Source of the DNA: Ideonella sp.
GTDB taxonomy: Bacteria; Pseudomonadota; Gammaproteobacteria; Burkholderiales; Burkholderiaceae_C
Assembly: GCA_015075545.1 (NCBI GenBank)
Contig: JABTUC010000001.1
Coordinates: 372,001-436,000 of the forward strand
Length of the DNA stretch: 64,000 nucleotides
Direction of reading: 5' to 3'
Part shown: piece after piece, positions 1-64,000 of the stretch
How positions within the stretch are numbered: the stretch's first letter is position 1
How the letters are laid out: each line of letters begins with the position of its first letter
Program-made: the position numbers and the translations under genes
Notes under the pieces: model-generated
The model's database searches: none
Told to the model about the DNA's origin: nothing
Seen by the model: only the letters and a program-made list of their open reading frames with translations

Positions 1-272
1 GACAGCAAGACCGACGAGAATCCGGCCTCCACCAGCAGATAGGCCGCGACCATGCCGCCGGTGCCGTACAGCGCCGACTGCCCGAACGAGAGCAGCCCGG
101 TGTAGCCGAACAGGATGTCGAAGCCGATGCCGAACAGGCCCAGCACCAGGACCCGGTTCACGGTGTCGGGTGCCGCCCCCAGAAACTCCAGCACGAACGG
201 CGCGGCCACCAGCGCCACCGCCGTCAGCACCTCCGCCCGCGACGGACGCGGCAGCGACAGGCCCGAGGTCAT
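1..272 (-). CDS. Branched-chain amino acid ABC transporter permease, LivM type (partial, N-terminal end only)
   Basis: Only the first 90 or so codons are present; the gene runs off the left edge. The reading frame starts at an ATG at 272 and shows hydrophobic segments followed by the stretch FDILFGYTGLLSFGQSALYG, which is typical of LivM-type permeases, where a glycine-rich loop follows the second membrane segment. The ATG overlaps the stop codon of the upstream LivH-type gene as ATGA, so the two are translationally coupled. It should pair with LivH as the second transmembrane subunit of a HAAT-family importer. ATP-binding subunits are expected further left, outside the window. The ligand may be an amino acid, an amide, urea or an aromatic acid; sequence alone does not decide. 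Confidence 0.85.
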   Translation of the reverse strand, partial: MTSGLSLPRPSRAEVLTAVALVAAPFVLEFLGAAPDTVNRVLVLGLFGIGFDILFGYTGLLSFGQSALYGTGGMVAAYLLVEAGFSSVLL

Positions 273-1144
273 TCGCGCCCCTTGACGCCCATCAGACCGG
301 CGGGTCGGAACATCAGCACCAGCGTCATCGCGACGAACAGCATGATCTGCGACCAGGCGGGGTCGAACATCGAGGTGAGGCTGGCGATCTCACCGCAGAT
401 CAACCCGCCCAGGACGGCGCCGGGGAACGATCCGACACCACCGATCACCACCACCACGAAGGTCTGCACCAGGATCGCCTCGCCCATGTCGGGCGCCAGC
501 GAGACCACCGGCGCGTTGACGATGCCCGCGAAGCCGGCCGCCATCGCGCCGATGCCGAACACGGCCATGAACACACGGTCGACGTTGAGGCCGAGTGAAC
601 CGACCATCACCGAGTCTTCGATTCCGGCGCGAACGATCAGCCCGAGCTGGCTCCTGTACAGCAGCAGGAACAACACGATCAGCGCCACCGCGACGATGCC
701 CACGAGCGCCAGGCGGTAGGTCGGGTAGATCATGAAGCCGAGGTTGGTGGTACCGGTGAGGATGTCCGGCGCGGGCACCGACTTCGACAGGCTGCCGAAG
801 AAATAGCGCACCACCTCGACGATGACGATGCCCAGACCGAAGGTCACGAGGAGCTGATCCTCGGGCGGGCGCTTGTAGAAATGCCGGATCAGCACGCGCT
901 CGGTGAGCATGCCGAAGATCGCCAGGAACACCGTCCCCGTGGCGACCGCGACCAGGAACGAGCCGGTGTGGTCGTAGGCGACCCAGCCGGCGTACCCCCC
1001 CAGCATGAACATCGCGCCGTGCGCGAGGATCAGCACCCCGAGGGCGCCGTAGATGATGGTCAGCCCGGAGCTGATCAGCGCCAGCAGCGCACCCAGTGCC
1101 AGCCCGTTGAAGAGCTGGGAAGCGAAATTGCCCCAGGAAAGCAT
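269..1144 (-). CDS. Branched-chain amino acid ABC transporter permease, LivH type
   Basis: About 291 residues of mostly hydrophobic sequence with the LivH family pattern: an N-terminal segment reading NGLALGALLALISSGLTIIY, then GHG-like HGAMFMLGGY, and the C-terminal block GGVGSFPGAVLGGLICG. It forms part of the membrane channel of a HAAT-family importer. The frame is open further upstream, but the family begins close to MLSWGNFASQLFNG, so the ATG at 1144 is preferred; neither candidate start has a strong Shine-Dalgarno sequence. The gene lies 70 bases after the binding-protein gene and overlaps the next permease by four bases, so all three are one operon. Substrate unknown. Confidence 0.9.
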   Translation of the reverse strand: MLSWGNFASQLFNGLALGALLALISSGLTIIYGALGVLILAHGAMFMLGGYAGWVAYDHTGSFLVAVATGTVFLAIFGMLTERVLIRHFYKRPPEDQLLVTFGLGIVIVEVVRYFFGSLSKSVPAPDILTGTTNLGFMIYPTYRLALVGIVAVALIVLFLLLYRSQLGLIVRAGIEDSVMVGSLGLNVDRVFMAVFGIGAMAAGFAGIVNAPVVSLAPDMGEAILVQTFVVVVIGGVGSFPGAVLGGLICGEIASLTSMFDPAWSQIMLFVAMTLVLMFRPAGLMGVKGRE

Positions 1145-1214
1145 GGGAGAGCGGGCTGAGTCTGGTTCGCGGCGCGCCACGGGGCGCGCCGCGATGCTGG
1201 TTCGGGCTATTCCC

Positions 1215-2561
1215 TCAGGTGTAGTCGCCCAGCTTGCAGCCGAAGGCGTCGGGCGCCTGCATCAGCGGGCCGCCCGCGACGACCTCGAGCACATCCCAGA
1301 GGTCTTCCTTGTTCTTCATGGCAGAGGGCTTCTTGCCGCGCACGATCACCACCGGACGCACGCACTGGTGATCCTCCGGCCGGTAATGCACGGGGCCGAT
1401 GAGCGACGGGATGGTTTCGCCCTTCTCGTAGGTCTTGATGACCTCGGGCGGATAGAAGGTGCCGGCCTCTTCGACCATGCGCGCCCAGTGCGCGAAGCTG
1501 ACGTAGCCCTGCTCGGCGCTCCACTCGGGGCGGTAGTTGAACTTCTTCTGGAACGCCTCGACGAACATCTTGGAGTTCGGGTACTTGTCCTCGAGCGTCC
1601 ACCAGAAGTCGGTTGCCGCCAGCACCCCCTGCGTGATTTCGGCGCCGACCTCGTGCGCCAGGAACGGGGTCTGGTACGGCACGACCAGCGTCATCTTGGG
1701 CAGCAGGCCGAACTTGTGCGCCTGCTGGGTCGACAGCACTGCGTCGCGGCCCCAGTTGACGTTGATCAGGAACTCGGCGCCCGAGTTGGCGATGTTGGTC
1801 AGGTATTGGCTGAAGTCCTGAGTGCCCAGCGGCGACACCTGATCGGTCACCTGCGTCCAGCCACCGTTCTTGGTCAGGAAGTCGTTCACCGACTTCGTGA
1901 CCGTGTGGCCATAGGTGTAGTCGGGCGTCATGAACGCCGCCTTGCGGTTCTTGCCGAACTGCTTGAGCATCACCGGGCCGATCGCCGCCGCCGCCGTCTG
2001 GCCGAAGAAGTCCTGCCTGACGCCGTAGCGCACGCAGTCCTTGCCGGTGGTGTCGTTCGATCCGGACAGGCCGGCGAAGTACAGCACCTTCTCGCGCTGG
2101 GCGAACTTGTTCATCGCCACCGCCACCGCCGACGAGGTCGATCCCGTCAACACCACGACCTTGTTCTCGCTGATGAACCGCTGCGCGATCTGAACCGCGT
2201 TGTTCGGCTTCGCGCCGGAATCGGCGTACAAGAGTTCGAGCTTCTTGCCGAGCACGCCGTTCTTGGTCTTGGGCGACATCACCTTCATCAGCGGATGGCC
2301 GTTGTTGATGTGCTCGACGGCAAGTTGCGCGCCCTTGAGTTCGTCTGCGCCCTGCGCCGCGTAGGTTCCGGTCAGCGGGTAGGCAGCGCCGGCGTAGACG
2401 GTGGGGCCCGAAGAGCCCGCAGGCCAGGTGCCGATCGGCGGGCGGCCTTCGGCCCACGCGCTGGCCGGCAACAGCAGCGACGGTGCACCGAGGCCCGCCC
2501 CGATCGCCGCACCCGTCTTGAGCAGACGGCGCCGTTGTTCGTCCTTGAGGATGTCTCTCAT
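1215..2561 (-). CDS. ABC transporter substrate-binding protein, LivJ/LivK (UrtA/FmdD-like) type
   Basis: About 448 residues. The start ATG at 2561 has AAGGAG eight bases upstream, better than the in-frame ATG at 2579. The N-terminus carries RRRLLKTGAAIGAG followed by a hydrophobic stretch and an AWA-like end, which reads as a twin-arginine signal peptide. The body has the periplasmic-binding fold pattern: YPLTGTYAAQG near the start, then GSTSSAV, FMTPDYTYGHT and the C-terminal Leu/Ile/Val-binding signature. It captures the ligand in the periplasm for the LivH/LivM pair encoded downstream. The length exceeds the usual 370-400 residues and is closer to urea, amide or short-chain acid binders. 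Ligand not assigned. Confidence 0.88.
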   Translation of the reverse strand: MRDILKDEQRRRLLKTGAAIGAGLGAPSLLLPASAWAEGRPPIGTWPAGSSGPTVYAGAAYPLTGTYAAQGADELKGAQLAVEHINNGHPLMKVMSPKTKNGVLGKKLELLYADSGAKPNNAVQIAQRFISENKVVVLTGSTSSAVAVAMNKFAQREKVLYFAGLSGSNDTTGKDCVRYGVRQDFFGQTAAAAIGPVMLKQFGKNRKAAFMTPDYTYGHTVTKSVNDFLTKNGGWTQVTDQVSPLGTQDFSQYLTNIANSGAEFLINVNWGRDAVLSTQQAHKFGLLPKMTLVVPYQTPFLAHEVGAEITQGVLAATDFWWTLEDKYPNSKMFVEAFQKKFNYRPEWSAEQGYVSFAHWARMVEEAGTFYPPEVIKTYEKGETIPSLIGPVHYRPEDHQCVRPVVIVRGKKPSAMKNKEDLWDVLEVVAGGPLMQAPDAFGCKLGDYT

Positions 2562-2579
2562 GCATGTCTCCTTGGGCAT

Positions 2580-2730
2580 CGCCGCTGAAGCGTTTGTCAG
2601 CGTGCTCTGGCAAACGATGTTCCTCCGAGCCTGTCAATGACGCAATATCTTGTTGATCTGCTTGGTATTTTTTGTTTATTCTTCACATGTCAGCGGAAAA
2701 GCCTGTTGATTCTCGACCTTGCGGCGCAGC
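2580..2730. promoter_or_regulatory. Divergent promoter region between the transporter operon and the RamB/ScfR-type regulator
   Basis: This is an AT-rich island in very GC-rich surroundings. On the minus strand TTGACA (complement of 2632-2637) is a perfect -35, but the -10 at the expected spacing is poor. On the plus strand TTGATC (2653-2658) and TATTCT (2677-2682) with an 18-base spacer form a plausible promoter for the regulator. The divergent layout suggests that the regulator controls the transporter, its own gene, or both. No convincing operator palindrome was found by eye. Confidence 0.4.
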
Positions 2731-4245
2731 ATGAACGACATCAGTCCCGGTCTCCCAGCGCGCTCTGCCCAAGCCTTGCTGGTAGGCCCGAGGATCCGGG
2801 ATCGGCGACGCGCGCTGGGCATTACCCAGGCAAGCCTGGCAACCACGCTCGGCATCTCGGCGTCGTACCTCAACCTGATCGAGGCGGGGCGCCGCAACAT
2901 CGGCGGCGCGCTGCTCAAGCACATCGCCAGTGCGCTCGGCCTGGCGATCGACGACCTCGACGGCGCGGCCGAGCGCCGACTGCTGGCCGACCTGACGGAG
3001 CTGGCGGCCGAGCCGATGCTCGCAACGCTTGCGCTCGATCGCACGACGGCCGCCGACGTCGCGGGCCACCATCCTCAGTGGGCACGCGCCCTGGTGGCGC
3101 TGCACCGCGCCTGGCTCGACCGCGGACGCGCGGTGAACGCGCTGTCCGACCGCCTGCGTCACGACCCGTTCCTCGCCGACGCGGTGCACAGCCTGCTGAC
3201 CCGCGTGGCGGCGATCAAGTCGTCGGCCGAGATCGTCGAGCACGCCGAAGATCTGCCACCCGCGCAATTGCGCCGCTTTGCCACCATCGTCGGCAGCGAC
3301 AGTCGCCGCTTGGCCGACCTGGCACAGGCCTTGGCGGCCTTCTTCGAGCGCGCCCACTCGGCGGTTCGCTCGGTGACTCCCGCAGGCGAGGTCGACGACT
3401 TCTTCGCCGACCGCGGCCACTACTTTCCTGCGCTCGAAGAGGCGGCCAACGCGCTGCGTGGTGCAGCCGGGGTCACCGGCGGCGAAGACATCGAGACGCG
3501 ACTCGCAGCGTTTGTCGAGCGCAACGGAGCCCGGCCGCCTTCGGGCGCTTCACGGCTCGAATTGGCTCTGTGCGCGGTCGAGTCGGCTGACGGCGACGGG
3601 CCGCTGGCCGCCGAGTTGCAGCGCGCGACCTCGCTCACCAACGACGCCGCACGGCGGCGTGCCCGGCGAGCGCTGGCGGCCTATCTGGCTGCTGCGGTCG
3701 CCATGCCGTACGACGAGTTCCTCGCCGCGGCGCGCCACCAGAGGTTCGACGCCGAAGCGCTCGGCCGCGCGTTCGGAGTCGGGTTCGCGCACGCCTGCGG
3801 CCGGCTGGTGACCTTGCGCCGCCCCGGCGCCGAGGGCGTGCCGTTCGCGCTGATGCGGATCGATGCCGCGGGCTACCAGACGTGGCGCGCGCCGCTGCCG
3901 CGCCTGGCGCTGCCCCGGCACGGCAGCGCGTGCCCGCTGTGGGCAGTCTACCTGGCGCTGCAATCGCCTGCGGCACTGGTGCGGCAATTGGTCGAGTTTC
4001 CCGCCGGAGAGCGGTTCTTGCTGATCGCGCGCACCGTCGACGAACCCGGGCCCGCGTTCCCGATGCCGCGACGCCTGGCATCGGTGATGCTGGCGTGCAA
4101 CGTGCTCTACGCCGACCAGACCGTGTATGGCGAGGGCCTCGATCTGGGCTCCGCGGCCAAGGCCGTGCCGGTGGGCCCGAACTGCCGCGTCTGCACGCGC
4201 ATGGACTGCGCCTACCGTCAGGAAGACCCCGTGATCGACGCCTGA
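2731..4245 (+). CDS. XRE-family transcriptional regulator of the RamB/ScfR (short-chain fatty acyl) type
   Basis: About 504 residues. Residues 20-70 are a Cro/C1 helix-turn-helix with the SASYLNLIEAGRRNIGG pattern typical of RamB/ScfR proteins. The C-terminal third matches the family's DUF2083-like region, including GSACPLW and a terminal cysteine cluster (C485, C488, C493). Relatives control acetate, propionate or glyoxylate metabolism and sense acyl-CoA-type signals. The metallopeptidase-like (IrrE) domain usual in the middle is not recognisable. In its place residues 150-203 resemble a HisKA dimerisation hairpin. The ATG at 2731 is chosen over an upstream in-frame TTG at 2719; no strong ribosome-binding site is visible. 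It lies divergent from the transporter operon and upstream of the two-component genes. Confidence 0.8.
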   Translation: MNDISPGLPARSAQALLVGPRIRDRRRALGITQASLATTLGISASYLNLIEAGRRNIGGALLKHIASALGLAIDDLDGAAERRLLADLTELAAEPMLATLALDRTTAADVAGHHPQWARALVALHRAWLDRGRAVNALSDRLRHDPFLADAVHSLLTRVAAIKSSAEIVEHAEDLPPAQLRRFATIVGSDSRRLADLAQALAAFFERAHSAVRSVTPAGEVDDFFADRGHYFPALEEAANALRGAAGVTGGEDIETRLAAFVERNGARPPSGASRLELALCAVESADGDGPLAAELQRATSLTNDAARRRARRALAAYLAAAVAMPYDEFLAAARHQRFDAEALGRAFGVGFAHACGRLVTLRRPGAEGVPFALMRIDAAGYQTWRAPLPRLALPRHGSACPLWAVYLALQSPAALVRQLVEFPAGERFLLIARTVDEPGPAFPMPRRLASVMLACNVLYADQTVYGEGLDLGSAAKAVPVGPNCRVCTRMDCAYRQEDPVIDA

Positions 4246-4286
4246 AGCACCGGGAACTCACGCTGTCTGCCGCCGAGGCGCGTGGC

Positions 4287-4292
4287 TACACT
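4287..4292 (+). promoter_or_regulatory. Candidate -10 element for the response regulator gene (leaderless arrangement)
   Basis: TACACT lies six bases before the ATG at 4299, so a start site at the usual distance would give a transcript with almost no leader. No good -35 is visible at 17 bases. The same placement recurs before apaG and before the LytTR regulator gene. Confidence 0.3.
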
Positions 4293-4298
4293 GACCCG

Positions 4299-4694
4299 AT
4301 GGCAGGCACCGACGACACGAAGCGCGCGGCCATCAAGGTGCTGATCGCGGAGGACGACGCGAACATCGTCGAGTCGCTGAGCTTCGTGCTCGGGCAGCAG
4401 GGCTTCGCGGTGAGCGCCGCGCTCGACGGCGACGAGGTGCTGCGCCGGCTGCAGCGCGACCCGCCCGACGTGATGGTGCTCGACCTGATGCTGCCAAAAC
4501 GCAGCGGCTTCGAAGTGCTCAAGGCCATCAAGTCCGACCCCGCGCTGCGCGACCTGCCGGTGATGGTGCTGACCGCCAAGGGCCAGCCCCACGACCGGCG
4601 TCTGGCCGAGGAAATCGGTGTCGAGGCGTTCATGACCAAGCCGTTCTCCAACACCGACGTCGTCGACGCGGTGCGGCGCCTGGCGCGCGGGTGA
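4299..4694 (+). CDS. Single-domain response regulator (CheY-like receiver, no output domain)
   Basis: 131 residues forming one receiver domain. The acidic pair is D19/D20, the phospho-acceptor D62 lies in the block VMVLDLMLPKRSG, the conserved threonine is T92, and K114 sits in MTKPF. There is no DNA-binding or enzymatic domain after the receiver, so it must act through a partner or in a phosphorelay. Its gene is followed 22 bases later by a small membrane protein gene and then the symporter-type histidine kinase, its obvious phosphodonor. In the CrbS/CrbR systems that control acetate use the cognate regulator has a LuxR-type output domain; here it does not. How it exerts its effect is unknown. 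Confidence 0.9.
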   Translation: MAGTDDTKRAAIKVLIAEDDANIVESLSFVLGQQGFAVSAALDGDEVLRRLQRDPPDVMVLDLMLPKRSGFEVLKAIKSDPALRDLPVMVLTAKGQPHDRRLAEEIGVEAFMTKPFSNTDVVDAVRRLARG

Positions 4695-4716
4695 GCGCCA
4701 CCGCGAGGGCCGCGCC

Positions 4717-4983
4717 GTGGCAGGCGAACCGTTGCCGACTCCGCCCGAGCGCGAGGCGCGTGCGCGCGACGCCGCCATCGTGCTGCCGCTGCTCGGCCTG
4801 ATGTTGCTGATGCCGCCGGTGATCGTGCTGTTCGCGGTACCCATCAGAGTCGCCGGCGTGCCGCTGATCGTCGTCTACCTGTTCGGCGTGTGGCTCGCGC
4901 TCGTGCTGGGCGCCGCGCTGCTTGGGCGCGCGCTGCAACCGCGCACGCCTGCGTCGCCCGACGGATGCTCCACGCCGAGCTGA
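4717..4983 (+). CDS. Small two-segment membrane protein upstream of the symporter-kinase
   Basis: 88 residues from a GTG at 4717. Two hydrophobic stretches are clear, roughly residues 20-42 (IVLPLLGLMLLMPPVIVLFA) and 48-70 (GVPLIVVYLFGVWLALVLGA). Small two-helix partners are encoded just before many sodium:solute symporters, and the spacing here fits that pattern: the 3' end overlaps the start of the symporter-domain kinase gene by 19 bases. It may therefore be an accessory subunit of the kinase's transporter domain. This is inference from position and topology, not from a recognised family signature. The frame shares the high third-position GC of its neighbours, which supports it as a real gene. 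Confidence 0.65.
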   Translation: MAGEPLPTPPEREARARDAAIVLPLLGLMLLMPPVIVLFAVPIRVAGVPLIVVYLFGVWLALVLGAALLGRALQPRTPASPDGCSTPS

Positions 4984-7676
4984 TCCTGCCGATCGCGCTG
5001 CTGTACGTGGCGCTGCTGTTCGTGGTGGCCTACCTCGGCGACAGGCGCGCGCGCGCCGGCCGTCTCGGCTGGCTGCAGTCGCCGGTGGTCTACACGCTGT
5101 CGATCTCGATCTACTGCAGCTCGTGGACCTTCTACGGTGCCGTCGGCTCGGCCGCACGCAGCGGGCTGGAGTTCGCCACCATCTACATCGGCCCGTCGCT
5201 GGTGTTCATCGGCTGGTGGGCGCTGCTGCGCAAGCTGGTGCGCATCGGGCACGAACACGGCGCGACTTCGATCGCCGACATGATCTCCTCGCGCTACGGC
5301 AAGAACGCGCCGCTGGCGGCGCTGGTGACGCTGGTCGCAGTGGTCGGCATCGCGCCCTACATCGCACTGCAGTTGCGCGCGGTGACCACCACCTTTCAGG
5401 TGATCAGCAGCGCGGGGCCGGAAGACCCGTCGGGCGTGCCGAGTGCGGCACCGGACTTCGAGGCCGCGTTCTGGATCGCCGCGGGCATGGCGCTGTTCAC
5501 CATCCTGTTCGGCACGCGCAACGTCGATGCCAAGGAGCAGCACCATGGGGTGGTCGCCGCGATCGCGCTCGAAGCGGTGGTCAAGCTGGTGGCACTGCTG
5601 ACGGTGGGCGCGTTGGTGGTGTTCGGGTTGTCGGGCGGCATCGGCGAGAGCTTCGCGCGCGCCGCGCCCCAGATGCTGCGCACGCCCGACGACTTCGGTG
5701 TGCGCTGGGTGACGATCACGTTGCTGTCGGCGGTGGCCGTTGTGTGCCTGCCGCGCCAGTTCCAGATCACCGTGGTCGAGAACGCCGACGAACGGCACCT
5801 GCGCACCGCGTCGTGGCTGTTCCCGCTGTATCTGTTCCTGATCTCGCTGTCGATCCTGCCGATCGCGATCACCGGCCTGAGCGAGCTGCCCGAAGGCTCG
5901 AACCCGGACATGTTCGTGCTCACGCTGCCGATGTGGGCCGGCCACAACACGGTGGCGTTGCTGGCCTTTCTCGGCGGCTTCTCTTCGGCCACCTCGATGG
6001 TGATCGTCGCCTGCATCGCGCTGTCGACCATGATCTCCAACCACCTGGTGATGCCGCTGGCGATGCGCTTCAAGTGGGTGCCGCAGCACGCCAGCGGCGA
6101 AGTGCGCCGTTTTCTGCTGATCACCCGCCGCGCGGGGATCTGCGTCATGCTGGCGCTCGGCTTCCTGTACTTCCGCCTCAGCGGTACCAGCGATGCGCTG
6201 GCGTCGATCGGGCTGATCTCGTTCGCCGGCGTGGCGCAGTTCGCACCCGCGCTGATCGGTGGCCTGTTCTGGCGCGGCGGCAACGCCGGCGGCGCCATCG
6301 CGGGGCTCGCCGCCGGCACCGTGCTGTGGGCGTACACGCTGTTCCTGCCGAGCCTGGGCGCCGACGTCGTGGTGCCGACCGACACCCTTCACCACGGCCC
6401 GTTCGGCTTCGGCCTGCTCAAGCCGCACGCGCTGTTCGGCCTGGCGGGGCTCGATCCGCTGGTGCACTCGCTGTTCTGGAGCATCGGTGCGAACACGCTG
6501 CTGTACGTGCTGGTGTCGCTGCTGCGCCAACCGCGCCCGATCGAGCGCCTGCAGAGCACGCTGTTCGTCGACGTGTTCCGCGCGCCTGCGCAGGCCACCT
6601 CGGGGCTCATCCGCCGCACCGCGGCGGCAGGCGACCTGAGCGTGCTGGCGCAACGCATCCTGGGCACCGACGAGGCGGCGCGCTTCTTCGAACGCGCGGC
6701 ACGCGAGCAGGGGCTCGAGCGCGGCTTGCCGATCGCCGACGACGCGTTCATCACCCAGCTCGAGCGCAAGCTCGCGGGCAGCGTCGGCGCCGCGACCGCG
6801 CGCGCTGTGATCTCGGAGGCCGTCAGCGTCGAAACCATCAGCCTCGACGAGCTGATGAAGATCGCCGACGAGACGCGGCGCATGGCCGAGCACAGCCGCC
6901 AGCTCGAGGAGAAGTCACGCCAGCTCGAGGCCGCCGCGGCTCAATTGCGCGACGCGAATGCACGCTTGACGCGGCTGGACCAGGAGAAGGACGACTTCCT
7001 CAGCCAGGTGAGCCACGAGGTGCGCACACCGATGACCTCGATCCGGTCGTTCTCGCAGATCCTGCTGGAGTCCGAGCAACTGGATCCGGCGAAGGCGCAG
7101 CGCTTCGTGCGCATCATCCACGACGAGAGCGTGCGCCTGACGCGGTTGCTCGACAGCACGCTCGACCTGAGCCTGCTCGAGGGCGGCGAGGCGCGCTGGC
7201 CGCTGTCGCGCATCGACCCGGAGGCGGCGCTGGAGAACTCGATCCTGATCTGCCAAGGCCTGGGCGACTCGCGCGTGCCGCTGCACAGCGAACAGCGGGC
7301 AAGCGGCGTCGCGGTGGTCGCCAACGAAGACCGCTTGTGCCAGGTCTTCATCAACCTGATCTCCAACGCGATCAAGTACAACACCAGCGCGCAGCCGCGG
7401 GTGACGATCCGCAGCGGCGTGCGCGATGGCCTCTACGAGGTACTGATCTCCGACAACGGCCCCGGCATCCCGCTGCAGCAACGTGGGCACATCTTCTCGC
7501 GCTTTCCGCGCGGCGCCGCGCAGCCGCGCAGCGCGGCCAGCGGTGCTGGGCTCGGGCTGGCGATCAGCTGGCAGATCATGCGTCACCTCGGCGGTTCGCT
7601 CGCCTTCGTTCCCGCAGAGGGCCCGGGCGCGTGCTTTCGCGTGACGCTGAACACCCTCGAACGCGCCCAGGCGTGA
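4965..7676 (+). CDS. Sodium:solute symporter-STAC-histidine kinase hybrid (CrbS/MctS-like sensor)
   Basis: About 903 residues. Residues 1-520 are a many-segment SSS (SLC5) transporter domain, with the pattern YCSSWTFYGAVGSAARSG and a GFSSATSMVIVA motif. Residues 556-625 look like a STAC domain, ending in the typical LERKLAG.VGAATARAVIS stretch. A short coiled coil follows, then a HisKA domain with the phospho-acceptor in SHEVRTP near residue 682. An HATPase domain closes the protein, with NLISNAIKYN, DNGPGI and GAGLGLAI. Such proteins sense extracellular or transported organic acids: CrbS responds to acetate and MctS is linked to monocarboxylates. Its partner is probably the single-domain regulator two genes upstream. 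No PAS domain is seen. Confidence 0.88.
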   Translation: MLHAELILPIALLYVALLFVVAYLGDRRARAGRLGWLQSPVVYTLSISIYCSSWTFYGAVGSAARSGLEFATIYIGPSLVFIGWWALLRKLVRIGHEHGATSIADMISSRYGKNAPLAALVTLVAVVGIAPYIALQLRAVTTTFQVISSAGPEDPSGVPSAAPDFEAAFWIAAGMALFTILFGTRNVDAKEQHHGVVAAIALEAVVKLVALLTVGALVVFGLSGGIGESFARAAPQMLRTPDDFGVRWVTITLLSAVAVVCLPRQFQITVVENADERHLRTASWLFPLYLFLISLSILPIAITGLSELPEGSNPDMFVLTLPMWAGHNTVALLAFLGGFSSATSMVIVACIALSTMISNHLVMPLAMRFKWVPQHASGEVRRFLLITRRAGICVMLALGFLYFRLSGTSDALASIGLISFAGVAQFAPALIGGLFWRGGNAGGAIAGLAAGTVLWAYTLFLPSLGADVVVPTDTLHHGPFGFGLLKPHALFGLAGLDPLVHSLFWSIGANTLLYVLVSLLRQPRPIERLQSTLFVDVFRAPAQATSGLIRRTAAAGDLSVLAQRILGTDEAARFFERAAREQGLERGLPIADDAFITQLERKLAGSVGAATARAVISEAVSVETISLDELMKIADETRRMAEHSRQLEEKSRQLEAAAAQLRDANARLTRLDQEKDDFLSQVSHEVRTPMTSIRSFSQILLESEQLDPAKAQRFVRIIHDESVRLTRLLDSTLDLSLLEGGEARWPLSRIDPEAALENSILICQGLGDSRVPLHSEQRASGVAVVANEDRLCQVFINLISNAIKYNTSAQPRVTIRSGVRDGLYEVLISDNGPGIPLQQRGHIFSRFPRGAAQPRSAASGAGLGLAISWQIMRHLGGSLAFVPAEGPGACFRVTLNTLERAQA

Positions 7677-7722
7677 CCCCGGCGGGCACGGAGGCAGCGA
7701 TCGCGCGATCGCGCAACGCCGC

Positions 7723-7747
7723 AAAAAAAGGCGGCCCGCAGGCCGCC
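7723..7747 (-). terminator. Rho-independent terminator after rpoC
   Basis: Read on the minus strand this is a seven-base perfect stem GGCGGCC/GGCCGCC with a four-base loop followed directly by seven T residues. It lies 46 bases past the rpoC stop codon. There is no T tract on the plus strand, so it does not serve the convergent kinase gene in the same way. Confidence 0.92.
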
Positions 7748-7792
7748 TCGAGGAACCGCTTGCCGGGCGAGTCGAGTCACCCGTTCTTGTTC

Positions 7793-12043
<4,251 letters not shown>

Positions 12044-12061
12044 CCTTTTCTCCTGTCCCTG

Positions 12062-16183
<4,122 letters not shown>

Positions 16184-16186
16184 TGA

Positions 16187-16507
16187 TCACTCCGGTTCGG
16201 CCGTCGCGGCTCCTGGGCCTCGAGCCACGGCAGTCGTCGACTGGCGACATCGGGCTTTGCGCCCTGCGCTTGGTGGCTGGCCACTACCAGCCGCTGGCGG
16301 ACAACCCGGGCGTTGCACCCGGGCCCGACCAAACCGGTTCCCTGCAGTCGGATCAGAGAACACTTGCAAGTGGCGATGAATCCGCCGTTTGCAAGTAGTC
16401 ACTGGCCCACCCCCGAAGCGCCTGCGGCGCTTCCCCCTCGAGGGGGCGCCGCCGGCGGCCCGGCAAAGCCGGTGCCGCGGCGGCCGCTCGGGAGCGCACC
16501 TCGCTGC
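16187..16507. repeat. rplL-rpoB intergenic region with palindromic element
   Basis: No gene is seen in these 321 bases. They hold a cluster of palindromes. GAAGCGCC/GGCGCTTC with a three-base loop (16415-16433) is followed at once by the 14-base palindrome CCCCCTCGAGGGGG (16433-16446) and then GC-rich dyads to 16490. Similar GAAGCGC...GCGCTTC-CCCCT...AGGGGG elements are, to my knowledge, scattered between genes in Burkholderiales genomes. In the operon it lies where an attenuator or processing site could reduce rpoBC expression relative to rplJL. No T tract is present. Confidence 0.6.
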
Positions 16508-16891
16508 CTACTTCAACTCCGCTTTCGCGCCGGCGTCGACCAGCTTCTTCAGCGCGGCTTCGGCGTCGGCCTTGGCGATGCCTTCCTTCACCGGCTTGGG
16601 TGCGCCGTCGACCAGGTCCTTGGCCTCCTTCAGGCCGAGACCGGTGATTTCGCGCACCGCCTTGATCACCGACACCTTGTTGGCGCCGGCCTCGTTGAGC
16701 ACGACGGTGAACTCGGTCTTCTCCTCGGCGGCCGGCGCGGCCGCACCGCCGGCGCCGCCGCCGGCAGCCGGTGCGGCCATCGCCGCGGCAGACACGCCGA
16801 ACTTCTCTTCGATGGCCTTGACGAGGTCGTTGAGCTCCATCACGGTCATGCTGTCCATCGCCGACAGGAAAGCGTCTTTGTCGAATGCCAT
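16508..16891 (-). CDS. rplL: 50S ribosomal protein L7/L12
   Basis: 127 residues. The N-terminal dimerisation domain reads [20 protein letters not shown]. An Ala/Gly-rich hinge occupies about residues 36-56. The C-terminal factor-binding domain contains [20 protein letters not shown]. It forms the flexible ribosome stalk that recruits EF-Tu, EF-G and IF2, anchored through L10. The ATG at 16891 has GAGGA upstream at a good distance. The gene follows rplJ by 51 bases, the classic L10-L12 pair. Composition and length are normal. Confidence 0.98.
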
Positions 16892-16942
16892 TTGGGGTTC
16901 CTCGAATGCTTGAATGGGTTTGGTTGGTTCGAATGCGCTGGG

Positions 16943-17437
16943 TCAGGCGGCAGCGCCGCGCTTCTCGGCCAGCGCGGCGAGCACACCGGCGAGCCGCTGG
17001 ATCGGCGAGCGCAGCAGGCCGGCGACCTGCGCGATCAGCACCTCGCGCGACGGGATCGCCGCCAGCGCCTTGACGCCGCCGGCGTCGAGCGCCTTGCCGG
17101 CGTAGACGCCGCCCTTGACGACCAGCTTGTCGTTGCCCTTGGCGAAGTCGGAGATGACTTTCGCCGCGGCGACCGCGTCGTCCGAAAAGCCGTAGATCAG
17201 CGGCCCGACCATGGCGTCCTTCGCCACCTCGAACGACGTGCCGACCACCGCGCGACGGGCGAGCGAGTTCTTCAACACGTGAAGGTACACGCCCTTGTCG
17301 CGCGCCTGGCGGCGCAGCGCATTGAGATGTTCGACGGTCAGGCCACGGTACTCGGCCAGCGCCAGCGTCTGGGCGCGGGCGATGTGCTTGCCCACGTCCT
17401 CCACCACGGCTGCCTTGTCGTTTCGACTGAGACTCAA
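16943..17437 (-). CDS. rplJ: 50S ribosomal protein L10
   Basis: 164 residues, starting [20 protein letters not shown] as in other betaproteobacteria. The RNA-binding N-terminal domain includes [18 protein letters not shown] and the C-terminal helix binds L7/L12 dimers. The start codon is TTG at 17437, confirmed by a strong AGGAGG six bases upstream; no ATG fits. L10 with L12 represses its own translation in enterobacteria, and the weak start codon together with the 323-base leader fits a translationally tuned gene. It is followed by rplL. Confidence 0.97.
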
Positions 17438-17760
17438 GGTCTACCTCCTATTCGCACCCGCCCACGTTGCCGCGAGTGGGTGCACCGGTTGCAGCGACCT
17501 GGCCTTCCGGAACACGCGCAGCGCCGAGCCTCTCGTCGCTGCCGTTTGCCCATTCGGTCGGGACCGCCATCTGCGCTGGCTTCGAGCCGCTCGCGCCGCA
17601 ACGGCGCGACAGGCTCTCGATTAGGGCGCTTCTTTCGCTCAACACCACCAGCGGTCTTCGATGGCGCGCGGCAGCCTTGCGGCGACCACGCCCCACCATC
17701 CATGGTGCCCACCGCACGCGCGGCAGGCGTTGACTCCAACGACTCCTGTTTCTGCTGCCA
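17438..17760 (-). promoter_or_regulatory. rplJ leader region (candidate L10-binding leader)
   Basis: No gene is seen in the 323 bases between rplA and rplJ. This is where bacterial operons of this type carry the L10 leader RNA, often with an internal promoter. On the minus strand several GC-rich stems can be drawn, including CGCGCCGTTGCGGCGCG near 17595-17612. I could not fold it fully or identify the kink-turn, so the call rests mainly on position. Confidence 0.5.
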
Positions 17761-18456
17761 TCAGCCGGCGAGCGTCGCGGGGTCGACGCGCACCCCCACA
17801 CCCATGGTCGACGACACCGCCAGCTTGCGCAGGTAGATGCCCTTGACCGACGACGGCTTGGCCTTGTTCAGCGCATCGAGCAGCGCCGCCAGGTTGCCGC
17901 GCAATTTGTCGGCCTCGAACGATCGGCGGCCGATCGTGGCGTGCACGATCCCGGCCTTGTCGACGCGAAACTGCACCTGGCCCGCCTTGGCGTTCTTGAC
18001 CGCGGTGGCCACATCGGGTGTCACGGTGCCGACTTTCGGGTTGGGCATCAGGCCACGCGGGCCGAGGATCTGGCCCAGCGTGCCGACCACACGCATGGTG
18101 TCGGGCGACGCGATCACGACGTCGAAGTTCAGGTTGCCCGCCTTCACCTGAGCGGCGAGGTCGTCCATGCCGACCACGTCGGCACCGGCGGCCTTGGCCT
18201 CCTCGGCCTTGGCGCCCTGGGCGAACACCGCGACGCGCTTGGTCTTGCCGGTGCCGTTGGGCAGCACGACGGCGCCGCGCACCACCTGGTCGGATTTCTT
18301 GGCGTCGATGCCGAGCTGCACCGCGACGTCGATCGATTCGTCGAACTTGGCCTTGGCGCACTCCTTGACCAGCGCCAGCGCAGCGTCGACCGCATAGAGC
18401 TTGTCGCTGTCGACCTTGCCGGCCACGGCCTTTTCGCGTTTGGTTTGGCGCGCCAT
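17761..18456 (-). CDS. rplA: 50S ribosomal protein L1
   Basis: 231 residues with the L1 signature [20 protein letters not shown] and the N-terminal block [21 protein letters not shown]1 binds 23S rRNA at the mobile stalk and represses the L11-L1 message in enterobacteria. The ATG at 18456 lies one base after the rplK stop codon, so the two are translationally coupled. The length equals the family norm. Next in the operon is the rplJ leader. Confidence 0.98.
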
Positions 18457-18457
18457 G

Positions 18458-18889
18458 TCAGACCCCTTCCACCGTGATACCCATCGAGCGCGCCGAGCCG
18501 GCGATGGTCTTGACCGCGGCGTCGAGGTCGGCTGCCGTCAGATCCTTCAGCTTGACCTTGGCGATCTCCTCGAGTTGCGCCCGGGTCAGCTTGCCCACCT
18601 TGTCGGCATTGGGTTTGCTCGAGCCCTTCTCGAGCTTGGCTGCCTTCTTGATCAGCACGGTGGCCGGCGGCGTCTTGATGATGAAGCTGAACGACTTGTC
18701 GGCGTACGCCGTGATCACCACCGGCAGTTTCAGCCCCGGCTCCACGCTCTGGGTCTGCGCGTTGAACGCCTTGCAGAACTCCATGATGTTGAGCCCGCGC
18801 TGGCCGAGCGCCGGGCCGACCGGCGGCGACGGGTTGGCCTTGCCGGCAGGGATCTGCAGCTTGATGAAGCCGACGATCTTCTTGGCCAT
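18458..18889 (-). CDS. rplK: 50S ribosomal protein L11
   Basis: 143 residues beginning [20 protein letters not shown], with the proline-rich N-terminal hinge and the C-terminal rRNA-binding signature near [12 protein letters not shown]. It sits at the GTPase-associated centre of the large subunit and is required for RelA activation. GAGGAG lies seven bases before the ATG. It precedes rplA in the canonical nusG-rplK-rplA order. Nothing unusual. Confidence 0.98.
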
Positions 18890-19056
18890 TCAATGGCTCC
18901 TCTTCGAGTTCGAACGCCTTGGGCGCTTACCGCGCGCCGCGGGCTCCTCGTCAATCGACCCTTCTTCGCTGCGGTGCGCCGGGGTCGGGGCGGTGCACCG
19001 CTTCACACTTCGAGTTCGGCCCTGTGGACCTCACGCGAGATCCGACGACATCGTCG

Positions 19057-19635
19057 TCAGACCTTTTCGACTTGCGAGAAATCGAGCTCGACACCGGTGG
19101 CACGCCCAAAGATCGTCACCGAGACCTTCACCTTCGACTTCTCGTAATTCACTTCCTCGACGGCACCGTTGAAATCGGTGAACGGGCCGTCCTTCACCCG
19201 CACCAGTTCGCCCACTTGCCACTCCACCTTCGGCTTGGGCTTGTCGATGCCTTCCTGCATCTGGTTGACGATCTTCATCACCTCGGCCTCGGAGATCGGT
19301 GCCGGGCGATTGCGCGCGCCGCCGACGAAGCCCGTGACCTTGCCGGTGTGCTTGACCAGGTGCCAGGTGTCGTCGTCGAGCACCATCTCCACCAGCACGT
19401 AGCCGGGAAAGAAGCGGCGTTGCGTGACGGCCTTCTTGCCGCCCTTGAGTTCGACCACCTCTTCGGTGGGCACCAGGATGCGGCCGAACTTCGCCTGCAT
19501 GCCCGAGCGCTCGATGCGCTCTCTCAGGTTGCGCTCGACTGCCTTCTCCATGCCCGAATAGGCGTGCACGACGTACCAGCGCAGCGCGTGCGCGCCGGCG
19601 GCGACGGTTTCGGGAGCCACTTGCGGATCACTCAT
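19057..19635 (-). CDS. nusG: Transcription termination/antitermination factor NusG
   Basis: 192 residues. The NGN domain (about residues 18-125) contains [19 protein letters not shown] and [10 protein letters not shown]. The KOW domain at the C-terminus contains [20 protein letters not shown]. NusG binds RNA polymerase and links it to Rho or to the leading ribosome. The first 17 residues form a poorly conserved extension common in betaproteobacteria. The gene lies 13 bases after secE, and a 167-base spacer separates it from rplK. Confidence 0.98.
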
Positions 19636-19648
19636 GCGTGCGAACTCT

Positions 19649-20035
19649 TCAGCGCTTCCAGCCCAGGACCAAGTCGTACAGCACCCACTCCAGCGTCTTG
19701 TCGCTCAGCCAGAGGAACAGCGCCATCACGACGACGAAGGCGAACACGTAGCCGGTCATCTGCATCGCCTCCTTGCGGGTCGGCCAGACGACCTTGCGCA
19801 CCTCGCGCGTCGAGTCGCGCCCGAAGCCGATCAACTGGCGGCCCGGCTCGGAGACGAAGAACACCACGGTGGCGGCCGCCAGCAGCCCGAGCAGCGCCAG
19901 CACGCGCAGCCACAGGTCCTTCTGGCCGAGCAGGTAGAACGCCGCGATCGCAGCCACCGCCAGCACGCCGGCCAGGGCGAGCTTGGCCTTGTCGGCGGCC
20001 GTCGAGACGGTTTCAACGGAGGCGGGTGCGTTCAT
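19649..20035 (-). CDS. secE: Preprotein translocase subunit SecE
   Basis: 128 residues from the ATG at 20035; a longer open frame upstream runs into tRNA-Trp and is not used. Three hydrophobic segments are visible, at about residues 20-36, 43-60 and 95-115. The conserved amphipathic block [20 protein letters not shown] precedes the last of them. SecE clamps SecY in the Sec translocon. The three-segment form is the usual one in proteobacteria. The gene sits between tRNA-Trp and nusG, as expected. Confidence 0.95.
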
Positions 20036-20062
20036 CGGATGAAAGGATCGGCGCGTTCCGGT

Positions 20063-20138
20063 TGGCAGGGGCAGAGGGAATCGAACCCCCAACCTTCGGT
20101 TTTGGAGACCGACGCTCTGCCAGTTGAGCTATACCCCT
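20063..20138 (-). tRNA. tRNA-Trp (CCA anticodon)
   Basis: The acceptor stem AGGGGTA/TGCCCCT, the D arm AGCTCAACTGGCAGAGC, the anticodon loop CTCCAAA and the T arm GGGGGTTCGATTCCCTC all form. CCA is encoded at the 3' end. It lies between tufB and secE, its classical place in betaproteobacteria. Confidence 0.97.
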
Positions 20139-20150
20139 GCGGAAATCGCC

Positions 20151-21341
<1,191 letters not shown>

Positions 21342-21412
21342 TGAGGTCTCCGACGTAAAGCGGGTCGCCCGTGCGAGCCCGGTCAGGTTGCTTGATTCCT
21401 ACTTCGCAGTCC

Positions 21413-21487
<75 letters not shown>

Positions 21488-21536
21488 ATCGACAAGGGTC
21501 TGGACACCTCGGGCGCCTTGCCCAGACCGCTGGCGA

Positions 21537-21610
21537 TGGAGCGGGAGACGGGAATCGAACCCGCGTCATTAGCTTGGAAGGCTAAGGTTCTGCCATTGAA
21601 CTACTCCCGC
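21537..21610 (-). tRNA. tRNA-Gly (TCC anticodon)
   Basis: The acceptor stem is GCGGGAG/CTCCCGC. The anticodon arm CTTAGCCTTCCAAGCTAA carries anticodon TCC, and the T arm CGGGTTCGATTCCCG is intact. CCA is encoded. Confidence 0.97.
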
Positions 21611-21676
21611 CTCGAGCCACCTTCAGTTGCCGCTGAATCGAGGCCTCCTCGATGGAGTCGTTCATGAGCGCTGCTT

Positions 21677-21762
21677 TGGTGGAGGAGGTTGGATTCGAAC
21701 CAACGTAGGCGTAAGCCAACAGATTTACAGTCTGCCCCCTTTAGCCACTCGGGCACCCCTCC
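21677..21762 (-). tRNA. tRNA-Tyr (GTA anticodon)
   Basis: A class II tRNA of 86 bases with a long variable arm. The acceptor stem is GGAGGGG, the anticodon arm AGACTGTAAATCT carries GTA, and CCA is encoded. It is the first gene of the tRNA-tufB operon. Confidence 0.97.
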
Positions 21763-21776
21763 GCAGCGAACCGCAG

Positions 21777-21785
21777 AGTTTAGCA
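21777..21785 (-). promoter_or_regulatory. Extended -10 promoter of the tRNA-Tyr/tufB/rpoBC operon
   Basis: On the minus strand TGCTAAACT is an extended -10 (TG plus TAAACT) lying 14 bases before the first base of tRNA-Tyr, which would place the start site about seven bases ahead of the tRNA. No recognisable -35 lies at 17 bases. The TG extension may compensate. Confidence 0.55.
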
Positions 21786-22047
21786 CGCGACGGTCGCGCA
21801 CCTCGCTGCCCAGCCCCTGCCGGCAAGACGGCTCTGGCGGTCGCGACACGACCGATTCGGGCAGGTGCTGCGTCCGTGCCGCTCGCAGTCGCCGCACGGC
21901 CGATTCGCTTGCCGCTGGCACGAACACCCGCGCGCCGGTCCGGCCGCGCGAGCCTTCGAGGCCGATCCGGAGAGCCCGGTGGCAACCGACTTCAATGCTC
22001 GACGTCGCGCATCGATCTGCGAACATTGATAGTTGGCGCCCACACTT

Positions 22048-22836
22048 TCAGGTGAACAACGCCTCCAGCGCGACTCCCGGATCCGGCGCACGCATGAAGG
22101 CCTCACCGACCAGAAAGGCCCCGATGCCGGCATCTCGCAACTGCCGCACGTCGGCCGCCGACTGGATCCCAGACTCCGCGACCAGCAGCCGACTCGGTGG
22201 CAGGCGCGGCTGCAGCGAAAGCGTGGTCTGCAGCGAGACCTCGAAAGTCCGCAGGTTGCGATTGTTGACGCCCACCAGCGGCGTCTTCAACTTCAGCGCC
22301 CGCTCCAGTTCGGCGGCGTCGTGCACCTCGACCAGCACCGCCATGCCGAGATCGTGCGCACAGGCCTCGAACTCGGCCAGCTGGGAATCGGCCAGACACG
22401 CGACGATCAGCAAGATGCAGTCGGCGCCGATCGCGCGCGACTCGTGCACCTGATACTCGTCGACGATGAAGTCCTTGCGCAGCGCCGGCAATCCACACGC
22501 CGCGCGCGCCTCGCCGAGGTACGCGGCGGCTCCCTGAAAGAACGTCTTGTCGGTCAGCACGCTCAGACACGCCGCGCCGTGCCGGGCGTAGCTCGCGGCA
22601 ATCTCGGCGGGAACGAAGTGCTCGCGCAGCACGCCCTTGCTCGGGCTGGCCTTCTTGATCTCGGCGATCACCGCCGCCTCGCCCTGCGCGATGCGCGCGC
22701 GCAGCGCGGTCTCGAACGCGCGCACGTCGCGCCGCTCGCGCGCCGCGGCACGGATCGAGCCGAGATCTCGCGCCGCCATCGCGCGCGTGACCTCCTCGCG
22801 CTTGACCGCGACGATCCGTTGCAGGATGTCGGTCAT
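22048..22836 (-). CDS. trpC: Indole-3-glycerol phosphate synthase
   Basis: 262 residues, a stand-alone TrpC as in most betaproteobacteria. The (beta/alpha)8 barrel motifs are plain: [17 protein letters not shown] (catalytic lysine and substrate loop), [25 protein letters not shown] and VAESGI. It converts CdRP to indole-3-glycerol phosphate in tryptophan synthesis. The ATG at 22836 fits the family start [16 protein letters not shown]; a longer frame upstream is out of family. It lies 28 bases after trpD and ends about 290 bases before the tRNA-Tyr operon, with no strong terminator between. Confidence 0.97.
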
Positions 22837-22864
22837 CGAAGCGTCTGCCGGCGATCGCGCCCGC

Positions 22865-23902
22865 TCACGCCGCCGGCCTGAAGCGCTGTGTCGCCTTGAC
22901 GAACTGCTCCATCTTCGCCGCCGCCGCACCCGAGGCGACGGCCTCGCGCGCCTGTCGCACGCCGTCGGCGATCGAGCCCGCGACCCCGGCGCAGTAAAGC
23001 GCCGCGCCGGCGTTGAGCAGCACCACGTCGCGCACCGGCCCGTCCTCGTTGGCCAGCGCGCGCTGAATGCAGCGCACCGACTCGGCGGTGTCGGCCACCT
23101 TCAGCACGCGCGAGTCGTACACCGGCAGGCCGAAGTCGCTCGGGTGGATCGTGTATTCGCGCACCTCGCCGTCGCACAACTCGCCGACCATCGTCTCGCC
23201 GGACAGCGAGATCTCGTCCATGCCGTTCATGCCGTAGACGACCATCACGTGCTCGGAGCGCAACCGCTGCAGCACGCGCACCTGGATGCCGACCAGGTCG
23301 GGGTGGAACACGCCGAGCAACTGATTCGGCGCGCCGGCCGGGTTGGTCAGCGGCCCGAGGATGTTGAAGAAGGTGCGCACGCCGAGCTCCTTGCGCACCG
23401 GCGCGGCGTGCTTCATCGACGCATGGTGGTTGGGCGCGAACATGAAGCCGATGCCGGTCTCGGCGAGGCACTGCGCCACCTGGTCGGGTTTCAGGCCGAT
23501 GAAGGCGCCGAGCGCCTCGAGCACGTCGGCGCTGCCCGAGGTGCTCGACACGCTGCGCCCGCCGTGCTTGGCCACGCGCGCCCCGGCACCGGCTGCGACG
23601 AAGGTGGCAGCGGTCGAGATGTTGAAGCTGTGCGAGCTGTCGCCGCCGGTGCCGACGATGTCGACCAGCCGCGTCTTGTCGGGTACGTCGACGTGCAGCG
23701 CGAACTCGCGCATCACCTGCGCGGCGGCGGCGATCTCGCCGATGGTCTCCTTCTTGACGCGCAGGCCGATCGTGATCGCCGCGATCATCAGCGGCGACAT
23801 CTCGCCGCTCATGATGCGGCGCATCAGCGCGAGCATCTCGTCGTGGAAGATCTCGCGGTGCTCGATGACGCGCGTCAGCGCCTCGGTGTTGGTGATGCTC
23901 AT
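22865..23902 (-). CDS. trpD: Anthranilate phosphoribosyltransferase
   Basis: 345 residues. The PRPP-binding [14 protein letters not shown] motif, the [21 protein letters not shown] block and the magnesium-binding GMDEIS region are intact. It transfers the phosphoribosyl group to anthranilate. Length is normal and there is no TrpG fusion. The gene follows ltaE by 21 bases and precedes trpC, so it lies in the interrupted trpE-trpG-ltaE-trpD-trpC series. Confidence 0.97.
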
Positions 23903-23923
23903 GGTGCGGTTCCCCGTGGTCGC

Positions 23924-24966
23924 TCAAAGCGTGTCGCGCAGGATGTCCAGCGCGCGGTCGATGTCGGCACTCGACACATCCAGGTGCGTCACCAGCCGCA
24001 GCTTGTAGATGCCGGTGCACAGCAGGCCACGCTCGCGCAGCCTGCCGACGACGCCAGCGCGCTCGCCGCGCCCGGGCGCGAGGTCGACGAACACCATGTT
24101 GGTGTTCGCCGGCGCGCCCGCCACCGCCGCCAGGCCCTGCAGGCCGGCGGCCAGGCGTTGCGCGTTGGCGTGGTCGTCTGCCAGGCGATCGACGTGGTGG
24201 TCCAGCGCGTACAGCGCGGCGGCCGCCAGCACGCCGGCCTGCCGCATGCCGCCGCCGAGCATCTTGCGCGCGCGGTGCGCACGCGCGATCAGCTCGCGGT
24301 TGCCGACCAGCGCCGAGCCCACCGGCGCACCGAGCCCCTTGCTGAAGCACACCGACACGCTGTCGAAGAGCTGTGCCATCTCGCGCGCGATCGCGCGTGC
24401 GTCGCCGCCGTGCTGCTGCGCCAGCGCCACCGCGGCGTTGAACAGCCGCGCGCCGTCGAGGTGCGTGGCCAGACCGTGGCGGCGCGCCAGCTCGGTGGCC
24501 TGGCGCAGATAAGCGAGCTGCAGCACGCTGCCGCCGAAGGTGTTCTCCAGGCACAGCAGCCGCGTGCGCGCGAAATGCGCATCGTCGGGCTTGATCGCCA
24601 CCTCGATGTCGGCCAGCGCCAGCGAGCCGTCGGCCTGGTTGGTGATCGGTTGCGGCTGCACGCTGCCGAGCACCGCGCCGCCGCCGGCCTCGTAGCGGTA
24701 GGTGTGGGCGCCCTGCCCGACGAGGTACTCGTCGCCGCGCTGGCAGTGGCTCATCAAGGCCGCCAGGTTGCTCTGCGTGCCCGAGGGCATGAACAGCGCC
24801 GCCTCCTTGCCGAGCATCGACGCGATGCGCTCCTGCAGCGCGTTGACGGTGGGGTCGTCGCCGAACACGTCGTCGCCGAGCGGCGCGTTCATCATGGCGT
24901 CGCGCATCGCCGGCGTTGGCCGGGTCACGGTATCGCTGCGCAGGTCGATCGATTTGGCAGTGGCCA

Positions 24967-24967
<1 letters not shown>
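23924..24967 (-). CDS. ltaE: Low-specificity L-threonine aldolase
   Basis: 347 residues of a fold type I PLP enzyme beginning [19 protein letters not shown], the threonine aldolase signature. The PLP lysine lies in [14 protein letters not shown], and [10 protein letters not shown] holds the aspartate. It cleaves L-threonine or allo-threonine to glycine and acetaldehyde. Its ATG overlaps the trpG stop codon by one base (TGATG), so it is coupled to trpG and sits inside the trp operon, where it has no obvious role. Glycine and one-carbon supply is the nearest link. Homology is strong; the substrate preference is unknown. Confidence 0.93.
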
Positions 24968-25539
<572 letters not shown>

Positions 25540-25573
25540 GGCGGCGCCTCCGGGCTGCAAGTCGAGCGCGGCA

Positions 25574-27049
25574 TCAGAAGCCCTCCTCGACCAGCTCGGC
25601 GGCGCGCATCAGCGCGCGCGCCTTGGCCTCGGTCTCGCGCCATTCCATCTCGGGCACCGAGTCGGCCACCACGCCGGCGGCGGCCTGCACGTACAGCGTC
25701 TGGTTCTGCACTATGCCGGTGCGGATCGCGATCGCCACGTCCATGTCGCCGGCGTAGCTCAGGTAGCCGCAGGCGCCGCCGTAGATGCCGCGCTTGACCG
25801 GCTCGAGCTCATCGATGATCTCCATCGCGCGGATCTTCGGTGCGCCCGTCAGCGTGCCCGCCGGGAAGGTGGCCTTGAGCACGTCCATGTTGGTGATGCC
25901 GTCGTTCAGCAGCCCCTCGACGTTGCTGACGATGTGCATCACGTGCGAGTAGCGCTCGACGACGAACGCCTCGGTGACCTTGACGCTGCCGGTGCGGGCG
26001 ATGCGGCCGATGTCGTTGCGCGCGAGATCGATCAACATCAAATGCTCGGCGCGCTCCTTCGGGTCGGCGAGCAGTTCGGCCTCGGTGGCCCGATCGCGCT
26101 CGGGCGTGGTGCCGCGCGGCCGCGTGCCGGCCAGCGGGCGGATCGTGATCTTGTCGCCCTCGCTCGTGTGCTCGTGGCGCACCAGGATCTCCGGCGACGC
26201 ACCGACGATCTGGAACCCGCCCATGTCGTAGAAGTACATGTACGGGCTCGGGTTCAGCGAGCGCAGCGCGCGGTACAGCGACAGCGGGCTCTCGGTGAAG
26301 CGCTTGCGCAGCCGCTGGCCGACCTGCACCTGCATCATGTCGCCGGCAGCGATGTACTCCTTGGCCCTGGCCACCGCGGCGAGGTAGGCGTCCTTCGCGA
26401 ACTCGCGCTCCACCGCGTGCGACGCGCCGCGCTTGACCGGCGGCGCGCTGACCGAGTAGCGCAGCTTGTCGGCCAGCTCCGACAGCCGACGCTTGGCGCT
26501 GAAGTAGGCCTCGGGCAGCGACGGGTCGGCGTAGACGATCAGGTACAGCCGCCCCGACAGGTTGTCGATCACCGCCAGCTCTTCGCAGTGCAGCAGCATG
26601 ACGTCGGGCGTGTCGAGGCCGCCCGCCTTGCGCACCTTGGCCAGCCGCGGCTCGATGTAGCGCACGGTGTCGTAGCCGAAGTAGCCGGCGAGCCCGCCGC
26701 AGAAACGCGGCAACCCCGGGCGCAGCGCCACCTTGAAGCGCGAGCGGTACTGCTCGATGAACGCCAGCGGGTCGCCCTCGTGCGTTTCGACCACCGCGCC
26801 GTCGGTGAGCACCTCGGTGCACCAGCCGTCGACGCGCAGCAGCGTGCGCGCGGGCAAACCGATGAACGAATAGCGGCCGAAGCGCTCGCCGCCGACCACG
26901 CTCTCGAGCAGGAAGCTGTGCTTGCCGCCGCCGGCGAGCTTCAGGTACAGCGACAGCGGCGTCTCGAGATCGGCGAACGCCTCGGCGATCAGCGGGATGC
27001 GGTTGAAGCCGTCGGCCGCGAGGCTCTTGAACTCGAGTTCGGTGATCAC
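25574..27049 (-). CDS. trpE: Anthranilate synthase component I
   Basis: About 491 residues. The chorismate-binding C-terminal half is complete, with MMQVQVGQRL, IRPLAGTRPRG, LIDLARNDIGRI and FPAGTLTGAPK. The feedback-inhibition motif of the N-terminal region is seen as LLES. The start is a GTG at 27049 with AGGGAGAG upstream, giving MITELEFKSLAADGFNRI as in relatives; an in-frame GTG 24 bases further up has no ribosome-binding site. It opens the trpE-trpG-ltaE-trpD-trpC series. No leader peptide rich in tryptophan codons was found in the 257 bases upstream. Confidence 0.97.
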   Translation of the reverse strand: MITELEFKSLAADGFNRIPLIAEAFADLETPLSLYLKLAGGGKHSFLLESVVGGERFGRYSFIGLPARTLLRVDGWCTEVLTDGAVVETHEGDPLAFIEQYRSRFKVALRPGLPRFCGGLAGYFGYDTVRYIEPRLAKVRKAGGLDTPDVMLLHCEELAVIDNLSGRLYLIVYADPSLPEAYFSAKRRLSELADKLRYSVSAPPVKRGASHAVEREFAKDAYLAAVARAKEYIAAGDMMQVQVGQRLRKRFTESPLSLYRALRSLNPSPYMYFYDMGGFQIVGASPEILVRHEHTSEGDKITIRPLAGTRPRGTTPERDRATEAELLADPKERAEHLMLIDLARNDIGRIARTGSVKVTEAFVVERYSHVMHIVSNVEGLLNDGITNMDVLKATFPAGTLTGAPKIRAMEIIDELEPVKRGIYGGACGYLSYAGDMDVAIAIRTGIVQNQTLYVQAAAGVVADSVPEMEWRETEAKARALMRAAELVEEGF

Positions 27050-27306
27050 AGCGACTCTCCCTTGCGAAGGCACCGCGCCCTGCGGGCGTGCGGTGGATCG
27101 GGTGAGGCGGCGGCCCGGTGCGGGCAGCCGGTGGGTCGGCCGGCGACGAGCGCCGGCGCTAGGCGCAACGGATCAGGCCCGCCAGGGCCATGCTCCCCGG
27201 TCGTGCGACCTGGTCGCGGAGTGCGTGCGCGCTGTGAACATGCGGCCAGTGTAGCAGCGGCAGGCGGGCTTGCGCCCTCGGGTTCGCCCGCGGCCGATGC
27301 GAATGC

Positions 27307-28035
27307 TCAATCGCGGTACGACGCGTCGGCGCGGTCGACCAGCCGCACCATCGCATCGAACACGTCGCGGCCGCCGCCGTGCTCGGGGTCGAACTGCAGC
27401 GCGTCGACGCTGCACTTGCGCTGGATCGCCTCGGAGATGGCGACGGTCGGCCCCAGTGCCGCGCCGGCCACCTGAATCTCGCAGGCGCGCTGCAGCGTCC
27501 ACAGCAGCGCGAACGCCTGCTCGATCGTGCGGCCCCAGCTCAGCAGGCCGTGGTTGCGCAGGATCACCGCTTGCCGGTTGCCGATCGAGCGCAGCAGCCG
27601 CGGGCCCTCTTCGACGTGCACGGTGATGCCCTCGAAGTCGTGGTACGCGACGCGGTCGTGCAGTTGCGCCGAGTAGAAGTTGTCCATCGACAGGCCCGCC
27701 TTCGCGCCGGCCACCGCGCAGCCCGCGGTGGTGTGCGTGTGCATCACGCAGTGCGCGTCGGCGATGCCGCGGTGGATCGCCGAGTGCAGCACGAAACCCG
27801 CGGGGTTGACCGGCCAGCGCGACTCGCCGATGACGCGGCCTTCGACGTCGATCTTCACCAGGTTCGACGCGGTGACCTCGGTGTAGTGCAATCCGAACGG
27901 GTTGATCAGGAACTGAGCGGTGCCGGGCAACCGCACCGTAATGTGGTTGTAGATCATCTCGACCCAGCCGAGCAGCGCGAACACGCGGTAGCAGGCGGCC
28001 AGACGCAGGCGCAGTTCGCGCTCGGTGGCGTTCAT
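27307..28035 (-). CDS. Class II aldolase/adducin family protein
   Basis: About 242 residues. The zinc-binding pattern of the family is plain: HTHT at about residue 100 (MHTHTTAG), an acidic residue nearby and the second histidine in LRNHGLLSWG. Members include fuculose-phosphate and ribulose-phosphate aldolases and epimerases; the substrate here cannot be read off. Two ATGs lie six bases apart (28041 and 28035). AGGAG is three bases from the first and nine from the second, so the second is preferred. It sits between rpe and trpE, where many Burkholderiales carry the phosphoglycolate phosphatase gene gph. Confidence 0.82.
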   Translation of the reverse strand: MNATERELRLRLAACYRVFALLGWVEMIYNHITVRLPGTAQFLINPFGLHYTEVTASNLVKIDVEGRVIGESRWPVNPAGFVLHSAIHRGIADAHCVMHTHTTAGCAVAGAKAGLSMDNFYSAQLHDRVAYHDFEGITVHVEEGPRLLRSIGNRQAVILRNHGLLSWGRTIEQAFALLWTLQRACEIQVAGAALGPTVAISEAIQRKCSVDALQFDPEHGGGRDVFDAMVRLVDRADASYRD

Positions 28036-28072
28036 CGTCATGATCTCCTGGCCCCGACCGTGGCCGCGAGCC

Positions 28073-28756
28073 TCATGCGGCGAGTTGCTGCCGCATCGCG
28101 GCGATCACCGCCGCGTAGTCGCGCTGGCCGAAGATCGCGCTGCCGGCCACGAAGGTGTCGGCGCCCGCGTCGGCAACGCGGCGGATGTTGTCGACCTTGA
28201 TGCCGCCGTCGACCTCGAGGCGGATGTCGCGGCCGCTGTCGTCGATGAGCCGCCGCAGCCGTTCGATCTTGCGCAGCGCCGAGGCGATGAAGCCCTGGCC
28301 GCCGAAACCCGGGTTGACGCTCATCACCAGCAACAGGTCGACCTTGTCGAGCACCCACTCGAGGCCGTCGATCGAGGCGGCCGGGTTGAACACCAGCCCG
28401 GCCTTGCAGCCGGCGTCGCGGATCAGCTGCAGCGTGCGGTCGACGTGCGTGCTGGCGTCGGGGTGGAAGCTGATGCAGTCGGCACCGGCCTTGGCGAAGG
28501 CCGAGGCCAGTGCATCGACCGGCTGCACCATCAGGTGCACGTCGATCGGCACGCGCGCGCCGCCGGCACGCACCGCGTGCTGGCGCAGCGCCTCGCACAC
28601 CATCGGGCCGAAGGTCAGGTTCGGCACATAGTGGTTGTCCATCACGTCGAAGTGGATCCAGTCGGCGCCGGCGTCGATCACGGCGCGCACCTCGTCGCCC
28701 AGGCGCGCGAAGTCGGCCGACAGGATGCTGGGGGCGATGAGATGGTTGCGGCTCAT
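28073..28756 (-). CDS. rpe: Ribulose-phosphate 3-epimerase
   Basis: 227 residues of a TIM barrel. The motifs are [30 protein letters not shown] (metal-binding His and Asp), [18 protein letters not shown] and EVDGGI. It interconverts ribulose 5-phosphate and xylulose 5-phosphate. It shares a short divergent region with apaG, so the rpe to trpC genes form a long minus-strand series. Length and residues are normal. Confidence 0.96.
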
Positions 28757-28798
28757 TGGGCGTGCGTCATTGTCGCAGGCGCTGCGCCGGGCGCTGCC

Positions 28799-28804
28799 TA
28801 GAAT
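28799..28804 (+). promoter_or_regulatory. Candidate -10 element of apaG (leaderless arrangement)
   Basis: TAGAAT ends five bases before the ATG at 28810. No clear -35 is seen. The spacing implies a transcript starting at or within a base or two of the start codon. Confidence 0.3.
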
Positions 28805-28809
28805 GCCGC

Positions 28810-29184
28810 ATGTCCAGGCCGGAGATGACGTGCAAGGTCGCGGTGCGGCCGCTGCCGGAGCGCACCGATGCGTCGCAGGATCTGTACGCCTACGCGTACA
28901 CCATCACCATCACCAACAGCGGCGACACCGCGGCGCAACTGGTGGCGCGGCACTGGTTGATCACCGATCACCACGGTCAGGTGCAGGAAGTGCGCGGCCT
29001 CGGCCTGGTGGGCCACCAGCCGCTGCTCGACCCCGGCGAGCGCTTCGAGTACACGAGCTGGGCGCAGATCGCCACGCCGATCGGCACCATGCACGGCAGC
29101 TACTTCTGCATCACGCACGACGCGCACTGGTTCGAGGTGCCGGTGCCGGAGTTCGTGCTCGCCGATCCGGCGGCGCTTCATTGA
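28810..29184 (+). CDS. apaG: ApaG domain protein
   Basis: 124 residues forming one ApaG (fibronectin-type) domain, with [22 protein letters not shown] and GTMHGSYF as in the family. ApaG is linked to cobalt and magnesium tolerance in enterobacteria, but its biochemical role is unsettled. The ATG at 28810 fits the family start. It is divergent from rpe, an arrangement common in Burkholderiales. Its stop codon overlaps the end of a small antiparallel membrane-protein gene by seven bases. Confidence 0.94.
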
Positions 29185-29297
29185 TCGCGGCGGTCGTCGC
29201 GCCGCTCGCCGCGCCGGCGGCCGGCGAACATGGTCCACCAGACGATGAACAGCAGCAGCGCGAGCGCCGCCAGCATCTCGAGGAAGATGACCCACAT
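29178..29297 (-). CDS. Putative 39-residue single-segment membrane protein
   Basis: The frame from 29297 encodes one hydrophobic helix (about residues 3-26, MWVIFLEMLAALALLLFIVW) followed by an Arg/Asp-rich tail, a normal inside-positive small membrane protein. Its ATG overlaps the proposed mltA start codon head to head (CATG), and its stop overlaps apaG tail to tail, so it fills the gap between them on the other strand. The same open frame continues upstream through mltA, so chance is possible. I do not recognise a family with certainty. Confidence 0.5.
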   Translation of the reverse strand: MWVIFLEMLAALALLLFIVWWTMFAGRRRGERRDDRRDQ

Positions 29298-30549
29298 GCG
29301 TAGAGCCCGGCTGCCTGCCGGCCGCGGGTGGCGCACCGGGGTGCGCGGCGCGGCCGTGGCGGCGATTCTAGGCATCGTTGCCGGCTGCGCCGAGCCGCCT
29401 GCCACTTCAACGGCGCCGTCCGTGCCGCCCGCCTCGTTGCCGCGCACCGGTGCCACTGGCGCGGCGACGGCGCCCGCCACGGGCGGCACGGCGCAGACAA
29501 CCCCGCCCATCGGCGGCACGGCGGTGCCGCCTCTCGCCGCCGGCGCAGCGCCGATCGTCCGCGAGCGCGCGCGCTGGGTGCCGGTGTCGTGGAGCGAGCT
29601 GCCCGGCTTCGACAGCGACCGCACGCGCGAGCTGTGGCCGGCGCTGCTGGCCGGTTGCGTCAAGCCGGCCGCGGGCTGGGCCTCGCTGTGCTCGCTGGCG
29701 CGCGCGCTGCCACCGGCCGACGACGCGCAGGCGCGCGACTTCCTGCAGCGCACGCTGCAGCCGTACCGCGTGGAGACGCTCGACGGCCAGAGCGTCGGCC
29801 TGGCCACCGGCTACTTCGAGCCGCTGATCGCCGCCAGCCGCCTGCCGCGCGGCGCGCAGCAGATCGCGCTGCTGCGGCCGCCGGCCGACCTCGCCACCCG
29901 CAGGCCGTGGTGGACCCGCGCGCAACTCGACACCGTGCCCGCGGCGCGCGCCAGCGTGCGCGGCAGCGCGATCGCCTACGTCGCCGACCCGCTCGACGCG
30001 CTGCTGGTGCAGGTGCAGGGCTCGGGCCGGCTGCGCGTCACCGAGCCCGACGGCCGCGAGCGCACGCTGCGCATCGCCTACGCCGCGCACAACGACCGCA
30101 CCTACCAGTCGGTGGGCCGCTGGCTGATCGACCAGGGCGAGCTGCGCAGCGACGAGGCTTCGTGGCCGGCGATTCGCGACTGGGCGCGACGCAACCCGCA
30201 GCGTGTCGACGAGCTGGTGCGCAGCAACCCGCGCGTGGTGTTCTTCCGCGAGGAGCCACTGCCCGACGAGACGGTGGGCCCGCGCGGCGCGCAGGGCGTG
30301 CCGCTGACGCCGCTGCGCTCGGTGGCGGTCGACCCGCAGGCGGTGCCGTACGGCACGGTGCTGTGGCTCGACACCACCGAGCCGCTGAGCGCGCAGCCGC
30401 TGCGCCGCGCCGTGATGGCGCAGGACACCGGCAGCGCCATCAGCGGCGCGGTGCGGGTCGACTTCTTCTGGGGCTGGGGCCCGCAGGCCGAGACGATGGC
30501 CGGCCGCATGAAGCAGCCGCTGCGCGTGTGGGCACTGTGGCCGCGCTGA
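29296..30549 (+). CDS. mltA: Membrane-bound lytic murein transglycosylase A
   Basis: 417 residues from the ATG at 29296, with GAGGA about 11 bases upstream. A lipoprotein signal peptide ends in the lipobox IVAGC near residue 31. A Pro/Thr/Ala-rich linker of about 55 residues follows. The MltA domains contain VGLATGYFEP, and the 3D domain carries the catalytic aspartate in MAQDTGSAISG. It cleaves glycan strands of peptidoglycan, leaving 1,6-anhydro-muramic ends, and is anchored in the outer membrane. It is adjacent to apaG, as in other Burkholderiales. Confidence 0.93.
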   Translation: MRRARLPAGRGWRTGVRGAAVAAILGIVAGCAEPPATSTAPSVPPASLPRTGATGAATAPATGGTAQTTPPIGGTAVPPLAAGAAPIVRERARWVPVSWSELPGFDSDRTRELWPALLAGCVKPAAGWASLCSLARALPPADDAQARDFLQRTLQPYRVETLDGQSVGLATGYFEPLIAASRLPRGAQQIALLRPPADLATRRPWWTRAQLDTVPAARASVRGSAIAYVADPLDALLVQVQGSGRLRVTEPDGRERTLRIAYAAHNDRTYQSVGRWLIDQGELRSDEASWPAIRDWARRNPQRVDELVRSNPRVVFFREEPLPDETVGPRGAQGVPLTPLRSVAVDPQAVPYGTVLWLDTTEPLSAQPLRRAVMAQDTGSAISGAVRVDFFWGWGPQAETMAGRMKQPLRVWALWPR

Positions 30550-30611
30550 CGGCCGCAGCACCGCCGCGATCGCACAAAGACCGGACGGCGCAGCGGCCGC
30601 TGCGCGCCGCC

Positions 30612-30617
30612 TACACT
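30612..30617 (+). promoter_or_regulatory. Candidate -10 element of the indolepyruvate oxidoreductase gene
   Basis: TACACT lies 26 bases before the ATG at 30644, with AGGAG seven bases before that ATG. No strong -35 is visible. Confidence 0.3.
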
Positions 30618-30643
30618 GACGGGCCCACCGCCAGGAGCGCCCG

Positions 30644-33600
30644 ATGAACGCCCCGCTGCCCGAGTCGATCCGCAAGGCCCTGGAGAGCGTCACGCTCGAC
30701 GACAAGTACGCGCTCGAGTCGGGCCGCGCCTTCATGAGCGGCATCCAGGCGCTGGTGCGGCTGCCGATGCTGCAGCGCGTGCGCGACGCGTTGGCGGGGC
30801 TGAACACCGCCGGCTTCGTCAGCGGCTACCGCGGCTCGCCGCTCGGCGGCTACGACCAGTCGCTGTGGGCGGCCAAGAAGCACCTGGCGGCGCACCACGT
30901 GGTGTTCCAGCCCGGCGTCAACGAGGAGCTGGCCGCCACCGCGATCTGGGGCACGCAGCAGCTCGAATTCGACAAGGCCAACAACAAGTACGACGGCGTG
31001 TTCGGCATCTGGTACGGCAAGGGCCCGGGGGTCGACCGCTGCTCCGACGTGTTCAAGCACGCCAACCTCGCCGGCACCTCGCCGCACGGCGGCGTGATCG
31101 CGGTGGCCGGCGACGACCACGTCGCCAAGAGCAGCACCGCCGCGCACCAGAGCGACCACATCTTCAAGGCCTGCGGGCTGCCGGTGTTCTTTCCGTCGAG
31201 CGCGCAGGACATCCTCGACCTCGGGCTGCACGCCTTCGCGATGAGCCGCTTCGCGGGCGTGTGGACGTCGATGAAGACGATCCAGGAGGTGGTGGAGTCC
31301 GCGGCCAGCATCGACGTCAGCCCCGACCGCGTGAACATCGTGCTGCCGCGCGACTTCGCGATGCCGCCGGGCGGCGTGCACATCCGTTGGCCCGACGCCG
31401 CGCTGGCGCAGGAGGCGCGGCTGTTCGACTTCAAGTGGTACGCGGCGCTCGCCTACGTGCGTGCCAACAAGCTGAACCACAACGTGATCGCCGGGCCGAA
31501 CGACCGCTTCGGCATCATCGCCAGCGGCAAGGCGTTCAACGACACGCGCCAGGCGCTGGCCGACCTCGGGCTCGACGACGACACCTGCCGCGCGCTGGGC
31601 ATCCGGCTGCACAAGGTCAACGTGGTGTGGCCGCTCGACGCCATGATCACGCGCGATTTCGCGCAGGGGCTCGACGAGATCCTGGTGGTCGAGGAGAAGC
31701 GCCAGGTCATCGAGTACCAGCTGAAGGAAGAGCTGTACAACTGGCGCCCCGACGTGCGCCCCAACGTGCTGGGCAAGTTCGACCAGTCCGATGGCGACGA
31801 GGGTGGCGAGTGGAGCCGCCCCAACCCGAGCGGCAACTGGCTGCTGCGCGCCAACGCCGACCTGACGCCGGCGATCATCGCGCAGGCGATCGCAAGGCGG
31901 CTGAAGAAGCTGGGCGTCGGCGCCGACATCGCCGCGCGCATGGACGCGCGCATCGGCATCATCGAAGCCAAGGAGCGCGCGCTCGCCACCGGCGCCACCG
32001 GCGGCGCCGAGCGCCAGCCGTGGTTCTGCTCGGGCTGCCCGCACAACACCAGCACGCGCGTGCCCGAGGGCTCGCTGGCGATGGCGGGCATCGGCTGCCA
32101 CTTCATGGCGGTGTGGATGGGCCGCTCGACGGTGGGCTTCACGCAGATGGGCGGCGAGGGCGCGCCGTGGGTCGGCCAGGCGCCGTTCAGCAAGCGGCCG
32201 CACATGTTCGCCAACCTCGGCGACGGCACCTACTACCACTCGGGCTTCCTGGCGATCCGCCAGGCGATCGCCGCCAAGGTCAACATCACCTACAAGATCC
32301 TCTACAACGACGCGGTGGCGATGACCGGCGGGCAGCCGATCGACGGCGTGCTCACGGTGCCGCAGATCACGCGCGAACTGGAGGCCGAAGGCGCCAGGCG
32401 CATCGTGGTGGTGACCGACCAGCCCGAGAAGTACAACGGCCCGCTCAACCTCGCGCCCGGCGTCACCGTGCGCCACCGCGACGAGCTCGACGCCGTGCAG
32501 CGCGAGCTGCGCGAGGTCGAGGGCTGCACCATCCTCGTCTACGACCAGACCTGCGCCACCGAGAAGCGGCGCCGCCGCAAGCGCGGCAAGATGGAAGATC
32601 CGCCCAAGCGCGTGGTGATCAACGAGCTGGTGTGCGAGGGCTGCGGCGACTGCAGCGTGCAGAGCAACTGCCTGAGCGTCGAGCCGGTGGAGACCGAGTT
32701 CGGCCGCAAGCGGCGCATCAACCAGAACACCTGCAACAAGGACTACTCGTGCGTGAAGGGCTTCTGCCCGAGCTTCGTCACCGTCGAAGGCGGCCAGCTC
32801 AGGAAGCCGAAGAAGGAATCGGCGTCAACGCGCCCCGACCCCAACGCGCTGCCGCCGATCCCCGAGCCGGCGCTGCCGCTGGCCGAAACCGCGTGGGGCA
32901 TCGTGGTGGCCGGCATCGGCGGCACCGGCGTCATCACCATCGGCCAGTTGCTCGGCATGGCCGCGCACCTCGAGGGCAAGGGCGTCGTCACGCAAGACAG
33001 CGCCGGCCTGGCGCAGAAGGGCGGCGCCACCTGGAGCCACATCCAGATCGCCAACCGGCCCGAGGCCATCTACACCACCAAGGTCGACACCGCGAAGGCC
33101 GACCTGGTGATCGCCTGCGACGGCATCGTGGCCGCCGGCAAGGGCACCTTGAGCCTGATGCACGAAGGCCGCACGTTCGTGGCGCTGAACTCGCACGCCA
33201 CGCCGACCGCGGCGTTCGTCGGCAACCCCGACTGGCAGTTTCCGCAAGGCGGCTGCGAGGCCGCGCTGCACGCCGCGGTGGGCCAGGCCAAGCTCGGCCT
33301 GCTCGACGCCGACCAGGTGGCGGTGCAGCTGCTGGGCGACAGCATCTATGCGAACCCGCTGCTGCTGGGCTACGCCTGGCAGCGCGGCCAGGTGCCGCTG
33401 AGCCGCGCTGCGCTGCTGCGCGCGATCGAGCTCAACGGCGTGCAGGTGGAGAACAACAAGGCGGCGTTCGAATGGGGCCGCCGCTGCGAGCACGACTACT
33501 CAGCGGTGAGCGCGCTGTTCGCGGCGGCGCAAGTGATCGAGTTCGTGAAGAAGCCGTCGCTCGACGAGACGATCGCCCGGCGCGTGGAGTTCCTCACCGC

Positions 33601-34252
33601 GTATCAGGACGCCGACTACGCCGCGCAGTACCGCGCCTACATCGCCAAGGTGCGCGCGGCCGAGGCCGGCGCGAGCGCGAGCAGCACCAGGCTCACCGAA
33701 GCGGTGGCGCGCTATCTGTTCAAGCTGATGGCGTACAAGGACGAGTACGAGGTGGCGCGGCTGCACACCGACCCGGCATTCACCGCGAAGATCGACCAGA
33801 TGTTCGAAGGCGAGTACAAGCTCGTGCACTACCTGGCGCCGCCGCTGACCGCCAGGCGCAACGAGAAGGGCGAACTGGTCAAGCGAGCGTACGGCCCGTG
33901 GGTGCGCAAGGGCTTCGAGGTGTTGGCGAAGCTCAAGGGCCTGCGCGGCACGCCGCTCGACGTCTTCGGCTACAGCGCCGAGCGCAAGACCGAGCGGCGG
34001 CTGATCGACGAGTACAAGGCCAGCCTCGACGAGGTGCTGCGCAGCGGCCTGCTCGCCGAGGGCGAGCGGCTCGCGCTGGCGGTGCAGATCGCGCGCATCC
34101 CGGAAGAGATCCGCGGCTACGGGCACGTGAAGGCCCGGCATCTGGCGGCCGCGCGGACGAACTGGGAGACCTTGATGGTCAGATGGCGCGGCGGTGGCAG
34201 CGACAGCGCCGCCGGCGCCACGGGCGCAACGGCGAAGCGCCATACCGCCTGA
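30644..34252 (+). CDS. Indolepyruvate ferredoxin oxidoreductase family protein (IorA-IorB fusion)
   Basis: 1202 residues. The N-terminal part (1-400) is the pyrimidine-binding and transketolase-like region, with GYRGSPLGGYD. The thiamine diphosphate region includes FCSGCPHNTSTR near residue 463 and GDGTYYHSG. Cysteines in CEGCGDCSVQSNC and CNKDYSCVKGFCPS near 663-710 form the iron-sulfur site. The C-terminal gamma-like part starts with GIGGTGVITIGQLL near residue 760. The enzyme oxidatively decarboxylates aryl- or branched 2-oxo acids to acyl-CoA, reducing ferredoxin. The fused form with a long C-terminal extension is usual in aerobic proteobacteria. It stands alone, so the exact substrate is not clear. 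Confidence 0.93.
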   Translation: MNAPLPESIRKALESVTLDDKYALESGRAFMSGIQALVRLPMLQRVRDALAGLNTAGFVSGYRGSPLGGYDQSLWAAKKHLAAHHVVFQPGVNEELAATAIWGTQQLEFDKANNKYDGVFGIWYGKGPGVDRCSDVFKHANLAGTSPHGGVIAVAGDDHVAKSSTAAHQSDHIFKACGLPVFFPSSAQDILDLGLHAFAMSRFAGVWTSMKTIQEVVESAASIDVSPDRVNIVLPRDFAMPPGGVHIRWPDAALAQEARLFDFKWYAALAYVRANKLNHNVIAGPNDRFGIIASGKAFNDTRQALADLGLDDDTCRALGIRLHKVNVVWPLDAMITRDFAQGLDEILVVEEKRQVIEYQLKEELYNWRPDVRPNVLGKFDQSDGDEGGEWSRPNPSGNWLLRANADLTPAIIAQAIARRLKKLGVGADIAARMDARIGIIEAKERALATGATGGAERQPWFCSGCPHNTSTRVPEGSLAMAGIGCHFMAVWMGRSTVGFTQMGGEGAPWVGQAPFSKRPHMFANLGDGTYYHSGFLAIRQAIAAKVNITYKILYNDAVAMTGGQPIDGVLTVPQITRELEAEGARRIVVVTDQPEKYNGPLNLAPGVTVRHRDELDAVQRELREVEGCTILVYDQTCATEKRRRRKRGKMEDPPKRVVINELVCEGCGDCSVQSNCLSVEPVETEFGRKRRINQNTCNKDYSCVKGFCPSFVTVEGGQLRKPKKESASTRPDPNALPPIPEPALPLAETAWGIVVAGIGGTGVITIGQLLGMAAHLEGKGVVTQDSAGLAQKGGATWSHIQIANRPEAIYTTKVDTAKADLVIACDGIVAAGKGTLSLMHEGRTFVALNSHATPTAAFVGNPDWQFPQGGCEAALHAAVGQAKLGLLDADQVAVQLLGDSIYANPLLLGYAWQRGQVPLSRAALLRAIELNGVQVENNKAAFEWGRRCEHDYSAVSALFAAAQVIEFVKKPSLDETIARRVEFLTAYQDADYAAQYRAYIAKVRAAEAGASASSTRLTEAVARYLFKLMAYKDEYEVARLHTDPAFTAKIDQMFEGEYKLVHYLAPPLTARRNEKGELVKRAYGPWVRKGFEVLAKLKGLRGTPLDVFGYSAERKTERRLIDEYKASLDEVLRSGLLAEGERLALAVQIARIPEEIRGYGHVKARHLAAARTNWETLMVRWRGGGSDSAAGATGATAKRHTA

Positions 34253-34303
34253 GGCCGGCGCCGCCAGCCGCAGCAGCCGCGACAGCGCCGGTCAAGCCTG
34301 CGT

Positions 34304-35362
34304 CTACACCAGTTCGTCCCAGGGGACAAGCTTGCTGGCGATGGTACCGGCATCGGTGTCGAGGTCGACGCGCACGTCGTGCGCGGACTCGACGGTGAGC
34401 ATGACGCGGCCCAGCTCGCCGTTGACCTGGATCATGCCACTGGAAGGATGCGTTTCGACGTCAACGTATTGCCACAAGTGCACGGTGCTAAACACCGACA
34501 CCCAGCCTCCGGCAGCCTTTGAGGCCACCTGCCCGTTGATCTCGTAGCGGGTGCGCAGCGAATTCGGGCCGGCGGGCCCAGGCGGAAAGCCGTACTGCGC
34601 CGCGGCAAACCCCGGGCGCAGCGTCACCGTGTCGGTGTACAGCGGGTGGGTGACAGCCATGGTCAGCGTATCGGCGCCGCCCACGAGCAACTCGCTCACC
34701 GTGGTGTCGACCGCAGGTTCGGCGTAGGTGAGCCTCAGCGCACCGTCGTAGCGCACGCTACGCGACGACGACAGCGACGACAGCGTGAACTGCACCATCG
34801 TGACCTGCGCCTGCAGCGACAAGGTGGGTGCAGCGGACAGTTGCCCGAACGCCAGCGACAGCGAGCCATCGGCCTGCGCGTTGGCCGTCTCGCGGCAGGC
34901 CGTGAACGACACGTTGAGCACATCGCCGGTCGTCAGCGTGAGCGAGCCGTCGCGGTCGTCGAGTGTGGCGGCCATCGTGCCACCGGCCGAGCAGGTTTCG
35001 ATCGGCAGGACAACAACGCCGGCAGGGGCCTGGCGCCCCGTCAGCGCGCGCGCCCCGCGCCAGCGCGCCACAGGGCCCTTGTCGCGACTGGTGATGACGC
35101 GCACGACGTCGAACGACAGGCCACCGACCGTTGCGACGGCCGCAGCTCGCGACACTGCATCCTGATTGGCTGCAGTGATGCGGACGCTGCCGCTGGGCGC
35201 GACATTCCCGCCACCCGGCGAGCCCGTCACGTCGCCGCCACCACCGCAGGCGGCGAGCCCCAAGACGACGACAGCCGTGGACAGGAAAGCGGCGCAACGG
35301 CGCACCTGTGGCCGGCCGGACTGCGCTTGCCCAGGCAATGTCTTCGGACTTCCAACACGCAT
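34304..35362 (-). CDS. Putative lipoprotein of unknown function
   Basis: 352 residues. The N-terminus has a signal peptide of about 40 residues ending in the lipobox LAAC, followed by a Gly-rich linker (CGGGGDVTGSPGGG). The rest is a Ser/Thr-rich, beta-prone sequence with a few cysteines that could pair (TCSAG and TACRE). It is probably an exported, membrane-anchored protein. No domain is recognised. Third-position GC resembles the chromosomal genes, unlike the neighbouring cassettes. It lies just beyond the 3' end of the integron integrase and may have no link to it. Confidence 0.75.
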   Translation of the reverse strand: MRVGSPKTLPGQAQSGRPQVRRCAAFLSTAVVVLGLAACGGGGDVTGSPGGGNVAPSGSVRITAANQDAVSRAAAVATVGGLSFDVVRVITSRDKGPVARWRGARALTGRQAPAGVVVLPIETCSAGGTMAATLDDRDGSLTLTTGDVLNVSFTACRETANAQADGSLSLAFGQLSAAPTLSLQAQVTMVQFTLSSLSSSRSVRYDGALRLTYAEPAVDTTVSELLVGGADTLTMAVTHPLYTDTVTLRPGFAAAQYGFPPGPAGPNSLRTRYEINGQVASKAAGGWVSVFSTVHLWQYVDVETHPSSGMIQVNGELGRVMLTVESAHDVRVDLDTDAGTIASKLVPWDELV

Positions 35363-35493
35363 ATGGATCCCCCTTCATTCGAGATGCTCGTTCCACTCGA
35401 GCAGCAGGATCCATCTTGCGATGCAAATCGTCGCGGACACTGAGGTGGCGCAACCTAGGCCACTGTTCGGGGGGCCACTCTAGAGGCTTGGCG

Positions 35494-36570
35494 TCACACG
35501 GCGTCGAGCGGGCTGCGCACGCCGCGGCCGCCGCGATTGAGCACGTGCGTGTAGATCATCGTCGTCTTGACATCGGCGTGGCCGAGCAGCTCCTGCACGG
35601 TGCGGATGTCGTAGCCCGCTTGCAGCAGGTGGGTGGCGAACGAGTGGCGCAGCACGTGCGGCGAGCACGGCTTGACGATGCCGGCGCGGCGCGCCGCGAT
35701 CGACACCGAACGCTGCACCGAGTTCTCGTGCAGATGATGGCGATGCTCGGCGCCCGAGCGCGGATCGACCGAGCGCGTGATCGACGGGAACACCCACTGC
35801 CAGCCCCATCGACGCGCGGCGTTCGGGTACTTGACCTGCAACGCGTCGGGCAGCCAGACATCGCCGCAACCCGCGGCGAGATCGCGCAGGTGCAGCTTGC
35901 GCACCAGCGCCAACTGGGTCTGCAGCGCGGCGATCAGGTTCTCGGGCAGCACGGTCACCCGATCCTTGGCGCCCTTGCCGTCGCGCACGAGAATCTCGCG
36001 GCGCTCGAACTCGATATCCTTGACGCGCAGGCGCAGCGCCTCGATCAGGCGCAGCCCGGTGCCGTAGAGCAGCGAAGCCACGAGGCCCATCGTGCCCGAC
36101 AGCTCGGCCAGCAGCAGCCGCACCTCCGACGGCGTGAGCACCACCGGCAGCCGCCGCGAGAGCTTGGCGCCGACCACCTCGTCGAGCCACGGCAGGTCGA
36201 CCGCCAGCACCTCGCGGTAGAGGAACAGCAGCGCCGACTTCGCCTGGTTCTGCGTCGACGACGACACCGAGCGCTCGACCGCCAGGTGAGTCAGGAACGC
36301 CTGCACCTCCGAAGCCCCGAGCCGAGCCGGATGGCGCCTGCCGTGGAAGACGACGAAGCGCCGCACCCAATCGACGTACGCCTGCTCGGTGCGGATCGAG
36401 TAGTGCCGCAGCCGCAGCGCGTCGCGCAGCCGCGGCAACAGCTTGGGAGGCGAGGCGGGTGCGACGGCCGGCGGCAGAGCGACCCCCGCGGGCCGGCTCA
36501 CGCCGCCGCCCAGGGGCTCGGCAGACTCGGCATCCGGGGTCGGACGGGGCTTGGTGATCTTGGTGGCCAT
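35494..36570 (-). CDS. intI: Integron integrase (tyrosine recombinase)
   Basis: 358 residues from the ATG at 36570, with in-frame ATGs further up and no clear ribosome-binding site. The catalytic set is complete: R174 (GTGLR), a lysine near 203, H305 and R308 (HVLRHSF), H331 (LGHADV) and Y340 (YTHV). The diagnostic extra segment of IntI proteins lies at 245-285, with [17 protein letters not shown] and then DPRSG and HHLHE. It recombines folded single-stranded attC sites into attI. Residues 1-42 are a Pro/Ala-rich extension beyond the usual start. It is transcribed away from the cassettes. No LexA box was seen by eye. Confidence 0.95.
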
Positions 36571-36729
36571 GCCCGAGAATTTAGGCATGCCATTGCACCC
36601 ACGCATCGCCCCCAAGACGGACTCGAAGCGGGCCCCCGAAAGGGGGTTACGGTCGATTCCTCACGTAAAGAATCAGCCCATTAGGCAGAGCCGGGTACTT
36701 CAATCCGCTCTGTCCATTTAACGTTAGGC
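36571..36729 (+). other. attI region with the first cassette junction
   Basis: This non-coding stretch between intI and the first cassette ends with AACGTTAGGC; the GTTAGGC box at 36723-36729 is the cassette insertion point. A second box-like sequence, ATTAGGC, lies about 45 bases upstream, and a CCCCC-GAAA-GGGGG hairpin sits at 36633-36646. The integrase promoter and any cassette promoter must lie here or inside intI. I could not pick convincing -35/-10 pairs. Confidence 0.7.
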
Positions 36730-36736
36730 GCCGCAA

Positions 36737-37051
36737 GTGCAACAGCTCGAGCCGCCGAATCTCAACGCTCCGCTGTATCGGTGTGACTGGTCAACTCTCT
36801 GGTTCGCCCTGGCGAGTGCCGCTTGCGCGTGGCTCTGGCACAGACCTACTGCTCTTTCGCTCGTTCTCACTTCTGTGGCGCTCGGCGGTCCAGTGTTCTT
36901 TTTCGCCCTTGGCCCCGCCTTGCATCGCGTTCGCTATCACCGGTCGCTACTCATTCGCGCGCTCTTTCTCATAATCGCAGTCGGGGCCGTGATCGTGGTC
37001 ATGGATCACATCGTCCCCGCTGTACACGCGTATGTGTCTAGCAACGCCTAA
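36737..37051 (+). CDS. Cassette 1: hypothetical membrane protein
   Basis: 104 residues from a GTG at 36737, eight bases inside the cassette. There are three likely membrane helices: about residues 22-37, 42-62 and 72-95. No charged catalytic motif or known domain is recognised. The TAA stop lies in the attC1 RYYYAAC box, the usual arrangement for a cassette gene. As first in the array it is closest to any promoter in attI or intI and so the most likely to be expressed. Function unknown. Confidence 0.7.
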   Translation: MQQLEPPNLNAPLYRCDWSTLWFALASAACAWLWHRPTALSLVLTSVALGGPVFFFALGPALHRVRYHRSLLIRALFLIIAVGAVIVVMDHIVPAVHAYVSSNA

Positions 37052-37123
37052 CCCGTCGTTGCACCTGACTGGCTACAGCGGGCTTCGCCCGCTTCCGCCA
37101 GCAGGTGAACTCCAACGTTAGGC
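37046..37123 (+). repeat. attC site 1
   Basis: 78 bases from GCCTAAC to GTTAGGC. Inner arms CACCTG/CAGGTG and CTGGC/GCCAG flank the apical palindrome GCGGGCTTCGCCCGC. Confidence 0.95.
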
Positions 37124-37126
37124 CGC

Positions 37127-37504
37127 ATGAGCGTGCCAATGCGTGCGGTTGCCACCGAGGTCTGGAAGTCCTACCCTCTTCCATTCTTGGCGCTGCTCCC
37201 AGCCTTCACCAACGTCGATGCCCTCCTGGCCATCTTCTTTTCTCTTCATGGAGGCCTCGCTTGGCTGCTGATACTTGCTGCTCTGCCATGGGTCGTCATC
37301 CGCATCGCGCGGGTGCTTCTCGCAGGTGAAGCTAGCAAATGGCAACGCAAATCTCATGCACTCGGAATCGCAATTGGGTACGTGTTTGTCAGCCTGGCTT
37401 CCAGCACTTTCTTAGCATGGCGCTTGAGTCCACCGCTAAAGCTCACGCTCGCCAATGTGCTGCCGTCTTACTTTTTCCCACTGAGCATGCTCGTTGGCCA
37501 CTAG
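37127..37504 (+). CDS. Cassette 2: hypothetical membrane protein
   Basis: 125 residues from the ATG at 37127, only three bases after the attC1 boundary. Hydrophobic segments at about residues 17-38, 42-62, 80-98 and 105-122 suggest three or four membrane helices. The stop is TAG at 37502, about 20 bases before attC2. No family is recognised. It lacks its own visible ribosome-binding site apart from attC sequence, so translation may depend on the upstream site. Function unknown. Confidence 0.7.
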   Translation: MSVPMRAVATEVWKSYPLPFLALLPAFTNVDALLAIFFSLHGGLAWLLILAALPWVVIRIARVLLAGEASKWQRKSHALGIAIGYVFVSLASSTFLAWRLSPPLKLTLANVLPSYFFPLSMLVGH

Positions 37505-37523
37505 CATGGCATCTGCGTATGCG

Positions 37524-37601
37524 GCCTAACCCGTCGTTGCACCTGACGTTCAACAGCCGGCTTCGCCGTCTGTTGCCCGCAGGTGAACTCCAACGTTAGA
37601 C
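37524..37601 (+). repeat. attC site 2 (second stem type)
   Basis: 78 bases from GCCTAAC to GTTAGAC. The outer boxes match the other sites, but the apical stem is CAACAG...CTGTTG around CGGCTTCGCCG instead of the GCGGGC stem. Confidence 0.93.
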
Positions 37602-37632
37602 CGCACCGATACCAACAAGCGAACCTGCGCCA

Positions 37633-38163
37633 ATGAAACTTGTCTTCGCTCTGGTCCTTGTGCTCTTGGTCGCAGTAGCGCTCGTTGTCATCAAGCTCCT
37701 AGGCTTGCTCTCTACGCGGGCGCCAGGCACTTGGCCTTTCTACGTAAAGCGTCCGCTCTCTCAGCCCGAGCAGGTGCTTTACCACCGCCTGGTTCGTGCT
37801 CTGCCAGAGCACATCGTCCTGGCTCAGGTTCAAGTTTCGCGCGTGCTCGGGGTAAAGAAGGGCGCAAACTTTCACGAGTGGAACAATCGCATCAATCGCT
37901 TGAGCTACGATTTCGTCGTATGCGGCAAAGACTCGACCGTCATTGCCGCAGTCGAGCTCGACGACAAGACGCATGAAGCGAAGGACCGAGCGTCAACGGA
38001 CGAGAAGAAGAGCAAGGCGTCTGCCGATGCGGGTCTACGGTTGCTTCGGTGGCATGCTCGTGCGCTTCCCAGTGAGGAAGTCATTCGCCAAGAGATTTTG
38101 CCGCCGCCGAGCCCGACGCAGGAATCTGCCGCGTCCGCACTCAGGGTCAAAGGTGCGGTCTAA
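37633..38163 (+). CDS. Cassette 3: membrane-anchored DUF2726 protein
   Basis: 176 residues. One N-terminal membrane helix covers about residues 4-26. A DUF2726 domain then runs from about 42 to 155, opening with LSQPEQVLYHRL and containing SYDFVVC (D93) and AAVELDDKTH (E108, D110, D111, K112), followed by a conserved Asp/Lys-rich helix. This arrangement resembles restriction-endonuclease-like folds, so nucleic acid cleavage or binding is possible but unproven. The TAA stop lies in attC3. An N-terminal anchor would hold the domain at the inner membrane. Confidence 0.8.
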   Translation: MKLVFALVLVLLVAVALVVIKLLGLLSTRAPGTWPFYVKRPLSQPEQVLYHRLVRALPEHIVLAQVQVSRVLGVKKGANFHEWNNRINRLSYDFVVCGKDSTVIAAVELDDKTHEAKDRASTDEKKSKASADAGLRLLRWHARALPSEEVIRQEILPPPSPTQESAASALRVKGAV

Positions 38164-38235
38164 CCCGCCGTTGCACCTGACTGGCTACAGCGGGCTGCGC
38201 CCGCTTCCGCCAGCAGGTGAACTCCAACGTTGGGC
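38158..38235 (+). repeat. attC site 3
   Basis: 78 bases from GTCTAAC to GTTGGGC. The GTCTAAC box complements the GTTAGAC that opens cassette 3. The apical stem is the GCGGGC type. Confidence 0.95.
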
Positions 38236-38253
38236 GTCACAGGAGTAACCGCA

Positions 38254-39285
38254 GTGGCTTGGGCCGTTCCACAGCATACAAAAGGGCAAGTCGACCGAGC
38301 TGGCCGCACGCTGGTCACGACCAAAGTTCCCCTTCCCGATCTCCTTGACGCGTACAGCGTGATCAACAACTGGCGGTCGTCGCACAGTTTCCCGCTCAAC
38401 ACCTTTCAGGTCACTCTCCGCAATCGTGCGCGCCAGATTGATGGAGACGCCCTGATCGCCCAGCGAATCAAACGCCTGAGCTCAATTGAGGCGAAGCTCG
38501 TCCGCTTTCCGAAGATGAATCTCTCGCAAATGCAGGACATCGGGGGGTGCCGATCCGTCGTCAGCAATGTGGCGATGGTGAGAGCCGTGGTGGATCTGCA
38601 TCGCAAGTCAGACGTTAAGCACAAGCTCCTTCGTGTCGATGACTATCTCACTATGCCGCAGCCCTCGGGCTACCGAGGTGTCCACCTGATCTATCGGTAT
38701 TTCAGCGACAGGAGCGAGACATACAACGGGCTTCAAATCGAAATCCAGATCCGCTCCGTCCTTCAACACGCGTGGGCGACAGCAGTCGAGACCGTTGGCA
38801 CTTTTCTGAAGCAGGCACTCAAATCAAGTCAGGGACACTCGGACTGGCTCCGCTTCTTCACAGTTATGGGCTCGGTCCTTGCCGCGCGCGAGCGGACGAG
38901 CCTCGTTGCCAACACACCTACCGATCGCCCAGCTCTTCTCACCGAGCTTCGCAAATGGGTGCGGTTGCTCGATGTCGAGCGCCGACTTCAGGCGTATGGC
39001 GATGCGCTTCGTACGCTGGAAGACCCAAGCGCCTCCACCGCGCACTACTTCCTCCTGTCGCTTGACCCAAAGGCGGACACAACCACAATTCATGGCTTCG
39101 CTCGTGGCGAACTCGAGTACGCGACCAAACAATACCTGGAGCTTGAGCGTTCCCTTGATGCCACTACCGGTGCGGAAGCGGTCCTCGTATCCGTCGAGTC
39201 AATCGCCGCACTAAAGCGTGCGTACCCCAACTACTTTCTCGACACCCGAGCCTTCTTGAATGCGGTGCAACGCGCACTGGCGTAG
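38254..39285 (+). CDS. Cassette 4: RelA/SpoT-type (p)ppGpp synthetase domain protein
   Basis: About 343 residues from a GTG at 38254 with AGGAG eight bases upstream. The alarmone synthetase domain covers roughly residues 40-185 and looks catalytically intact. RIKRLSSIEAKL lines the nucleotide site; D95 and R100 lie in MQDIGGCRS; the G-loop is PSGYRGVHL; E163, Q165 and R167 lie in IEIQIRS; QHAWA follows. There is no HD hydrolase domain and no TGS or ACT domain, so it cannot degrade alarmone. Residues 190-343 form a helical C-terminal region. Relatives include small alarmone synthetases and toxic toxSAS enzymes. No partner antitoxin is visible in the cassette. Confidence 0.88.
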   Translation: MAWAVPQHTKGQVDRAGRTLVTTKVPLPDLLDAYSVINNWRSSHSFPLNTFQVTLRNRARQIDGDALIAQRIKRLSSIEAKLVRFPKMNLSQMQDIGGCRSVVSNVAMVRAVVDLHRKSDVKHKLLRVDDYLTMPQPSGYRGVHLIYRYFSDRSETYNGLQIEIQIRSVLQHAWATAVETVGTFLKQALKSSQGHSDWLRFFTVMGSVLAARERTSLVANTPTDRPALLTELRKWVRLLDVERRLQAYGDALRTLEDPSASTAHYFLLSLDPKADTTTIHGFARGELEYATKQYLELERSLDATTGAEAVLVSVESIAALKRAYPNYFLDTRAFLNAVQRALA

Positions 39286-39299
39286 GCGCGAGCGGTGAC

Positions 39300-39377
39300 G
39301 CCCAACCCTTCGTTGCACCCGACTCGCTACAGCGGGCTTCGCCCGCTTCCGCGAGCGGGTGAACTCAACCGTTAGAC
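39300..39377 (+). repeat. attC site 4
   Basis: 78 bases from GCCCAAC to GTTAGAC. The inner arms are CACCCG/CGGGTG and CTCGC/GCGAG, compensatory changes relative to attC1. Confidence 0.95.
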
Positions 39378-39694
39378 CGAATGGCCCTTCCATTCGCCAC
39401 CACCGAGCGAGGCCACAGCAGCGCTCTCTATGCGCGCGAGGCACCGAGCTCTTGGTCGAGCGCGCGGCCTCGCGGTAGCGCGGCACCGGAGCGCCTGGCT
39501 GCCGCCGCGCTTGCCTGGGCCAGGGTAGGCTGCATTCTGAGCATGCGAGGCGAGTCACAGATCGGCAGCTATCGTGGCTTGCCGCGGTTGCCCATGCGGG
39601 CCATTCGGCCTAACGTCGGCCTCGTGGCCAGCGATTCAAGTCGTCGTTCGGCTGGGCCAGTGTCTCGCAATCCCACTCGTGCGCGGGCCACTCG
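39378..39694 (+). other. Cassette 5: no convincing gene
   Basis: About 317 bases between two intact attC sites. The only frame of length starts at an ATG at 39381 but has a low-complexity Arg/Ser/Ala-rich product and runs straight through attC5, so it does not look like a real protein. GGCCTAACGTC near 39607 resembles the start of an attC, suggesting two older cassettes fused after losing a site. The cassette may carry an RNA, a promoter, or nothing. Confidence 0.6.
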
Positions 39695-39772
39695 GTCTAA
39701 CCCGTCGTTGCACCTGACAGCCTACAGCGGGCTTCGCCCGCCTCCGGCTGCAGGTGAACTCCAACGTTAGAC
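39695..39772 (+). repeat. attC site 5
   Basis: 78 bases from GTCTAAC to GTTAGAC. The inner arm has become CAGCC/GGCTG, again with both sides changed together. Confidence 0.95.
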
Positions 39773-39785
39773 CGAACGGCACGCG

Positions 39786-40661
39786 ATGAGCACGCCCGTT
39801 ACCCCGCCCAAGAGCTTTAGCCCTCCCGCTAAGGGTGCGTCCATTCACGTTGACGGCCGCTACTATTTCATCGGCGACTTCATGAACCGCGGGTACTTCG
39901 GCGACGTCTACGCTTGTTCCGACGAGTGGGGCAACGAGCTGGTAGCCAAAGTGCTTGTGCCACGCGATCAGACATACGAGCAAGTTCGTGAGAACTGGCT
40001 GGCCGAGCTTCGCAAGCTGCTCGACCTGCGCCATCCCAATGTCACCTACGTCCACGCTGCATTTGAGTGCGACGACACCTTCCATCTTGTGATCGAGCGC
40101 TGCTCCATGACACTCGACACCGTCATCAATTTGCAGAACCTGAAGCCTGACTCATGGATTCCCTACGTCGCCCGGGACATCCTACAGGGGCTTGAGTACA
40201 TCCACAGCAATGGCTATGTTCACAAAGACATCCACCCGGGCAATATCTTTGTGTCGCAAACACACGATCGGATGCTCCCCAGCAAGGATCCAGTCTGGTC
40301 GTTCAAGATTGGCGATCTCGGCATTTCGCGGCTCGAAACCGAGATCAATGCCTTCAACACGCTCCTGGCCCAATGGATGCTGCCGCCCGAGGCAATTGAC
40401 TCCGCTCAGTTCGGTACGATCGCCCGTACCGTTGACATCTATCACGTCGGGCTATTGCTCTTGGCGCTGCTGCTCAATCGGACTCCCGCGTTCACTCGGG
40501 AGGAGATTCTCGCCGGCCACCCAAGGGAGTTGGCAGAGCAGCACAGCTCTCGTTTCGCGCCCGCGATCGCTCGTGCCCTGAGGCGCCATGTAGCCTCTCG
40601 AACGCCAACAGCCATGCACTTTTGGCGCGAAATCCATGCCTGCACGCAGAGTTCGGTCTAA
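39786..40661 (+). CDS. Cassette 6: Hanks-type Ser/Thr protein kinase
   Basis: 291 residues forming a single kinase domain. The glycine loop is NRGYFGDVYA (about 34-43); the ATP-anchoring lysine is K55 (ELVAKVL); the helix C glutamate is probably E74. The catalytic loop is HKDIHPGN (H146-N153) with D148 as base. The metal aspartate is D177 in GDLG, in place of the usual DFG, and PPE at 200-202 replaces APE. Key residues are present, so activity is likely. No membrane helix or sensor domain is attached. The TAA stop lies in attC6. A kinase gene is unusual cargo for an integron cassette; its target is unknown. Confidence 0.88.
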   Translation: MSTPVTPPKSFSPPAKGASIHVDGRYYFIGDFMNRGYFGDVYACSDEWGNELVAKVLVPRDQTYEQVRENWLAELRKLLDLRHPNVTYVHAAFECDDTFHLVIERCSMTLDTVINLQNLKPDSWIPYVARDILQGLEYIHSNGYVHKDIHPGNIFVSQTHDRMLPSKDPVWSFKIGDLGISRLETEINAFNTLLAQWMLPPEAIDSAQFGTIARTVDIYHVGLLLLALLLNRTPAFTREEILAGHPRELAEQHSSRFAPAIARALRRHVASRTPTAMHFWREIHACTQSSV

Positions 40662-40733
40662 CCCGTCGTTGCACCTGACTGGCTACAGCGGGCTTCGCCC
40701 GCTTCCGCCAGCAGGTGAACTCCAACGTTAGCC
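40656..40733 (+). repeat. attC site 6
   Basis: 78 bases from GTCTAAC to GTTAGCC, almost identical to attC1 across the inner arms and apical stem. Confidence 0.95.
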
Positions 40734-40753
40734 CGCGGAGCTACAGTACGCGC

Positions 40754-40989
40754 GTGGCCCCCACCATTGTTCGCGACGGCCAGTTCCGCCTGTTCTTCTT
40801 CTCGCGGGAGGAGACACGAATTCACGTCCATGTCGCGCACCCGATGGCGAGGCAAAGTACTGGCTCACGCCAACGGTACACTTGGCCGTCAACATCGGGC
40901 TCTCGCCCTCGCAACTGCGGCAAGCACAGTCTGTCGTGGAGGCACACACCCGGGAGATCGAAGATGCCTGGCACCGTCATTTCGGCTGA
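40754..40989 (+). pseudogene. Cassette 7, first gene: DUF4160 protein with a one-base frameshift
   Basis: From the GTG at 40754 the product reads APTIVRDGQFRLFFFSREET and then IHVHVAHP, the typical DUF4160 start. At about 40842 the frame must shift by one base to continue as DGEAKYWLTPTVHLAVNIGL, ending at TGA 40987-40989. Restoring one C in the CACCCGATGG run would repair it. As read, the first part stays open in frame with the DUF2442 gene that follows, so a single abnormal fused product of about 150 residues is possible. DUF4160 and DUF2442 genes usually lie together and are suspected toxin-antitoxin partners. Confidence 0.75.
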
Positions 40990-41212
40990 AGTCACCAACG
41001 TATCCGTGCACGGGTTCTGGCTCCTCCTCGGTGATGAGGAGTTGTCCGTCTCCTTCAGCGAATTCCCGTGGTTCAAGAAGGCCACCATAGAGCAACTATC
41101 GGACGTTCAGCGACCAACCGAGAACCATCTGTACTGGCCGCAACTCGACGTTGATCTCTCCGTCGAGTCGATTCGCGCTCCTTCGGCCTTTCCGCTCGTC
41201 TCTGCGGGCTAA
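40964..41212 (+). CDS. Cassette 7, second gene: DUF2442 protein
   Basis: 82 residues from the ATG at 40964, reading AEVTNVSVHGFWLLLGDEEL and FSEFPWFKKATIEQL, the recognisable DUF2442 pattern. The start overlaps the 3' end of the DUF4160 frame by 26 bases, as expected for a coupled pair. The TAA stop lies in attC7. The protein appears complete. The family is small and often paired with DUF4160 in integrons and toxin-antitoxin-like loci; the biochemical role is not known. Confidence 0.85.
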   Translation: MPGTVISAEVTNVSVHGFWLLLGDEELSVSFSEFPWFKKATIEQLSDVQRPTENHLYWPQLDVDLSVESIRAPSAFPLVSAG

Positions 41213-41284
41213 CCCGTCGTTGCACCTGACGTTCAGAAGCCGGTTTCGCCGTCTGTTGTCCGCAGGTGAACTTCAACGTTAGCC
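41207..41284 (+). repeat. attC site 7 (second stem type)
   Basis: 78 bases from GGCTAAC to GTTAGCC, with a CGGTTTCGCCG-type apex like attC2. Confidence 0.93.
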
Positions 41285-41333
41285 ACCGGAAAGACCCTCT
41301 TGTTTGCCTGTATCCTATGTGCTACAGTAACTC

Positions 41334-41623
41334 GTGCTCGACGTTCGCCAAACCGCAGCCTATGGCGCCTGGTACTCGGCTCTGCGGGATCGAGCAGCCA
41401 AGGTTCGTATCGACATCCGCATTCGCAGGCTCTCTCTCGGCAATCCAGGCGATGTCAAGGCTGTCGGTGAGGATGTCTCCGGGCTTCGGGTGAACTTCGG
41501 TCCTGGTATCGCGTGTATTTCATTCAGAAGGGTACCGAACTCATCGTCCTGCTCGCCGGAGGCGACAAGGCAACACAGGATCGCGATATCCGCCAGGCCA
41601 AGGCGCTCGCTCCTGAGCTGTAG
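41334..41623 (+). pseudogene. Cassette 8, first gene: HigB/RelE-type toxin with a one-base frameshift
   Basis: From the GTG at 41334 the frame encodes VRQTAAYGAWYSALRDRAAK and [20 protein letters not shown], the start of the phage-derived Gp49/HigB-like killer family. After FGPG at about 41506 the reading frame must move by one base to continue [20 protein letters not shown] and end with ALAPEL at TAG 41621-41623. One base missing in CCTGGTATCG explains this. As read, the toxin loses its C-terminal catalytic part and is probably inactive. A programmed shift or an assembly error is the alternative. The antitoxin gene starts nine bases later. Confidence 0.85.
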
Positions 41624-41632
41624 GAGTTCGAA

Positions 41633-41938
41633 ATGCCAAAGGCTGTCACTTCTCCCTGGGATCCAGCCGAACACCTCACCACCGAGGCAGATATGGCCGC
41701 GTACCTCGAAGCAGCGCTCGAGGAGGGTGACTCTGCGCTCGTCGCTGCGGCGCTCGGCGATATCGCGCGAGCCAAGGGTATGTCGCATGTCGCGCGCGAA
41801 GCAGGCCTTGGCCGCGAGAGTCTGTACAAGGCCCTCTCGCCTGGCGGCAATCCAGAGTTCGCCACGGTTCTGAAGGTGGTCGCGGCGCTCGGTCTGCAGT
41901 TGCATGCAGCGCCTGCGAGCGAGAAGGCCGCTGGCTAA
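41633..41938 (+). CDS. Cassette 8, second gene: HigA-type addiction module antitoxin
   Basis: 101 residues. The antidote-family start is seen in SPWDPAEHLTTEADMAAYLE, followed by a helix-turn-helix with MSHVAREAGLGRESLYKALS. It is complete, with the TAA stop in attC8. Such antitoxins bind the toxin encoded just upstream and repress their shared promoter. The toxin-first order is normal for this HigBA class. With the toxin frameshifted, the antitoxin may remain as an anti-addiction factor or simply as a relic. Confidence 0.9.
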   Translation: MPKAVTSPWDPAEHLTTEADMAAYLEAALEEGDSALVAAALGDIARAKGMSHVAREAGLGRESLYKALSPGGNPEFATVLKVVAALGLQLHAAPASEKAAG

Positions 41939-42010
41939 CCCGTCGTTGCACCTGACTGGCTACAGCGGGCTGCGCCCGCCTCCGCCCGCAGGTGAACTCC
42001 AGCGTTAGCC
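41933..42010 (+). repeat. attC site 8
   Basis: 78 bases from GGCTAAC to GTTAGCC. The apex is the GCGGGC type; one inner arm is less well paired than in attC1. Confidence 0.94.
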
Positions 42011-42400
42011 CGCAGCCAGCGATTCGGCGTGCTTCGGAAAGGCCTTCAAGAGTTTGGCGTCCATCGTGACAAGCTTGACCTGCAGCTTCCGCGCCAACGC
42101 AACGAACTCGCAGTCGTACGCCGAGCAATCACTGTCGCGCACCAGCGCCAGTACCGCCTTTGAGTCAACCTCGAACTCTGACCCTGCAAGCAGATCTTCG
42201 GCTTCGCTCTGCAGGCCACAGGCTTGCGCGAAGGTCAGGGTCTTGCGCCTCAGGTAGCCCGCAAGAATGTTGCGAAACTCACTGCGCCACAGCACGGGCA
42301 CCGCCCAGTCCGGGTCTCGTTCGAGCAGGGCCTCAGCCTTGGCGGTGTTATCTCCGGGCAAGTACAAATACGCCACTACGTTCGAGTCCACCACAATCAC
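42005..42400 (-). CDS. Cassette 9: VapC-type PIN-domain toxin (reversed cassette gene)
   Basis: 131 residues from a GTG at 42400 that overlaps the antitoxin stop as GTGA. The four PIN acidic residues are present: D5 (VVDSN), E41 (RSEFRN), D96 (SAYDCEFVALA) and D114 (VTMDAK). It is expected to be a magnesium-dependent ribonuclease cutting tRNA or rRNA. The gene runs against the array, and its TAA stop lies in the GTTAGCC box of attC8. The reading frame is intact, unlike the other toxins in this array. Confidence 0.9.
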   Translation of the reverse strand: MIVVDSNVVAYLYLPGDNTAKAEALLERDPDWAVPVLWRSEFRNILAGYLRRKTLTFAQACGLQSEAEDLLAGSEFEVDSKAVLALVRDSDCSAYDCEFVALARKLQVKLVTMDAKLLKAFPKHAESLAAG

Positions 42401-42642
42401 GTGCGTCCTTCGCGCTTGGCCGCATCGATGTCTTTCGCCCGGAACTTCCCCTTCGGCAGCGCCGCCCGTAGCGCTCGTGCGCGAGCGAGGCGCTCGGCCG
42501 GAGCGACCCTGCTGGTCAGTAGTGCTGCCTCCAAACACACGATCGCCTCACTGTTCATGCTGCGTCGGTGTGTCTCCGCGGAAAGCTTCAGGCGCTCGTA
42601 CACCTCATCAGGTATGTTCTTCAAAGTCAGCGTCGTAGGCAT
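42397..42642 (-). CDS. Cassette 9: ribbon-helix-helix antitoxin partner of the VapC-type toxin
   Basis: 81 residues. The N-terminus TTLTLKNIPDEVYERLKLSA with RRSMNSEAI is a ribbon-helix-helix (FitA/Arc-like) DNA-binding domain. The C-terminal part, with KGKFRAKDID, would wrap the toxin. It precedes the toxin and overlaps it by three bases (GTGA), which gives translational coupling. The upstream region holds direct and inverted repeats fitting autoregulation. Together the pair form a complete type II module with its own promoter, independent of an integron promoter. Confidence 0.88.
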   Translation of the reverse strand: MPTTLTLKNIPDEVYERLKLSAETHRRSMNSEAIVCLEAALLTSRVAPAERLARARALRAALPKGKFRAKDIDAAKREGRT

Positions 42643-42655
42643 AAGACTTTGCCCC

Positions 42656-42682
42656 CACCAAAATGGTGCCATTATGGTGCCA
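42656..42682 (-). promoter_or_regulatory. Operator/promoter of the reversed VapBC-like module
   Basis: The direct repeat TGGTGCCA occurs at 42664-42671 and 42675-42682, and CACCA/TGGTG forms an inverted repeat at 42656-42668. On the minus strand CATAATGG between the repeats supplies a -10-like sequence. The site lies 14 bases before the antitoxin ATG, as expected for an autoregulated toxin-antitoxin operon. Confidence 0.6.
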
Positions 42683-42708
42683 GCGCCCGAGACAGGCAAG
42701 GCACTGCG

Positions 42709-42786
42709 GCCTAACCCGCCGTTGCACCTGACTGGCCACAGCGGGCTGCGCCCGCTTCCGCAGGCGGGTGAACTCAAACGTTGGAC
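42709..42786 (+). repeat. attC site 9
   Basis: 78 bases from GCCTAAC to GTTGGAC. The GCCTAAC box does not exactly complement the GTTAGCC that opens its cassette. Confidence 0.94.
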
Positions 42787-42800
42787 CGCGCGAGCCACTC

Positions 42801-43175
42801 GTGTTTGACCACGTCGTATTCGGAGCTAGCGACTATGCGGCAAGCAAGGCGTTCTTCCTTAGGGCGCTGGCCCCGCTTGGCGTAGTTGTTGCCTCGGAAG
42901 GCCCGCTCGGTATCGAGCTCTGCCGTCCGAACAGCGAGGGATCGCTGTGTATCCGCCTACAACCCGAGCAGAAGCCCTCGCATCTGCACCTGGCATTCAC
43001 TGCCGAGAGTCGCGAGCAAGTGCAAGCGTTCTATTGCGCGGCGCTGGAGGCCGGGGCGAAAGACAATGGTCCGCCTGGTCTACGCCCGCAGTACAGCGGG
43101 AGATACTTTGCCGCCTTCGTCATTGGGCCCGACGGGCACAACATCGAAGCGGTCTACCATGAACCCGAGGCCTAA
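42801..43175 (+). CDS. Cassette 10: VOC-family (glyoxalase/dioxygenase-like) protein
   Basis: 124 residues from a GTG at 42801: FDHVVFGASDYAASKAFFLR opens the first beta-alpha-beta module, and VIGPDGHNIEAVYHEPEA closes the second. The metal-site candidates are H4 and E119. Members include glyoxalase I-like enzymes, dioxygenases and binding proteins for fosfomycin or bleomycin; the substrate is not predictable. The frame is also open back to a GTG inside attC9, which would add eleven residues. The TAA stop lies in attC10. Confidence 0.85.
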   Translation: MFDHVVFGASDYAASKAFFLRALAPLGVVVASEGPLGIELCRPNSEGSLCIRLQPEQKPSHLHLAFTAESREQVQAFYCAALEAGAKDNGPPGLRPQYSGRYFAAFVIGPDGHNIEAVYHEPEA

Positions 43176-43247
43176 CCCATCGTTGCACCTGACCTTCAAC
43201 AAGCGGCTCCGCCGCTTGTCCCCCACGGGTGAGCTCCGACGTTGGGC
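43170..43247 (+). repeat. attC site 10 (second stem type)
   Basis: 78 bases from GCCTAAC to GTTGGGC, with a CAAGCGGC...GCCGCTTG apical stem. It is the most divergent of the intact sites. Confidence 0.9.
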
Positions 43248-43433
43248 GTATACAGGCGCCGGCGTAGAGCCGCACGGGCCGACGGAGTTCTAACAGGCCC
43301 CGCGGCAGAACCACGATTGCTGCGGTCTCGTACACCTGCTCATGGCCCAGGTGACGATCGTCCGACTTCGCCATCTGATTCGGACGCTCAGCTGTGTAGC
43401 AGCGTGCCTGTGGTTCAGTTCGAGGCGGCCGAG
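43248..43433 (+). other. Cassette 11: short terminal cassette without a clear gene
   Basis: About 186 bases between attC10 and a degenerate attC. An ATG at 43342 opens a frame of about 33 codons before it enters the attC remnant, but it has no ribosome-binding site or stop codon there. No family is recognised. Confidence 0.5.
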
Positions 43434-43490
43434 GCCTAACCCGCTGTTGCAACTGACTGGCTGGTTCACTGGAGCGGACCTCCAACGACG
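43434..43490 (+). repeat. Degenerate terminal attC
   Basis: It begins normally with GCCTAACCCGCTGTTGCAACTGACTGGC-like sequence but lacks the apical GCGGGC stem and ends with CTCCAACGACG in place of CTCCAACGTTAG. Only about 57 bases remain. It marks the far end of the array. Confidence 0.75.
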
Positions 43491-43775
43491 CAGCCGCGCG
43501 CGCGCGGCCGAGCCCAAACGACAAGGGTCTCCCCGGCTGCTCGGGAAGCACGCCTCCTCGAGCCGCACCCAGCGGCTCGAACTGTTTCCGGCCAAGATAG
43601 AGTTGACACTGGGGCGCAATGCCGCTGGCGGCCACGGCCTGGTGCTTGTTGCTGGGTGCGGTTCGTGCCCTGGGTCGATCGGAGCTACCGCAATGCATGC
43701 ACGAAGCAAGATGGGTCAAGAAGGCGGGGCGATGTCCTGGCCGCACGGCCTCGCCCGGGCTTCCAGGAGGCCGCT
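43491..43775. other. Non-coding stretch beyond the integron
   Basis: No supported gene is seen. GC rises back to the chromosomal level. Open frames on both strands here have low-complexity products and no ribosome-binding sites. An isolated TTGACA near 43600 has no -10 partner. Confidence 0.5.
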
Positions 43776-44078
43776 GTGAATCTGCCGCCTCCTCGACTGG
43801 TGTTCCTGGCGGCGATGATCGTCCTCCTCGCAGGCTCGGTCGCGCTCACGGTCTACTCCTTCGTGCCTTCTGCGGCATCCGGGCGCACGCCCGATATCAC
43901 ACTGGTCGACGTCGCACTGCCGTCGGTGCTCGCGGTGGCGGTGGCTCAGGCGATGTCGTACCCGTCGGTGGGGCACCGGCTGGCCGCCAGCACCGTCTTG
44001 CTGGTGGGAGGGTGGCTGGTCACGTTGATCGTCGGGCTCGTGATCGGGTGCGGGTTCTATGGCGCCTGCTCCAAGTGA
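43776..44078 (+). CDS. Small hypothetical membrane protein
   Basis: 100 residues from a GTG at 43776 with AGGAGG five bases upstream, a strong start. Three hydrophobic segments lie at about residues 7-26, 42-58 and 68-92. No family is recognised. Its 3' end overlaps the ASCH gene by 20 bases, so the two are probably cotranscribed. It is the first chromosomal-type gene after the integron, judged by its high third-position GC. Confidence 0.7.
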   Translation: MNLPPPRLVFLAAMIVLLAGSVALTVYSFVPSAASGRTPDITLVDVALPSVLAVAVAQAMSYPSVGHRLAASTVLLVGGWLVTLIVGLVIGCGFYGACSK

Positions 44079-44607
44079 GGCGCCCGCGGACGCGCAGCCG
44101 TTCAGCGCGGCAGGCGGCGGCGCCGTGCCGATTCCCTCGCACCTGGCGCGGTTCTGGCGGCGCTTCGTCGCTGTGGCCGGCCCAGTCGACGACACGCGCT
44201 TCTACGAGGCCTTCTCTTTCGGCGACAGCCCTGCCATGGCCGATGAACTGGCTGCGCTCGTGCTGCGAGGCACCAAGCGGGCCACCGCCGGCTCGCTCTG
44301 GTCCTTCGAGGCACATGGCAAGCGGCTTCCGGTGCCGGGGGATCTCAGCATCGTCACCGGCGGGTCGGGCGCACCGTTGTGCATCATCGAGACGCGCGCC
44401 GTCGACATCGTGCCGTTCGACGAAGTCGATGCCGGCTTCGCTGCCGCCGAAGGCGAAGGCGATGGCTCGCTGCCGTACTGGCGCGATGCCCATCGGCAAT
44501 ACTTCGCTCGCGAATGCGCCCGCGACGGGCGCGAGTTCAGCGGGCGCATGCCCGTTGTCTGCGAACGCTTCGATGTCGTCTACCAACCCGCAGCCCCGGT
44601 GCGCTGA
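44059..44607 (+). CDS. ASCH domain-containing protein
   Basis: 182 residues with the ASCH pattern of the YhfF-like subgroup: FSFGDSPAMADELAALVLRG, TKRATAGSLW, PGDLSIVTGGSGAPLCIIET and a C-terminal PVVCERFDVVY. ASCH proteins bind RNA or nucleosides, and some are ribonucleases or amidohydrolases; no precise role can be given. The conserved TKRAT lysine is present. The first 25 residues are a variable extension, and the true start may be later. It overlaps the preceding small membrane protein gene. Confidence 0.82.
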   Translation: MAPAPSEAPADAQPFSAAGGGAVPIPSHLARFWRRFVAVAGPVDDTRFYEAFSFGDSPAMADELAALVLRGTKRATAGSLWSFEAHGKRLPVPGDLSIVTGGSGAPLCIIETRAVDIVPFDEVDAGFAAAEGEGDGSLPYWRDAHRQYFARECARDGREFSGRMPVVCERFDVVYQPAAPVR

Positions 44608-44689
44608 CCGGCTTCGCTCCAGCAGGCCGAGGCGTCCGCCGTCGGGCGACGCGCATGCCGGCACGTGTTCGTCCGACTGAAGGCACGCC

Positions 44690-45280
44690 GTGCAACTCGT
44701 GCGGCCTGCCGCAGCCTACCTCGCGAGCTACCGGGCGGCGCTCGAGCGCGGCTGGTCGCCCGACAACCTGCGCGGCGCCGTGGCCACTGCCGAAGAGCTG
44801 GCGCGCATCGCCGCCGATGCGCCGGCGTTCATCGCCAGCCTCGAAGACCGCGAGGCGCGCGGCGCACCGATCGCGCTGCCCGACGGCTCGACGGCTCGGC
44901 GCATTCCGGGCTTCAGGCGCTGGATGTGGGACGGCGAGTTCTGCGGCAGCATCAGCCTGCGCTGGCAGCCCGGCACCGCCGAGCTGCCGCCGCACTGCCT
45001 CGGCCACATCGGCTATACGGTGGTGGCGTGGAAGCGGCGGCTGGGCTATGCCCGCTCCGCGCTGGCGCAACTGCTGCCCGAGGCCCGGGCCATCGGCCTG
45101 CCGTACGTCGAGATCACCACCGAGCCGCACAACCTGGCCTCGCAGCGGGTGATTCTCGCGAACGGCGGGGTGCTCGTCGGGCCGTTCACGACGCCGGCCT
45201 CGCTCGGCGGTGCGGCCGGCCTGCGCTATCGCGTTGCGCTGGCACCGCAACCCGCGGCGCCGAGCCACGCTGCCGGATGA
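44690..45280 (+). CDS. GNAT-family N-acetyltransferase
   Basis: 196 residues from a GTG at 44690. The acetyl-CoA-binding core is seen in GHIGYTVVAWKRRLGYARSA, followed by EITTEPHNLASQRVILANGG, a GNAT motif A and B arrangement. The N-terminal 60 residues are a helical extension seen in GNATs that act on small molecules. Acceptor unknown. Its stop overlaps the next start as ATGA, so it is coupled to the DUF167 gene. Confidence 0.85.
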   Translation: MQLVRPAAAYLASYRAALERGWSPDNLRGAVATAEELARIAADAPAFIASLEDREARGAPIALPDGSTARRIPGFRRWMWDGEFCGSISLRWQPGTAELPPHCLGHIGYTVVAWKRRLGYARSALAQLLPEARAIGLPYVEITTEPHNLASQRVILANGGVLVGPFTTPASLGGAAGLRYRVALAPQPAAPSHAAG

Positions 45281-45579
45281 AGGCGAAGACGCGCGGCTCT
45301 GGCGCCGCGCAGCCAGGCAGCGGCGCGCTCCTCATCACGGTCCACGCCAAGCCGCGCTCGCCGTTCAGCGCGTTGCAGCGCCAAAGCGACGGCACCTGGG
45401 TGGCGCGACTCGTCTCGCCGCCGGTCGAGGGCAAGGCCAACGCCGAACTGGTGGAGCTGGTGGCGCGGCAGTTCGGCTGCGCGAAGTCGGCAGTCACGGT
45501 GAAATCGGGGGCGTCGGGTCGCATCAAGCGGGTTCGGATCGCCGGCGTGGCGGTTGCGCCGGGCGAACGCGGCGCTTGA
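45277..45579 (+). CDS. DUF167 (YggU) family protein
   Basis: 100 residues. The family signature is plain in SPPVEGKANAELVELVARQF and GASGRIKRVRIAG. YggU-type proteins are small conserved proteins without a settled role. In most betaproteobacteria the gene lies with yggT; here it is coupled to a GNAT gene instead. The N-terminal 17 residues are low in complexity, and a later start is possible. Confidence 0.87.
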   Translation: MKAKTRGSGAAQPGSGALLITVHAKPRSPFSALQRQSDGTWVARLVSPPVEGKANAELVELVARQFGCAKSAVTVKSGASGRIKRVRIAGVAVAPGERGA

Positions 45580-45714
45580 GCTGTGGCCGCACCGGCCCAC
45601 CGCGCCGGCGGGCCCGGCGGGACGCAGACGCCCGGCGCATCGCCCTCGGGGCCAATGACCCTGCGTCGCGCCGCACGCTTGACCGCCGCGCTCCGGCCCG
45701 ACAGCATCGGCACC

Positions 45715-46326
45715 ATGGATCTCCACACTTGGCTGATTTACCTGCTGGCCGCCACGGGCCTGTCGCTGTCGCCAGGCCCTAACGGGCTGCTCGCGCTGAC
45801 GCACGGGGCGCTGCACGGGCGGCGCAAGGCGCTGTACACGGTGGCCGGCGGCGCCTGCGGTTTCGTGATCGTGATCGCGCTGTCGATGTTCGGCATCGGC
45901 GCGCTGCTGCAGGCGTCGCTCGGCTGGCTCACGGTGATGAAGTGGGTCGGTGGCCTGTACCTGGTGTGGCTGGGCATTCAGGTGTGGCGTTCGCCGCCGA
46001 TCGGCGTGCCGGCGCACGGCGCGGCCGCACCGCGGGCGCCCTGGTCGCTGTTTCGCCAAGGCGCGCTGTCGGCGCTCACCAACCCGAAGGGGCTGCTGTT
46101 CTTCGCCGCGTTCCTGCCGCAGTTCATCGACCCGCATCGCAGCCTGTGGCTGCAGTTCGTCATCATGGCAGCGACCTTCGCGCTGATCGAGATCGCCACC
46201 GAACTGTTCATCGCCAGCATGGCGCACCGCATCAGCCCGTGGCTGCAGCGCGTGGGCAAGCGCTTCAACCAGGCCTGCGGCGGCGTGTTCGTCGCCATCG
46301 GCGCGGCGCTGCCGCTGCGCGGCTGA
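45715..46326 (+). CDS. LysE/RhtB-family amino acid exporter
   Basis: 203 residues with five or six membrane helices. The family hallmark SLSPGPNGLLALTHGALHGRR lies near residue 18, and GALSALTNPKGLLFFAAFLP follows in the middle. Such proteins export amino acids or homoserine lactones. The ATG at 45715 is chosen because it starts at the first helix; the frame is open upstream. It converges with the DUF72 gene. Confidence 0.9.
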   Translation: MDLHTWLIYLLAATGLSLSPGPNGLLALTHGALHGRRKALYTVAGGACGFVIVIALSMFGIGALLQASLGWLTVMKWVGGLYLVWLGIQVWRSPPIGVPAHGAAAPRAPWSLFRQGALSALTNPKGLLFFAAFLPQFIDPHRSLWLQFVIMAATFALIEIATELFIASMAHRISPWLQRVGKRFNQACGGVFVAIGAALPLRG

Positions 46327-46348
46327 CGCCCTGGGGCGAAATGGCGCT

Positions 46349-47155
46349 TCAGGCCCCGCGCAACCGTTCGATCAGCGCCATCGCGGCAGCGGGCGCCTTC
46401 TCCTTGTCGGCGCTGATGAAGAACAGGAACACGTCGCGCGGCGCTGCCGGCGCCCGCGGCGCTTCGATGCGCGGCAGCGCCGCCGGCTCGCCGCCGTCGC
46501 GCCAGGCGCGCACGCAGTCCACCAGTTGGGCCAGCGCCTGCGGCGCGATGCCATCGGGCAGCGACCTGTCGGCGCGCATCGTGCGCACATAGACGAAATC
46601 GCCGCTCAGGTCGGCGAACGACGGATAGTCGGTCGAGTCGGTGAACACGGTGGCCACGCGGTGCCGGCGCGCGAGCGCGAGGTAAGCGGGGCTCTTGAAG
46701 CTCTCGTGCCGCACCTCGACCGCGTGGCGCAGCGGCACGCCGGCCACCGCCGGAGGCAACTGCTGCAGGAAGGCCGCGAAGTCGTCGGCATCGAAGCGCT
46801 TGGTCGGCGCAAACTGCCAGACGATCGGCCCGAGCTTGGGCCCCAACTCGGCGATGCCGCTGCCGACGAAACGCGCGATCGAGTCGCCCGCCTCGGCCAG
46901 CACGCGGCGGTTGGTGGCATAGCGCGTGGCCTTGAGCGTGAAGACGAAGCCCTCGGGCGTCTGCTCGCGCCACTTGGCGAAGGTGGCCGGGCTCTGCAGG
47001 CTGTAGTAGGTGCCGTTGACCTCGATCGCGGTGAGGCGGCGGCTCGCGTACTCGAGCTCGCGCGCGACCGGCCAACCCGCCGGATAGAAGTTGTTGCGCC
47101 ACGGCTCGAAGGTCCAGCCGCCGACGCCGACGCGGATGGTTGCGCTGGCGCTCAT
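46349..47155 (-). CDS. DUF72 (YecE-like) family protein
   Basis: 268 residues from the ATG at 47155. DUF72 features: RVGVGGWTFEPWRNNFYPAG at the start, EVNGTYYSLQSPATFAKW, FTLKATRYATNRR, and VEVRHESF further on. A TIM-barrel-like fold is expected. Function unknown; it is widespread and often encoded singly. Upstream ATGs exist but lie outside family homology. It converges with the LysE-type gene. Confidence 0.9.
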   Translation of the reverse strand: MSASATIRVGVGGWTFEPWRNNFYPAGWPVARELEYASRRLTAIEVNGTYYSLQSPATFAKWREQTPEGFVFTLKATRYATNRRVLAEAGDSIARFVGSGIAELGPKLGPIVWQFAPTKRFDADDFAAFLQQLPPAVAGVPLRHAVEVRHESFKSPAYLALARRHRVATVFTDSTDYPSFADLSGDFVYVRTMRADRSLPDGIAPQALAQLVDCVRAWRDGGEPAALPRIEAPRAPAAPRDVFLFFISADKEKAPAAAMALIERLRGA

Positions 47156-47310
47156 CGCCTGCATCCTAACCAGCGCGCGGCTGCCCGCTGCGGCCTGCAA
47201 CATCGTGATGCACACCGCGCTGGTGCGCTGCGGGGAGCGGCCCGAGAATCACCGGGTGCCGGTGTGCCCGACGCCGGCGCTACGATAGGTTGTCGACGAG
47301 GAACATCACG

Positions 47311-47598
47311 ATGCGGATCGCCAGACTCCTGCTTGCCGGCATGGCACTGATGGCGTGGTGCTGGCCTGCGGGCGCGGGCGTCACCGAGACGGTCAACCGC
47401 GCAGCCTCCAGCGCCTCGTCGGTCGCCCACAAGGCCGAGCGCGCCGTCAAGCGCGGAGTCGACGCGGGGATCTCAGGCGTCGAGCGCGGCACCAAGGCAG
47501 CGGGGCGTGCCGTGAACGCCGGCGCCAAGAAGATCGGCATCCCCACGGGCGCCTCGGCACCGGCCGAACCGCCGCGCGGCGACATGCCGCGACGCTGA
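47311..47598 (+). CDS. Small exported protein with amphipathic helices
   Basis: 95 residues from the ATG at 47311, with GAGGA nine bases upstream. Residues 1-25 are a signal peptide ending near AGAGV. The mature part is Ala/Lys/Arg-rich and helical, with repeated heptad-like patterns, and has a proline-rich end. No family is recognised. A TACGAT -10-like element lies 24 bases before the start. Confidence 0.65.
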   Translation: MRIARLLLAGMALMAWCWPAGAGVTETVNRAASSASSVAHKAERAVKRGVDAGISGVERGTKAAGRAVNAGAKKIGIPTGASAPAEPPRGDMPRR

Positions 47599-47710
47599 AG
47601 CTCGCACGGACGCGGCAAGGCATCACGCGCCTGGGCGGCACGCGAGCGCGGGCAGGCTCAGCGCGGCGTCTAAGATGCCGCATGCGGCAACGCGGCCTTC
47701 GAGCGAGCGA

Positions 47711-48115
47711 GTGAGCGAACCCCGATACACGGCCGGCTGCCTGTGCGGCGGCGTCAAGCTGGCGCTGAGCGCCGAGCCCGGTCCGATCCAGATCTGTCAC
47801 TGCGCGATGTGCCGCAAGGCGCAAGGCGGCGCGTTCGCCACCCACGCCTCGATGCCGGCGAGCGCGCTCGATGTCGTCGAGGGTGCCGAGCTGCTGGCCG
47901 CCTACGAGTCGTCGCCCGGCGTGCACCGCATGTTCTGCAAGCGCTGCGGCTCGCCGCTGTTCAGCACCAACGCCGAGGAGCCCGATGTGGTGCGCATCCG
48001 CGTGGGCATCGTCGACGGTGCCCTGCGCACGCGGCCGAGCGCGCACTATTACGTCGGACAGATGGCCAACTGGTGGCGCATCGACGACCACCTGCTGCGC
48101 TTCGAGACCGAGTAG
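47711..48115 (+). CDS. GFA/CENP-V family zinc protein
   Basis: 134 residues from a GTG at 47711, giving SEPRYTAGCLCGGVKLAL as in relatives. The zinc-binding cysteines are in CLCGG, CHCAMCRK and FCKRCGSPLF. Members include glutathione-dependent formaldehyde-activating enzyme, but most members have no known activity and the name should be used with care. An in-frame ATG at 47675 would add twelve residues of unconserved sequence. Confidence 0.87.
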   Translation: MSEPRYTAGCLCGGVKLALSAEPGPIQICHCAMCRKAQGGAFATHASMPASALDVVEGAELLAAYESSPGVHRMFCKRCGSPLFSTNAEEPDVVRIRVGIVDGALRTRPSAHYYVGQMANWWRIDDHLLRFETE

Positions 48116-48199
48116 GCGCTGGCAAGCCGCCGGCGGCGCCGCCCACGCGCGCGCCGCGCGGCGCGCACAATCGGCCGCTCGTCACCCGAGGAGCCGTGC

Positions 48200-48607
48200 A
48201 TGCTCGACCTGCCCACTTTGCAGAAGCTCATCGATCCGCTGTTCCCGGGCTTGATCGGCCTACGCCTGCGCGAGCTGGCCCCCGAACGCGTGCTGGCCGA
48301 GCTGACCGTGCGTCCCGACCTGTGCACGGCCGACGGCACGATACACGGCGGCGCGATCATGGCGTTCGCCGACACGCTCGGCGCCGTGGGTACCGTGATC
48401 AACATGCCCGCAGGCAAGCGCACCACCACCACCGATTCGAGCACCAAGTTCATCGCGGGCGCACGCGTCGACACCGTGGTCACCGGCGAATGCATCGCGC
48501 TGCACCGCGGCCGCACGACGCAGGTGTGGCAGACCTCGGTGCGCAACGCCGAGGGCAAGCTGTGCGCGGTGGTGACGCAGACGCAACTGGTGATGGACGC
48601 GGGTTGA
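48200..48607 (+). CDS. PaaI-type hotdog-fold thioesterase
   Basis: 135 residues. The PaaI family signature HGGAIMAFADTLGAVGT is intact, with the catalytic aspartate in FADT, and TTDSSTKFIAGARVD follows. It probably hydrolyses aryl- or short acyl-CoA thioesters in the cytoplasm. GAGGAG lies before the ATG at 48200. The gene sits 25 bases before a Nudix gene and may be cotranscribed with it. Confidence 0.9.
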   Translation: MLDLPTLQKLIDPLFPGLIGLRLRELAPERVLAELTVRPDLCTADGTIHGGAIMAFADTLGAVGTVINMPAGKRTTTTDSSTKFIAGARVDTVVTGECIALHRGRTTQVWQTSVRNAEGKLCAVVTQTQLVMDAG

Positions 48608-48632
48608 AGGCGGCATCCGCCAGGACTCCTCG

Positions 48633-49499
48633 ATGATCGAGTGGCCGGCCATCGCTGCGGCGCGCGCGCACGACGCCGCTGCGCGCGCGCCGTTTCGGGT
48701 GACCCAGCCGGCGGCGCCGGCGCTGGCGGTGGGCTCGGTGGCGCGCACGCACTTGCGCGCGCTGGCGCGCTGGCCCCAATGGCTGCACGCCGACGAGCAC
48801 GGCGTCACGCTGCATTGCGCGCCCGGCGAACGCGCCGCTGCGTTGGCGACGATGCACGAGGTGCTGCGCCGCGACGGCCTGATCGTCGCCTGGCGCGACG
48901 AGGCGTTTCCGCTGTTCACCGTCGACGGTCGGGACACCGGCGTGCTGATCGAGCGCGCGGCCGCGCGCTTCTGGGGTTCGCTGACGCTCGGCGCGCACTG
49001 CAACGGCTACGTCGCCGGAGCCGACGGCCGGCCGGCGCAACTGTGGATCGCGCGCCGCTCGTTGACCAAGGCCACCGACCCCGGCAAGCTCGACAACCTG
49101 GTGGGCGGCGGCGTGCCGGCTGGCCAGTCGCCACGCGACACCGTGATCCGCGAGGCGTGGGAGGAGGCGGGGCTCGAGCCGTCGCAGTTGCGCACGCTGG
49201 CGCGCGGTCGCGTGATCGAGCTGCTGCGCGACATCCCCGAAGGCCTGCAGCGCGAGTGGATCCACGTCTACGACCTCGCGCTGCCGGCCGGCTTGGCGCC
49301 GCGCAATCAGGACGGCGAAGTCGCCGAACTCGTGCTGCACCCGCTGCCGCACGCGCTCGCGCTGGCCACCGGCAACGAGATGACGGTCGATGCCTCGCTG
49401 GTGACGCTGGATTTCGCGCTGCGCCACCGCCTGCTCGACGACGCCGCGGCGCTGGCCGCGGCGACGGCGCCGCTGTTTCGCGCAGCGTCGGCCGCCTGA
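48633..49499 (+). CDS. Nudix hydrolase with N-terminal DUF4743 domain
   Basis: 288 residues. The N-terminal half (1-125) matches the DUF4743 domain of thiamine pyrophosphokinase-associated Nudix proteins. The Nudix box is GGGVPAGQSPRDTVIREAWE followed by EAGL: the REAWEEAGL half is canonical, while the upstream glutamate is Q. In this subfamily that position is often not glutamate. Yeast relatives hydrolyse oxidised or damaged thiamine diphosphate. The physiological substrate here is unknown. Confidence 0.88.
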   Translation: MIEWPAIAAARAHDAAARAPFRVTQPAAPALAVGSVARTHLRALARWPQWLHADEHGVTLHCAPGERAAALATMHEVLRRDGLIVAWRDEAFPLFTVDGRDTGVLIERAAARFWGSLTLGAHCNGYVAGADGRPAQLWIARRSLTKATDPGKLDNLVGGGVPAGQSPRDTVIREAWEEAGLEPSQLRTLARGRVIELLRDIPEGLQREWIHVYDLALPAGLAPRNQDGEVAELVLHPLPHALALATGNEMTVDASLVTLDFALRHRLLDDAAALAAATAPLFRAASAA

Positions 49500-49515
49500 G
49501 CCGCCGGCGCAGGCG

Positions 49516-51768
49516 TCACGCCACCAGCAGGTAGCGCGTGCTCGGGCCCTTGCCGGTCTGCTGCAGCAAGCCGCGTTCGGCCAGCATCGCCAGGTGCTTC
49601 GACGCGGTGGCCGGGCTGACGCCGCACACCTGCGCGTAGCCGCTCTTGCTGATCGCGCCGTCGTGCAGCAGCCGTTGCACGAGCGCCAGCCGCCGCACAT
49701 CGTCGAGCAGGTCTTCGCTGTGCGGCCGCCAGCGGGCCGCCAGCAACTGCTCGCGCCCCTGCTCGCGATCGAAGGTGTCGCGCAGGCGACTCACCTCGGC
49801 GGCGAACTGCTCGCCCAGGCCGTGGCGCCGCATCAGCAGTTGCGCCGCCTCGCGCTCCTTGACCGCGATCGCCAGGTAGGCCTGGGCGATTGCCAGCCGA
49901 GCACGCACGTGCGCCTCGGGCGGCATCGGCAGCGTCAACACCGCGCGCTGACGCTCGATCTCGGTGGATTCGGCGAAGTGCACCGCAGACTCTTCGGGAA
50001 CCAGGCGATCCTTGTCGCGCTCGTCGAGCTGGCCCAACAGCTCGCTCTTCAGCTTGCGCACTTGCTCGTGCATGGCCGGGCTGCTCTCGGCCATCGGTGC
50101 GGCGAGCACCGCCTCGACGTGACCGTCGCCCTGCTGCTCGTCGCGAGGATCGTGCTCGGCCTGGAAGCGCTTGTAGTGAGCTTCGGCCAGGTTGAAGTGC
50201 GCGCGCGTGGCTTCCAGGCGCAGGCCGCTGGCCAGGCTGGTGCGCAGCGCGTGGCGATACTGCTCGATGGCGAGGTCGAGCCGCCCCTGCAGATAGTAGG
50301 TCGCGCCGAGGTTGACGTGCGTGCCGGCGACGATCTGCGGTTCGACCTCCTGGCGACCGGCCACCTCGAGGACGCGCTGCGCGTACTCGATGGCGCGCTC
50401 GAAGCGCTGCAGCTCGGCGTAGATCGAGCTGAGGTTGAGCCAAGTGGCGAGCACCGAGCGGCGGTCGCCGAGGCGCTCGAAGATGTTCAGCGCGCGCTGC
50501 TTGTGCTGCAGCGCATCGCTCAACTGCCCCGAGCGCCGGGCCAGCTCGCCCCACGACTGCGCGAGCATGCCGGCGATCTCGTCGGGTACCTCGAAGTCCC
50601 CGGCGATCGCCTGCGCGCGCTCGAGCACGGTCTTCGCGCGCGGGTCGTTGCGCTGCAGGTACAGCCAGGCCAGGCGCGTCAGCGTCGTGAGGTAGGCCTC
50701 GATCGCGCGGCGATCCGATTGCTGCGGGTCGGCCTGCTGCAGGCACTGCGCACTGTCTTCGTAGCAGGCGAACGCGCGGTCGGCGTCGCGCGTTTCGTGG
50801 AATGCGCCGAGTGCGCCGTAGGCGATGCCCATCAGCAGCTTGTCGTGCGCCGCCACCGCCGCCCGCAACGCGGCTTCGCTGGCTTGCAGCGTGCGGTCGG
50901 TCAGGCCGCGCGTGCGCGCCAGGCTCGCCCGCGCCAGCTCCAGCTCGACCCGCTCGCGCGCGCTCAGCGCTGCGGCGGCGAGGCGCTCGACCAGCGCATC
51001 GGTTTCCGGATGGTTGGCCGGCTGCAGCGCGTCGACCTGCAGCGCGCGAATGAAGCCACGGGCGTCGGCCGACGCGAGGCCATGCCACAGCGCCGCCCCG
51101 ATGTCGTGCTGCGCGAGCGCACGCTCGGCCTGCCGCCGATGCCACGCCTGTTGCTGCGCCGGGGCGTGCAGTGACAGTCGCGGCGCCATCTCGGCCTGCA
51201 ACCAGCGGCGCAGCGCGAACCGCGCCGGCACGCCGATCGGCTCGCGCACCATCAGCTCGGCCAGCGCGCGCCGGGCGCGGTCGAGGTGGCGATAGAACGT
51301 GCTCGCTCCCACGCCCCAAAGCCCGCACAGATTCTCGATCGGCGGCTCGTCGGCGCGCCGCCGGTAGCGATCGCGGAACTCCGGCACCGCCAGCGCGCCG
51401 CAGTAGCAGGCGGCGGCGAGCATCGGGCGCCAGGCGGTGAGGTCGAGCCAGGCCTTGCGATCGATGCCTTCGAAGCTGGCGGCGCGGTCGGGCCGCAGCT
51501 GCGTCAGGGCCCAGCGCAGCATCAGCTCGGCTGCCAGTGCCAGCGGCTGCTCGACCTCGAGCGCGTCGCCCAGCGTACCGTGCAGCAGACCCCGGTATCG
51601 GTGCATCAGCCAGCGCGCGGCGCGCGGCCGCTGGCGCACCAGCTGGTCGAGCGTGCCGGAGCGCTGCGCTGCCAACGCGGCATCGATCAGCACCTCGGCC
51701 AGCGCCACGGCGCGATCGGCTGCCGAGCGGCGGCGCGCTCGGTTGCCGTGTGCGGTGGTCTCTGGCAT
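49516..51768 (-). CDS. Large TPR-repeat protein with N-terminal helix-turn-helix and C-terminal winged-helix domain
   Basis: About 750 residues from the ATG at 51768. Residues 145-185 include IENLCGLWGVGASTFYRHLD, a helix-turn-helix-like segment. A long helical region with tetratricopeptide-like repeats occupies roughly 300-580, for example AIEYAQRVLEVAGRQ and LNLSSIYAELQRFERAIEYA. The last 60 residues form an ArsR/MarR-type winged helix (SPATASKHLAMLAERGLLQQ). The layout resembles signal-sensing regulators that bind peptides or partner proteins through TPRs. It is divergent from a clostripain-like peptidase gene 121 bases away, which suggests a functional pair. The family is not one I can name. 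Confidence 0.75.
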   Translation of the reverse strand: MPETTAHGNRARRRSAADRAVALAEVLIDAALAAQRSGTLDQLVRQRPRAARWLMHRYRGLLHGTLGDALEVEQPLALAAELMLRWALTQLRPDRAASFEGIDRKAWLDLTAWRPMLAAACYCGALAVPEFRDRYRRRADEPPIENLCGLWGVGASTFYRHLDRARRALAELMVREPIGVPARFALRRWLQAEMAPRLSLHAPAQQQAWHRRQAERALAQHDIGAALWHGLASADARGFIRALQVDALQPANHPETDALVERLAAAALSARERVELELARASLARTRGLTDRTLQASEAALRAAVAAHDKLLMGIAYGALGAFHETRDADRAFACYEDSAQCLQQADPQQSDRRAIEAYLTTLTRLAWLYLQRNDPRAKTVLERAQAIAGDFEVPDEIAGMLAQSWGELARRSGQLSDALQHKQRALNIFERLGDRRSVLATWLNLSSIYAELQRFERAIEYAQRVLEVAGRQEVEPQIVAGTHVNLGATYYLQGRLDLAIEQYRHALRTSLASGLRLEATRAHFNLAEAHYKRFQAEHDPRDEQQGDGHVEAVLAAPMAESSPAMHEQVRKLKSELLGQLDERDKDRLVPEESAVHFAESTEIERQRAVLTLPMPPEAHVRARLAIAQAYLAIAVKEREAAQLLMRRHGLGEQFAAEVSRLRDTFDREQGREQLLAARWRPHSEDLLDDVRRLALVQRLLHDGAISKSGYAQVCGVSPATASKHLAMLAERGLLQQTGKGPSTRYLLVA

Positions 51769-51889
51769 GGTCGCGGCTGCGAAGCGACGCGCGGCGATGC
51801 ACGGCCGTCTCGAATTGGGGATTGTGCCGTGCGGCGCCCGCATGCTTTGATGCGCCGCCTCGCGCTCGGGGCGTGACCAGGGAGCCTCG

Positions 51890-53467
51890 ATGAAACGCCT
51901 CGCGCGCCTGCAACCACTGAATCCCAAACAAGCCGACGGCACCGACAGCGTGGTGTTCGCGGTCTACGCGCCGTTCGGCACCGACGCCGTGCTCAGCCGC
52001 TACCCCGACGCGACCTCGGGCGTGCCGATCCATCGTCAGGTGCTGGTGAAGGCGCTGCAGCGGGTGGCCGCCGAGGGCGTGCACGTGTCGGCGCTGATCG
52101 ACCTGTTCGACGACGACAGCTACCTGGTCGAGATTCCCGCGCTGCAGCCGCGCGCGATGCGCATCACCTCGGCGTGGAAGCAGGACATGGCCTCGCCGCG
52201 CGCGCTGGCCGGTTTTCTGCGGCGCACCCACGCCGTGCATCCGTGTTCGGCGCTCGTGCTGGCGCTCGAAGGCCACGGCGCGGGCTACCTGCCCGAAGTG
52301 GATGCCGCCAACCTGACACCCGAGAAGACCACCTCCAACGGCGACTACGAGTGGACGTTCGGCAAGGACGACGTGCGCGTGAGCCCGTCGCCGGGTTCGC
52401 CGGCATTGCCGATGTTCTCGGCCGTGCTGCCGATGTTCTCGGCGGTGCTGCCGGCGGTGAAGCTGCCGCTGTCGACCTCGGGGCTGGCCAGTGCACTGCG
52501 GCTGGCGCAGCGCCAGGGTGTGCCGCGGCCGGCAGTGATCCACTTCAACAACTGCTTCAACCTGTCGGTGGAGCACCTGCACACCGTGGCGCCGCACGCC
52601 GACTTCGCCACCGGCTACGGCAACTACAACTTCTTCTCGTCGGGCACGACCTACCCCAACGTGTTCCGCCGCCTGGGGCGCGCCGGAGTCGCGACTCGCG
52701 AGGCCCTGGCGCAATGGTTCGCCGACGAGAACCACCGGCCGCTGGCCGCCAAGGGCAACCACCCGACGATCGGCGGCGTCGTGCGGCTGGCGCGCATGCG
52801 CGAGATCGCGCAGTGCATCGACGTGCTCGCCGGCGCGCTGCTCGCCGCGCTGCGGCCGGCGAATGCCGCCGACCGGCCGGCGGCGCTGGCGAAGATCGAG
52901 GCCGCGGTGGCCAACGCGAAGAAGTACGACAGCGTGCCCGACTACGCGCTGGTCGCGCCCGACCAGTTGAGCGACCTCGGCAGCCTGGCCGCCGAGTTGC
53001 TCGCACACGACTTCGGCGCCGTGCCGGTGCATGCCGCGGCCACCGCGCTGGGCAACGCGCTGGCCGGCGTCAAGCGCTATGGCGACGTCGATCGCCCCTG
53101 GATGGACCTGACGCAGCGCTGGGACTTCAGCGACCCGGCGCTGGCGATGAACATCTTCCTGCCCGACCCGCAGCGCAAGGGCGTGTGGGACTGGCGCGCC
53201 CCGTTCTACCTGGCGTCGAAGCTGCCGGCCGGGTCGCCCAACCGCGAGCCCAACCCGATCGCCTTTCTGACGGGCACGCGCTGGATCGACTTCGTCGACG
53301 AGTACCACAAGAATCTGGCCGCGTTCTCGCTGCTGCCGGCGCTGGCGCCGCGGTTCCCGGCGTTCAAGGCGAAGTTCGACCCGAAGGGCCCGCCCGGCCA
53401 ACCCGGCACTGACCGGCCGCCGCGCGGTGGCGGCGGCCGCGACGCCACCCGACAGAGCGCCGACTGA
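51890..53467 (+). CDS. Clostripain-like (C11, caspase-fold) cysteine peptidase
   Basis: 525 residues. The clan CD pattern is present: the hydrophobic strand ALVLALEGHGAGY carries the candidate catalytic histidine H129, and VIHFNNCFNLSVEHLHTVAP carries the candidate cysteine C222. The typical NYNFFSSGTTYPN turn follows, like the GYGNY/SEE loop of clostripains. No signal peptide is seen, so it may be cytoplasmic. Residues 173-188 contain a tandem LPMFSAV repeat. C11 peptidases cut after arginine or lysine and are often secreted, which this is apparently not. It lies divergent from the TPR regulator gene. Substrate unknown. Confidence 0.7.
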   Translation: MKRLARLQPLNPKQADGTDSVVFAVYAPFGTDAVLSRYPDATSGVPIHRQVLVKALQRVAAEGVHVSALIDLFDDDSYLVEIPALQPRAMRITSAWKQDMASPRALAGFLRRTHAVHPCSALVLALEGHGAGYLPEVDAANLTPEKTTSNGDYEWTFGKDDVRVSPSPGSPALPMFSAVLPMFSAVLPAVKLPLSTSGLASALRLAQRQGVPRPAVIHFNNCFNLSVEHLHTVAPHADFATGYGNYNFFSSGTTYPNVFRRLGRAGVATREALAQWFADENHRPLAAKGNHPTIGGVVRLARMREIAQCIDVLAGALLAALRPANAADRPAALAKIEAAVANAKKYDSVPDYALVAPDQLSDLGSLAAELLAHDFGAVPVHAAATALGNALAGVKRYGDVDRPWMDLTQRWDFSDPALAMNIFLPDPQRKGVWDWRAPFYLASKLPAGSPNREPNPIAFLTGTRWIDFVDEYHKNLAAFSLLPALAPRFPAFKAKFDPKGPPGQPGTDRPPRGGGGRDATRQSAD

Positions 53468-53629
53468 GGCTCGTCATCGCCTGCGTCGTCGCCCGGGGCG
53501 GCGCAATCGTCTGCCGATCGTCTATCGACGGCGGCGGCAACTCCCGCTTTGCTGCATCGCAATGCGACAGCCCGTCCGCTGCAATGCCTCCCACGCCGCC
53601 GCGGTCATGGCGGCACCAAGGAGGCCCGA

Positions 53630-53959
53630 ATGTCGTCCCCGCAAGCACCCTTCGTCGCCCGCCATGGGCTGCCTGGCGCGCAGCGCCCGCTGCGCCCCTG
53701 GCCGCGCCTGGCTCCCGTGGACAAGGCGCCGCCGCCCAGGCCGCTGGCGATGGGCACGCTGCCGCCGCTGGCTCCGAAGCCCCAGGTACGCACCCGCTGG
53801 CAGCCCGATTCGATGCCGGTGTTCCCGATCGAGCCGGCCAACGACCCGATCCGCCAGTTGGCCGCCGATGACCGCGCTTCGCTGACGCTGCTGGCGCTGG
53901 TGCTGTGCGTCACGGTGTCGATCGCGCTGCTGGGCTTCGGTCTGCAACTGATGCAGTGA
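53630..53959 (+). CDS. Hypothetical protein with C-terminal membrane anchor
   Basis: 109 residues from the ATG at 53630 with AAGGAGG six bases upstream. A Pro-rich N-terminal part (about residues 1-60) precedes a single hydrophobic segment at 82-106, so this looks like a C-tail-anchored protein. No family is recognised. It is followed directly by a strong hairpin. It lies between the peptidase gene and the LytS-type kinase gene. Confidence 0.65.
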   Translation: MSSPQAPFVARHGLPGAQRPLRPWPRLAPVDKAPPPRPLAMGTLPPLAPKPQVRTRWQPDSMPVFPIEPANDPIRQLAADDRASLTLLALVLCVTVSIALLGFGLQLMQ

Positions 53960-53964
53960 GGCCC

Positions 53965-53991
53965 GGCCGGCGGCGCGCCGCGCCGCCGGCC
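53965..53991 (+). terminator. Perfect 12-bp hairpin, possible terminator
   Basis: GGCCGGCGGCGC pairs fully with GCGCCGCCGGCC around a three-base loop, five bases after the preceding stop codon. There is no T tract, so it may act with Rho or as an RNA end protector. Confidence 0.4.
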
Positions 53992-54102
53992 GTCGCGAGC
54001 GGCGGCATCCGATCCTGCCGGCGCTGCAGTGCGTCGCCGGCGTGCAGCGACGACGATGGCGCTTGCGTACAGTTCGCGGCAACGCCAACGCTGCCGCCAA
54101 CC

Positions 54103-55476
54103 GTGTCCGACGCCAACAATCCTGCGGCCGCCTCGCGCTGGCAGCGCTTCGCCGCCGGCAGCGTGCGCGGGTTCCATGCCTATGCCGGCTGGCTCGTCGG
54201 CATCAGCTGGTGGCGGTTCGCGCTGCTGTCGATTCTGCTGCTGGCCGTCGCGGCCATCCTGCAGCACATACCGCCGTTCAGCTGGACGAGCAGCGAGGTG
54301 GTCGTCGACACCACCGGCTCGCCACCGACGCCGCCCAGGCCGCCACGCGAGCCCGCGGTCCGCATCGAGAAGAGCAAGACCGGAAAACCAGGCGAGCGCG
54401 GCTACGAGATCAAGATCGACGAAAGCGGCGTTCGCATCACACCGAAGGCGCCTGCAGCCAGCACGCCGGGCGCGGCCAGCGCGGCCAGCGCGCCGTCGGC
54501 CGGCGAGAACCCGTCGATCGAGATCCACCTGCCACCGGGCGCCACCAGCGAGGCCGTGCGGCAGGCGGTGGAGGAAGCCCGCCGCTCGATCGCCGAGGCG
54601 ATCCAGGAAGCGCAGGACGATGCGAAGGACGAGGCCGACGCGGCGCGCGAGCAGGCGCAGGCCGACGGCAGGCCTGCCCGCCGCAGCGTGCGCGTGCGGA
54701 CCACGAGCTTCGGCGACTTCCTGCCCGAGTTGGCGCTGCTGTGGATCTTCGCCTCGGCGGTGGTCAAGATCACCTACAAGCGGCAGATCCAGGCCGAGGC
54801 GCAGGCCGCGCAGGCCACCGAGACGGCCGAGGCCGAGTCGCTCAAGCGCCAGGTGGTCGAGGCGCGCATGGCGGCCATGCAGGCGCAGGTGGAGCCGCAC
54901 TTCCTGTTCAACACGCTGGCGTCGATCGACCACCTGATCGAGACCGACCCGGCGCGCGCCAGCACGATGCAGAAGAACCTGATCGCGCTGCTGCGCGCGT
55001 CGATGCCGACGCTGCGCGAGGCCGGCGACGGCGGGCCGCGCGACCTGAAGCGCGAGCTGGAGGTGATCCGGCCGTACCTCGCGATCCTCAAGGTGCGCAT
55101 GGAAGACCGCTTGCGCACCGAGATCGACGTGCCCGAGGGTCTGCAGTCGGCCGAGTTCCCGGCGATGATGATCCAGACGCTGGTGGAGAACGCGATCAAG
55201 CACGGCCTCGAGCCCAAGCCGGAGGGCGGCTCGTTGAGCGTGCGCGCCGAGGTGCAGCACGGCAAGCTGGCGGTCACGGTGGCCGACTCGGGCATCGGCT
55301 TCGGCAAGGCCGCCACCGCCGGCACCGGCGTCGGCCTGGCCAACATCCGCGAGCGGCTGGCGCTGCTGTACGGCAACAAGGCGACGCTCAGCGTGCGCGA
55401 GAGCGCCGGCGGCGGCACCGCGGTGACGATCACCGTGCCGTACAAGAGCCTCGACAACGGGGCGCCGGCGGCGTGA
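54103..55476 (+). CDS. LytS/YehU-type sensor histidine kinase
   Basis: About 457 residues from a GTG at 54103; the start is uncertain. TM1 lies at about 36-55. A Pro/Ala/Glu-rich extracytoplasmic region follows (about 60-200), and TM2 is at about 205-222. A cytoplasmic coiled coil leads to the His_kinase domain with the phospho-acceptor in QVEPHFLFNTLASIDHLI, the N box ENAIKHGLEP and the G box GVGLANIRERL. The predicted periplasmic segment is low-complexity and helical, not a recognised sensor fold. It is followed by its LytTR response regulator gene 81 bases later. Confidence 0.87.
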   Translation: MSDANNPAAASRWQRFAAGSVRGFHAYAGWLVGISWWRFALLSILLLAVAAILQHIPPFSWTSSEVVVDTTGSPPTPPRPPREPAVRIEKSKTGKPGERGYEIKIDESGVRITPKAPAASTPGAASAASAPSAGENPSIEIHLPPGATSEAVRQAVEEARRSIAEAIQEAQDDAKDEADAAREQAQADGRPARRSVRVRTTSFGDFLPELALLWIFASAVVKITYKRQIQAEAQAAQATETAEAESLKRQVVEARMAAMQAQVEPHFLFNTLASIDHLIETDPARASTMQKNLIALLRASMPTLREAGDGGPRDLKRELEVIRPYLAILKVRMEDRLRTEIDVPEGLQSAEFPAMMIQTLVENAIKHGLEPKPEGGSLSVRAEVQHGKLAVTVADSGIGFGKAATAGTGVGLANIRERLALLYGNKATLSVRESAGGGTAVTITVPYKSLDNGAPAA

Positions 55477-55545
55477 GCGCGAACGGCAGGCGCAACGCGC
55501 CCGCAGCGCGCCGTCGCGGGCCGGCCCGGTGAGCGCGCGCCCGAC

Positions 55546-55551
55546 TACGAT
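55546..55551 (+). promoter_or_regulatory. Candidate -10 element of the LytTR regulator gene (leaderless arrangement)
   Basis: TACGAT lies six bases before the ATG at 55558. No -35 is visible. It may allow expression of the regulator apart from the kinase. Confidence 0.3.
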
Positions 55552-55557
55552 CGCGGC

Positions 55558-56382
55558 ATGAGCGAACAAGCCAACCGCATGACCGCACGGCGCGCCGTGC
55601 TGGCCGACGACGAGCGACTGATGCGCGAGCAGATGCGCGCGCGGCTGGCCGAGGTGTGGCCCGAACTGGTGATCGTGGCCGAAGCGAAGAACGGCCTCGA
55701 GGCGGTGCAGGCGGTGCGCGAGCACAAGCCCGACATCGTGTTCCTCGACATCCGCATGCCGGGGCTCACCGGCGTCGAGGCGGCGCGGCAGATCGCGCAG
55801 CTCGATCTCGACGACGATGCGCTGCTACCCGAGATCGTGTTCGTCACCGCCTACGACCAGTATGCGATCGAGGCGTTCGAGCAGGGCGTGGCCGACTACG
55901 TGCTCAAGCCGGCCGAGCGCGAGCGCCTGGCGCTCACCGCCGCGCGGCTCGAGAAGCGCCTGGCCACGCGCGGCACCGCCGACGCACCGGCGAGTGCACC
56001 GATCCAGCAGTTGCTGCACAGGCTGTCGGCACAGCTCGACCCGGGTGCCGCCGCCGGATACCTGCAATGGATCCAGGCCAGCGTCGGCGCAGCGATCCAG
56101 ATGATTCCGGTGGCCGACGTGCTGTTCTTCATCAGCGACGAGAAGTACACCCGCGTGCAGACCGCGCAGCTCGAGGCGCTGATCCGCAAGCCGATCAAGG
56201 AGCTGGTCGACGAGCTCGATCCCAAGCTCTTCTGGCAGATCCACCGCTCGACGCTCGTCAACGTGAACGCGGTGGCCGGCGTGACGCGCGACTTCCGCGG
56301 CCGGCAGATCGTCAGCGTCAAGGGCCACCCCGAGAAGCTCGAGGTCAGCCGCAGCTACGCCGGGCTGTTCAAGGGGATGTAG
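55558..56382 (+). CDS. LytTR-family response regulator
   Basis: 274 residues. A receiver domain covers about 12-135, with phospho-acceptor D64 in VFLDIRMPG and K117 in YVLKPAE. A LytTR DNA-binding domain covers about 170-272, with IHRSTLVNVNAVAGVTRDF and VSRSYAGLFKGM. It pairs with the LytS-type kinase encoded just upstream. Such systems often control membrane or nutrient responses; the regulon here is unknown. The linker of about 30 residues is longer than usual. Confidence 0.92.
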   Translation: MSEQANRMTARRAVLADDERLMREQMRARLAEVWPELVIVAEAKNGLEAVQAVREHKPDIVFLDIRMPGLTGVEAARQIAQLDLDDDALLPEIVFVTAYDQYAIEAFEQGVADYVLKPAERERLALTAARLEKRLATRGTADAPASAPIQQLLHRLSAQLDPGAAAGYLQWIQASVGAAIQMIPVADVLFFISDEKYTRVQTAQLEALIRKPIKELVDELDPKLFWQIHRSTLVNVNAVAGVTRDFRGRQIVSVKGHPEKLEVSRSYAGLFKGM

Positions 56383-56406
56383 CGGGGCCGGCGAGTCGGC
56401 GCCGCT

Positions 56407-57108
56407 TCATGCGGCAGGGCGTCCTGGCGCATCAGCCGCCAGTGCAGGCTCGGCAGCGGGAGCCAGCCACGACGCGATGCACCACTGTGCCGCCCAGTAG
56501 GTGGCCAGGATCCAGAGGCTCGACGCCGGCAGCGGCAGCGCGAACCGGTTGGTCGCCAGCAGCGCATCGGAGGCCATGAACAGCGCACCGCCGAGCATCA
56601 GCGCGCGGCCGCGGCGCGCCTCGCCCCCCTGCGCGGCAAGGCCGACGACGGCGCTCTGCGCCGACATCGCCGTCAGCGCCAGCACGTAGCAGGCCACCGG
56701 CACGCGCAGCCCCGGTGGCACCGAGGGCCACAGCAAGGCCAGCACCGTGCCGGCCACCAGCAGGTAGACGACCACCGCCACGGGCCGCGCCAGCAGCCGG
56801 TGCTCGCGTGTGAATGCCGCGATGTAGGCGAGGTGCGCCAGCAGGAACGCGACCAGCCCGGCGAGAAAACCGCTGCGCGGCCACAGCAGTGCGATGTCGC
56901 CGATCAGCGAAAGCACGAGGCCGCCGAGCACCCAGCGGCGCACCACCGGCTGCCGGCGGCCACGCGGCCACGCGTGCGCGATCACGAGCACGGTGGTCAG
57001 CGGCTTGAAGACGACCTGCAGCCCCGCGACATCGAGCGCCCACGGCGCGCCGGCGATGGCCAGCGCCGCGCTGGCGAGCGTCAACGGGGCGAGCAGGCTG
57101 ATCGGCAT
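56407..57108 (-). CDS. YhhN/TMEM86-type lysoplasmalogenase-like membrane protein
   Basis: 233 residues with about seven to eight membrane helices. The family features are KPLTTVLVIA near residue 36, then SLIGDIALL and LLAHLAYIAAF in the middle, and GGALFMASDALLA near the end, where conserved Asp residues lie. Animal relatives hydrolyse lysoplasmalogens; bacterial roles are little known. The ATG at 57108 fits the family start; the long frame upstream is spurious. It converges with the LytTR gene and lies on the same strand as rep. Confidence 0.85.
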   Translation of the reverse strand: MPISLLAPLTLASAALAIAGAPWALDVAGLQVVFKPLTTVLVIAHAWPRGRRQPVVRRWVLGGLVLSLIGDIALLWPRSGFLAGLVAFLLAHLAYIAAFTREHRLLARPVAVVVYLLVAGTVLALLWPSVPPGLRVPVACYVLALTAMSAQSAVVGLAAQGGEARRGRALMLGGALFMASDALLATNRFALPLPASSLWILATYWAAQWCIASWLAPAAEPALAADAPGRPAA

Positions 57109-57188
57109 CGGTGCGGCGAATCTTGCTTGGCGTGAGAGGGCGCTGCGCCAGCCGGCATTGTCGCGGCGTGAGCCGGCCTGCGCCTCTG

Positions 57189-59231
57189 CTACGGCGCGGC
57201 GGGGGCGGGCGCCGCGCGCGCTGCGAGCTCGGCGCGCAGCCGCTTCAGGCGCTCGCGCGGGTCTTCGCGCTGCTGCGCCTCGTCGAGCTTCATCTCGGCG
57301 ATGAAGCGGCTCGGCAGCGCGGCCACCGTCTCGCGGCCACGCTTGCGGCGCCTGAGCGCGCTGACCAGCAGCGTCTGGCGCGCACGCGTCACGCCCACGT
57401 ACATCAGGCGGCGCTCTTCCTCCAGGCGCTGCGCAGTCACCGGCTCGGCCTCGCTGGCGAACGGCAGCAACCCTTCGTTGACCGTGGCCAGCATCACGTG
57501 CGGCCACTCCAGCCCCTTGGCGGCGTGCAGGGTCGACAGCGTCACCACGTCGGCATCGTCGCCGCGCTCGGCCAGGCTGTGCAGGATGCTGATCGTCTGC
57601 GCCACCTGCAGCACGGTCGCCGCCCGATCCGGCACGCTGTCGTCGTTGCCGGCCGCATCGCCGCCGCAACGCCGCGCGATCCAGTCGGCGAACTCGAGCA
57701 CGTTGGCCCAGCGCGCCTGCGCGAGCCTGCCCTGCTCCTCGCCGTCGAACAGGTGCTGCTCGTAGCCGATGTCGCGCAGCCAGTCGGCCAGCAGCGCGCG
57801 CGCCGCGTCGCTGCCCTGCGCATGGCGCGCGCGGTACTCGAGGTCGTTGACGACGCGGCCGAACTCGTGCAGCGCCTGCAGCGCCTTGCGCGGCAGCGCG
57901 GTGTGCAGGCTGTCGGCGAACAGCGCCTCGAACAGCGAGAGCTTCCAGCGCGCCGCGAACTCGCCGAGCGCGGCCAGCGTCTGGTGGCCGATGCCGCGCT
58001 TGGGCGCAGCCACGGCGCGCAGGAACGCCGGATCGTCATCGTTGTTGACGATCAGCCGCAGCCAGGCGCACAGATCCTTGATCTCGGCGCGCTCGAAGAA
58101 GCTCTGTCCACCGGACACGCGGTAAGGGATCTGCGCGCGGCGCAACGCCTGCTCGAACACCTTGGCCTGGTGGTTGGCGCGGTAGAGCACCGCGAAGTCG
58201 CGCCAGCGCGCACCGGCGGCGGCGCGGCGCGCCTGCAGCCAGGCCACGGCGCGCTCGGCCTCGTGCGCCTCGCCGTCGCAGTCGATGCGCCTGACCGGCT
58301 CGCCTTCGCCGAGCTCGCTCCACAGCGACTTGGCGAACAGCTTCGGGTTGGCCGCGATCACGTGGTTGGCGGCACGCAGGATGGCGCCGGTCGAGCGGTA
58401 GTTCTGCTGCAGCGCGATCACCTGCAGCGACGGGAAGTCGCGCGGCAGCTGCTTCAGGTTCTCGATCGTCGCGCCGCGCCAGCCGTAGATGCTCTGGTCG
58501 TCGTCGCCCACCGCAGTGAAGCGCGCGGCCTCGCCCACCAGCGCCTTCAGCAGCTCGTACTGCACCGCGTTGGTGTCCTGCACCTCGTCGATCAGCACGT
58601 GCGCAAAGCGCTGCTGCCAGTGCGCGCGCACGTCGGCGTGCTCGCGCAGCAGCTTCAACGGCAGGCCGATCAGGTCGTCGAAGTCCACCGCCTGGTAGGC
58701 CGCGAGTCGCTCGTGGTAGCGCTGCATCACGCGCGCGGCGACGCGCTCGTCGTCGCCGGCGGCGGCGCTCTCGGCGGCGGCGGCATTCAGGCCGGCGTTC
58801 TTCCAGGCGCTGATCGCCCACTGCCAGCGCCGCGCGAGCGCGGCATCGGTGGTACCGCCGGCGTCGCGCAGCAGCGCCAGCACGTCGTCGCTGTCGAGGA
58901 TCGAGAAGCGCGGCTTGAGCCCCAGCACCTCGCCGTGCTCGCGCAGCAGGCGCACGCCCAGCGCGTGGAACGTGCACACCACCAGCGCCTGCGCGACGCG
59001 CGGGCCCGCCAGCTCGCGCGCGCGCTCGCGCATCTCGGCGGCGGCCTTGTTGGTGAAGGTGATGGCGGCGATCGCCGCCGGCTCGATGCCGCTGCGCAGC
59101 AGGTGCACGATCTTGTGCACGATGACGCGCGTCTTGCCCGAGCCCGCGCCGGCCAGCACCAAGCACGGCCCGCCGGTGTGCCGGACGGCCTGCCACTGTG
59201 CGGGGTTGAGGGTGACGGCAGGCGGGTTCAT
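57189..59231 (-). CDS. rep: UvrD/Rep-type ATP-dependent DNA helicase
   Basis: 680 residues of superfamily 1A. Motif I is GAGSGKTRV; motif II DEVQDTN; motif III GDDDQSIYGWRGA; motif V TLHAAKGLEWPHV; motif VI EERRLMYVGVTRAR. The length and the DEVQDTN form fit Rep better than UvrD. The C-terminus is Ala-rich. It unwinds 3'-5' at stalled forks and in DNA repair. The ATG at 59231 gives MNPPAVTLNPAQWQAVRHTG, as in relatives. It is divergent from the PhoD gene across 168 bases. Confidence 0.92.
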   Translation of the reverse strand: MNPPAVTLNPAQWQAVRHTGGPCLVLAGAGSGKTRVIVHKIVHLLRSGIEPAAIAAITFTNKAAAEMRERARELAGPRVAQALVVCTFHALGVRLLREHGEVLGLKPRFSILDSDDVLALLRDAGGTTDAALARRWQWAISAWKNAGLNAAAAESAAAGDDERVAARVMQRYHERLAAYQAVDFDDLIGLPLKLLREHADVRAHWQQRFAHVLIDEVQDTNAVQYELLKALVGEAARFTAVGDDDQSIYGWRGATIENLKQLPRDFPSLQVIALQQNYRSTGAILRAANHVIAANPKLFAKSLWSELGEGEPVRRIDCDGEAHEAERAVAWLQARRAAAGARWRDFAVLYRANHQAKVFEQALRRAQIPYRVSGGQSFFERAEIKDLCAWLRLIVNNDDDPAFLRAVAAPKRGIGHQTLAALGEFAARWKLSLFEALFADSLHTALPRKALQALHEFGRVVNDLEYRARHAQGSDAARALLADWLRDIGYEQHLFDGEEQGRLAQARWANVLEFADWIARRCGGDAAGNDDSVPDRAATVLQVAQTISILHSLAERGDDADVVTLSTLHAAKGLEWPHVMLATVNEGLLPFASEAEPVTAQRLEEERRLMYVGVTRARQTLLVSALRRRKRGRETVAALPSRFIAEMKLDEAQQREDPRERLKRLRAELAARAAPAPAAP

Positions 59232-59399
59232 CGGCGCTGGCGCTTCGCCCCTCACCGCCGAGCGGGGCTGAGCCTCTTCGGGACGGGCGGGGCTCGTCGG
59301 CGGCGCGCGATGATACCCAAGGGCGACGCGAGCGCGCGAGCCGCAGCCGAGCGCCCGCGTGTGGTATGAAGCGCGGCCTCGACTCGCGCCTCTTGTTCG

Positions 59400-60923
59400 A
59401 TGCAGATCCCTCTTCCACCGCTGCCGCGGCGCCGCTGGCTGACGCGCACGGCCGCGCTCGTGCTGGCGCCGGCGTTCGTGCGCCACGCGCGCGCCGCCGA
59501 CTTGCCGCGCTTCGCGCTCGGCGTGGCGTCGGGGCAGCCGCGCGAACGCAGCGTCGTGCTGTGGACGCGGCTCACCGGCGACGACCTGCCCGAGCGCACC
59601 GGCGTGCGCTGGGAGGTCGCGCGCGACGAGCGCTTCACCGACATCGCCGTGCGCGGCGACGAAGAGGCGTCGGCCGACGAGGCGCACAGCGTGCATGCCG
59701 AGGTCGCTGGGCTCGAACCCGGGCGCTGGTACTGGTATCGCTTCGAGGCGCTCGGCCAGCGCAGCGCGAGCGGCCGCACGCGCACCGCGCCGGCGGCGGG
59801 CGACGCGGTGGGCGCGCGCTTCGCGCTGGCGAGCTGCCAGCGCTTCGACCACGGTTACTACGCCGCGTGGCGCCAGGTGGCCGCGTCGGACCTCGACTTC
59901 GTGCTCTTCGTCGGCGACTACATCTACGAGTACGCATCGCCGCCGACGGCGCTGCGCTACCACGACGGGCCGCTGGTGCGCACGCTCGAGCAGTACCGCG
60001 CCCGCTACGCGCAGTACAAGGGCGACCCGCTGCTGCAGGCCGCGCACGCGGCGCTGCCGTGGCTGCAGGTGTGGGACGACCACGAGGTCGCGAACGACTA
60101 CGCCGGCCTGCAGGGCCAGCACCTCGAAGCCGACTTCCCCGCGCAGCGCGCGGCCGCCTACCGCGCCTACTGGGAGCACATGCCGTTTCCGAAGTCGATG
60201 CGCCCGCTCGGCCCCGACATGCGCATCTACGGTCGCACTGACTGGGGCGCGCTGGCGTGCATCCACGCCGTCGACGACCGCCAGTACCGCGACCCGCAGG
60301 CGTGCCCGAGGCCCGGCCGCGGCGGCTCCAACACCGTGCGCGCGAGCGACTGCCCGGCGCTGCTCGACCCGCGCCGCAGCCTGCTCGGGGCGGCGCAGGA
60401 GCGCTGGCTGGCGCAGAGCTGGGACCCGCAGCGGCGCTGGAACCTGCTGGCGCAGCAGACGCTGATGGCGCGCCTGTCGCGCACCGACGCCGCGGCACCG
60501 ACCTACTGGACCGACGGCTGGGACGGCTACGCGCCGGCGCGCAAGCGCCTGCTGCAGACGGTGGTCGAGCGCAAGGTGCCGGGCGTCGTGGTGCTCGGCG
60601 GCGACGTGCACGCGCATTTCGTGGCCGACCTGAAGACCGACTTCGACGACGCGCGCGCGCCGGTGGTGGCCAGCGAGTTCTGCGGCACGTCGATCGCCAG
60701 CCACGGCATGGCGCAGCAGCGCCTCGACCGCTGGCTGCCGCACAACCCGCACCTGCACTACGGCCGCTCCGACCAGCGCGGCTACGTGGCGTGCCGGCTC
60801 GACGCCGAGCGTTTCGAGGCGAGCCTGATGGCGGTCGAGCGCCCGCAGGACCCCGACAGCGCCGTCAACGTGGCCGCGCGCTTCGTCGTCGACGCGCGCC
60901 AGCCCGGCGTGCAGCGGGCATGA
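59400..60923 (+). CDS. phoD: PhoD-family alkaline phosphatase
   Basis: 507 residues. The N-terminus has a twin-arginine signal (RRRWLTRTAALVLAP). The PhoD N-terminal domain and a metallophosphatase domain follow, with FALASCQRFDHGYY, DFVLFVGDYIYEYA, VWDDHEVANDY and LGGDVHAHFVADL, which hold the metal ligands. It is exported by Tat and hydrolyses phosphomonoesters and diesters, using calcium and iron in known cases. The stop overlaps the next start as ATGA, so it is coupled to the AEC transporter gene. No Pho box was found by eye in the 168 bases upstream. Confidence 0.92.
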   Translation: MQIPLPPLPRRRWLTRTAALVLAPAFVRHARAADLPRFALGVASGQPRERSVVLWTRLTGDDLPERTGVRWEVARDERFTDIAVRGDEEASADEAHSVHAEVAGLEPGRWYWYRFEALGQRSASGRTRTAPAAGDAVGARFALASCQRFDHGYYAAWRQVAASDLDFVLFVGDYIYEYASPPTALRYHDGPLVRTLEQYRARYAQYKGDPLLQAAHAALPWLQVWDDHEVANDYAGLQGQHLEADFPAQRAAAYRAYWEHMPFPKSMRPLGPDMRIYGRTDWGALACIHAVDDRQYRDPQACPRPGRGGSNTVRASDCPALLDPRRSLLGAAQERWLAQSWDPQRRWNLLAQQTLMARLSRTDAAAPTYWTDGWDGYAPARKRLLQTVVERKVPGVVVLGGDVHAHFVADLKTDFDDARAPVVASEFCGTSIASHGMAQQRLDRWLPHNPHLHYGRSDQRGYVACRLDAERFEASLMAVERPQDPDSAVNVAARFVVDARQPGVQRA

Positions 60924-61897
60924 CGACAATGAGCGGGCTCGGCGCGATCCTCGTCGTCACGGTGCCGTTCTTCGCGTTGGTGCTGGCCGGCTACGTGGCG
61001 GGCTGGCGCCACGTGCTGCCGGAGTCGGCGATACCGGGGCTCAACGCCTTCGTGCTGTACTTCGCGCTGCCGTGCATGCTGTTTCGCTTCGGGCTGGCGA
61101 CGCCGCTGGCACAGGCGCTGAACCCCGCCGTGCTCGGCGTCTACCTTGCGTGCGCGCTCGCCATGGTGCTGGTGGTGATCGCATTCTCGCTCGACGAGGT
61201 GGTCGGGCTGAAGGACGCTTCGTTCGGCGCATTGGTGGCCGCGTTCCCCAACTCGGGATTCATGGGCGTGCCGCTGCTGGCGGCGCTGTTCGGCCCGGCG
61301 ATCGTCGGGCCGATGATCGCCACGCTGCTGATCGACATGTTCGTCACCAGCTCGCTGTGCATCGCGCTGGCGCAGGCCGGCGGCACCGCCGGCGGCGCGC
61401 GCACGGCGGCGCTGCGCTCGCTGCACGGCGCGGTGTCGAACCCGCTGCCGTGGGCGATCGCGCTCGGCGCGACGCTCGGGGCCTTCGGCTGGCAACCTGC
61501 CGGGCCGGTGGACACCGTGATCAAGATGCTCGCCGACGCGGCGACACCGGTGGCGCTGTTCACCATCGGCGCGGTGCTGTGGCGCGCCGGCCAGCACGCG
61601 CACACGCGCACGGCGCCGCGTCGCTACGTGCCGCAGGCGCTGGCCAAGCTGCTGCTGCACCCGGCGCTGGTGTTCGCGACGTCGGTCGTCGCGCGCGCCG
61701 CCGGCGCAGCGCTGACCGATCTGCAGGTGATGGCGATCACGCTGACCGCGGCGCTGCCGAGCGCCGCCAATGTGGCGATGCTGGCCGAGCGCTACGGCGC
61801 CGACAACGGCCGCATCGCGCGCATCATCATGGTCTCGACCACGGTGTCGTTCGTCACCTTCACGTCGCTCGCCGCGTGGTTCGGCGCGCGCGCGTGA
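60920..61897 (+). CDS. AEC (auxin efflux carrier) family transporter
   Basis: 325 residues with about ten membrane helices arranged as two five-helix halves. LNAFVLYFALPCMLFRFG opens the first, and ALTDLQVMAITLTAALPSAANVAMLAERYG marks the second half. AEC members carry malate or malonate or export small solutes. It is coupled to phoD by the ATGA overlap, which is unusual for such a transporter. Substrate unknown. It converges with priA across nine bases. Confidence 0.9.
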   Translation: MTTMSGLGAILVVTVPFFALVLAGYVAGWRHVLPESAIPGLNAFVLYFALPCMLFRFGLATPLAQALNPAVLGVYLACALAMVLVVIAFSLDEVVGLKDASFGALVAAFPNSGFMGVPLLAALFGPAIVGPMIATLLIDMFVTSSLCIALAQAGGTAGGARTAALRSLHGAVSNPLPWAIALGATLGAFGWQPAGPVDTVIKMLADAATPVALFTIGAVLWRAGQHAHTRTAPRRYVPQALAKLLLHPALVFATSVVARAAGAALTDLQVMAITLTAALPSAANVAMLAERYGADNGRIARIIMVSTTVSFVTFTSLAAWFGARA

Positions 61898-61906
61898 GGG
61901 CGTGCG

Positions 61907-63958
<2,052 letters not shown>

Positions 63959-64000
63959 GCAAGCGGGCGCGGGCTCGCTGGCCCAGCGCAAAGTTGCACC

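Follow-up and report, generated by a model that had tools for sequence, protein, structure and literature searches.

A stretch of 64,000 nucleotides, referred to here as the window, carries an integrase gene beside an array of attC sites, which raises the question of whether this is a resident integron, a recently landed mobile one or the relic of one, and of what its cargo is for. We conclude with high confidence that this is a betaproteobacterial integron of the sedentary chromosomal kind, because an intact IntI and ten canonical attC sites are combined with a platform common to congeners and with cassette sets that differ between them. The integron is a genus- or species-level addition to a known class and otherwise an ordinary member of it.

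Table 1. Features of the integron and its surroundings, in window positions
Feature	Position	Strand	Evidence
intI, integron integrase	35494-36615	-	TIGR02249 466 bits, cut-off 265
attI region	36616-36723	+	sequence; insertion point after G at 36723 (AAC-GTTAGGC)
Ten-attC array, 78 bp each	37046-43247	-	site comparison, folding, covariance model
attC1	37046-37123		
attC2	37524-37601		
attC3	38158-38235		
attC4	39300-39377		
attC5	39695-39772		
attC6	40656-40733		
attC7	41207-41284		
attC8	41933-42010		
attC9	42709-42786		
attC10	43170-43247		
Cassette 1, 104 aa membrane-like protein, no family	36724-37117	+	profile searches
Cassette 2, 125 aa membrane-like protein, no family	37118-37595	+	profile searches
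Cassette 3, DUF2726 nuclease-like protein	37596-38229	+	PF10881 68 bits
Cassette 4, RelA/SpoT-domain protein, PADLOC PDC-S33	38230-39371	+	PDLC04999 391 bits, E 1.3e-117; PF04607 58 bits
Cassette 5, gene-less, family A	39372-39766	+	no third-position substitution excess in 5 relatives
Cassette 5 centre block, near-invariant, inverted copy of cassette 5' end (39370-39387)	39594-39629	+	31/36 columns invariant
Cassette 6, Ser/Thr protein kinase	39767-40727	+	PF00069 103 bits
Cassette 7, DUF4160 gene split between frames, then intact DUF2442	40728-41278	+	DUF2442 62 bits
Cassette 8, RelE/HI1419-like toxin gene and intact HI1420-type antitoxin	41279-42004	+	TIGR02683 55 bits; TIGR02684 129 bits
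Cassette 9, PIN toxin (42008-42403) and FitA-like RHH antitoxin (42397-42642)	42005-42780	-	PF01850 36.5 bits; PF22513 48 bits
Cassette 10, glyoxalase/VOC protein	42781-43241	+	PF00903 30 bits
Cassette remnant, truncated attC at 43434-43526	43242-43526	+	42-nt half-site copy, 81% to copy at attC8
Small membrane-like protein without attC	43656-44078	+	61% over 97 aa to protein within G001 cassette
ASCH-domain protein without attC	44059-44607	+	PF04266 83.5 bits

Integrase, attI and attC sites

The integrase gene is divergent from the attC sites, in agreement with the chromosomal integron proposed by an earlier, sequence-only reading, and is the single TIGR02249 match above cut-off in the whole genome. 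Its frame encodes 373 residues from a TTG and is free of internal stops; the ATG at 36570, giving 358 residues, is the likely start. Residues 45-356 align without large gaps to the solved structure of IntI4 (2a3v_A, E 1.4e-89), which together with the TIGR02249 match confirms the IntI-specific region previously ascribed to the protein, and the residues that we take to be catalytic (R, K, HxxR, H and Y) are all present. The protein is 93% identical to that of one congener and up to 76% to others among the best 80 relatives, which bear out the betaproteobacterial placement; the earlier description of the locus as undescribed holds only at species or genus level, the integrase being an ordinary member of TIGR02249. 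The putative core of attI, AACGTTAGGC at 36720, is kept in the congener G001, where conservation runs up to the insertion point. A sigma-70 scan returned two sites against 1.2 expected, none of them near attI.

All ten attC sites are exactly 78 bp long, as first read, although "near-identical" is slightly strong for a mean column identity of 89% and a stem in two variants. Their layout is R''-spacer-L''...L'-spacer-R', the L stem containing an unpaired base, and compensatory change is found in 8 of 29 stem pairs. In integrons the bottom strand of attC is the recombining one; here, the bottom-strand folds of nine sites beat all or nearly all of 200 shuffles (z -6.3 to -2.7), and that of attC9 is not outstanding (z -1.43; 22/200 shuffles equally good). 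Three top strands folded for comparison did about equally well (z -6.1, -4.1 and -4.1), and attC10 folds better on the top strand than on the bottom. In the predicted ensemble attC1-8 retain their L stems and attC9 and attC10 do not form theirs; several other sites show weak pairing of the R arm within the array, and at attC2, 3, 4 and 6 the value is below 0.33 with the site taken alone.

Low attC scores had been named beforehand as evidence against an integron; a covariance model of our own gives the ten sites 77-106 bits and finds no further bottom-strand match above 14.4 bits in the window. Built from these ten sites, the model yet matches 23 of the 80 IntI loci taken from other organisms, with 71 sites that without exception lie on the intI strand (best E 1e-15; many loci without matches carry little sequence beside intI), and is therefore not circular. 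By analogy with known integrons, IntI would recognise the folded bottom strands, excise cassettes as circles and insert them at the adjoining attI, with expression from a promoter in the platform, and the array would gain, lose and reorder cassettes over time.

Congeners and the nature of the integron

The genus sample consists of six genomes, this one and five congeners; since it holds no second strain of the species, turnover is seen between congeners only. The host itself is a distant relative of Burkholderia in the order Burkholderiales. Matches to the attC model occur in all six genomes (a single one in G003) and IntI in five. The left flank gene and intI stand together in G001 and G002, two of the five congeners, and in G001 the right flank adjoins an array end. 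The integration site is not common to G004 and G005: both flank genes of G005 lie on contigs other than that of intI, and in G004 one is on another contig and the other 1.8 Mb from intI. G004 also carries 79 attC matches that have no intI close by, its own intI being separate, and offers a case for the study of array-integrase separation. The same cassette order in all relatives would have spoken against the sequence-only reading; the sets compared between congeners differ, a relative of cassette 9 occupying the first position in G001 and the ninth here. The integron adds a genus-level case in Burkholderiales for the study of array turnover.

The G+C content of the array (0.607, against 0.689 for the whole window) lies below that of the host, as might be expected of a mobile, class 1-like integron that had recently landed, but it agrees with a sedentary integron too. 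The integrase belongs to the same family as IntI1, being about 60% identical to records of it over query residues 56-358. The 15 plasmid records among the matches listed, 14 of them annotated as intI1, show 59.7-60.8% identity, a search of 72,556 plasmid records with megablast sensitivity gave no match to positions 35400-44700, and the platform, different from that of class 1 integrons, is common with its left flank to two congeners. These three observations contradict recent arrival, which we regard as extremely improbable. That intI and the array are instead the relics of a dead or dying integron would account for the remnant and attC-less genes at the far end, for the frame-shifted genes, for the poor folding of attC9 and attC10 at that same end, and for the intI of G001, which is split by a 3.4-kb element; yet intI is full length here and the L stems of attC1-8 persist, so that decay of the whole is very unlikely.

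A sedentary integron, by comparison, has close parallels. Like the Vibrio superintegron and the Xanthomonas ilvD integron, the locus joins intI and attI to an array of related attC sites with cassette turnover; it differs from them in genus, in site and in the small size of its array. CALINs and inactivated intI genes, as found in this genus, are described for Xanthomonas relatives in the available part of PMC12444791, and attC sites are taxon-specific in chromosomal integrons according to the accessible text of PMC8352920.

Cassette cargo and phage defence

Ten of the eleven cassettes originally counted are complete; the last is a remnant, and the full-site model gives its half site 14.2 bits (E 0.18), a score that chance matches also reach. 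Beyond it, the small membrane-like and ASCH-domain proteins, the latter 68% identical over 135 aa to a protein adjoining an attC in G004, are probably former cassettes, judging from these relatives, in which case the zone extends to about 44.6 kb.

Matches in Pfam, NCBIfam and PADLOC uphold the cargo families recognised from sequence: toxin-antitoxin-type pairs, an alarmone-type RelA/SpoT protein (PDC-S33), a kinase and a nuclease-like DUF2726 protein, next to unknowns. The DUF4160 match of cassette 7 runs from 2 to 21 in one frame (12 bits) and from 25 to 65 in another (36 bits), and the toxin gene of cassette 8, full-length in relatives, leaves its frame after about residue 59, TIGR02683 covering residues 3-59 only and scoring under its cut-off. 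The genes of cassette 9 are oriented opposite to those of the other cassettes. Cassette 10 has a relative in the congener comparison.

The suggestion that the array is kept as a phage-defence store, its cassettes being defence genes, draws mainly on cassette 4. Its protein matches PDC-S33 nearly full length (residues 11-350 of 351; model 3-342 of 349), differing from the PADLOC system, which is listed there without a description, in being carried as an integron cassette, and is a strong and concrete phage-defence candidate. The resemblance of the kinase is weaker (103 bits for PADLOC mad6, at most 86 bits for PD-T4-6, and 71 bits for NCBIfam MAD6, whose cut-off is 460); DUF2726 and the toxin-antitoxin pairs point the same way, and a store of this kind has already been proposed for other integrons in titles within the reference list of PMC12444791. 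Set against this, one strong candidate in ten cassettes is few: PADLOC yields nothing at E 0.05 for the proteins of cassettes 1, 2, 3, 8, 9 and 10, cassette 5 is gene-less, and the toxin-type genes of cassettes 7 and 8 are frame-shifted. Of 300 genomes from the order, 12 carry PDC-S33 at E <= 1e-40, and its 11 other loci are without attC by the genus-tuned model in the 2.5-4 kb searched around each, which counts against a store and leaves PDC-S33 unsupported as a usual integron gene. What survives of the proposal is PDC-S33 and, less firmly, the kinase; with its unknown, gene-less and frame-shifted cassettes, the array as a whole is rather unlikely, if conceivably, such a store.

The gene-less cassette 5

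Cassette 5 is open in frame throughout, but a coding role was rejected: third-position excess is absent in all five comparisons with relatives (the shorter seventh copy of its family being left out), and two of the five have gaps not divisible by three. A structured RNA, favoured by single-sequence z values of -3.8 (+) and -2.8 (-), lacks covariation support; the family A term is +5.45, though with two-sided change in 14 of 85 pairs, and family B is likewise weak (term -0.66). The gene-less cassettes have no match in Rfam.

Family A comprises seven copies in three of the six genus genomes. The invariance of its centre block exceeds the column-shuffled maximum of 25 columns, and folding predictions have the inverted copy of the cassette start seize the recombining arm of the attC upstream in all seven copies; the same is predicted for 1 among 107 cassettes that do not belong to three short multi-copy families. 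Among 91 genus cassettes with higher-scoring sites, complementarity between the two ends of a cassette reaches position 11, and in family A it extends nearly through position 16; in the same 91, the ends of neighbouring cassettes pair no better than random. Pairing of own ends is expected because cassettes exist as circles, is weaker in a set of 42 cassettes from other organisms (after removal of 5 pairs; four rows from locus L024 are near-copies of one cassette), and is no new discovery, having been published in PMC2727003, the available part of which gives a reach of 9-11 nt.

These features could make cassette 5 a "lock", whose function or selfish strategy would be the control of integron recombination. 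The inverted copy, about 220 bases inside the cassette, would base-pair on the bottom strand with the R' arm of the adjoining upstream attC, the arm at which IntI has to cut, and so keep that site from folding. Both cassette 5 and the cassette upstream of it would then be anchored within the array; as a free circle, cassette 5 could still fold and insert thanks to its longer complementary ends. Because the upstream arm folds poorly even without the centre block at two of the seven family A sites, that of this window included, we rate the lock lower and consider it quite unlikely. If correct, it would mean that cassette excision is controlled in cis, in a way open to testing, and would give gene-less cassettes a role; for such cassettes both a selfish and a functional interpretation are put forward in the accessible text of PMC1382264. 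Family A resembles the non-coding Vibrio cassettes described there in being gene-less, multi-copy and lineage-restricted, and promoter activity is reported for gene-less Vibrionaceae cassettes in the available part of PMC11014356; relative to the Vibrio cassettes as these texts present them, it stands out by its near-invariant inverted 5'-end copy and longer complementary ends.

The gene-less families A, B and C might conceivably form one superfamily: A and B are barely more similar than block-shuffled controls (19.5 vs 16.8, with a higher shuffled maximum), A and C show a smaller excess than B and C (22.7 vs 16.4), and the excess is largest between B and C (mean 25.0 vs 16.3).

Integron integrase and attC array

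The sequence-only reading had taken 35494-43490 for a chromosomal integron with eleven cassettes, and the integrase at its left end bears out its assigned identity, scoring 466 bits against the curated integron-integrase model TIGR02249 (cut-off 265); nothing else in the genome (13 contigs, 3.69 Mb, given as 85% complete; the window is bases 372001-436000 of contig 1) passes that threshold. Its residues 45-356 align to the solved IntI4 structure (2a3v_A), including the region that we take to be specific to integron integrases. A placement had been asked for beforehand; the quick tree built for it, with 101 IntI rows, unites the five members from the genus in one group (SH-aLRT 99) within a set of 20 rows (SH-aLRT 95), 12 labelled Betaproteobacteria and 8 unlabelled. 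The protein is 93% identical to the IntI of congener G001 over residues 1-312, at most 76% identical to the best 80 relatives in public genomes and, among the matches listed, about 60% identical to IntI1.

Divergent from the integrase stand ten attC sites, each exactly 78 bp long. In the bottom-strand consensus they show the anatomy of attC: R and L stems, spacers that stay unpaired, and extra-helical bases; 8 of 29 consensus pairs carry at least one compensatory change. In folding, nine sites beat almost every shuffle and attC9 does not; the top strands of three sites, folded as a comparison, are about equal to the bottom strands. Because the covariance model derives from these same ten sites, it was run on an independent set, 80 IntI loci of other organisms, where it gave 71 matches in 23 loci (best E 1e-15), all on the strand of intI. 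The ten sites are therefore genuine attC rather than a repeat peculiar to this array. Across the genome, with scores computed for 150 of 10,005 first-look candidates, matches at E <= 0.001 are limited to the ten sites plus their four top-strand echoes, and the model finds no further full attC in the window. The eleventh cassette is a remnant: its site, recognised via a 42-nt half-site copy, is truncated and scores 14.2 bits, within the range of chance matches.

Extended complementarity of cassette ends (PMC2727003), non-coding multi-copy cassettes (PMC1382264), taxon-specific attC models (PMC8352920) and, for Xanthomonas, CALINs and inactivated integrases (PMC12444791) are in print in the accessible parts of these papers, as is phage defence by integrons in the titles of Darracq 2025, Getz 2025 and Kieffer 2025, cited in the last of them; the integron therefore belongs to a known kind. 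The call is right in substance, with count and novelty slightly overstated.

The out-of-frame toxin-type genes of cassettes 7 and 8 have intact partner genes, and a whole relative of the former occurs in congener G005, with full-length relatives of the latter in G001 and G005; the shifts may be mutations or assembly errors. Beyond the array end, two genes lacking attC are similar to cassette proteins of G001 and congener G004, and their G+C (0.674 and 0.698) departs further from the array's 0.607 than from the host value. They are either decayed cassettes that lost their attC or chromosomal genes whose cassette copies arose elsewhere. As read from the sequence, the R'' box of the attC contains the last gene's stop codon in cassettes 1, 3, 6, 7, 8 and 10 (36724-43241).

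Features of the integron, its surroundings and its congeners (window numbering unless a congener stretch, L, or contig, C, is named)
Feature	Location	Content
tRNA genes	20066-21762 (-)	four; left of the integron, no link to it here
Left-flank gene	30644-34252	
Integrase	35494-36615 (-)	IntI
attC1-attC10	37046-43247	
Cassettes 1, 2		small membrane-like proteins, no family match
Cassette 3		DUF2726 protein
Cassette 4		RelA/SpoT domain; PADLOC PDC-S33, 391 bits
Cassette 5	39372-39766	no gene
Cassette 6		protein kinase similar to kinases of defence systems; mad6 of PADLOC at 103 bits; far below the NCBIfam cut-off
Cassette 7	40754-40986	DUF4160 gene with halves in different frames (coordinates), then DUF2442
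Cassette 8	41334-41632	RelE-like toxin gene (coordinates), off frame after about residue 59, and intact antitoxin
Cassette 9	other strand	PIN toxin and FitA-like antitoxin
Cassette 10		VOC protein
Truncated site	43434-43526	
Genes beyond array	43656-44078; 44059-44607	
Family B/C copies	L133 9121-11079, 9437-9735, 15330-15985; L137 12366-12609; L138 14557-14801; L132 498-741	
G004 array and separate intI	L137-L139 (G004:C2:366328-411729); L136 (G004:C1)	79 attC matches, bottom strand, without IntI; intI on another contig
Insertion in G001 intI	L132 9935-13349 (G001:C51)	three tyrosine recombinases in a row
G001 transposase	L142 2469-3413 (G001:C135)	IS110 family

A gene-less cassette family

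The part of the integron worth a bench test is the gene-less family (family A) to which cassette 5 belongs, its six relatives within the genus being split between G001 (four) and G004 (two). Cassette 5 is 61-84% identical to them (five aligned in full), substitutions do not favour third codon positions, and three blocks, at the 5' end, 3' end and centre, are nearly fixed. The centre, with 31 of 36 columns invariant over six copies (at most 25 in 5000 column shuffles), carries an inverted copy of the cassette's own 5' end. Among 399 genomes of the taxonomic family, a 24-base pattern from this centre is confined to these arrays at up to one mismatch; the one other match has three mismatches, and a reversed control pattern likewise gave one match. 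Across 123 cassettes of the genus, including nine of the window's ten, ends match at 4 or 5 of positions 12-16 in ten, all short (244-329 bp): seven of family A and three of the six of family B, a multi-copy, gene-less family of 244-250 bp. Family C (293-299 bp), likewise multi-copy and probably gene-less, has short motifs in common with family B, among them a 21-base block close to the 3' end.

The family A centre block may act as a lock that captures the R' arm of the upstream attC. When the bottom strand of that site (taken as 78 bp) is folded with 260 bases of the next cassette, all seven family A cases show a predicted probability of 0.96-0.99 that the arm pairs outside attC; capture of at least 0.8 is predicted for 2 of 6 in family B, 0 of 3 in family C and 1 of 107 others. 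In family A it drops to 0-0.35 with the block masked or with just 150 bases, reaches at least 0.98 in six of seven with 400 bases (0.28 in one) and exceeds 0.95 in five with 600 (0.23 and 0.56 in the other two). Own R pairing of attC goes from 0.57-0.97 masked to nearly 0 unmasked at five sites; at the other two, the window's copy among them, it is already 0.03-0.09 without the block, which would therefore change little there. Thirty randomly drawn non-A cassettes show capture of at least 0.8 in two (260 bases) or five (400 bases), and the median R pairing of their own attC is 0.47 at 60 bases but 0.07 at 400, so that weak R pairing is common in longer stretches. The seven copies, being related, represent one evolutionary event, so that test values overstate independence, and equilibrium folding takes no account of kinetics, of proteins or of how long the single-stranded DNA really is. 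The same conserved blocks could instead be a promoter or regulatory site, promoter activity being reported for gene-less Vibrionaceae cassettes in the accessible part of PMC11014356, or the family could be a selfish cassette, a nature already raised for Vibrio non-coding cassettes in that of PMC1382264. Arm capture by a centre block was not found in the accessible parts of the literature searched on the subject.

Integrons across the genus

The comparison covered six genomes, with 13 stretches fetched for cassette relatives. All six have attC matches (a single one in G003) and five have IntI at E <= 1e-60, with no such match in G003 (82% complete). Both G001 and G002 have the left-flank gene beside intI, and G001 also has the right flank at an array end. 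Contigs other than that of intI carry both flank genes of G005 and the left one of G004, whose right one shares the contig of intI at a distance of 1.8 Mb. Compared between congeners, where strains of one species had been proposed, cassette content and order both differ: cassettes 5, 7, 8, 9 and 10 have DNA relatives in the 13 stretches, cassettes 1, 2, 3, 4 and 6 have none there, and the relative of cassette 9 stands first in G001.

Array and integrase are separated in G004, where the attC matches span about 45 kb of stretches without an IntI match and intI sits on a different contig, where the 13 kb examined contain no attC. A 3.4-kb insertion interrupts the intI of G001; the two alignment pieces overlap by eight window bases (35643-35650), the pattern expected of a target duplication. 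The G001 IS110-family transposase stands past the last attC of that array and before the right flank.
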